NCBI RefSeq assembly: GCF_002924445.1
Contig: NZ_PIGG01000033.1
Location: forward strand, 1-34,896
From: Minwuia thermotolerans
Lineage (GTDB): Bacteria > Pseudomonadota > Alphaproteobacteria > Minwuiales > Minwuiaceae
Length of the DNA stretch: 34,896 nucleotides
Reading direction: 5' to 3'
The notes under the pieces are model-generated. The model saw only the letters and a program-made list of their open reading frames with translations. It ran no database searches and was not told where the DNA came from. Positions 1-34,896 of this stretch are shown one piece after another. Both the position numbers and the translations under genes were made by a program. Position 1 is the stretch's first letter; the number at the start of each line of letters is the position of its first letter.

Positions 1-258
1 GCCGGAGAAGCCGCCATCGTCGTAATGGGTCGGCAGTTCCATCCAGCCCTCGTGCTGCTGGCTCCGGATGTAGGCGGCGCAGGCCTCGCGCTGGGCGTCC
101 AGCGAGTTGAAGGCCTGTTCCAGCCCCTCCTCGCTGGACTTGCGGGTGTAGATGGCACAGCGAACCGATCGACTGCCGAGAGGAACTCGCGATGCACCGT
201 GGCCCCTGTCTCGGCCTGCACCTGATTGACCACCGTCCTGCCGGCTGCGCTCAGCCAT
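1..258 (-). CDS. Large serine recombinase, N-terminal part (runs off the window)
   Basis: This is the first 86 codons of a site-specific recombinase reading leftward out of the window. After a poorly conserved leader of about 32 residues, the resolvase/invertase catalytic fold begins with [20 protein letters not shown]; the Ser after YTRK is the expected nucleophile. The stretch ends at DDGGFSG, another resolvase-domain hallmark. The start ATG overlaps the stop of the DUF2924 gene by 8 bases, so the two are translationally coupled. Serine recombinases of this type integrate and excise islands. The trio DUF3489-DUF2924-recombinase is a recurrent alphaproteobacterial island module, so this gene probably mobilises, or once mobilised, the neighbouring defence cargo. 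The C-terminal DNA-binding part is outside the window, so integrity cannot be judged. Confidence 0.88.
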
Positions 259-925
259 TGCGGCTGGCTCCGTTCGCTGGAGTATTGTCGGGCTGCCGAC
301 CGTCGTGATGTCGGTTCTGACCACGCCTGCTCAGACCCGCGCCTGCCGCTGATGCGTTGACACCGAAGAAGCGCGGGCCGGACCAGCCGGCGCCGGTGAT
401 CGCCCGGGCGATGGCCGTGAGCGAGGTAAAGTGCCGACCCTCATAGGTGAACCCGGCATCGGTGACCTCGACGACATGGCTGCGGCCATGCCACTGCCGG
501 ATCAGACGGCTGCCGGGACGGAGGTTGCGACGGCCGGCAGACGGGACTTCCCTGATCGGTGCCGAGCCATCCACCGCGCCGTCGGCGCCGCTCCCGCTTG
601 ACCGCGCCAGCGCATCGAGGCGACGGCGGGTAGCGGCTGTCAGCCCGCCGGACGCCTCGGCCTGCAGCAGCCAAGCTGCATTCCCTTCCAGCAACCTTCG
701 GCTCAGACCTTTCGGCGGCGGTCGCCGCCAGCGGCGCTGCCAGAGCACGGTGAGTTCCTCCCGGGCCATGGCCCGGACACGGGTGTCAATGGTTCCTTCC
801 GGCAATCCCGCAGCCGGTGATGACGCCGGTACGGCTGGGGCATTGACACCGGCCGGCACTGGGACCGCCTCGCAGGCGGCGACATCGCTGTCGTCGCCTG
901 CGCGGATGGTGTTCTCCTTTCGCAT
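251..925 (-). CDS. DUF2924 domain protein
   Basis: The protein has about 224 residues if it starts at the ATG at 925; an upstream in-frame ATG at 988 would overlap the DUF3489 gene and looks less likely. The middle ([20 protein letters not shown] and the following helix) and the C-terminal half ([19 protein letters not shown], then [16 protein letters not shown]) match the DUF2924 pattern, a family of unknown function. Family members are almost always encoded directly upstream of a large serine recombinase, as here, and may assist or control recombination. It starts 13 bases after the DUF3489 stop and overlaps the recombinase start. No catalytic motif is visible. The last 30 residues are low-complexity and may not be conserved. 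Confidence 0.8.
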
Positions 926-938
926 CGCCGCGGCGCGG

Positions 939-1481
939 TCAGTCGACCATCGCGTCCGCGCTGGCCGGCAGCGTAGCCCGATAGACACTGACGCCGTTGC
1001 CTTCCTTGGTGCGGGTCACGTCGATGCCGCGCTTGCGGAATCCCGTCAGCACCGCCCGGACGCTGTGCGGCTGCCAGCCGGTGAACTGCACCAATTCGTC
1101 GATGTCGGCGCCTTCGTCACGCTGCAGCAGGTCGAGAAGCTGCGCCTGCCGGGTCCCCGGTCGGAAGAGCGGCTTCTGGGCGTCGTGACCATCGCCCGTG
1201 TCCGGTTCCGCGACAGCCGACTGCGGCGCCGCTTGCTCCTCTTCGCTCTCGTCGGCCTCAGTCGCGACCGTCCCCGCGACCGCTGCACGACCGGCCTCGG
1301 TGATGGTCCATACATCGTCCGCCGAGCGCTCCACACGGCCGCGGCGCTCCAGGGCCCGCAGCATGGCGGTGAGCGCGCCGCCCTTCAGTCGCATGTCCTC
1401 CGGCAGCGGCAGCACGCAGCCGTCGGCACGTTCTGCCGCATTGGCGAGGATGACGATATGCCTGTCATTGAGCTTGGTCAT
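939..1481 (-). CDS. DUF3489 domain protein, probable DNA-binding regulator
   Basis: The predicted protein has 180 residues. The start was placed at the ATG at 1481 because a GGAG lies 7 bases upstream and the protein then begins MTKLNDRHIVILANAAERAD, the typical DUF3489 opening; a longer frame to 1640 adds only unconserved sequence. The N-terminal half looks like a winged-helix fold (LKGGALTAMLRALERRGRVE). An acidic, Ala-rich linker follows, and the C-terminal half is a second helix-turn-helix-like unit (RQAQLLDLLQRDEGADIDEL, then TGWQPHSVRAVLTGFRKRG). The family is of unknown function and repeatedly found at the head of serine-recombinase modules. A role in regulating or accessorising the recombinase is inferred from position only. 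Confidence 0.82.
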   Translation of the reverse strand: MTKLNDRHIVILANAAERADGCVLPLPEDMRLKGGALTAMLRALERRGRVERSADDVWTITEAGRAAVAGTVATEADESEEEQAAPQSAVAEPDTGDGHDAQKPLFRPGTRQAQLLDLLQRDEGADIDELVQFTGWQPHSVRAVLTGFRKRGIDVTRTKEGNGVSVYRATLPASADAMVD

Positions 1482-1658
1482 GGTCGGTCTCCGTGGCTTC
1501 GTTCCGCGCCGGCACGATGCCGGCGCTGTCACCAAGAGAAGCCCGGACCGCGATGCGGAGGCCGGGCCGGGACCGGCTGCGCACATGTCCGCGCTGTCCG
1601 TCCCGACTGCATGCATGCTTGCCTGGCGGGCGAAGTCCAATGCAATTTGAAATGACCG

Positions 1659-1675
1659 CCTAATTTCTAATTAGG
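1659..1675. repeat. Perfect 7-bp inverted repeat, candidate operator
   Basis: CCTAATT and AATTAGG are separated by three bases. The dyad sits about 180 bases upstream of the DUF3489 start in AT-rich DNA, next to a second dyad at 1681-1703. It could be a regulator-binding site or part of an attachment site. Confidence 0.4.
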
Positions 1676-1680
1676 TAGTA

Positions 1681-1703
1681 GACGAGTGGCGATAAGACTC
1701 GTC
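1681..1703. repeat. Perfect 7-bp inverted repeat with 9-base spacer
   Basis: GACGAGT (1681-1687) pairs with ACTCGTC (1697-1703). It lies five bases from the neighbouring dyad at 1659-1675. Two tandem dyads in front of an integration module suggest binding sites for a regulator or the recombinase; this is inference. Confidence 0.4.
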
Positions 1704-1852
1704 ATTGGTGGATAAAATCGTCTTGTATATGAGTAATTCTTGGTAAAAATCCCAAATTGCAGCATCAAGTATTATCTGAATGATTTATTTTGTTATTTAT
1801 TTTTAAATATGAGGCATAAGTACTGCGTATGAAAATTGACTATTTTCCAGTT

Positions 1853-1879
1853 AGTGAGTAATTCCACGCATTAGTCACT
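1853..1879 (-). terminator. Imperfect hairpin over the stop codon of the five-gene operon
   Basis: AGTGAGTAAT (1853-1862) and ATTAGTCACT (1870-1879) pair at 9 of 10 positions around a 7-base loop, overlapping the TGA of the Hsp70-like gene. A second small dyad (GAAAAT/ATTTTC, 1831-1847) follows in the direction of transcription. The stems are AT-rich and lack a proper U-run, so this is at best a weak terminator or a transcript-stabilising hairpin. Confidence 0.3.
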
Positions 1880-4424
1880 CCTCCATTTCATCGATTCTTT
1901 GAATGATGTTCGGATCACGACCCTCCTTGTGGAGGAAATATATCAGTTCGGAGATGATTTCTTTCGCCTTGCCGAGCCGACTGGCCGATGCGAGGAGGCG
2001 CTGTCTGTTGCGACCCTTCGTGCGGCCGGCACGACGGCGGAAGTCTGGGATCAACTGCTCCATCCGAGTCTGTGCGTCCTCCTTGAGCAGACGTTCGAGG
2101 TTCTGGGCAGCCCTGTTGTCCGGGTCGAGGAAATCAGGCTGCATCCGCCGTCGACGGAGCAGCGATGCCAGCATAAGCAGGGCATACTTGAATTTCTGCT
2201 TATAAGCCTTGTCCTTAGCAATTGCATTTTGCTCTTCAATGAGCGCCTGGGTGGCTTGAAGGAAGCGGTTCGCTTGTTCAGCGCTCAGCCAATCGGCGGC
2301 CTCCTCGACGCTGCCCAGCAAGCGCGTCAAAGCCGCGAGTTCGGCGTTCCGGATCGGCTGGCCTGTGACGAGGCGCCGCTCGATCGCCTGATAGAAGCGG
2401 TGCGCCTCGGCCTTGCAGTGAACGACGCGGCCCAGCCCTTCGAGCCGGACGATGAGATCGCCGCCCTTCCCGGCCCCGCCGGCCTCGTACCAGCGCAGTA
2501 ACTCTTCAACGATCGGATCCGGACACCGCCAATAGCACCACGTCGCGAAGCCGATGATCGCACGGACATGCTCGTCCACGTCATCGACTTTCTGCAGGCG
2601 CTCATGGTCCAAGGCCGCTTTCTCCAACGCCTTTGAAAGCAACCCATCCGCCTCAGCCGGCATGGGGAGAGTGGGGGCGGCCTCCGGCAAGTCGCCGTTC
2701 GTGTTCAGGAATCGGGCGGACGTGGTCTCGCCGATTGCGATCCCAAGGCGCACTCCTTCGTAAGACGGCATCACCGACTTTGATGCAATGTCTTTGACCT
2801 GCTTGAGCGCCACTGCGCCCTCCGGTGTCACGCCCCCCGCCTCGATCAAGGGAGTCTCGCTATAGGCAGTCAGGGCCTGGGCGATATCACCGTGACGGGA
2901 GTTGGGGTGCCACAAGACGGCGTGGCCCAGATAGATCTGGGCGTTTGGATAGGCGCCGCCTTTGTCGCTTTGCAAGGTGGCGAGGATGTCCTCTGGCGTC
3001 TGCTCGACTGCCGCCATCTGCGTCCAATCGAGCTCAATCGGTTGGGCCGCGAGCGGCGCAAAGCTGTTGGAGCCTATCCGGACGCGGGCGAATCCCTGGC
3101 CCGGCGATTGATCGACGGAGACCGAGATGCGATGCGGACGGTCCGAGATCTCCGGCAAGGCGGCAGTCGACTTCCGGGGCCGGTTAAAGTCCTCCTTGAT
3201 CAGATAGAACTCCAGTTGGTGGGCGCCCTTGCCGATGGCAAATTCGCCGTCCGCCTCCGCGCGGTAGACAGCGCCGCCGCGCAGCCGTGTGTCTGGCGGT
3301 ATCAATGAGACGAACCGTACCTTCCCCTGCACCAGCGCATTGATCTGAAGCTGCGGCAGGAAATCATAGTAGGCGGGATCGCCGCGGCGGAGACGGTGGT
3401 TTGCCTCAAGTGATCCCTGGGCGACGGCCCACGGGTCGAGAAGCCGGAGGCGCGGATCGTCCGGCGAGACGCCGAGACCCTCGAGAACGCCGCGGCGCAC
3501 TGGAGACGCTTGCGCACCGGCTCCTTCAATCAGCACGACATCGGCCTCGGCGACACGTGTGCGGACCTCCTCCGGCGGCGGCCCTTCTGGAGCGAGGCGC
3601 GCTGGCGGATTGAGCGGCGTGAGATCCATCCAGCTTCTGTTGGTCATCCGGAACAATTCGGGTGCGGCGGTTTGCCCGACCGACAGTGTCCAGGGGCTAC
3701 GGGAGCCGGCGAGAATCTCGCCCGGCGTGAGCCCGGTCTCTCGGGCGAGGTTCTGGGCCGCCCATGTCGCAAGGGTCAGCCCCCCGAAATCACTCCACAC
3801 GACCGCCCCGGCCCGCCGTCGTTCAGGGACGATCAGTGGTCCGAACCGCCCGTCCTCTTTGACAAGCGCGAGCGCACCGAAGTGGACCCGTTCGCGAAGA
3901 ATGGAGACGACTGCTACGCGCGCGCCTGAAACACCCGCTGGCGATGGAGTCTCCGAGGCGGCCCAGCCAAGCGTCGCCGCCACCGGCCGCCATAGGAGCG
4001 ACGGGCTCGGTGCCCGGGCGCGGTGCAGCGCCTGCAGCATCCGCTCGCGAGCGGCCTCGTCGACGCTGTCGTCATCGGGTACGGCGATCACGGCGGATCG
4101 GGCCCGCTCGGCGAGGATCCGGAAGAGCGTCTTAAGAAGCTTCTCCGCATCCTGCTCATCCTGGCCGGCGACGGTGATCGCCCTCAGCATGGCTGCATGC
4201 GACAGACGCAGACGCTCATGCCCCAAGTCGGCCCATCCCTGGCCTCGGCCGTGAGGGGCCAGCACAGTCTGAGGCCCTGCGACCATCGCCTCCTCATTGC
4301 TTGCAAGGCGGACGCAAGCGGCGTTCACGCCCAGGTCCTTGAGCGCCTCGTCGCCAGTTTCCTCCTCATGGATCGCGGCCCAATCCCACAGGCCGTTCAG
4401 ATCCAGGCCGATCAGCGCCGTCAT
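1875..4424 (-). CDS. Divergent Hsp70-like (actin-fold) protein, last gene of the five-gene operon
   Basis: This 849-residue protein opens with ALIGLDLNGLWDWAAI, matching the position of the Hsp70 phosphate-1 loop but lacking the usual GTT. At about residues 290-340, VVLIEGAGAQASPVRRGVLE followed by DPWAVAQGSLEA closely resembles the Hsp70 adenosine-binding segment (VxLVGGxxRxPxV, then PxxAVAxGAA). The middle region, about 165-230, should hold the phosphate-2 loop but shows no DLGGGT. Residues 380-520 look beta-rich, as in a substrate-binding domain, and 570-849 are mainly helical and charged. I call it an Hsp70-family NBD/SBD homologue, possibly with altered or lost ATP hydrolysis. Its ATG overlaps the stop of the McrC-like gene (ATGA), so it belongs to that operon. 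Its role there, for example assembling or restraining the McrBC-like complex, is unknown. Confidence 0.6.
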   Translation of the reverse strand: MTALIGLDLNGLWDWAAIHEEETGDEALKDLGVNAACVRLASNEEAMVAGPQTVLAPHGRGQGWADLGHERLRLSHAAMLRAITVAGQDEQDAEKLLKTLFRILAERARSAVIAVPDDDSVDEAARERMLQALHRARAPSPSLLWRPVAATLGWAASETPSPAGVSGARVAVVSILRERVHFGALALVKEDGRFGPLIVPERRRAGAVVWSDFGGLTLATWAAQNLARETGLTPGEILAGSRSPWTLSVGQTAAPELFRMTNRSWMDLTPLNPPARLAPEGPPPEEVRTRVAEADVVLIEGAGAQASPVRRGVLEGLGVSPDDPRLRLLDPWAVAQGSLEANHRLRRGDPAYYDFLPQLQINALVQGKVRFVSLIPPDTRLRGGAVYRAEADGEFAIGKGAHQLEFYLIKEDFNRPRKSTAALPEISDRPHRISVSVDQSPGQGFARVRIGSNSFAPLAAQPIELDWTQMAAVEQTPEDILATLQSDKGGAYPNAQIYLGHAVLWHPNSRHGDIAQALTAYSETPLIEAGGVTPEGAVALKQVKDIASKSVMPSYEGVRLGIAIGETTSARFLNTNGDLPEAAPTLPMPAEADGLLSKALEKAALDHERLQKVDDVDEHVRAIIGFATWCYWRCPDPIVEELLRWYEAGGAGKGGDLIVRLEGLGRVVHCKAEAHRFYQAIERRLVTGQPIRNAELAALTRLLGSVEEAADWLSAEQANRFLQATQALIEEQNAIAKDKAYKQKFKYALLMLASLLRRRRMQPDFLDPDNRAAQNLERLLKEDAQTRMEQLIPDFRRRAGRTKGRNRQRLLASASRLGKAKEIISELIYFLHKEGRDPNIIQRIDEMEE

Positions 4425-6040
4425 AGCCCTTCCTCCACCAGAGCGAGTATCTCCTCACTCAGCGTGGTCAGGCCGTCGCTCAAATGTCCGTCGAAGGGAC
4501 CGAAGCTTATCCCGGTCACTGCACCGCTTGCATCAAGGTTTGACGGCGTGGTCGGATTGGTCTCCGCCTGCAAAACGATACCGCCTAGCAGCTGCGCTTG
4601 GGGGTGGGTTCGTTGAAAGAACTGGGCCGTCTCGTCGGCCGACTCCAACAGTGGCCGAAGCGCTGGGCGCGCGCCCATCGCCAGGGTCGTCCAAACCGCA
4701 ACGTATTTATCGGGGCGGCCACTGAGATCAGAGACCTGCAGCCAGACGGACGCCCCTAGCTCGGACAAGGCCGGGGCCAGATTCGTGGAGCAGCCATCGA
4801 GCACTTCAATCACGAGGCCTTTCTTCCGAAAGGCGACGACGATGAGCGGGTCGTCATGCTCCAACCAAACGCCGCGTCGATGCTCTGGCCGAAAGAACAA
4901 AGGCGAGGCGACCTCGATCTCGCCACCATGCGCGGCCAGAAGCGCGACGCCACAGGCGGCCTTCGCGAACTCGCTCCAGGCACGGCGCTGCCAACGCCAG
5001 AGATCGTCGGAGACGCGCTCCCGCTGAACGATCTCCGTCCAGGCGCTCCAGACATGGCGATAGCGGTCATCCTGAATCAGCACGAAGTTCGGCTGCACTA
5101 CCCCGTCAGGCCGTGAGACGCCCGTCGCCTGGAGCTCCCGTGCAAAGCGTCGACATTCGCGCGCGTATTGTTCGACGATCCGGTAGCGGCTGGTGCGTCC
5201 ATGCGCGTCCCGGTCAATCCGCCGGCCGCGGTTTTGGCGAAGATAATCCCGCGCGGCCGCCTCGGTGCGTTCCATCAAATCGCGGAGGACGCGGTTCTCC
5301 AACGTATCGAGGTTCTCATAGCGAGCGAGTGCCAATATGCGTTGGCGCGGGCCGGCGCGTTCCTGCATCGTGCGTCCCGGTTGCCGAGAAAGCCAGGCCA
5401 TGCACTGGGTGTCTAACTCTTCCACCCGGTTCAGCCCGACCAGCTCCCGGGTGCGATTCAATATCCGGCGCGGTCGCTCGACGATGTCGGCCCAACGAGC
5501 ACGATGCTGCATTGCATGGCGGACAACAACGTCCATGGTAGGGTCCTGGTTGGACTCGGATTCAAGCCACCGATCGAAGACCGTCTCCCACGGCAAGAAG
5601 CGCTTGCCCTCCGACAAGGCGGAATCGAAATTCTGTATCCGTCCCACTAGCGCCATCAAGAACTGGAAATGCTGGACGTCGGCATCATCGGCGTCCTGCT
5701 CTGGATCCTTCCCATAGGGTCGGGAGAGCAGGCCCGACCAGCCGATCGTTGCACTTTCCCGCCAGGCGGGCTTGCGCAGCCGCTGAACCATCTCCGCCCG
5801 CAACGGCGCGGGCATGTCGAAGAACCCATGACCGGCGTCGTGGGAGCGCAGCTTCGACCGCCGCTCAAGCGAGTCTGGCTGATCCTCGAACCAGGGCGTC
5901 TGCGGCGCGTCGGTGTACAGAAGCGGATAACCGTCGCCTGGGACGATCGCGCTCGCCCCGGCCCCGTTCAGCTCGATCCGCTCTGTCGGATCGCGCGATA
6001 TGAGGCCCCAGGGGGTCGTCGTGACGATGAAGTCGGGCAT
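4421..6040 (-). CDS. McrC/DUF2357-like partner of the McrB-like motor
   Basis: The protein has 539 residues. Its central part carries features of the McrC/DUF2357 group: RYENLDTLENRVLRDLMERT at about 240-262 (the (D/T)xENR helix) and QPNFVLIQDDRYRHVWSAW at about 318-337 (the NxxLxxDxRYxxV motif), followed by DLWRWQRRAWSEFA. McrC proteins normally end in a PD-(D/E)XK nuclease with a D...DxK signature. In the last 150 residues I see no clear catalytic set; the nearest candidate stretch, LVIEVLDG, lacks the lysine. It starts 9 bases after the McrB-like stop and overlaps the Hsp70-like start by four bases. The pairing with an AAA+ McrB-like gene supports the call more than sequence identity does. 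It may have become a structural or regulatory subunit. Confidence 0.6.
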   Translation of the reverse strand: MPDFIVTTTPWGLISRDPTERIELNGAGASAIVPGDGYPLLYTDAPQTPWFEDQPDSLERRSKLRSHDAGHGFFDMPAPLRAEMVQRLRKPAWRESATIGWSGLLSRPYGKDPEQDADDADVQHFQFLMALVGRIQNFDSALSEGKRFLPWETVFDRWLESESNQDPTMDVVVRHAMQHRARWADIVERPRRILNRTRELVGLNRVEELDTQCMAWLSRQPGRTMQERAGPRQRILALARYENLDTLENRVLRDLMERTEAAARDYLRQNRGRRIDRDAHGRTSRYRIVEQYARECRRFARELQATGVSRPDGVVQPNFVLIQDDRYRHVWSAWTEIVQRERVSDDLWRWQRRAWSEFAKAACGVALLAAHGGEIEVASPLFFRPEHRRGVWLEHDDPLIVVAFRKKGLVIEVLDGCSTNLAPALSELGASVWLQVSDLSGRPDKYVAVWTTLAMGARPALRPLLESADETAQFFQRTHPQAQLLGGIVLQAETNPTTPSNLDASGAVTGISFGPFDGHLSDGLTTLSEEILALVEEGL

Positions 6041-6049
6041 CGCGCTCGA

Positions 6050-8149
6050 TCAGTTCCCGGTCCGCTGAAGGCCGCGCCAGTTGAAGATGCCGATGGAGCG
6101 GTTGGCGCGGTCTACAGCCTCGTCGATCGCCTTTCCAAGCTGTTGGTCGTTCAGACGATCGCCGGCGATCTCCGCCAGCTTCTGCAAGGCAGCACGATCT
6201 GCCCCGGCGTCGACGCCGCGCAGTTTCGGCATGATCCGCTGTTCCAGCTGATCGGCCAGCGCGTTGTCAACCTGGGCGGTGTTGTTGGTCTGGCCCTGCG
6301 CCGCCGGATAGTTCGCGACATAGTGCAGCATCGCCTGGCTCATGCGGTGGCCGAACGGACGACCCAGTTCGTCCATGACGCCGTTGATCTCCTCAATCAC
6401 CCGGCCTGCGCGATCGCGGCCGGAGGCGTCGAGCGCATCCGCCTCGCGCATCCAGTTCCGCGTCCATCGCGATTTTGGCAGGTATCCCGTCGCCCGGGCT
6501 TGAGGATCGGCGTCCGGCAGCTCTTCGCGCAGTTCCGCAGGCCTGGGAAAACGGAGGATGTTCGCGCGGTCCATCACCTTGTCGGAAAGGGCGAGGGTCG
6601 ACTCATCCTCGTTCATCGTGCCGGCGAACAAGACATTCTGCCCCGCATAAACCCGCATCGGCTGCCCTTTGTGGCTGACGTCGACCGAGATTTCCGCAGG
6701 CGCGCGCTCACGCTCGTCTGCAGCCCTCTCATCCATCGGACGGCCCTCCAGGCGGCTCAGAAATTCGGAGAAATAGTACTCGACCCGCGCCAGATTCATC
6801 TCATCCAGGAGTACGAGAAGCATCCGATCCTCGAATCGCTTCGCCTCGTCCGGCCAGTTGTAGGGGTCAAGATGAACGAGCGCGCGGGCGAGATCAGTCG
6901 CCTTGTAACGCTTTTCGATGTAATTGTAGAAGCCGAACAGATCCTGCGGCCCGTCCCAACGCGGCTGCACTGGGATCTTGAGAAAATGCATCCCCATGGC
7001 GTCCGCGTAGCGCCGCGGCAGCTGGCTCTTGCCTGTGCCGCTGATGCCGGCCAGTACGGTTAGGGGCGAAATGACGGCCGTCTTCAGGCTGGTATGGAAG
7101 GCGTTGATCGTGCGTCGCGAGAACTCCAGACCGCTTTCCTGCAGCAGCATCTCCACCCGTGCCAGCGCGTCCATTTCGGTCTCGGCGCCCTGCTCCTTCG
7201 GCCAGACGACTTGATCGTGCGCCTCGTCGTACAGGCAGGACGGCGCCGTTCGCAGATCCTGCAAAACTCGGGCGTCATGGCCTGCGCCGTCGACCTCGAC
7301 ATCCGCTTCCTCTTGCAGCCGGGCGACGCGCGCCTCCAAGCGATCTTTCCGCGCTTCTAGTTTGTCTATCTCCTCCTCCAGGTTGGTGGACCGCGCCTTG
7401 AGCTCATCCCGGGTTCCGTTGAGCTCGGCCACTTCGGCGCGCGAGGGCTCCAGCTGCTCAATCTCTTGACGGATCTCGGACACCTGCTCCGCTAGACGCT
7501 CCTTGCTGTCAGCCAGACGCGCCGTCTCGCGGTTCAGATTCTCCTCCTGCAATCGCAGCGCGCTCATCTCCTGGCGTTTGACGTCGACCTCGCCGGCGAC
7601 CTCCGTGAGTTCAGCGCGCAGAGCCTCGAGCCTCTCTTCAAGCTCCGCCGCGTACTTCTCCTTGTCCGCGATCTCCGCGAGCCGCTCCTCCGCCTCCTTG
7701 ATGCGGGTTTCGGCCGCTTTGCGCTCCTCGCGAACGGCTTCGATCTCCTGGATTACGCGGCGCCACTCCGTCTCCTTCGCCGCAAGTGCCTCGACCGCCT
7801 GGCGGTGCTCTTCACGGACTTCCTCGATCTCGGCCCTTTGATCTCCTAGGTTGGCGTACTCTGCCCGGTGGGTCTCAACCTGGGTGCGCCAGTATTCAGC
7901 CTCCGCCTCCGCTTGGTCGCGCTCGGCGAGCGTCACTTCACGTTCACGAATTTGCTCCTCCAGATACTGCAGTCTGTCTTCGTTGGCGCCGACGCGCCGA
8001 AGCAGCTCTGCATCCCGAACAGCCGCGGGTAGCCTGGATGAGTCGACAATGAAACGCGTCCCAAGGTAGGCGACGATCACGACTGCCGAACCGCTGGCGA
8101 CCGCCGCGACGACGACGGCGAAGCTGGTGGGATCAAGAAAGGGGATCAT
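6050..8149 (-). CDS. Membrane-anchored coiled-coil McrB-like AAA+ NTPase
   Basis: The protein has 699 residues. Residues 8-33 form a hydrophobic helix (FAVVVAAVASGSAVVIVAYL), so the protein is probably membrane-tethered. Residues about 55-280 are a long Glu/Arg/Leu-rich coiled coil. The C-terminal half is an AAA+ domain of the McrB type: Walker A GISGTGKS near 370, Walker B and the family signature LLDEMNLARVEYYFSEFLSR near 450, then GTMNEDESTLALSDKVMDRA near 510 with sensor and arginine residues. McrB assembles hexameric rings that drive McrC. Classical McrB is a GTPase with an N-terminal DNA-binding domain, whereas here a membrane helix and coiled coil replace it, and the nucleotide used is uncertain. 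Genes before and after encode a second membrane coiled-coil protein and the McrC-like partner. Confidence 0.8.
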   Translation of the reverse strand: MIPFLDPTSFAVVVAAVASGSAVVIVAYLGTRFIVDSSRLPAAVRDAELLRRVGANEDRLQYLEEQIREREVTLAERDQAEAEAEYWRTQVETHRAEYANLGDQRAEIEEVREEHRQAVEALAAKETEWRRVIQEIEAVREERKAAETRIKEAEERLAEIADKEKYAAELEERLEALRAELTEVAGEVDVKRQEMSALRLQEENLNRETARLADSKERLAEQVSEIRQEIEQLEPSRAEVAELNGTRDELKARSTNLEEEIDKLEARKDRLEARVARLQEEADVEVDGAGHDARVLQDLRTAPSCLYDEAHDQVVWPKEQGAETEMDALARVEMLLQESGLEFSRRTINAFHTSLKTAVISPLTVLAGISGTGKSQLPRRYADAMGMHFLKIPVQPRWDGPQDLFGFYNYIEKRYKATDLARALVHLDPYNWPDEAKRFEDRMLLVLLDEMNLARVEYYFSEFLSRLEGRPMDERAADERERAPAEISVDVSHKGQPMRVYAGQNVLFAGTMNEDESTLALSDKVMDRANILRFPRPAELREELPDADPQARATGYLPKSRWTRNWMREADALDASGRDRAGRVIEEINGVMDELGRPFGHRMSQAMLHYVANYPAAQGQTNNTAQVDNALADQLEQRIMPKLRGVDAGADRAALQKLAEIAGDRLNDQQLGKAIDEAVDRANRSIGIFNWRGLQRTGN

Positions 8150-8195
8150 GGCTATGGTCCTGGTCCGCTCTGAAAGGGCATGGGGTTGATTCGGT

Positions 8196-9770
8196 CTACT
8201 GCGCCGTCGGTTCCGCCGCTGGCCGAGTTTCAGACTCTTGCGCGCACAAGGCTTGCTGGCGTTCCTCCTCTTGCATGCACAAGGCGTGCTGGCGTTGCTC
8301 GAGGCGCGCGATCAGCCCCGTCAGTTCCATGACTCGGGCGCTGTGATCTTCGACCTGAAGAGACACGTTCCGGAGATCCCCCTGTGCTTGGGAGAGCGCC
8401 TGACGCTCCGCGGCGACTTCAGCTTGCAAGGAGCTTCGCTGCTCCCGCAAAGACTCGAGCGACTGCTGACGGCTCGCGATCTCGGCGGAGAGGAAGTCGG
8501 ATTCCGTCTGCAAATCCGCGAGACGCGCGTGGAGCGTCTCCTGGGCGCGGCGACTTTCCGCCTCCGCGGCGGCGGCCTGCGCCCGCGCACTCTCAGCCGC
8601 CTGCAACGCCTGCTCGGCCCTCGCGAGGGCCTCCTGGCGGGCCTGCAATTTGTCCTCGACCTGCTGCAACCGTCCTTGGGTCGCTTGAAGATCGGCGACC
8701 CGTTGCTGCAAACTGTTCTGTCGGCCGCTCAGCTCGCTCACCTCCGCGTTGATCATGTTTCGCTGCGAAACAGCCTGACCGAGCGCTTCCTCAGCGTGCT
8801 CAATCTCGGCCCGCAGGGCGTCTCGCTCGCTGCGCAGCTCGGCCAACGTCGCCTGAATCTGCTCGACGCGGTTCTCGTCCAGTTCAAGAGACTCGCTTGC
8901 GGCGTGCAGGTCGGCCACGCGCGCTTCCAGACGGTCCGCCTGCTCCTGCAAACGCTCGGCGCGTCGCACAGCCGCATCAGCCGCGTTCTTCGCCTCCGCG
9001 GCGCGTTGCTGCGCCGGTTGGAGAGCTTCGCGCGCCGCCTGCTGATCCGCCCGCAGACGTTCGAGCCTCGCATTCTCGCTCTTGATCGTGCGCTCCAAGG
9101 ACTGCCGCCGTCCTTCGGCCCCACCGACCTGCTCCTCGAGCTGGGCCAGCTGATTGCGCGCTTCCGAGGCCTGATCTTGCGCCTCGGCCAATCGCCCCTG
9201 CGCGGCTTCTCGATCTCGCGTCAAGCGCTCAACCGCCTGTGCCAGATCCGACCGCCGCGTCCCCAGATCCTCCATCTCTGATTGGAGGGAGTCGCGACGC
9301 CCCTCGGCCTCGCGGATCATATTGCGGATGCTGTTGAGCTCTAGCTGCGCCGCGTCCCGACGATCCCCGATATTCGCAAGCTCTTCCCGAGCTCGGTCCG
9401 CCCGGGCGACGGTGTCGCGCGCCTGCTCCAAGTCACTCGACATGCGGTCGCGTTTGCTTTCGAGGGCAGCGACTTTCGACTGAAGCTCGATGCGCCGCTC
9501 TTCCGACGCTGCGACGTATTGGGCAACAGTCGTCAGTTGCTGGCGCTGCTGCCCCAACCTCTCGTCGATCCGCGCCAGTTCCTGCTCCTTGACCCCCAAC
9601 TGGATCGCATTGGTCGCAACCGCGATCGACAGATAGATAAGCGCGAGCACGGCGACCGCCGCCGACACTGCCAAGGCGATCATCGCGCCGCGGCCCGTTC
9701 GAACAGGGTCTTGCTCTTGCAGCCGCTCCGCGTAGCTAGCGCCGGTCGATTTCTCGTCGGACTCGCTCAA
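8196..9770 (-). CDS. Membrane-anchored coiled-coil protein
   Basis: The protein has about 524 residues and is not assignable to a named enzyme family. After a polar N-terminus of about 26 residues there is one strong transmembrane helix (AMIALAVSAAVAVLALIYLS), then nearly the whole remainder is a coiled coil rich in Gln, Arg, Glu, Ala and Leu heptads. I chose the TTG at 9770 (GTG at 9773 is adjacent) because GGAGGGG lies six bases upstream; the longer frame back to 9911 would merely shadow the end of the helicase gene. With this start the gene overlaps the helicase by 35 bases, implying coupled translation. It may form filaments or a membrane scaffold with the coiled coil of the McrB-like protein; that interaction is inferred from shared architecture and operon position. 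Confidence 0.78.
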   Translation of the reverse strand: MSESDEKSTGASYAERLQEQDPVRTGRGAMIALAVSAAVAVLALIYLSIAVATNAIQLGVKEQELARIDERLGQQRQQLTTVAQYVAASEERRIELQSKVAALESKRDRMSSDLEQARDTVARADRAREELANIGDRRDAAQLELNSIRNMIREAEGRRDSLQSEMEDLGTRRSDLAQAVERLTRDREAAQGRLAEAQDQASEARNQLAQLEEQVGGAEGRRQSLERTIKSENARLERLRADQQAAREALQPAQQRAAEAKNAADAAVRRAERLQEQADRLEARVADLHAASESLELDENRVEQIQATLAELRSERDALRAEIEHAEEALGQAVSQRNMINAEVSELSGRQNSLQQRVADLQATQGRLQQVEDKLQARQEALARAEQALQAAESARAQAAAAEAESRRAQETLHARLADLQTESDFLSAEIASRQQSLESLREQRSSLQAEVAAERQALSQAQGDLRNVSLQVEDHSARVMELTGLIARLEQRQHALCMQEEERQQALCAQESETRPAAEPTAQ

Positions 9771-12700
9771 CACACCCCTCCATGTCGTCCCGTAGTTCGT
9801 AGACCCAGAACCTGAGAATTCTCCATCCGAGCCCGCGCAGCGTGTGGTCGCGCCACAAATCGCTCGACAACCGGTCACCATCTGCGTCGCGATGGTAAGC
9901 CTCGCCGTCAACCTCCAGATCGAGCATCAGCGGTGGATCGCGCGTCTCGTCCAGCACGGCCAAATCCAGGAACCGACCGCCAACCGGATATTGCGGAATC
10001 GCATCTACGCCTTCCTTGCGGAGCGCCTCATAGAAGCGTCGCTCCCAGACGCTGTCGAAGCGATCGTCCGAATCGCTGGTGTCGGTGCCGGCATTACGAT
10101 TGCGGGCACGTTTGACTCGGCGCGCCAAGGTTTCAACGTGCGGTATGCCACAGCTTTCAGCGAATCCAAGATCGCCGACGATGTGACATACGGCGCGCGC
10201 ACGAGAGACCGCGACGTTCAAAAGGCGCTTCTCTCGCCGGATGAAGCCAAGCGCCCCGGTCGGCATGTCAGCCGCCATACAGAGTGAGAGCAGCATCACG
10301 TCGCGCTCGTCCCCCTGGAACTTGTTCGCGGTAAAGACCTTGATCCGGTGGCGGTCGCGTGCCGCCTGCGGGATGGCGCGCGATAGGCGGGAACCTATTT
10401 CCTTCGCCTGGTAGTCGAAAAAGCTGACTACGCCGATCGTTCCCTCGTAGCCGGACTCGGTCAGCGTGCGCACCTCCGCGACCACCGCGTCGGCCTCCGC
10501 GGGCGAGGCGGCGGAGCCGGAGACGGTGTTGCTGCGGGCCCGAGATACGATGCCGCCGCGAACGTCCGTCCAATGCAAGCCGGGCGGCATGCCCTTCGGA
10601 ACCTTCAGGCTATTCCGATCGGTAAAGGCGTGCAGGCGCCTACCGTAAAAGGCCTCGTTGATGTAGCCGACGATGTCGGGGTGGCAGCGGAAATGCTCGG
10701 TCAGCATGAAGCGCCGCGCCTCCGGCGTGGACGCTGCCAAATCGAACAACGTCGTGCGCCCCTGGGCGAAGCGACCGACGCCCGAACGATAGAGCCCGTG
10801 GGTCTCCAGCAGCGCCCGTTCTTCGCGAGCATCCAGATTGCTGATCATCGACAACTGATTGGGATCGCCGACGATCACCGCCTTCTTGGCGCGATAGAGC
10901 AAGGGGACCGCGGAGGCGATGTCGGTCTGCGCCGCTTCGTCGAAGACGACGTAGTCAAACAGACCGGCCTCCAGCGGGATGCGCGATCCGGCCGCAAGTG
11001 TCGTGACGGCCCAGACCGGCTGATGTGCCAGGACGATTTTTTGAGCCTTGGCTGGCAGGCTTCGATTGCCGCCTAGGGCGGCCTCCGCCTGAAGATCGGT
11101 CAGGGTCTGCCGGTCTTCCGCCGACAGCGCCTCCAGCCGGTCCAGCATATCGGGGGCGAGCTTGACCGCCAGCCGCTGGATCTCACGCGACAGCTCGACG
11201 GGATCGTCCGTCTGCGCCTGCGCCTCCGCGCGGCGCTGACGCAAAGTGTTTTCCGCTTGCTCGACTGCAGTCTGCGCCGAGCGTAACTCCGCTTCGGCCC
11301 GCACCAAAGCGTGGCGTGTCCCGATTTCCTGCCGCGTGCCTCGCCCGAGCTTGGCGAGAAGCCAGTCGAAGAGGAGCGGAAGCCAGGAGCGCTTCTCGGC
11401 CTCCGCCGTCAGCCCTTTGCGGCGCGCCGCCTCACGCGTCCGCTCGAGCAGGTCCTGCGCCGCCTCCAGCGCCAATCGCGCGCCGGCCGCTTCGTTCGTC
11501 GTCGCGGCCACCGCCCGGTGGGCGTCGATGATGTGCCAGCGCCGCCTCTCCAGATCGTGGACGGCGCGCAAGCGCTCTTCAAATCGATGCTCGGAGGAGT
11601 TCACGTCGCCACGGGCGAGAAGCCCCTTCAGCGCATCTCGAAAGTTGAAGCTGTCGCCGAGTTCAGGGGAGTTGGCGCGCACCATTAGGGTCCGCTCGCC
11701 GGTAAGGTCCTGAAGACGCTCCTGGACGGCGTCGAGAGCGCGATGCTGGCGCGCGGCGAACAGGACGCTCTTGCCTTCCAACACGGCGCTGAAGATCAGG
11801 CCGGCAATCACCTGCGACTTGCCGGTGCCAGGCGGCCCGGTGACGACGGTCAGAGGGCCTTCCAGGCCTGCGCGTGCGGCCAGCAGCTGCGATTCGCCTA
11901 GCTCGATCGGCGCGGCGACTGCGGGCGGCGGCTCGATTTCGGTTGGCGCTTCGTCGAACAGCGGGGCGAGCGCAGTCGGCCGCATCGTCTCGATCGGAAG
12001 GTCGACCAGCCGCTCGTAGTCCTTGATCGCGGACCGGACGTATTTTCCCGGCGCCTCGCAGGAGAGTGATAGGACGTTGTAGAGGCCTGTCTCCGGCTTG
12101 ATCGGGATGACGCGCTGAATGGCGCCCGGATCCATGGGGGCTCGCGCGGCCTTGTTGAGCGCTGATTCCAACCGCGCTGCAAAGGCCGGTGCTTCGAGAA
12201 AGGCGGCCTGCGGCGCTTCGTCTTCCTCGCCGAGGTCGAGATCCGGATCCTCATAAAGCAGATAGCCGCGCAGACGCGCCGGATCCCATTTGGCGAACCG
12301 CCCTTGGTCGCGCAGCCATTCGTAGTTCAGGTTCGGCGACGCCGCTGGGATCTCGAAGGATAGCCCCTCTTCGTTGAAGGTAAATCGGCAGGGATAGACC
12401 GCCGCCGGGCGCAGGAACGGGTCGGACTCCGGATCGCGCGGCGTCACCAGGAGATTGGGATAGCCCAGAAGAAGTTTGCCGCCGCTCGCCTTCGCCAAGG
12501 TCTCCTGAAACGGGCCAGGGACCGCAGCCCGCGCGATCCGAACCCGCCGCCCGCGCGCTTCCGTTGGCCACCAAGGGGCGTCCGGCTGAATCAGAACAAA
12601 GCTCTGATTAGCCTTGCCGAGGCTTTCGATCGGCGCACCACCATCGCTGGCCCGGAGGCAGGCCTGATAGTAGGACAGCAACTTGCGCAGTAGCGTCAGG

Positions 12701-13053
12701 CTAGGCCTCAGCGTCCCGTCCGGCAAGGTCTCAGACGGCGCGCCCGCCAAGTCGCCAACCACAACATGGGCGGGGATCGCGTGAATGCGATCGTGGCTGT
12801 CCGCTCCGCCGTATTGTAGAGTGGAGTGCTCGGCACCCGGCTGTTGACGCCTCAGAGTCCATTTTCGACCGCCGCCGAACTCGGCGACGCCGCGGGCGCT
12901 CATCCCGCTCAGGGTGCGCACGATTTCATCCTTGCGCACGGACGCGCCCCCCGCCTGCAGCAAGGACCGTAGTCTTTCGACAGAGACACCGTCGCGCGCT
13001 CCAGAAAGCAGCCGGGCCAACTGCTCCTCAAGCGAAAACTCGCTGTGTGGCAT
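9736..13053 (-). CDS. SF1 (UPF1-like) helicase fused to a Vsr/MTES_1575-like endonuclease
   Basis: The protein has 1105 residues. The first 70 residues look like a winged-helix unit (VSVERLRSLLQAGGASVRKD). The SF1 helicase core carries Walker A VTGPPGTGKSQV near 405, an insert of about 200 helical residues, motif II VVFDEAAQTDIASAVPLL near 700, VIVGDPNQLSMIS, LTEHFRCHPDIV, FTANKFQGDERDVMLLSL and the motif VI region NVAVSRARAVCHIVGD near 950. The last 110 residues form a nuclease-like fold (SVWERRFYEAL, GRFLDLAV, LDLEVDGEAYHRDADGDRLS, GWRILRFWVYEL), as in the REase_MTES_1575/Vsr group, with acidic residues in place. It is the first gene of the five-gene operon, preceded by GAGGGG. A role in unwinding and cutting invading nucleic acid is the natural reading. 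Confidence 0.85.
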   Translation of the reverse strand: MPHSEFSLEEQLARLLSGARDGVSVERLRSLLQAGGASVRKDEIVRTLSGMSARGVAEFGGGRKWTLRRQQPGAEHSTLQYGGADSHDRIHAIPAHVVVGDLAGAPSETLPDGTLRPSLTLLRKLLSYYQACLRASDGGAPIESLGKANQSFVLIQPDAPWWPTEARGRRVRIARAAVPGPFQETLAKASGGKLLLGYPNLLVTPRDPESDPFLRPAAVYPCRFTFNEEGLSFEIPAASPNLNYEWLRDQGRFAKWDPARLRGYLLYEDPDLDLGEEDEAPQAAFLEAPAFAARLESALNKAARAPMDPGAIQRVIPIKPETGLYNVLSLSCEAPGKYVRSAIKDYERLVDLPIETMRPTALAPLFDEAPTEIEPPPAVAAPIELGESQLLAARAGLEGPLTVVTGPPGTGKSQVIAGLIFSAVLEGKSVLFAARQHRALDAVQERLQDLTGERTLMVRANSPELGDSFNFRDALKGLLARGDVNSSEHRFEERLRAVHDLERRRWHIIDAHRAVAATTNEAAGARLALEAAQDLLERTREAARRKGLTAEAEKRSWLPLLFDWLLAKLGRGTRQEIGTRHALVRAEAELRSAQTAVEQAENTLRQRRAEAQAQTDDPVELSREIQRLAVKLAPDMLDRLEALSAEDRQTLTDLQAEAALGGNRSLPAKAQKIVLAHQPVWAVTTLAAGSRIPLEAGLFDYVVFDEAAQTDIASAVPLLYRAKKAVIVGDPNQLSMISNLDAREERALLETHGLYRSGVGRFAQGRTTLFDLAASTPEARRFMLTEHFRCHPDIVGYINEAFYGRRLHAFTDRNSLKVPKGMPPGLHWTDVRGGIVSRARSNTVSGSAASPAEADAVVAEVRTLTESGYEGTIGVVSFFDYQAKEIGSRLSRAIPQAARDRHRIKVFTANKFQGDERDVMLLSLCMAADMPTGALGFIRREKRLLNVAVSRARAVCHIVGDLGFAESCGIPHVETLARRVKRARNRNAGTDTSDSDDRFDSVWERRFYEALRKEGVDAIPQYPVGGRFLDLAVLDETRDPPLMLDLEVDGEAYHRDADGDRLSSDLWRDHTLRGLGWRILRFWVYELRDDMEGCVERVRREIDRR

Positions 13054-13190
13054 CGCCCCTCGCGCTTCTCATGATCCAAAGCGATAGGCTACTGTCGGGC
13101 GTGCCGATGAGGCAATTGCAACCTGCGTGTTTCTGCCCCCGGAACCCAGCTGATGTAGCGCTTAGTCGTCTAAGTGTTTAGTCCCATGGT
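13054..13190. promoter_or_regulatory. Divergent promoter region between helicase operon and dehydrogenase
   Basis: The 137-base gap must start transcription of the leftward five-gene operon, and probably of the rightward dehydrogenase too. It contains a CTTAG/CTAAG inverted repeat (13161-13174) and a direct repeat TTAGTC at 13162-13167 and 13178-13183, 16 bases apart. On the minus strand a weak TTGCCT/TAGCCT pair with 18-base spacing can be proposed as a promoter. No regulator gene sits beside it. Confidence 0.4.
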
Positions 13191-14300
13191 GTGATGGTAG
13201 AATGCCGGCTGCCCATGGCGGGCGATATGTTGGAGCCGGATCCAGTGCCGAATGTCCTGACGCTTGTCCCGCTTTCCGATGCCGACCGGCGACGTATCGA
13301 GGCCGTCGATCCATCGGTCCATCTTGTCGACGCTGGCGGCTGGTTCGACGGCGAGTACCGCGAGACCTGGCCCCGATACGCGGTCGACCTCTATGTCGCG
13401 CCCGACAGTGCCGGCAAGGCCTCCCGCTCCGAACGCGATGCCTTGCTTGCCGAGGCCGAGATCGTTCTGGGTGGCTGGCCTTTCCCGCTCGATCTGCGTG
13501 CCCGGGCACCACGGCTCCGTTGGTTCCACCAGCGCCCGGCTGGGGCAAGCAATCTGCGGCTGGGCGACCTCTGGGCCAGTGACGTCGTCGTAACCACTTC
13601 CCGCGGCCTGGCCAACGCGCTGCCGGCCGCGGAGTATGTCGTCGGCGGCATCCTGCACTTCGCGAAGGCGTTCGATCGGGCGGCGACGGACCAGGCCAAC
13701 CGCCGCTTCGACCGTCACGCCTATCGACCATGGCTGCTGGCGGGCAAGACTGTCTGCATCGTCGGCACAGGCGGCATCGGCGCCGAGGCCGGTCGCCTGT
13801 GCGCCGCGCTTGGCATGCGCGTCGTGGGCACGCGGCACCGTCTGCCCGTAGACTCTCAGGACCGGCCCGAGGGCTTCGCCGAGATTGGCGGACCCGGTGA
13901 CCTTCACAGGCTGCTGGCGCAAAGTGATGCCGTGGCGATCTGCTGCCAGTGGACGCCCGAGACCACGCGCCTTATAGATGCGGCGGCGCTCGCGGCGATG
14001 AAGCAAGGCGGCATCGTTGTCAATGTCGCCCGAGGCGAAATCGTCGACGAGGACGCGCTGGTTCAGGCGCTCGATGCCGGACAGCTCGGCGGAGCCGTGC
14101 TCGACGTCTATGTTGGAGAGTTCGAGCATCCGCCGCCCGAACGGCTCTCGGGCCATCCGCGCATCCTTCTGACACCGCATACCTCGACCGGCAGCGATGT
14201 GAACCGCCACCGGTCGATCGACATCTTCTGCGAGAACCTCCGTGCATGGCTCGCCGGGCGCCCGCTTGCGAACGTCGTCGACTGGGATCAGGGCTATTAA
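13191..14300 (+). CDS. D-isomer-specific 2-hydroxyacid dehydrogenase (NAD-binding)
   Basis: The protein has about 369 residues, within the family range. It has a Rossmann fold with CIVGTGGIGAEAGRLCAALG near 188-207, then the C-terminal signature with catalytic Arg in NVARGEIVDEDALVQAL near 280, the catalytic Glu position in LDVYVGEF (Phe where Pro is usual) and the catalytic His in LLTPHTSTGS near 330. It should interconvert a 2-keto acid and a D-2-hydroxy acid with NAD(P)H in the cytoplasm; the substrate cannot be told. The start is uncertain: GTG 13191, ATG 13194, 13215 and 13227 are all in frame and none has a good ribosome site. It is the only plus-strand gene of the defence region, divergent from the helicase operon and converging on drmB. 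Whether it is metabolic cargo or contributes to defence is open. Confidence 0.85.
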   Translation: MMVECRLPMAGDMLEPDPVPNVLTLVPLSDADRRRIEAVDPSVHLVDAGGWFDGEYRETWPRYAVDLYVAPDSAGKASRSERDALLAEAEIVLGGWPFPLDLRARAPRLRWFHQRPAGASNLRLGDLWASDVVVTTSRGLANALPAAEYVVGGILHFAKAFDRAATDQANRRFDRHAYRPWLLAGKTVCIVGTGGIGAEAGRLCAALGMRVVGTRHRLPVDSQDRPEGFAEIGGPGDLHRLLAQSDAVAICCQWTPETTRLIDAAALAAMKQGGIVVNVARGEIVDEDALVQALDAGQLGGAVLDVYVGEFEHPPPERLSGHPRILLTPHTSTGSDVNRHRSIDIFCENLRAWLAGRPLANVVDWDQGY

Positions 14301-14382
14301 TCTGGCATGGATCTTGGCGGTCAAGCCGACGCGGCCGTATCAACAACGGTCGGGAGAGAACCAGACCCTCAACAGCGTTACC

Positions 14383-14413
14383 TATAAACGCGCACTCGAA
14401 GGGGAGCAGATCA
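14383..14413. repeat. 31-bp imperfect direct repeat, left copy (flanks the DISARM operon)
   Basis: The sequence beginning TATAAACGCG and ending GGGAGCAGATCA matches 28 of 31 bases at 27364-27394 in the same orientation. This copy ends six bases beyond the drmB stop codon. The two copies bracket the whole DISARM operon, suggesting the scars of an insertion event or of two copies of one insertion-sequence end. The origin of the repeat is not known to me. Confidence 0.7.
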
Positions 14414-14419
14414 TTTAAT

Positions 14420-16324
14420 TTACTCGACCAGCAACCTTCGATCGAGAAGCATATTGCGAAACTCACAGCTCGTTTCGGCGGTGAGCAGGCAGCCGTGACA
14501 GGCAGCGCCGTTTAGCATCGATCCGTCGAGAGAGGGGTCGGGGTCGCTGTCGCCGCAGATAGGATCGTTGGAGCAGAGCTCCTGCAGCGCGATGGCCCTG
14601 TGTATCAGATGAGAGAGGTTGGGCGCCTGCGCGACCAGGCCGCCCAGTGAGCCCTGAGTACCTGCCCCGGCGGTGTAGATGAGAATGCCGCATCGGATCG
14701 CCTTGTCGCTCCCCTTCACGCCGGGCAATGCATAGATCCGTTCCTTCAGCGAGGTCGACGGATAGCCGCAATCGAGAGCGATCTCATGCATCAGTGCATG
14801 CGACAGGCTATGGAGATAGACGTAGGCGGGGCCGGGGAAGGCCAGGGAGCTCTGAAACCGCTTCGTCCAGTCTTTATAGGCGCCCTGCATCTTGTCTATG
14901 CGGTCCGCGTGCTGCTTCTCGTCGAGCAGGTTTGCAAGCTGGCTCTCATCGAACTGGATGAATACGCCTTCGCCGCGCTGTTCGATCGCGGGCAGCCATT
15001 CCAGATCCGACCCCAACGGAGCGCCTTCGACGGCGAGGAGCACTTCTTCCAGGTCGCCATCGGCCTGCACGGGCGCTGGTTCAAGGCGCGTAAAGCCATA
15101 GAGACATTGCACCTCGCGAAGGCGGCGGACGGCGACGACGCTCTTGATCAGCTTCTCATGCGGCACGTGCGCACTGTCTCCGACGCGCCAGTCGGCGTCA
15201 GGGAGTGTTTCCGCGTAGAGCCTCGAATCAACCTGATCGCTGCCAATGAAGCGGTCACCGGATGAAAGGACATCGAATTCTTCGACCTTCGGGGAGACGC
15301 GTCCCGCGGAAGCCTTCCCGCCATCGGGCTTCGACTGATCGATGACGCGGCGGACGCGCTCAAAGACCTCTTCCTCGCTGTAGCCCCCGAATTCCCTGGC
15401 GAGCGGCTTGTCCGCCTTGAACACGATCTTCACTTCAGCCGGAGAATCCAGCGCGTCCAATCTGTCCAGATACTTACGGACCAGTTCGGTCAGGTGATCT
15501 TCGCTCGATGGCAGTGAAATCAATGACGCGAGCTGAGGGAAATAGGCATTGGTCGCGCCGCGGGTCAGAAAGCGGAGATTTTCGCTGCAATTGGCTGGCT
15601 GGTTGCCAGCGCCGAGCCAGGGCTGCCTACCCTGACATGTGCTGAGACGCCCAGGTGCGAACAGATCCTCAAGCTCAATGCTTTGGCCGCACTCACAGGT
15701 GATCCGGACGTCGCGCGGGTCTGCACTTGTGCCGTTGTCGATGAGCCACATCGGCGCTTTGCATGTCACGCCGCCGTGCACCAGCCAGCGCCAGTCGAGA
15801 TCCTGAAGATGCCCCTTCTTGCAGGCGCCCACGAAACGGATCGGTGAGACGTTCTGCGCCTTGCCGTCCCCCTTGTACTTGCCGCTTACCGGGTCGATCT
15901 CGCGCCAGGTTACCAGTCGCCGGCGGGAGCCAGCGGCTTCGTCGTCACTCTCCTTTGAGCTATCGGCGGTTGTGACAGATGTACCGCCAGCGCTTGTTGA
16001 AGCGCTTGCTGTCGGCCGCGGGTCGCAGACGAACCAGGTGGGGAAGATCAGCGCGGCTACGTCGCCGTCGTCTGACGCTCGCTGCTCATCAACCACGGGC
16101 GGCCGTTTGAGCGTCAGGTGCCGATCGTCGGGGAAGCGGCCGCTGGCCTTCAGTTCGCGGTCCATCAACTCCCGGAGCCGGGGTTCCGTCACCGTTTCGA
16201 GACGCGCAATGTTGTACCAAAGATCCAGCCCGCCAATGACAACGGACCGGTTGGGGAGGTCGACCATCGCGCCGGGGCCGAAGGTCGTGATCAGCTGGCT
16301 GAGCCGCAGGGCGTCCGTGCTCAT
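14420..16324 (-). CDS. drmB: DISARM protein DrmB (DUF1998 domain)
   Basis: The protein has 634 residues. In DISARM, DrmB acts with the helicase DrmA as the DNA-engaging core. The N-terminus LRLSQLITTFGPGAMVDLPN is typical of DrmB. A probable zinc region follows (GACKKGHLQDLDW near 165, ITCECGQS near 208, then a further Cys). The C-terminal DUF1998 part contains LHSLSHALMHEIALDCGYP near 510 and ends with a cysteine cluster (GAACHGCLLTAETSCEFRN, about 602-620). Its ATG overlaps the drmA stop (ATGA). In described class 1 loci drmC normally follows. Here the next thing downstream is a flanking repeat and an opposing dehydrogenase gene, so drmB is the last gene of this operon. Confidence 0.88.
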   Translation of the reverse strand: MSTDALRLSQLITTFGPGAMVDLPNRSVVIGGLDLWYNIARLETVTEPRLRELMDRELKASGRFPDDRHLTLKRPPVVDEQRASDDGDVAALIFPTWFVCDPRPTASASTSAGGTSVTTADSSKESDDEAAGSRRRLVTWREIDPVSGKYKGDGKAQNVSPIRFVGACKKGHLQDLDWRWLVHGGVTCKAPMWLIDNGTSADPRDVRITCECGQSIELEDLFAPGRLSTCQGRQPWLGAGNQPANCSENLRFLTRGATNAYFPQLASLISLPSSEDHLTELVRKYLDRLDALDSPAEVKIVFKADKPLAREFGGYSEEEVFERVRRVIDQSKPDGGKASAGRVSPKVEEFDVLSSGDRFIGSDQVDSRLYAETLPDADWRVGDSAHVPHEKLIKSVVAVRRLREVQCLYGFTRLEPAPVQADGDLEEVLLAVEGAPLGSDLEWLPAIEQRGEGVFIQFDESQLANLLDEKQHADRIDKMQGAYKDWTKRFQSSLAFPGPAYVYLHSLSHALMHEIALDCGYPSTSLKERIYALPGVKGSDKAIRCGILIYTAGAGTQGSLGGLVAQAPNLSHLIHRAIALQELCSNDPICGDSDPDPSLDGSMLNGAACHGCLLTAETSCEFRNMLLDRRLLVE

Positions 16325-19300
16325 GGCGAATTCCTTTTGGTCTGCAGCGCGCCGCCATAGGGATTGACGACGCGCAGGGAGACCGTCGGTTCAACGTCCC
16401 GCATCGATCGGTTGGCGACAAAGACCTGATGTTTCGGGTCGAGCCCGCTCAGCTCGGTGTCCAGCGGACCGTTGAGCAGTCCGAGCGCACCGCGCTTCTT
16501 GTAGCCAAACCTCGACCCGCCCGCTGTGACGGCGTCTGCTGTATCCACCCAGTTGTCGAGCAATTGCTCGATGTTTGATTTCAGCGTGGTTATGGCGCTC
16601 GCCGACAGGAGATGGGACGCGCGCCCGACGATGAGGTCGATCGCTTGCTGGCGGACCGCGGAGTTGCCGGCGAGTTGCTCGACGCCCTCTTCGGGGGTCA
16701 GGCTAGGATCGAGATGGCGCACCAGCCCGACGACGAGAGCCGCCAGGGCGCGGTCGATGGCGCCGTCCGCCCACGGGGTGACGCTGGTCGCCTCGACCGC
16801 CCTGTAGAACGTCTCGTGGAAGTAACGGAAGCGCTCGTAGTGCGCGCGGTCGCGCGGCTTGTGGACGTTGAGCACGGCGATGACAAGGCCCGGACGATTG
16901 GAATCGCGCCCGACGCGGCTGGTCGCCTGAATGTACTCCGCGGCGGTCTTGGGCTGTCCCTGGACGAGCATCAGGCCGAGCCGGGAGATGTCCAGGCCCA
17001 CCGAAATCATGTTCGTCGCCATTGCGACGTCGGCTGCCGCCTTTTCGCCGGCCGGCGTCTCCAGCCGGCGCTTCGCCTCCGCGACTTCGTCGGTCGAGAT
17101 TCGTGAGGTCAGTTCCAGCGGCCAGCCGATCTGACGGTCACGAAAGGGCTGGCCGGCTGGCGCGAGCCGGTAGCGTTCGTGACCGTAGCGGCGCAGTCGG
17201 TCGGCGACCTCGTCCTCGACGATTCGGCGGGCGCCGCCGAGTTCCCGCAGCGCGTTGAAATAGCAGAGCGCGGTCATATATGGGTCGGCCGGGTTTGGCG
17301 TAGTGCCGGCATTGTCTTCGAACGCTGCGTTGGCGGCGGCTGCGATGGTTGTCAGCGCGCGGAGGAAGACGAGCTTCGGACCCCGGCCAAGGGCGGCCAG
17401 CCCGAGGTAGAGCCGCGCTGGCTCCTCTGACGCTGGCCGGGTCGCGGCGAAGAAGCTGTCCTGCCGCCGGATACCAGGCGGCGGGAACATGGCCGTCTCG
17501 GCACGGTCGAACAGCGCCGTGATCTGGTTGTCCGCACGCCGGACGGTCGCCGTCGACGCGACGATCTTCGGCCGCACGCGCTTGCCGTTGACAACACGCG
17601 AACAGAGACCGTCGATCGCCGCTTCGTAGAGTCCGGCGACCGTACCCAGCGGCCCGGAGATCAGATGCAGCTCGTCCTGGACGATCAGCTCCGGCGGGTC
17701 GAGAGTGTAGCCGTCCTGAAAGCGATGGCCGACGCCCGGTTCGGCCGCGCCATAGAACCCGACATCGGTCTCGAAGCGGTCGACATGACCGAAGTATGCG
17801 CCCGTTCGGCCTTCCCAAGGCAGGCCGGCGAACTTGTCGATGGTCGCGATCAGGAACGCCGGGAGGCGGCGGTAGATCTCGTCATCAACCGTCAGCACCG
17901 GAAGAGGGCGGTCGCCCGTGAAGGCGCAGTCGATGTTCTGGCAGACCAGAAGCATGCGCGTCGGCGCGGTGGAGTTCGGGTGCATGTGAAAGGTGTCGCG
18001 CCCGAAGGGATGACCGCACCACGGACAGGCGCGGATAGGCGCCGGGGCGTCCCGCCCGCCCTTGAAGTGGCGAACGCGGGTCACGGCGGTATCGTCGCCG
18101 GTATTGCCCTTGCCGCCCAGCCGGTTTGGCGACGCCTTGGAGCCGATCCAGAGCCCGATCTCGATCGGCCAGTCTCCCAGCAGGCGACGGCCCTTCTCGT
18201 CTTTCCAGCCGCTCTCCTCCCGCATGAGTTCGAGCGCGCAGATGACGCCGGCGGCGCGGCTCAGCTGGTCAAGGGTCAGCAGTCGGAGGGTGTAGCGCAT
18301 GACAATGCTGACGCCGGCCCCGAGTACGCCGCCGGCGCCGAGACGCCGGGCGGCAATGGCATAGGCGGCGAGACCCAGATAGGCCTCGGTCTTACCGCCG
18401 CCTGTCGGGAAGAACAGCAGGTCGACGAGCTCACGGTCCGCATGCAGCCGGTCGCCGAGCCCGTTCAGGTTAAGCAGGATGAAGGCGAGCTGAAAGGGCC
18501 GCCAGGTGGGCGGGTCGACGTCCTCGGGATTCTTGCCCTGCTCCTGCGCGAAGCGCTGCCGGGCCGCGCGCTCGATCGCTTCGTTCATGGCCAGGAACGC
18601 CTGCCGGGCGCGGTTGTTGGTTGCGAGCTGCTCGATCCCTTCGGCGATGCGATCACGGGCGCGTTCCTGGCCATCGATCAGCTCCCGTGCTGTCCGTTCG
18701 CGCTCAGGCAGGCTCGTGAACCCGGGCAGGAGCCCGCGTTGCCCCTCAATCCAGGCCGTGTATCTCTCGGGGAAATCGCCCAGCGCCGTGCGGATGGTCT
18801 CTGCGCCTTCGGCGGCGGCCTTGGCCAGAGCCGACATCTCGAAGGCGACGCCGTCGATCTTCTCTGGCGCGACGCGCTCCACTTCCGCCGTTGGTAGCGG
18901 TTCGGTCCAGATGCGGCGAACGACTCCGTCCTCATCGGGCTCGAAGGCGGCCGAAGTATTGCGGCCGGCGGCGTAGTTGGCGATGTCCGCGTAGTGCAGG
19001 TCGTAAACCCGCAGGTCGTGCTCATCCGAGCCGTAGCCAGTGACGTCGGTACTGTCGGCGAAGCCATCCTCGCAGCTCAGGGTCATCCTGACCTGGAAAG
19101 CGTAGGACAGATCGGCATAGGCGCGGGTGTGCACGGCCGCCCGACGGTTGACGACAAAGACCGAGAGCGACCAGCCGGGCATCTCGCCGCCCGGCCGCGG
19201 CAGGTGCGTAGGCTTGGCGACGACGTAGATCTCGAGGGCGCCTCCCTTCCGTCCCGTCGCGACGCTATCGGGCAGGGCGAGGGTCCGGCTGCCATTCTGG

Positions 19301-19803
19301 ACGTCGATGCTGAGCCGGCTTTCGCGCGGCATGCGCTCCCACTCCAGCTTGGGCCGGCGAGTCGACGGCTCCTCCTCGCCATCCAGAATGGCGTCAGGGG
19401 GCGCGGGGTGAGCGACGTAGTCTCCCCACTCGACCAGCACCTCGACAGTCTTGGCGTGTTCCGGAAGCGCTGTTGTCAGGCCGAGCGAGGTCGGCAGGAT
19501 CCGCCGCGGCGCGACGGTGTCGCGGCCGCTCTCGCCCTCGTCCTCCCCGCCGCCGGCGATGGCCGTGTTCTCGGCCTCCTCGATCTGGGAAAGGTCCTCC
19601 TGGAATGCTGGATCGTCATCGTCCTCGGCAGCCATTGGCGACTCAGGCGCTGGCGCGATCCAGCCAGTCAGATACCAGTGCGAGGGGGCTTCTTTGAGCC
19701 GCTCCTGCGCGTAAGGGGCGTCGTCCGGGATCGGGTAGGGCCCGGCCAGGTCGCGGCGGAACTTGGTCACTATGTCCTGGCGGATGTCGACCGAGTTCGT
19801 CAT
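16321..19803 (-). CDS. drmA: DISARM helicase DrmA
   Basis: The protein has 1160 residues. An SF2-type helicase core is spread over the C-terminal two thirds: Walker A LLFFPTGGGKTEAYLGLAAY near 460, a four-cysteine zinc-like element (ACPWCGHP, and a later Cys near 620), motif II LIVQDELHLISGP near 703, motif III ASTATVRRADNQ near 754, and motifs V-VI TNMISVGLDISRLGLMLVQG followed by QATSRVGRD near 930-965. The N-terminal 400 residues lack known motifs and correspond to the DrmA-specific region. DrmA with DrmB is the core pair of all DISARM systems. The gene overlaps drmMI and drmB by four bases on each side. All helicase motifs look intact, so I expect a functional protein. Confidence 0.9.
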   Translation of the reverse strand: MTNSVDIRQDIVTKFRRDLAGPYPIPDDAPYAQERLKEAPSHWYLTGWIAPAPESPMAAEDDDDPAFQEDLSQIEEAENTAIAGGGEDEGESGRDTVAPRRILPTSLGLTTALPEHAKTVEVLVEWGDYVAHPAPPDAILDGEEEPSTRRPKLEWERMPRESRLSIDVQNGSRTLALPDSVATGRKGGALEIYVVAKPTHLPRPGGEMPGWSLSVFVVNRRAAVHTRAYADLSYAFQVRMTLSCEDGFADSTDVTGYGSDEHDLRVYDLHYADIANYAAGRNTSAAFEPDEDGVVRRIWTEPLPTAEVERVAPEKIDGVAFEMSALAKAAAEGAETIRTALGDFPERYTAWIEGQRGLLPGFTSLPERERTARELIDGQERARDRIAEGIEQLATNNRARQAFLAMNEAIERAARQRFAQEQGKNPEDVDPPTWRPFQLAFILLNLNGLGDRLHADRELVDLLFFPTGGGKTEAYLGLAAYAIAARRLGAGGVLGAGVSIVMRYTLRLLTLDQLSRAAGVICALELMREESGWKDEKGRRLLGDWPIEIGLWIGSKASPNRLGGKGNTGDDTAVTRVRHFKGGRDAPAPIRACPWCGHPFGRDTFHMHPNSTAPTRMLLVCQNIDCAFTGDRPLPVLTVDDEIYRRLPAFLIATIDKFAGLPWEGRTGAYFGHVDRFETDVGFYGAAEPGVGHRFQDGYTLDPPELIVQDELHLISGPLGTVAGLYEAAIDGLCSRVVNGKRVRPKIVASTATVRRADNQITALFDRAETAMFPPPGIRRQDSFFAATRPASEEPARLYLGLAALGRGPKLVFLRALTTIAAAANAAFEDNAGTTPNPADPYMTALCYFNALRELGGARRIVEDEVADRLRRYGHERYRLAPAGQPFRDRQIGWPLELTSRISTDEVAEAKRRLETPAGEKAAADVAMATNMISVGLDISRLGLMLVQGQPKTAAEYIQATSRVGRDSNRPGLVIAVLNVHKPRDRAHYERFRYFHETFYRAVEATSVTPWADGAIDRALAALVVGLVRHLDPSLTPEEGVEQLAGNSAVRQQAIDLIVGRASHLLSASAITTLKSNIEQLLDNWVDTADAVTAGGSRFGYKKRGALGLLNGPLDTELSGLDPKHQVFVANRSMRDVEPTVSLRVVNPYGGALQTKRNSP

Positions 19804-22800
19804 GTGTCGTCCTCCAGCCCGATCTCATATTGCTGCGCCTGGCCGAGGTCGAACTCTGACTGCTTCGGCTTCCGCCTGCGTTTCGGCGTGTGCCCACCGG
19901 CCGCTTTCATCTCCGCCGCTTCGCGCTCTTCCCCCAGCGCCCGCTCGCGGTTCAGGTCCAGCAGTCGCGCCAGAACTTCGTCGCGGAACGTCGCAGGCCA
20001 GAACAGTCGGCCCTGGTAGGCGAAGTCGAGCTCGTTCTCTTCACCGAGGAAGATCGGGTTGGCGCGGTCCGCAAGGTCATCCCAGCCATAGGCCCGCAAC
20101 ACCGCACAGTCCATTTCGTGGTGCAGACGGCGAAGCTCGTCGATGTCTGGGGTGCTGCAAGACGGGTCGTGAAAGCGATTGTAGGTCGGTGTCATGCCCT
20201 GATCGGTGCGGACCATAAGGTCGGCACGGAATTCGTGATAATCACAGCCTGAAGACTCAAGAAGTGCGCCGCTGGCGTCGTCTCTCGGGAACGGGAATGT
20301 CGCGAAGCAGTCTGATGGTGCGTAGCGAAGGTCATCCTTCATCGAGGATGAGAAAGTTCGAGCCCAGATTTCATGAATTCGTGATTGCAATATAGTAAAA
20401 GAAGAGAATTTATCGTCAATAAAAACTACACAAGACTCTGCTGGAAGAACGTCTGAGGGTCTTCGGGCGACCGACAACATAGGCGAAACTCTGGATATAC
20501 ATAGAAAATTAGCTATGCCCAGTCTGAAATTTTCTAATTCCCGCCGTCGTTCGGCAAATCGCCACCAGAATTTTCTATAATTCTTTCTTTTATCCTTTCG
20601 CCTAGACGGCTTCACGAGGTCGGTAATAATTTTCAGAAGATCGGGCCAGTCTTCAGCGACAGGATCCGCATAGTCAATTGGGACGATACCCTCTCTGAGC
20701 CATTCATTTCGTTGCTTTGTTGGAGCTGTAAACCATGCAGCCAACTTCGGATCGCGGAATAGAGGGAAATCTTCAAAATCGATTACATAACGGCGATGCT
20801 GGTGACGGGGGTCGTTGTTGATCTCTTCGCCTCCGATGTACCGCTTTATGCGTTCGGCATTGCGCGGGTCACGAGAGATCAAATTCTCCATTTCTGAAAT
20901 GGGGTTTGCGGTACCTTTTTCGGCCGCTTTATCATCAAACGTGAATCCCATTCCCAAAATATAATGCCCAATGAACGCCATATTTTCGTTGTTTTTTAGG
21001 GAAGTTGGGCTTTTATCATGTTCATTATCAACCAAAAAAGCTGAAATTCGCTGTGAAATAAGGTTGTCTATTTTGATCTCAAATGCGATGTTCTCGAATT
21101 CGCTTTTCGTGACATGGACTGTAGACACCACAACTGCTGCCTCGCCGGGCCACTTCAGCCGCCGTGTTGCCCGATAAATCGCGCCGCCCTCCTGAATAAT
21201 GCGCAGTAGACCGCTCTCACGTGTGTCGCCCTGAGCGATCGTGTTCGATGCGATCAGTCCAAAGGTGCCGCCTTTACGCAGCAGTCGATAGGCGCGCCTG
21301 AAGAAGTGCGCGACCAGATCGGCGTTGCCATGGCTGCCGGGATGGGCGTGCTTGAGCCAGTCTCCGTAGTTGGCGTGATTGCGCGCGGCGACCGTGTTCT
21401 TGCCGGCGAAAGGCGGGTTGCCCACAAAAGCGTCAAAGCCCCGATTCTCACGGTCGAAGACTTCCGGGAACTCGATCTCCCAGTGGAACGGCCTGACCTT
21501 GCGTTCTTCAGCCGCCATCGCGGCGAGATGCGGGCGAAGCAGGTCGAGGACCTCCGACTGGTCGCGGAAGGTCGTCTCCGTCAGCCGGACCTGCAATTCG
21601 TCCAGCGCGTGCTTCCGGGCGCGGGCTTTGTCATTGAGGAAGAAGGTGGACAGGATGGCGTCCCCAAGACGCCTGACGAAGTCGGCAAAGGTCTCGGCCG
21701 CCCGGTGCCGGGTGAGCTGGGCGCCCAGTCTCTCGTCTTCCGGGGCTTCCCGGATGTCGGTTCGCTGGGCCGAGACCCGTTTCAAAGCCTCGTCGACGAC
21801 GGTGCGGAAAAGCGGCTTGCCGGCGTCCGCATCCGCCCAGGTGAGATCGACGATCTGTTCGCGTGTCAGGCCGACCAGACTGTCGCCGCTCTTGATGGCA
21901 TGATCGAGGAAGGTGAACTCGTGATCACGGGCCAGTGTCGCCAGCCAGAGCGAAAGGCGCCCGAGGTCGGCGGCCATCGGATTGATGTCGACCCCGTAGA
22001 GACAGCGCTGGGCGACGAGACGGCGGGCCAGCAGGTCCTCGTCCTCGTCTTCGGGCAATGCCGGCCTGGTGCCGGGGTGTTTGGTCCATGCAAGGACCAG
22101 TCGCGCCGCGAGCGCGCGGCAGGCTTCGACCAGGAACGCACCCGAACCCATGGCGGGGTCACAGACCTTGATGTCGAGCACCTCCTCGGGCGTCGCGTCG
22201 TCTCCGATCCGCATGAAAATCGGTTCCAGGGCCTGCCGGACGATCGGCTCGGTCAGGCTGCGCGGCGTGTAGTGAGAGCCGGTCGCCCGCCGTTCGTCCG
22301 TCGGCTGCAGGATTGGCGTGCCCGGCGGGGCGGGATGCTTGCCGGGCGAGCCGCGCTCGTCGACGATGCCGTCGAGAGCGGACGTCAGCTCCTCTACGGA
22401 CCTGGCCGCCTTGATGGCGTCTTCCTGTTTCTTCGTGAGACTCGCGCGGTCATGCTCCTCCTTGAGCCGCTTGCGCCGGTCGGCCGGCTTCGCGTCGAGA
22501 AACCCCTCGAGATCGACATAGACGGGGACGCGGCTGTTCTTGCCGGCCCGGATGGCGAGGGCAGCGCCGCGCGTGCGCTCGACCTTGAAACCCATCACCG
22601 TTTCGTAGACGGAGCCGATCTGCTCGACATCGAGCGCCTTGTAGGAGAGCCTCTCACCGTCGAGCATCATCAGCCCGTCGAGGATGCGCAGTATGCATCC
22701 GTCCGTCACCGGGAGGACGCACGGCTCGTCGGATGCATTCCGCCGGCCCTCGAGGAACTGGTAGCGGTCCGGATCGAAGAGCTGGCCGCCGCGGCCGCGG

Positions 22801-23879
22801 ATCCATCCGCTGCCGTGACCGCCGTGGATCAGCCGGAACAGCGCCAGCAGACGTCCCCAGGCGCCGCGGCGCTCATCCATCGTGTCGGGATTGACAGCCT
22901 GATCCTCGAGCAGCCGGTCGTAGAGCCCGCGGATCGAGTAGTGGGCGTCGTAGAGCTCCCGGCTCCTGGCGTCCGTTGCAGAGGGCAGGAGCTCGCGATC
23001 CTCGGCGAACAGTGTGAAGACGAGCCGCATCATCACCGTCAGCAGGCCGCCATAGAGTTCCTGCGGCTGTCTTGCAGCGAGATCGTCGATCAGATTCCTT
23101 CCGTCCTCCTGCGCTCGCAGGCCGCGGAGCAGTTCGTGCAGCGCGCCCAGCACCTGCCCTGACAGGGCGATGGAGACCGACGCCTGCGCCTCCCGGCTGC
23201 GGTCGAGCAGGGCAGGGAGTCGGCGTTCCGTCGGATCGGTGAAGAGCCGCGGACGGCCCAGCATCAGCTTCAGCCCGCCCAGCATCGCGCGCCCGGCGAC
23301 CGAGGTCAGGTCATGGATCGGCCAGCCGATCCAGCCGGCGGTCTCCCCACCGGGGGCGTGGACAACGCGGATCTGCTTGTCCGTCACTAGAACGCCGCGG
23401 AATACCTTGCTCTCGCGCAGCAGCCGCTCGAAGCGCTGCTGCGGCGTCGCCTCCCATCCCTGCAAAGCGCCTCGGCGGTCGGGATCGATGCCTCTGTCCT
23501 CGATCCGAACCAGCAGCTGGATCGTGTCGGGATCTTCCCGTTCCTGAACCGCCCAGGTCGCGGAGAGGGTCGTTTCCAGTTCCGGAAGACTGATGGTCGC
23601 CAGCTCGGGCAGGGCGGGACCTCCGGGCGCTCCGGCGACGCGGCCCTCCGGCCATTGGAGAACCGTATTGAAGAAAGCCCAAGGGTCGGGCAGAGCGGGT
23701 TCGTCGCGGTCGACGGCGATGAGCTCGGCCGCCTCCGCGGTGTCCACCCGAGTCTGGCGTACCGGGATGATGTCGAGATCGCCAAGCACCTGCCGGGAGA
23801 CGACAAGGCCAACGTTCTCGACATGGTCGAGCCATTCGAAGCGGGGGTCTTCCTTCTTCTCCTGCACCATCGAATTCAC
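19800..23879 (-). CDS. drmMI: DISARM class 1 adenine-specific DNA methyltransferase DrmMI
   Basis: The protein has about 1359 residues. It is a type IIG/Eco57I-like N6-adenine methyltransferase: SAM-binding motif I DPAMGSGAFLVEACRALAAR near 576, YGVDINPMAADLGRLSLWLA near 620, catalytic motif IV VGNPPFAGKN near 820, and ADLVAHFFRRAYRLLRKGGT downstream. Residues about 915-1180, where a target-recognition domain is expected, are encoded by distinctly AT-rich DNA. The N-terminal 500 residues are helical and without nuclease motifs that I can recognise. The start is GTG at 23879 with a four-base GTGA overlap with drmD; the ATG at 23870, five bases after GGGGTGA, is an equally good choice. In class 1 DISARM this enzyme marks host DNA as self. 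Confidence 0.9.
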   Translation of the reverse strand: MNSMVQEKKEDPRFEWLDHVENVGLVVSRQVLGDLDIIPVRQTRVDTAEAAELIAVDRDEPALPDPWAFFNTVLQWPEGRVAGAPGGPALPELATISLPELETTLSATWAVQEREDPDTIQLLVRIEDRGIDPDRRGALQGWEATPQQRFERLLRESKVFRGVLVTDKQIRVVHAPGGETAGWIGWPIHDLTSVAGRAMLGGLKLMLGRPRLFTDPTERRLPALLDRSREAQASVSIALSGQVLGALHELLRGLRAQEDGRNLIDDLAARQPQELYGGLLTVMMRLVFTLFAEDRELLPSATDARSRELYDAHYSIRGLYDRLLEDQAVNPDTMDERRGAWGRLLALFRLIHGGHGSGWIRGRGGQLFDPDRYQFLEGRRNASDEPCVLPVTDGCILRILDGLMMLDGERLSYKALDVEQIGSVYETVMGFKVERTRGAALAIRAGKNSRVPVYVDLEGFLDAKPADRRKRLKEEHDRASLTKKQEDAIKAARSVEELTSALDGIVDERGSPGKHPAPPGTPILQPTDERRATGSHYTPRSLTEPIVRQALEPIFMRIGDDATPEEVLDIKVCDPAMGSGAFLVEACRALAARLVLAWTKHPGTRPALPEDEDEDLLARRLVAQRCLYGVDINPMAADLGRLSLWLATLARDHEFTFLDHAIKSGDSLVGLTREQIVDLTWADADAGKPLFRTVVDEALKRVSAQRTDIREAPEDERLGAQLTRHRAAETFADFVRRLGDAILSTFFLNDKARARKHALDELQVRLTETTFRDQSEVLDLLRPHLAAMAAEERKVRPFHWEIEFPEVFDRENRGFDAFVGNPPFAGKNTVAARNHANYGDWLKHAHPGSHGNADLVAHFFRRAYRLLRKGGTFGLIASNTIAQGDTRESGLLRIIQEGGAIYRATRRLKWPGEAAVVVSTVHVTKSEFENIAFEIKIDNLISQRISAFLVDNEHDKSPTSLKNNENMAFIGHYILGMGFTFDDKAAEKGTANPISEMENLISRDPRNAERIKRYIGGEEINNDPRHQHRRYVIDFEDFPLFRDPKLAAWFTAPTKQRNEWLREGIVPIDYADPVAEDWPDLLKIITDLVKPSRRKDKRKNYRKFWWRFAERRRELENFRLGIANFLCISRVSPMLSVARRPSDVLPAESCVVFIDDKFSSFTILQSRIHEIWARTFSSSMKDDLRYAPSDCFATFPFPRDDASGALLESSGCDYHEFRADLMVRTDQGMTPTYNRFHDPSCSTPDIDELRRLHHEMDCAVLRAYGWDDLADRANPIFLGEENELDFAYQGRLFWPATFRDEVLARLLDLNRERALGEEREAAEMKAAGGHTPKRRRKPKQSEFDLGQAQQYEIGLEDDT

Positions 23880-26800
23880 CCCGTACCCGGCCAGAGATAG
23901 ACGACGCCCACCGGCTCAAGCCTTTGCGCGCGGACCTCGTAGGATTCGCGCAAACGCGCCGGTTCCTCGGCGATCTCGCGTTCCAGCTCCGTCAGTCGCC
24001 TTTGCCAGTGCCGCTGGTCGGCACGCGCCTGCTCGACCTCATCGTCGCCGAAGTCGAGCATCATCTGTTTAAGCGCCGGGTCATTGATACGCTTCTCGAT
24101 ACGCTCACGTTGCTGCTCCAGCAGCATTCTCAGCGTCTCCGCCTCACCCTCGCCAACCGCCTCGAGGTCTCGTTCTGCCCGATCCGCGTGCTCGGCCGCC
24201 CGGCGCTCGAACTCCCCCCGCAGATCTGCGACGTCGGACTGGGCCCCGCCAATCAGCCGGTCGACGACATTCTGCGGCACCGGATGAGCCTGACGGAGCG
24301 CCGCTTCAAGTTCCTCGAACGACACGTTGGCGGCGTCACCCTTCTCCGCGAGGGGCCGAAGCGGTCGTCGCTCGCGGTCGGCTTCACGCCAGACGGCGGC
24401 GACCGGGATGATCACCTCATGCAGCCGGCTCGCGCCAGGACCGAAAAGAGACAGACGGCCGACGAGGATGACCCTTGGCTGCGATCCAGGCCCCTGGACT
24501 ACACAGGCGCGCTGAAGGCCGCCCCGGAAGCCTTGGGAAATGAAGCGCGACAGGAGACGGCGAACAAGCCGGTGTTCGAGGTGCACCTGAACGACGTGCG
24601 GCGCATCCCGGCCGTCTTCCAGGATGGCGGGTTCGAAAGCGATGCGCCGCGGCGGCGCGGTTCGTCGCCATTCGTTCAGCGACTCTCCCGGCCGTCTCGG
24701 GCGTTCACGCAGTTCGTCGAAGATCGGCAGCCATGAATGATCGTTGGCAAACGCACGGTCGGACGGTTCAAGCGAGAAAGTGCGCGTCGGTCCGACCGTT
24801 TCTGCGCCGTGCGTATCGAGCGGTGTCTGCATGCTCTCCAGGGCGACGCCGATGACCTGTTGGAGGTCGTCGGACCCGACACCGAACCTCTTGCGCGACT
24901 CATCCAGAACCCGCCGTATTCGATCGATCTCTGCCCTGAGATCCTGACGGCGCTTTTCTGTACCTTCGTCGATTTCGTCCCGGGCACGTGCAACGAACTC
25001 GTCATCGTCGTCGGAGTCCAGCTCATCGGTGAGCTTGTCGATTTCGTCGCGTGTGATGCCGCCTTCGGTCAGCCGTTTCGATATCCGCTGGTCGAGGACG
25101 TCACCGATAGCGCCGAGCTCCTCCCGTATCGTCTCCGTCTTCTCCACCAGAACCTGCAGCACCCGGTCGATCTCGCGCTGCGGATAGAGGAAATATCGGC
25201 AGTAGACCGCAGGCGCAGGTTGCAGCTTCCGATCGATACGGCCGTTTCGCTGCTCCAGGCGCGACGGGTTCCACGGCAGGTCAAAATGAAAAAGGTCGTA
25301 GCAATGCTGCTGGAGATTGATGCCCTCGCGTGCCGCGTCCGTGCAAATCAGGATGCGCACAGGATACTCGTCCGGATCGCTGTTGAATGCGTGTTTGACC
25401 TGCTCGCGCCGGTCGCTGCCGGTCGTGCCGGTGAAAGTGAGTATGCGGTCTTCGGGCTCCAGGTTGTCGAGCGCTTCGAGAAGCCGCGTCTCCAACCAGC
25501 GCCGGGTGTCCTCGAACTCGGTAAAGATGATGACCCGGCGTCTGTTCCAGGCTCCGTCTGTCACGAGGTTCTGACGAATCCAGTCGACGATGCTCCGGAC
25601 CCGGGCATCAGGCTTGTGGAGATGCTTACCGGCGAGCGCCAGCATTCGGTCGACGAGCGTGATCTCGGCGTCGATCTCTTCGCTTTCAGCCCCTTCCGTC
25701 CCGCGGATCGATGCGGCTTCAGCGGCTGAGTTTTCCTCAGTCTCCAGTTGGTCGAGCAGCGTCTGTTCCGCCTGATCTTCCTCGTTCTCGTCGATCTCAG
25801 CCGCCCCGACCGCGAACTGCTCTGCGGCTTCCATGGGCGCCCGCAGGTCGCGTTCGCGCCAGCGCTCCATCGTTCGCCGGTGCACGCCGAGCGTCTTTTG
25901 GAACGCCGCGATGGAGGAGAGCAGGCGTTGCTGCAGCCCGGAATAGACGAGCTTCGCCTCGGCGCGCTGTCTGGGCGTCAGACGCGCGACCCGCCTGGAC
26001 CGTAGCTCTCCGTATTCCAGCAGCATGTCCGAGAGCGCCAACTCCGGCGTGTCGGCCGGCAGACCGTCGAGGACGACCGGTTCGACCTTGCGGTCGGGAA
26101 ACTTGATCCCGACGGCCCGAAGATCCGATTTCAGCCGCCGGACCATCACGGGCTCCAGGTCGCCCTTCCGGACAGGTACACCCCGCGTGAAGCGTTGAGG
26201 GTCAAGCATCTCGAGCAAGGCTGCAAAGCTGTTCGAGTGCCCGTTGTGCGGCGTTGCGGTGAGAAACAGCCGGTGTTCGAAGCGCGGGGCGAGGTCCCTC
26301 ACTGCGCGCGTGAACTGGCTGTCGATGGCGTAGCGGGCGCCGCTGGCCGGGGCCGCATGATGAGCCTCGTCGAGGATCAACATGGATCGGGCGCGTGTCG
26401 TACCTAGGATCTCTCGCAGGCCTGACACGTAGGTCTCGTCGTTCAGAAGCCGATGGGAAAGAATGAAGAATGACCCCGTCGCCCAGGGATTGGCCTGAAA
26501 GCCGCGCCTGCGTCGCACCTGAGCCAGGTGCTCGCGATCGATGATGGTCGCCGAGATCCCGAACTTGCTGGCGAGTTCGTCCCGCCATTGCTGAGTCATC
26601 GACGGCGGCGCCGCAAAGACGGTGAAGTCGACGCGCCGGCGCAGAAGCATCTCGCGCAGGATCAGGCCCGCCTCGATGGTCTTGCCCAGGCCGACATCGT
26701 CCGCAACCAGGAGATTTACCCGCGGAAGCTGGAGCGCCTTGCGAAGCGGCGACAACTGATAGGGGTCAAGACGGATGCCGGCACGGAAGGGAGCCTGAAG

Positions 26801-27091
26801 AAGGCGTCGGTCCGCAGCAGTTGCCGTGTTCCAGCGCACGGTCCGCAGATAGGCCGTAAAGGCGTCAAGGGAATCGGAACCCTCCCTGGCGATCCGTTCC
26901 CAAGGTTCCTCCCGTTCCACTACGGGGGCGATTTCGGCGTCCCAGACCACCTCGGCTATCTCGCCCTGTGCGTCATCCTCGACGCATGCGAGTCTCAGTG
27001 TCGTCAGGCCATTGCCAATCGAAGACTGGCCCTCGGCCAGCCATCGACGACCGCGAAGAATGACGAACTCGCCGGGCTGCGGCAGCTGCAT
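23876..27091 (-). CDS. drmD: DISARM class 1 SNF2-like helicase DrmD
   Basis: The protein has 1071 residues. I start it at the ATG at 27091 because GGAGGGG lies five bases upstream and the protein then begins MQLPQPGEFVILRGRRWL; an in-frame ATG at 27142 has no ribosome site. It has SNF2/RapA-type SF2 motifs: NLLVADDVGLGKTIEAGLIL near 130, AAPPSMTQQWRDEL, the DEAH box MLILDEAHHAAP near 240, RLFLTATPHNGHSNSF, and the C-terminal lobe IIFTEFEDTRRWLETRL, CTDAAREGINLQQHC and DLPWNPSRLEQRNGRIDRKL near 600. The last 350 residues are charged and helical. It is the first gene of drmD-drmMI-drmA-drmB, the gene order known for class 1 DISARM. Motor motifs look intact. Confidence 0.9.
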   Translation of the reverse strand: MQLPQPGEFVILRGRRWLAEGQSSIGNGLTTLRLACVEDDAQGEIAEVVWDAEIAPVVEREEPWERIAREGSDSLDAFTAYLRTVRWNTATAADRRLLQAPFRAGIRLDPYQLSPLRKALQLPRVNLLVADDVGLGKTIEAGLILREMLLRRRVDFTVFAAPPSMTQQWRDELASKFGISATIIDREHLAQVRRRRGFQANPWATGSFFILSHRLLNDETYVSGLREILGTTRARSMLILDEAHHAAPASGARYAIDSQFTRAVRDLAPRFEHRLFLTATPHNGHSNSFAALLEMLDPQRFTRGVPVRKGDLEPVMVRRLKSDLRAVGIKFPDRKVEPVVLDGLPADTPELALSDMLLEYGELRSRRVARLTPRQRAEAKLVYSGLQQRLLSSIAAFQKTLGVHRRTMERWRERDLRAPMEAAEQFAVGAAEIDENEEDQAEQTLLDQLETEENSAAEAASIRGTEGAESEEIDAEITLVDRMLALAGKHLHKPDARVRSIVDWIRQNLVTDGAWNRRRVIIFTEFEDTRRWLETRLLEALDNLEPEDRILTFTGTTGSDRREQVKHAFNSDPDEYPVRILICTDAAREGINLQQHCYDLFHFDLPWNPSRLEQRNGRIDRKLQPAPAVYCRYFLYPQREIDRVLQVLVEKTETIREELGAIGDVLDQRISKRLTEGGITRDEIDKLTDELDSDDDDEFVARARDEIDEGTEKRRQDLRAEIDRIRRVLDESRKRFGVGSDDLQQVIGVALESMQTPLDTHGAETVGPTRTFSLEPSDRAFANDHSWLPIFDELRERPRRPGESLNEWRRTAPPRRIAFEPAILEDGRDAPHVVQVHLEHRLVRRLLSRFISQGFRGGLQRACVVQGPGSQPRVILVGRLSLFGPGASRLHEVIIPVAAVWREADRERRPLRPLAEKGDAANVSFEELEAALRQAHPVPQNVVDRLIGGAQSDVADLRGEFERRAAEHADRAERDLEAVGEGEAETLRMLLEQQRERIEKRINDPALKQMMLDFGDDEVEQARADQRHWQRRLTELEREIAEEPARLRESYEVRAQRLEPVGVVYLWPGTG

Positions 27092-27123
27092 CGATACCCC
27101 TCCAAGCGCACCCGCAGGTTGCG

Positions 27124-27152
27124 ATGCTTTCACCCGGATCACCAGCGGTCAA
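27124..27152 (-). promoter_or_regulatory. Candidate drm operon promoter
   Basis: On the minus strand TTGACC (27152-27147) and AAGCAT (27129-27124) are 17 bases apart, which would give a short leader before the drmD start at 27091. The -10 box is poor, so this is a suggestion only. It fits the choice of the downstream drmD start. Confidence 0.25.
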
Positions 27153-27265
27153 CTCGGCGTGTTCGGGTAGGGGGCATGCTTGCGCCTGTCCGCGATCTAC
27201 CGAAGCAGGGGAAATCTAGCGGAGATCTCAAGCTTCATATGATCCAATTTCCAGGGGGCGGAGCA

Positions 27266-27349
27266 CTGCGCCTGCTTGAGACGGTAGCTTTCGCCGTTCA
27301 TCTCAAGGATATGGACGTAATGCGTCAGCCGGTCGAGAAGTGGAGCAGG
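27266..27349 (-). pseudogene. Remnant of an IS21-type IstB C-terminus
   Basis: Read leftward, the fragment encodes PAPLLDRLTHYVHILEMNGE followed by SYRLKQAQ, which matches the last residues of IstB-like ATP-binding transposition helper proteins. Nothing upstream (the ATPase core) is present, and the frame runs into unrelated sequence on both sides. It is therefore a debris fragment left by an insertion sequence next to the head of the DISARM operon. Confidence 0.6.
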
Positions 27350-27363
27350 ATTTTTGGCTAACT

Positions 27364-27394
27364 TATAAACGCGGACTCGAATGGGAGCAGGTCA
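27364..27394. repeat. 31-bp imperfect direct repeat, right copy (flanks the DISARM operon)
   Basis: It is identical to 14383-14413 at 28 of 31 positions (differences are C/G, G/T and A/G) and in the same orientation. It lies 15 bases from the istB remnant and about 270 bases upstream of the drmD start. The rest of the 27092-27502 spacer holds no gene that I can support. Confidence 0.7.
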
Positions 27395-27502
27395 GTGGTC
27401 GCCGAGGATGGTGGCGAGGTACAAGGCGAGAAAGGCTCCGACGCTATGGCGGCGGACGCATAGCAACTCCACACCGACCGTCACGCCGCCTTTTTACCCT
27501 GT

Positions 27503-28720
27503 TTATGCACCCGGCGCTTGCGCGAACAACCGGACAACGAAACGCTCGTCTTGTTCGACCAAGCCCGGTTCGGTGCCGTTGTGTTCTCTCATACCCCTGA
27601 CGATTTTCCGGGGAATCCCCATCCCCATATGTTCCAGATACCGGTAGTCGCGCATCACGTCTTTCAATATCTGGTTTCGTGCCGCCCGCGTACCGGCGCG
27701 CATGCGGGCTGGCGTTATGCCGTTCGGCAGTCGGCCTGGCGAGACGATCTCCAGCCGGTCGCTGTAAACCGCCAACTCGATATCAGTGCTTGTGAGCAGG
27801 TAGTCGCGGTGAATGAGGGCGTTGACGATGCCCTCGCGAAGCGCATCGGGTGGATAGACTGGCCGTTCAACCCGTCTTCCGCCTTCGGCCTCGATGACCA
27901 CGCGGGTGTTGCGTTGCACGAAATCGAGAGCCTGTTCGACAAGGCCGTTTTCCACGATGTCACCGCTTTCGCTCAATAGTGGCGTCATGGGGCCGCGAAG
28001 CGCCGTGCGCTCCTGCGCATCATAGTCCTGTTCCGTGCCGGAATATGCGACAGCATCTATCCCCGCATGAGGCAGAAACCTGTTCGGCGTTTTGCCGAAC
28101 AGCAACATGCCACCGACGGTTACGCCTTCCTCGGTCATGATCTCGGTATTGATGAGAAGGGACTGCCACGCTTCCTCGTCTTCGTCGGCGGGCACATCCT
28201 GCTGGCGGATGTCGCCGAAATAATTTCGCAGGCGTCTCCGGTCGAGGTTCGCGAGCGTCGCGCCTGATACGGGCCGCAGTTCGGCCCGTATCGAACCCCT
28301 TTGCTGGAACAGACGTGCAAGTTCTTCCGGGCTTGCTTCCCGGCTCTGCGTGCCGACCCGCATCAAATATCTGTTGGTGTTGTTGTGCCAGAGCGCATGT
28401 ACGTCGTATCCGCGCGTTACGCGGACGATGGCAACGTCGTTATTGTCTTCTACGTTGCGAACCACCTCGAAGAACGGAACGATTGCCGGTCTGATCTTGT
28501 CGCGGCATACACTCATGACCCATTCTTCGAGGTCTTGCCGCGTCAGGCCCGTGATCGTTCCGTCGTCTTCGACGCCGAGCAGCACCATGCCGCCTTCCAA
28601 GTTCGAGAAGGCGACCAGTTCCCTCGCAAGGTCCTGCGTGCGCAGGTGATCTCGTTTGAATTCCACACCGGAATTCTCGCCGTTCGCTATTATTTCCAGC
28701 AGTTCGGTCCGCGTCGTCAT
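27503..28720 (-). CDS. Schlafen AlbA_2 / HATPase_c_4 ATP-binding protein
   Basis: The protein has 405 residues. The N-terminal AlbA_2 (Schlafen-like) domain is recognisable from NGENSGVEFKRDHLRT and LARELVAFSNLEGGMVLLGV at about 12-52, with DDGTITGL following. The C-terminal part, about 260-400, fits the associated ATP-binding domain, with YPPDALREGIVNALIHRDYL, IELAVYSDRLEIVSPGRLPN and LEHMGMGIPRKIVRGM. Such proteins are often labelled RecG-related or putative transcriptional regulators. The start codon is only three bases after the trlF-like stop, so the two genes form a tight operon. Schlafen-type domains can act as nucleases or nucleic-acid binders; function here is unproven, but partnership with the TrlF-like ATPase is strongly suggested by spacing. 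Confidence 0.82.
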   Translation of the reverse strand: MTTRTELLEIIANGENSGVEFKRDHLRTQDLARELVAFSNLEGGMVLLGVEDDGTITGLTRQDLEEWVMSVCRDKIRPAIVPFFEVVRNVEDNNDVAIVRVTRGYDVHALWHNNTNRYLMRVGTQSREASPEELARLFQQRGSIRAELRPVSGATLANLDRRRLRNYFGDIRQQDVPADEDEEAWQSLLINTEIMTEEGVTVGGMLLFGKTPNRFLPHAGIDAVAYSGTEQDYDAQERTALRGPMTPLLSESGDIVENGLVEQALDFVQRNTRVVIEAEGGRRVERPVYPPDALREGIVNALIHRDYLLTSTDIELAVYSDRLEIVSPGRLPNGITPARMRAGTRAARNQILKDVMRDYRYLEHMGMGIPRKIVRGMREHNGTEPGLVEQDERFVVRLFAQAPGA

Positions 28721-28723
28721 GCC

Positions 28724-31420
28724 TCAGAACCCGTACTTGGAGCGGCGCATCTCGAAAGCGGCCTTGCCGCCTTCGAGGATTTCCTCGACCAGTTCCCGCA
28801 CGGGCTGCGAGTCGATGGAGCCCATATGTTCGGGCGCGATTCTCGCATGGCCTTCCCTGGCTTCGCCGGAAGCGGCGAGGCCGAGGATAAGTTCGGCGTC
28901 GCCGAGGACCGGGATATTGGCGTTGTGCGTCGAGAAGACGAACTGGCGGCGGCGCTTTTCCTGCCGCATGATCGGCACCACGCCCTCCGTAATGAAGCGG
29001 TTGTCGAGATCGTCTTCGGGCTGATCGACGACAAGCGGCGCTTCCGACTCAAGCAACAGGAGCAGCAGGACGGCGGTCGCCTTCTGCCCGGTCGAGAGCG
29101 CTTGCAGCGTTTGCCATGTGGCCGGTTCGCCGTCGGGAGCCGTGTTCAGCTCGATTTTGGTTGTCGCGGGCAGTTCCAGTTCCTCGATCCGCATGAACAG
29201 GTCGAGATTGGCCTGTGCGATCCGCTCGGCCGCGCCGGACGGCAGGTTGTAATGCTTCATGAGCGCTTCTTTGCCTTCCCGGCACCGCTGCGCCAATTCC
29301 GGCAGTGACAACTGCTCTTGCGCGCGCAGGCGCTCCAGCGCGGCGGCGAGATTGCCGCCGACCTCGCGCAGGAGCTGCTCCAGCGGCTCGCGGTTCCCGG
29401 CCATCGTGACCCTGACCTGCACCCGGTCGCGGAGCTTCCGGGACACCCGCTTCGCTGCGGTCTCGATGAGCCTGTATTCGGCGGCCTTGATGTCTTCCCA
29501 CTCCGCCAGAAGGTTGCGGCGCTGCGCCTCGTGCGCTTTGAGATCGCGCTTGAGATTTTCCGTCTTCTCCTTCAGCGGGCGCAGTTCCTCGATCTGCTGG
29601 CGAAGCTTGATGAATTCCGCGCCGTCGATCTTCGACTTCTGGAGTTCGCGCAGGAGCTTTTCGTAAGTGTCCTCGATTGCGGACTTGCGCTCGTTCCAGC
29701 GTGGTTTCGTCTTCGCAATCGCGTGATCGGCTTCGCCAAGAGCCTTGCCGAACTGTTCGCCGACGGTTTCGAGATTCGTGCTCAGCGTGCCGAGGATTTT
29801 CTCGATTTCGGACAGGATGTCGGCATTTGGCAACCCTTCGAGGGCCTTGCTGGAGACGAACGCCGTATCGACGGGCAGTCCCTCCGTGAGTTCATTGTGA
29901 AGCGCGCGGTACTGGTCAAGCCGTTCGTCCAGGTTGGAGAACAGCCGTTCTTCTCGAATGAGCAGGCTCTTTTCTTTCAGCCGTTCTTCCAGCCCGGCCT
30001 GCTGGAATCGCTTCTGCGTTTCTTCTAGGCCCGGCAGCGCCGCAAGGCGTTCTTCGAGCCGCTGCATCTCGCGTCGCACATCAACGATGCGGCTGCGCGA
30101 GCGCTCCAGCTCCAGTCGGGTCTTCGATTTCCGTCCGGACAGGGACGGGTCCCGGTCAACGAACCGTTCCAGCAACAGGGTCAGCTTCTCCGGACTTTTC
30201 GTGAGTTCGGAGATTTCATGCTGGCCGAAGACTTCCACGCCGGGCATCACGTCGCGCGGCGATAACGTCAGGACTTCGCCAGCTTCGTCCTTGACGACCG
30301 GCGGATTCGGCACCGATCTTTCAATCGTGTAGCACCGCTCCGACGGCTTATGGGATCGCACGAGCAACGAGACCTTCGTCCCCGATTGCAGGACGTGGCG
30401 GATCACGCCGTCATGGGCCTTCTGGGCTTCGTCCCCAAGAGGGTCGAGGCCGAGCGCATAGCGTATGCTTTCGACCATCGTCGATTTGCCGGTGCCGCGT
30501 CCGCCGACCAGGACATTGAGGTTTTCGTTAAAATGCACGGCGGTATCGCGCAGGAACCCACCTTCCCAGGTCATCGCAAGGAATTCTGCATGGGATTCGG
30601 GCTTGGGATCGCTGTGCAGTCGGATACGGGAATCCGGATCGAGAAACGCCTGCCGGAACGCCTCGACCGAGACGGTGGACATCTTGATGAAGCACGAGGC
30701 GCCGTCCTTCTTCAGGTCCTCCGGGTCGTTCACGTCCGAAGCATTCAGAATCGCCGGGGTGCGGTCGCGCCTGTGCTGGGCGTCTTTGTTTTCGAGGATG
30801 GGCCTGATCCCGTCCGGCGCGTTGCTGACCGGACCCGGCAGCGCGCACGCAAGCAGATCGGGATTTTTCCAGACATTGATCCGCGATTGCCCTGAGAGCT
30901 TCTTCAGCAATCCGCCTTCGGAAGCCACATGCGCGGCGATGCACACCGCGCCCCAGGACTTCGCGCATTCCAGCAGTTCGATGGAATCCTTGCTGCCTGT
31001 CGGCGACGGCTGGTCGGTGTTGTGAATGCCGCATTCGCCGATGAAGCGCTCAAGGACATCGTCCTTGTCCGGGTCGAACAGGCACAGGAAATGAACGCCG
31101 TCTTTCGTGACGGCTTCGAACCCGCTGAACGCATGGAGCCCGGCGGTGCGCGCCGCGCGCACGAGGCTTGCCGAGTGCTTGACGCGGTAGTGATCCGTGA
31201 CCGCAATGACCTCTATGCCAATTTCAAGGCAGGTTTCGATGATCGCCTTGTTGTAGTCGTCTTCCGACGTGAAGGCGGTCGTCTTGTTGTGTGTATCGAG
31301 ATAGGCGAACGGATTCACCTGCAAGGCGCAGCGGTAGAACCGCGCGCCGTTCGGAAGATCCAGTGCGGCTTGCATGCGATCCGAAAGCGGACGTGCCAGA
31401 CTCGTCGGTTCTGCGGTCAT
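28724..31420 (-). CDS. TrlF-type PHP-domain / SMC-like ABC ATPase
   Basis: The protein has 898 residues. The N-terminal 250 residues form a PHP-like phosphoesterase region, with EVIAVTDHYRVKHSASLVRA near 73-92 and GLHAFSGFEAVTKDGVHFL; the first metal-binding histidine pair looks incomplete (YLDTHNKT). An ATPase head follows: NVLVGGRGTGKSTMVESIRY near 303. A long coiled coil (about 430-700) with charged heptads comes next, then ALSTGQKATAVLLLLLLESE (ABC signature) and PLVVDQPEDDLDNRFI (Walker B) near 780-805, and a final FVFSTHNANIPVLGDAEL. This is the layout of the TrlF family of SMC/RecN-like proteins. It is co-transcribed with the ribbon-helix-helix gene 34 bases upstream and the AlbA_2 gene downstream. 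A nucleic-acid-sensing defence or repair role is plausible but inferred. Confidence 0.85.
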   Translation of the reverse strand: MTAEPTSLARPLSDRMQAALDLPNGARFYRCALQVNPFAYLDTHNKTTAFTSEDDYNKAIIETCLEIGIEVIAVTDHYRVKHSASLVRAARTAGLHAFSGFEAVTKDGVHFLCLFDPDKDDVLERFIGECGIHNTDQPSPTGSKDSIELLECAKSWGAVCIAAHVASEGGLLKKLSGQSRINVWKNPDLLACALPGPVSNAPDGIRPILENKDAQHRRDRTPAILNASDVNDPEDLKKDGASCFIKMSTVSVEAFRQAFLDPDSRIRLHSDPKPESHAEFLAMTWEGGFLRDTAVHFNENLNVLVGGRGTGKSTMVESIRYALGLDPLGDEAQKAHDGVIRHVLQSGTKVSLLVRSHKPSERCYTIERSVPNPPVVKDEAGEVLTLSPRDVMPGVEVFGQHEISELTKSPEKLTLLLERFVDRDPSLSGRKSKTRLELERSRSRIVDVRREMQRLEERLAALPGLEETQKRFQQAGLEERLKEKSLLIREERLFSNLDERLDQYRALHNELTEGLPVDTAFVSSKALEGLPNADILSEIEKILGTLSTNLETVGEQFGKALGEADHAIAKTKPRWNERKSAIEDTYEKLLRELQKSKIDGAEFIKLRQQIEELRPLKEKTENLKRDLKAHEAQRRNLLAEWEDIKAAEYRLIETAAKRVSRKLRDRVQVRVTMAGNREPLEQLLREVGGNLAAALERLRAQEQLSLPELAQRCREGKEALMKHYNLPSGAAERIAQANLDLFMRIEELELPATTKIELNTAPDGEPATWQTLQALSTGQKATAVLLLLLLESEAPLVVDQPEDDLDNRFITEGVVPIMRQEKRRRQFVFSTHNANIPVLGDAELILGLAASGEAREGHARIAPEHMGSIDSQPVRELVEEILEGGKAAFEMRRSKYGF

Positions 31421-31454
31421 CTGCGGTCCTCCGTCAGGTTTACCGTGTCAAACC

Positions 31455-31625
31455 TCATTCCTGCTCCAAGTGTTCTTTTTGTTCGGCGACGTACCGCTCG
31501 ACCGCGTCCCGGACAACCCAGGCCAGTGATACCTTCTTCTGCCTCGCGAGCTGTTCCAGAACCTCATAGATATCTGGTGGAAAGCTGATCGACGCCCGCA
31601 CAGATGCCGCCCCTTCGGGTTTCAT
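31455..31625 (-). CDS. Ribbon-helix-helix (CopG/Arc-type) DNA-binding protein
   Basis: The predicted protein has 56 residues. The beta strand ASVRASISFPPDIYEVLEQL and the following helix VSLAWVVRDAVERYVAEQ are the classical ribbon-helix-helix dimer fold. I prefer the start at 31625; an ATG at 31655 would add ten basic residues but lacks a better ribosome site. Such small proteins usually bind palindromic operators and repress their own operon. Here it is the first gene ahead of the TrlF-like and AlbA_2 genes, and a dense palindrome lies 54 bases upstream. Antitoxin-like or autorepressor function is therefore likely. Confidence 0.8.
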   Translation of the reverse strand: MKPEGAASVRASISFPPDIYEVLEQLARQKKVSLAWVVRDAVERYVAEQKEHLEQE

Positions 31626-31678
31626 GTTTCGCCTGTCTCCCTTACGTCCGTCCATAGCACCACGGTCCCGGAGATGCC

Positions 31679-31705
31679 TTCACCAGATTACACCATGGTG
31701 GTGAA
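31679..31705. promoter_or_regulatory. Palindromic operator candidate for the ribbon-helix-helix protein
   Basis: TTCACCA (31679-31685) and TGGTGAA (31699-31705) form a perfect 7-bp dyad, and a 10-bp perfect palindrome CACCATGGTG (31691-31700) is nested inside. A further ACCAT half-site follows at 31705-31709. Clustered TGGTG-type half-sites just upstream of a ribbon-helix-helix gene are what an autoregulatory site looks like. Confidence 0.5.
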
Positions 31706-31709
31706 CCAT

Positions 31710-32104
31710 GACAGTCCCTGAAGCAGGTCATCGGCGCGTCCGGCAAGGCCGGTCAGGCTCTCGTGAACCGCGCCTGCGCCCGGTCGCGTCCATTCGGTGT
31801 CGATCCTTCGCGCAAGAGGACGCCGTCGCGCCCCGTATCTTTGTCTGACTCGCACTGATCCGGCGCGGCGGCCTTTCGCGTGCCTTATCCATCCAGCGGG
31901 TCACGCCCCGGCCTTTCATTACCGGCAGCCTGGGGTCGGCGGTCGTCGTCGCAAGCGGCATTTTTCCGTCGTCGAGCGATTTCGCGCCTTCGACAAAGTG
32001 ATCAGGTCTCGCCTCAAATCCTGATCGCTGGTCGGAAGTCACTGAGTTCACGTTATCGCGCTCTCCCCGCCCGCGCCGTGCCGCGTCGAGCAGACGGCGA
32101 TAGC
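31710..32104. other. Intergenic stretch without a supportable gene
   Basis: An open frame on the minus strand continues from the decayed nucleotidyltransferase through this region to 31728, but its protein sequence is compositionally odd and resembles nothing I know. I see no RNA gene or terminator. It is best read as degraded DNA and the upstream region of the ribbon-helix-helix operon. Confidence 0.4.
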
Positions 32105-32365
<261 letters not shown>

Positions 32366-32416
32366 CGGTTCAGCCTATCGTGCCCGCGCGAATTTTTCTC
32401 TGGCAGCGCCAGCGAG

Positions 32417-33586
32417 CTACTTCAGGCCCTTGCTGCCATCGGCGATTATCCGAAAGACATGATCACCCTCAGTCCCGTAATGCGCGACGGCCGGGTTCTC
32501 CAATAGCCCAAGATACGTGTAGTCGTTCGAAACCAGCACGTTGGTCAGGTCGTATTTATCGGTTTTGCTCGATGCGCCTCCCAAATGCTTTGGCAAGAGA
32601 CGAAAGCTGAGCAGGTCGTTTGGATCAGAGATCGCAACGACCTGGATCGGGCCCCGTCCCCGTCCGCTTTGAGTGCGCGAACTATCCAGGAATCTTGCGA
32701 AAGACGCGGCGGGACCGGAGGCGAGCAATGCGCTCTGGACCAAAGGCGCATTTCCCAGGCTCAGCAACGGTATCTGATTGGTGGCAAGGAAGATCGAGAC
32801 GACATTCGACAAGCGTTGTTCAACAAACTTTTCTCTGCCGCCATCCAGTGCGACAAATGCGTCCATGAGAATGATCGATCCGAGGCTCTCCGGCATTAGG
32901 ATGGTCGGATAAGTGCCTGCTCGGGCGGTGAGCGTCACGTCACGGCGGCACGGCACACGTACGTTTGGCTCGCCCGGGGGAAGCTGATCTCCGGTGTGGG
33001 TTGAGCCACCCAACAACTCGCAAGTTGCCTTGCGCATCGCGGCGCGAATGCTGTCTCCGTTGCGTCCGAGGTAGACCACGGCATCCGTGAAGCAGCGATT
33101 GATCAACTCGCTGCGGAGGGCCTGATTGTACTTCGCCCGCTTCGGCGAGCGGTAGTCCGCTCCATCAGGCTCTTCGCCCTCCCGATAGTTTTCGTATTCC
33201 AGTTCGTCGCGATAGGGGTCCACCGCGCGACCCCAGATAAAAAATGTTGCATCGACGCGCCCGTTCTCGGTGACCAGGGTCGCAACTTTGCTTTCCACGA
33301 TTTTCCGGCCGTTGGCATCATAGTAGGTCTTCCCATCTGCAACGGCCGGTTCACTGGCCCCGAGGGCGCGCGCCATCGAGTTTGCCCGGCGAACCGCCCA
33401 CCGGTAGCCATGGTTGTGAGAACACATGCCGTGGCTGAAAATCATCTGCACGGATTCGGTCGGTGAATTTTCGAGCGTCTGATTCACGCCCAGGAATGTA
33501 TCGGCACGATCGGCTTGCGGCGGGTCGTACGGCTTCGAACAAGCTGCCAGCGCCGCGCAAAACAGAATCGCAAAAGATATTCTCAT
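32417..33586 (-). CDS. Lipoprotein with alpha/beta-hydrolase-like features
   Basis: The protein has 389 residues when started at the ATG at 33586, which has GGAG five bases upstream; it then begins MRISFAILFCAALAACSKP, a lipoprotein signal peptide with lipobox LAAC. The mature part contains VQMIFSHGMCSHNHGY (an oxyanion-type HG segment), ILMPESLGSIILMDAF (a nucleophile-elbow-like ESLG in place of GxSxG), PIQVVAISDPNDLLSFRL (a possible catalytic Asp) and a late His in VAHYGTEGDHVF. An anchored esterase or lipase-like enzyme of the cell envelope is a reasonable guess. I do not recognise a characterised family. A second small lipoprotein gene lies 39 bases upstream on the same strand. Confidence 0.65.
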   Translation of the reverse strand: MRISFAILFCAALAACSKPYDPPQADRADTFLGVNQTLENSPTESVQMIFSHGMCSHNHGYRWAVRRANSMARALGASEPAVADGKTYYDANGRKIVESKVATLVTENGRVDATFFIWGRAVDPYRDELEYENYREGEEPDGADYRSPKRAKYNQALRSELINRCFTDAVVYLGRNGDSIRAAMRKATCELLGGSTHTGDQLPPGEPNVRVPCRRDVTLTARAGTYPTILMPESLGSIILMDAFVALDGGREKFVEQRLSNVVSIFLATNQIPLLSLGNAPLVQSALLASGPAASFARFLDSSRTQSGRGRGPIQVVAISDPNDLLSFRLLPKHLGGASSKTDKYDLTNVLVSNDYTYLGLLENPAVAHYGTEGDHVFRIIADGSKGLK

Positions 33587-33625
33587 AACCGCTCCAACGG
33601 GTCTTTGGCTCGCCTGCAAACGCCA

Positions 33626-33997
33626 TCAATTCGTTTGACTACTCCCATTTTGCGGCAATTCGAACAGTCGCCAACAGGTGAGCGAGGCGAGGGACGTTTT
33701 CTCGGGGGGAGAAAAGAGTGAAGACAGAAGCGAGGAGCGCGTGCCACTCTGTTCTAGCGAACATTTAAACCCCGTCGCCTGCGCCCTTGGACCGGGCGAC
33801 GCGCCGGAATTGGCTTCGGAGATCGCCGCGCCGGAGACCATGCCCTCTGCCGCCTTATCCTCGCGCTCAATGACTTGTTCTGGATCGTTTATGCTAATCA
33901 GACGGACGCCGTCACCGAGGTTTACGTGGACTTCGTCCACGAAGGAGCAGCCTGACACCGCAACAGCGATGATGCTCATCTTAATCAAATGTCTCAC
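33626..33997 (-). CDS. Small lipoprotein of unknown function
   Basis: The predicted protein has 123 residues with a GTG start. The N-terminus HLIKMSIIAVAVSGCSF is a short lipoprotein signal peptide with Cys in a VSGC lipobox; the in-frame ATG at 33979 would be too short to serve as a signal. The remainder has no recognised domain and is polar, rich in Ser and Glu. It precedes the hydrolase-like lipoprotein by 39 bases on the same strand, so the two may be an operon of envelope proteins. The second half could be poorly conserved. Confidence 0.5.
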   Translation of the reverse strand: MRHLIKMSIIAVAVSGCSFVDEVHVNLGDGVRLISINDPEQVIEREDKAAEGMVSGAAISEANSGASPGPRAQATGFKCSLEQSGTRSSLLSSLFSPPEKTSLASLTCWRLFELPQNGSSQTN

Positions 33998-34060
33998 GGA
34001 TATCTGCCTGTAAATATTGTCCAGTATTCACCATTTAATCTTCCTGCCAAGATGATACGG

Positions 34061-34492
34061 TCACTGAAGTGATGCTCCAAGCGATTTCTGTCGCCGATCC
34101 TCGCGATCCAGGTGCCATCGCCACTGAATGTGCTTGTGAGCCTTCCTCTGCTGCCACTGTCGGAGTTCCGCGGCAAAGATCGGACCGAAGCGGTTCCACC
34201 AGAACCGGACGGTTGCATGGCTGACGTCGATGCCTCGCTCATGCAGCAGGTCCTCTGGTCTTGACCCTTCAAATTGGTCCGATCTGAATGCGAGTTTTCG
34301 GGCACACTTTGGAAGCCCAGCACATTCGCCCCGGTCGGCGATGATCGCCGGGATGGTCAGACCAAGATTAACTACTGGAGGGGCGGTTTGACGTGACCCC
34401 CAACTTTCATCCAGCCATAAGTAGAGTCCTCGGGTGATCTGCGTCACCGCGTCCTGTTTGAAATCGTCGCTGAAATTGCTTTTGCCCATCAT
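34061..34492 (-). pseudogene. Chimeric transposase remnant (IS3-type OrfA start joined to IS6-type fragment)
   Basis: The frame begins like an IS3-family OrfA (MGKSNFSDDFKQDAVTQITR), then breaks abruptly. Later it contains LHERGIDVSHATVRFWWNRF and QWRWHLD, hallmarks of the IS6-family catalytic domain, but the DDE motif and the rest are missing. Two different insertion sequences have evidently been truncated into each other. The product cannot be an active transposase. Confidence 0.65.
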
Positions 34493-34529
34493 CGCCTCCC
34501 AGCCTCAAAATTAGGGAAGAAGGCGTCTA

Positions 34530-34560
34530 CGAATCTAGGGGCTATTCATCGTCGAATCTA
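34530..34560. repeat. Short direct repeat upstream of the transposase remnant
   Basis: CGAATCTA occurs at 34530-34537 and again at 34553-34560, each followed by a G-rich tail. It lies just outside the start of the IS3-type fragment and may be part of an insertion-sequence end. The 34493-34622 spacer otherwise holds nothing that I recognise. Confidence 0.3.
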
Positions 34561-34622
34561 TGGGATTGGCTTAGGTTAGTGAACGTGCTCAAGGGATCAT
34601 CAATCTTCGTCGGACGGGAAAA

Positions 34623-34841
34623 ATGGCAAGCGAAAAAGTTGGACTTGCAAAGAGTATCATCGGCGGGTGGCTTCTCCATCATGACCAGAAGCTCCTGAGC
34701 AGCAAGACAGTTGAGTTCGAAAACATCGCGACCGCTGGACGATCGGCTCGCTTGCTCTCTGCCATATCCAAGGAAGACCAGTGGACCGTCGACAATGACA
34801 GGGTTATCGAACTCGGCCGCCAGCTAGTGGAGCGAATCTAA
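34623..34841 (+). CDS. Small hypothetical protein
   Basis: The frame has 72 codons, starting MASEKVGLAKSIIGGWLLHH with a purine-rich stretch (GGACGGGAAAA) just upstream. No family is recognised. It is more AT-rich than the surrounding genes and overlaps the end of the converging transposase gene by 18 bases. It may be real but could be a chance frame between insertion-sequence remnants. Confidence 0.35.
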   Translation: MASEKVGLAKSIIGGWLLHHDQKLLSSKTVEFENIATAGRSARLLSAISKEDQWTVDNDRVIELGRQLVERI

Positions 34842-34896
34842 CTCTTGGTGCCCGCGTTTGACGGCTTCGATGATCCTGTCGGGATCGGCGGTCCAG
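34824..34896 (-). CDS. C-terminal end of a transposase (probably IS630 type), partial
   Basis: Reading leftward from the window edge, the frame encodes WTADPDRIIEAVKRGHQELD then SLH and a TAG stop. From memory this is the conserved tail of IS630-type transposases. Only 23 codons are visible, so family and integrity are uncertain. It adds to the evidence that the right end of the window is insertion-sequence-rich. Confidence 0.5.
   Translation of the reverse strand, partial: WTADPDRIIEAVKRGHQELDSLH

What the first reader, a model, noticed from the sequence alone, without database searches (positions are those of the whole stretch)
1875..13053. Five-gene operon: helicase-nuclease, two membrane coiled-coil proteins (one a McrB-like AAA+), McrC-like partner and Hsp70-like protein
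The five genes are on one strand, overlapping or closely spaced, and all large. The McrB/McrC-like pair indicates a type IV restriction core, but the DNA-binding N-domain is replaced by a membrane helix and coiled coil. A UPF1-like helicase with a Vsr-like nuclease and a divergent Hsp70 are added. From memory the set resembles CoCoNuT-type systems; the exact combination, with two membrane anchors and next to DISARM, may be a distinct subtype.
Basis: partly seen in the sequence, partly recalled or inferred. Interest (0 to 1): 0.8.

Follow-up and report, generated by a model that had tools for sequence, protein, structure and literature searches.

The report
Membrane-tethered type III-B CoCoNuT operon
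This is a five-gene bacterial operon, predicted to fight viruses, of a kind already described from sequence; comparison with its relatives shows that two of the five proteins are predicted to be anchored in the cell membrane, which gives a testable idea of where and how it acts.

Summary
The five genes are real, at the stated coordinates, in one order on one strand. They match, part by part, the published type III-B CoCoNuT (PMC11090510): CnuH (UPF1-like helicase with fused Vsr nuclease), CnuA (coiled coil), CnuB (coiled coil plus McrB-like GTPase with the short NxD motif), CnuC (DUF2357, no conserved catalytic lysine) and CnuD (probably Hsp70-like). The same five genes in the same order are intact in 11 loci including the window; three more are broken, cut or decayed. 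No DISARM protein was seen among the neighbours I scanned at other loci, so 'distinct subtype, next to DISARM' is not supported. What the CoCoNuT papers' main text does not mention is an N-terminal membrane helix on both coiled-coil proteins: CnuA 12 of 12 and CnuB 13 of 13 readable III-B sequences, against 0 of 7 CnuB/McrB-like proteins outside types III-B/III-C. Charge bias hints at opposite topologies (GTPase inside; CnuA coiled coil perhaps outside), weakly for CnuA. Best reading: an inner-membrane-tethered GTPase/helicase/nuclease defence complex. Identity about 0.95; mechanism about 0.4.

The parts
9736..13053 (-). cnuH: UPF1-like SF1 helicase (Walker A and B intact) with C-terminal Vsr-like nuclease; first ~70 aa look like a winged helix by eye only
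   Evidence: AAA_11/AAA_12/MTES_1575; family profile matches SEN1, UPF1, SMUBP-2 in PDB; motifs
9748..10044 (-). Vsr-like (MTES_1575) domain of CnuH, residues 1004-1102; D1030, E1047, D1049, H1054 unchanged in 11 of 11 aligned sequences
8196..9773 (-). cnuA: N-terminal membrane helix then ~450 residues of coiled coil; GTG start at 9773 with GAGGGG just before it
9612..9689 (-). predicted membrane helix of CnuA (residues 29-54)
6050..8149 (-). cnuB: membrane helix, coiled coil, McrB-like AAA+ GTPase
   Evidence: AAA_5 22.8 bits; PDC-M26A 152 bits; alignments
8057..8131 (-). predicted membrane helix of CnuB (residues 7-31)
6605..6613 (-). NxD signature (N513-E514-D515) of the CnuB GTPase
4421..6040 (-). 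cnuC: DUF2357 (McrC N-terminal) homologue without a conserved PD-(D/E)xK lysine
   Evidence: DUF2357 33.8 bits; no invariant lysine in 11 sequences, only one column with 8 or more lysines, at residue 80
1875..4424 (-). cnuD: probable Hsp70-like (NBD/SBD) protein with helical C-terminal part
   Evidence: Foldseek: 40 matches at E<=0.001, nearly all Hsp70-family entries, best 1.1e-7, on a model of mean pLDDT 41

Best explanation
It is a type III-B CoCoNuT, predicted to be a phage-defence operon. SHOWN by comparison: the five components and their fixed order, an NxD-type GTPase, a UPF1-like helicase fused to a Vsr-like nuclease with its likely catalytic residues kept, an McrC homologue without a conserved catalytic lysine, a probable Hsp70-like protein, and N-terminal hydrophobic helices kept on CnuA and CnuB. 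INFERRED: CnuB forms an AAA+ GTPase ring, stimulated by CnuC, that hangs from the inner membrane on a coiled-coil stalk; CnuA is a second membrane-anchored coiled coil that pairs with it or gates it. CnuD and CnuC contribute nucleic-acid recognition near the envelope, where phage genomes enter and are first transcribed. GTP hydrolysis licenses CnuH, whose helicase feeds a strand to the fused Vsr domain, probably the only active nuclease of the system.
For: Part-by-part match to the published III-B description. Same five genes, same order, intact in 11 loci (10, L047). CnuB GTPase domains of 13 III-B loci form one clade, 97/94. NxD in 13 of 13 rows, 12 III-B and one III-C. Vsr residues unchanged in 11 of 11. 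No invariant lysine in CnuC, 11 rows. Hsp70 fold for CnuD: coherent Foldseek hits, while an equally poor model of CnuC gave 0 hits at E<=0.001. Membrane helix: CnuA 12 of 12, CnuB 13 of 13 III-B plus the III-C CnuB; none at the N-terminus of 7 of 7 other CnuB/McrB-like proteins; base rate 7 of 62 neighbouring genes. Several neighbours are defence genes.
Against: No phage challenge, binding or nuclease data for a III-B system in the papers I saw. Substrate (RNA or DNA) is unknown; Vsr folds usually act on DNA (recalled). Both AlphaFold models are poor (pLDDT 41 and 34), so the Hsp70 fold rests on 3Di matches with query-normalised TM-scores of 0.12-0.17, and the fold-search tool itself warns about such models; the CnuC nuclease fold is untested. 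CnuD against DnaK by profile-profile comparison scored no better than shuffled columns.
Confidence: 0.6

Rival explanations
1. RNA-targeting, possibly abortive, defence in the cytoplasm, as Bell et al. propose for CoCoNuTs in general: CnuD and CnuC bind aberrant or viral RNA, CnuH-Vsr cleaves RNA, and the membrane helices only help local assembly.
For: Probable Hsp70-like CnuD, CnuC without catalytic lysine, UPF1-like helicase; the authors' argument.
Against: Does not explain why two separate coiled-coil proteins keep membrane helices throughout III-B; Vsr-like domains are usually DNases (recalled).
Confidence: 0.25
2. Ordinary type IV restriction of incoming modified DNA: CnuB/CnuC translocate on modified phage DNA and CnuH-Vsr cuts it.
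For: McrB/McrC homology; Vsr-like nuclease residues kept; some neighbours are DNA-targeting systems (DISARM, GmrSD, BrxA).
Against: CnuB has no N-terminal reader domain, only membrane helix and coiled coil; CnuC lacks a conserved catalytic lysine; CnuD has no role in this model.
Confidence: 0.15
3. Not a defence system but a housekeeping or stress operon.
For: No experiment shows defence.
Against: Rare and patchy: 1 of 385 genomes of the class, 7 of 295 in one family; found on plasmids, on a contig filed as viral beside an integrase, and beside defence genes.
Confidence: 0.04

Closest known systems
Type III-B CoCoNuT (Bell et al. 2024 eLife, PMC11090510; sections 7, 9, part 1 of 11 and find passages read)
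   Same: All five components: CnuH with fused Vsr, CnuA coiled coil, CnuB NxD GTPase with coiled coil, CnuC without catalytic motif, separate CnuD; no TerY-P
   Different: Its main text mentions no membrane helix for III-B CnuA or CnuB (supplements not readable here). CnuA is described there as having no recognisable domain but the coiled coil
Type III-C CoCoNuT (Synechocystis plasmid pSYSX, L014; type assigned here from gene content)
   Same: NxD CnuB with N-terminal membrane helix; DUF2357 CnuC
   Different: Separate PLD nuclease gene instead of fused Vsr; different gene order
CoCoPALM (PMC11090510 section 7)
   Same: GTPase fused to an FtsB-like membrane helix and coiled coil
   Different: Described with signal-peptidase/pilus-type neighbours and coiled coils on McrC; no CnuH, CnuA or CnuD is described for it in the section read
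Shield ShdA (PMC10270631, passages read)
   Same: N-terminal membrane helix (ShdA II found only in the membrane fraction) with a nucleic-acid-acting domain
   Different: RmuC nuclease in the same protein; no GTPase, helicase or Hsp70 in the passages read
Zorya ZorAB (PMC11890865, abstract and outline read)
   Same: Inner-membrane defence complex with an elongated cytoplasmic tail and a separate nuclease effector
   Different: Ion-driven MotAB-like motor; no homology claimed

Membership tests
CoCoNuT | McrB-like GTPase with NxD signature | tested here: met
   GTMNEDES, N513-E514-D515; 13 of 13 rows of A9
CoCoNuT | Long coiled coil on the GTPase protein | tested here: met
   Heptad power z 5.6 for CnuB
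CoCoNuT | McrC homologue (DUF2357) partner | tested here: met
   33.8 bits, cut-off 23.3
CoCoNuT type II/III | UPF1-like SF1 helicase CnuH beside cnuBC | tested here: met
   AAA_11/AAA_12; SEN1, UPF1, SMUBP-2; order
CoCoNuT type III-B | Vsr-like nuclease fused to CnuH | tested here: met
   MTES_1575 55.1 bits, cut-off 38.2; residues 11 of 11
CoCoNuT type III-B | Separate coiled-coil protein CnuA | tested here: met
   Own gene in the same place; heptad power z 12.1
CoCoNuT type III-B/III-C | CnuD encoded as a separate gene | tested here: met
   Separate, conserved last gene
CoCoNuT type III | CnuD has an Hsp70 NBD/SBD fold and HEAT-like helices | tested here: inconclusive
   Leaning to met: 40 Foldseek hits at E<=0.001, nearly all Hsp70 entries, but on a model of pLDDT 41; sequence profiles negative
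CoCoNuT type II/III | CnuC lacks the PD-(D/E)xK catalytic motif | tested here: met
   No invariant lysine in 11 rows; no lysine-rich column but residue 80; L042 and L047 not in this alignment
CoCoNuT type III-B | CnuC keeps an inactivated nuclease fold and an IG-like N-domain | tested here: inconclusive
   Model pLDDT 34, no usable hits
CoCoNuT type III-B | wHTH at the CnuH N-terminus and an OB fold | not tested
   wHTH-like by eye only; no fold search of CnuH
CoCoNuT type III-B | No TerY-P genes | tested here: met
   None among the window proteins scanned; small ORFs not all scanned
CoCoNuT type III-B | CnuB groups with other III-B CnuBs | tested here: met
   One clade of 13 of 21 rows, 97/94; type labels assigned here from gene content, no published reference sequence fetched; the tool warned that long rows, L014 included, may be misplaced
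CoCoNuT type III-B | Mostly Alphaproteobacteria | tested here: inconclusive
   Host unnamed; named relatives are Rhodovibrionaceae, Rhizobium, Sinorhizobium, Jannaschia
CoCoPALM | Signal-peptidase/pilus-type neighbours; coiled coil on McrC | tested here: not met
   No such family among the window proteins scanned; CnuC heptad z 2.1 only
DISARM (neighbour, 14420-27142) | DrmA, DrmB, DrmD, DrmMI genes | tested here: met
   PADLOC DrmB 283, DrmA 862, DrmMI 1189, DrmD 978 bits

The most novel reading that the evidence does not exclude
Type III-B CoCoNuT is a transmembrane alarm: CnuA sits N-in/C-out with its ~450-residue coiled coil in the periplasm, CnuB sits N-out/C-in with its GTPase in the cytoplasm, and the two membrane helices pair. 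Phage genome ejection or envelope disturbance felt by CnuA is passed through the membrane to the CnuB-CnuC GTPase, which switches on the CnuH helicase-nuclease and CnuD at the entry site. Basic residues favour the N side of the CnuA helix in 11 of 12 sequences with one tie, and the C side of the CnuB helix in 14 of 14 including one III-C. Caution: CnuA margins are small (0-3 residues; 3 against 2 in the window itself, with acidic residues balancing), and the CnuB N side is only 0-6 residues long, so its count could hardly come out otherwise.
Probability: 0.3. Interest if true: 0.75.

Novelty: new member of a known kind. Interest (0 to 1): 0.45.

Why it matters
In the papers I saw, III-B CoCoNuTs are described from sequence only, and Bell et al. 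[quoted passage not shown] A conserved pair of membrane anchors turns a 'coiled-coil restriction system' into a spatial hypothesis: defence at the inner membrane where phage genomes arrive, as in Shield and Zorya. It is directly testable by fractionation, topology fusions and helix deletions in laboratory strains. The survey also suggests that DISARM next door is incidental.

Tried and rejected
Rejected: 'distinct subtype' (same five parts as published III-B; neighbours differ between loci). Rejected: CoCoPALM (lacks its neighbours). Rejected: 9911 as the cnuA start; GTG 9773 has GAGGGG just before it and fits the homologues.

Led nowhere or weak: class-wide searches with one protein and with a profile found only the own genome among 385, and the order search 1 of 9; searches scored only the best few candidates per genome, so misses are possible. 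The genome-contig scan gave one locus; a viral-contig scan with CnuC gave none; phage records gave two weak partial CnuB matches; tblastn with CnuA found no plasmid match. Profiles of CnuD and CnuC against PDB sequences gave only chance-like hits, and the CnuB profile gave only coiled-coil-type chains. Profile-profile comparison of CnuD with DnaK ran from the GxDL start through several Hsp70 landmarks in order but scored no better than shuffled columns. AlphaFold with three sequences gave poor models. Promoter/terminator scan of 1-14500 not above chance; no tRNA; no Rfam match; no notable repeats.

Against my reading: CnuA topology is weak (L042 a tie); 7 of 62 other neighbours also carry an N-terminal hydrophobic stretch; inner CnuH segments reach similar hydropathy, so only N-terminal position and conservation carry the argument. 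The rows are related by descent, and L012 and L013 are near-copies. The family search was centred on G639 because it already had a hit, so 7 of 295 is not a random-sample rate.
Full report
OBSERVATION. The window carries five large minus-strand genes at 13053-1875. cnuH and cnuA overlap by 38 nt (GTG start at 9773), cnuA-cnuB are 46 nt apart, cnuB-cnuC 9 nt, and cnuC/cnuD overlap by 4 nt: an operon-like layout.

WHAT EACH GENE IS. Gene 1 has AAA_11, AAA_12 and MTES_1575, and the family profile matches SEN1, UPF1 and SMUBP-2 in the PDB. Walker A and B, and the Vsr-like residues D1030, E1047, D1049 and H1054, are kept in 11 of 11 aligned homologues (the R. tropici copy, split by an insertion sequence, and the contig-cut L038 are not in that alignment). 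Gene 2 is a hydrophobic helix plus coiled coil, heptad power z 12.1. Gene 3 is a hydrophobic helix, a coiled coil (z 5.6) and an McrB-like AAA+ domain (AAA_5, 22.8 bits against a cut-off of 22) with the NxD signature in 13 of 13 rows. Gene 4 has DUF2357; in 11 homologues (L042 and L047 not included) no lysine is invariant and only residue 80 has lysine in 8 or more rows, the window not among them, which argues against a PD-(D/E)xK active site. Gene 5 has no Pfam family over its cut-off and no meaningful PDB sequence match. Its AlphaFold model is poor (pLDDT 41), yet Foldseek gives 40 PDB matches at E<=0.001, almost all titled as DnaK, BiP, Hsc70, mortalin, Ssb or Hsp110/Sse1 (the matched chain of a few complexes was not checked), best E 1.1e-7 over 460 columns. 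An equally poor model of gene 4 (pLDDT 34) gives 0 matches at that threshold. I take the Hsp70 fold as likely, not proven.

MEMBERSHIP. PMC11090510 (eLife 2024; sections 7 and 9, part 1 of section 11, and find passages read) gives type III-B CoCoNuT as CnuH with fused Vsr and an N-terminal wHTH, a separate coiled-coil CnuA, an NxD CnuB with coiled coil, a CnuC without the catalytic motif, a separate Hsp70-like CnuD, and no TerY-P, mainly in Alphaproteobacteria. The features of parts and order that could be tested, and the tree placement, are met (see the membership table). The Hsp70 fold, the CnuC folds and the host class are inconclusive, and the wHTH and OB fold were not tested.

RELATIVES. 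L011 (R. tropici) has the same order with cnuH split by an IS21 element, L038 is cut by the contig end, and L016 (Jannaschia plasmid) keeps only a cnuC tail plus cnuD. The CnuB GTPase domains of the 13 III-B loci form one clade (97/94) in a 21-row tree, the window and L010 on one side and the other 11 on the other (the tool warned that long rows, L014 included, may be misplaced). Frequency: 1 of 385 genomes of the class, the own one; 1 of 9 of the order; 7 of 398 of the phylum at E<=1e-30 with the CnuB profile, of which 2 (own and G639) match over nearly the full length of the profile; 7 of 295 in the family of G639.

NEIGHBOURS. DISARM (DrmD, DrmMI, DrmA, DrmB) lies upstream of the window operon, parted from it by a plus-strand D-2-hydroxyacid dehydrogenase. 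Elsewhere: Shedu (L013, as annotated); phage integrase, WYL and BrxA (L046/L047); WYL (L037), GmrSD (L039), a class III cyclase with TPRs (L041) and a UPF1-like/RNase H protein (L042); a type II methyltransferase (L010) and a protein like the mad3/mad8 ATPases (L012). In all, 28 of the larger flanking ORFs from nine contigs were family-scanned, not every flanking ORF: 10 with PADLOC and Pfam, 10 with PADLOC (for the L010 methyltransferase only the best 25 of 44 families are shown), 8 with Pfam and PHROGs. No DISARM family is among the rows listed, and the last 8 show no helicase or methylase.

MEMBRANE HELICES. In whole-protein scans the most hydrophobic 19-residue window lies at the N-terminus of CnuA in 12 of 12 sequences that have their start (L038 lacks it) and of CnuB in 13 of 13 III-B sequences, and of the III-C CnuB of L014. 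Seven CnuB/McrB-like proteins outside these types (L015, L023, L024, L025, L027, L028, L029) have none at the N-terminus. Among 62 other annotated neighbours, 7 have such a stretch. Basic residues lie more on the C side of the CnuB helix in 14 of 14 (13 III-B, one III-C), where the N side is only 0-6 residues, and more on the N side of the CnuA helix in 11 of 12, one tie. By the positive-inside rule (established knowledge) this puts the GTPase in the cytoplasm and, tentatively, the CnuA coiled coil in the periplasm. A cleaved signal peptide on CnuA is possible; its 20-27 residue hydrophobic stretch favours an anchor.

NOT IN PRINT, AS FAR AS SEARCHED. The main texts of PMC11090510 and of its preprint PMC10542128 (find passages only) mention membrane helices for CoCoPALM, EssC (eLife text), ShdA and a four-helix neighbour protein, not for III-B. 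Of PMC12458937 I saw the abstract, find passages and section 5: it treats DISARM-related helicases and a type IV CoCoNuT. Full-text searches showed no further paper on III-B among the listed rows; searches list only 20, 20 and 10 of 458, 56 and 594 papers. Supplements and most subscription journals were out of reach.

MECHANISM. CnuB's GTPase domain is predicted to hang from the inner membrane by its helix and coiled coil, with CnuC as McrC-type partner. CnuC seems catalytically dead, so the Vsr domain on CnuH is the only predicted active nuclease. CnuD may bind RNA, as Bell et al. argue. The analogies are ShdA, found only in the membrane fraction and degrading DNA in vitro (PMC10270631, passages), and Zorya's inner-membrane complex with a cytoplasmic tail (PMC11890865, abstract). 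This is what it works like, not what it belongs to.

CAVEATS. The window is nearly the whole of a 35,006-base contig of an unnamed assembly with 3.56% contamination, so the host is known only through kinship to its class.

Noticed in passing
window 14420-27142 (-): DISARM operon: DrmD, DrmMI, DrmA, DrmB, all strong PADLOC matches.
   Followed up: partly
window 27503-31420 (-): Upstream of DISARM: a Schlafen/AlbA_2 plus HATPase_c_4 protein and an 898-aa protein with AAA_21/SMC-type ATPase and a weak PHP match, similar to PADLOC Ppl.
   Followed up: partly
window 13191-14300 (+): D-2-hydroxyacid dehydrogenase gene on the opposite strand between DISARM and the CoCoNuT operon.
   Followed up: partly
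window 1-988 (-): DUF2924 gene and, at the contig edge, a frame with a weak resolvase N-terminal match (19.2 bits, under the cut-off), downstream of cnuD: possible mobile-element end.
   Followed up: partly
L016 9441-12304: Jannaschia sp. W003 21-kb plasmid keeps only a 183-aa cnuC tail ORF plus a whole cnuD: a decayed III-B remnant.
   Followed up: partly
L046/L047: IMG/VR contig carries an intact III-B operon with a phage integrase gene upstream and WYL/BrxA genes downstream; it may be an integrated element rather than a virus.
   Followed up: partly
L042 13848-15998 (-): UPF1-like AAA_11/AAA_12 helicase with an RNase_H_2 domain, similar to PADLOC MkoA, next to a III-B operon.
   Followed up: no
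L014 9368-18520: Synechocystis pSYSX III-C-like locus: its CnuB also has an N-terminal membrane helix, so the tether may be older than III-B.
   Followed up: partly
L011 2723-3673: N-terminal piece of the split R. tropici cnuH gives a weak match to Permuted_GreAB-C (E 0.0019, under the cut-off).
   Followed up: no
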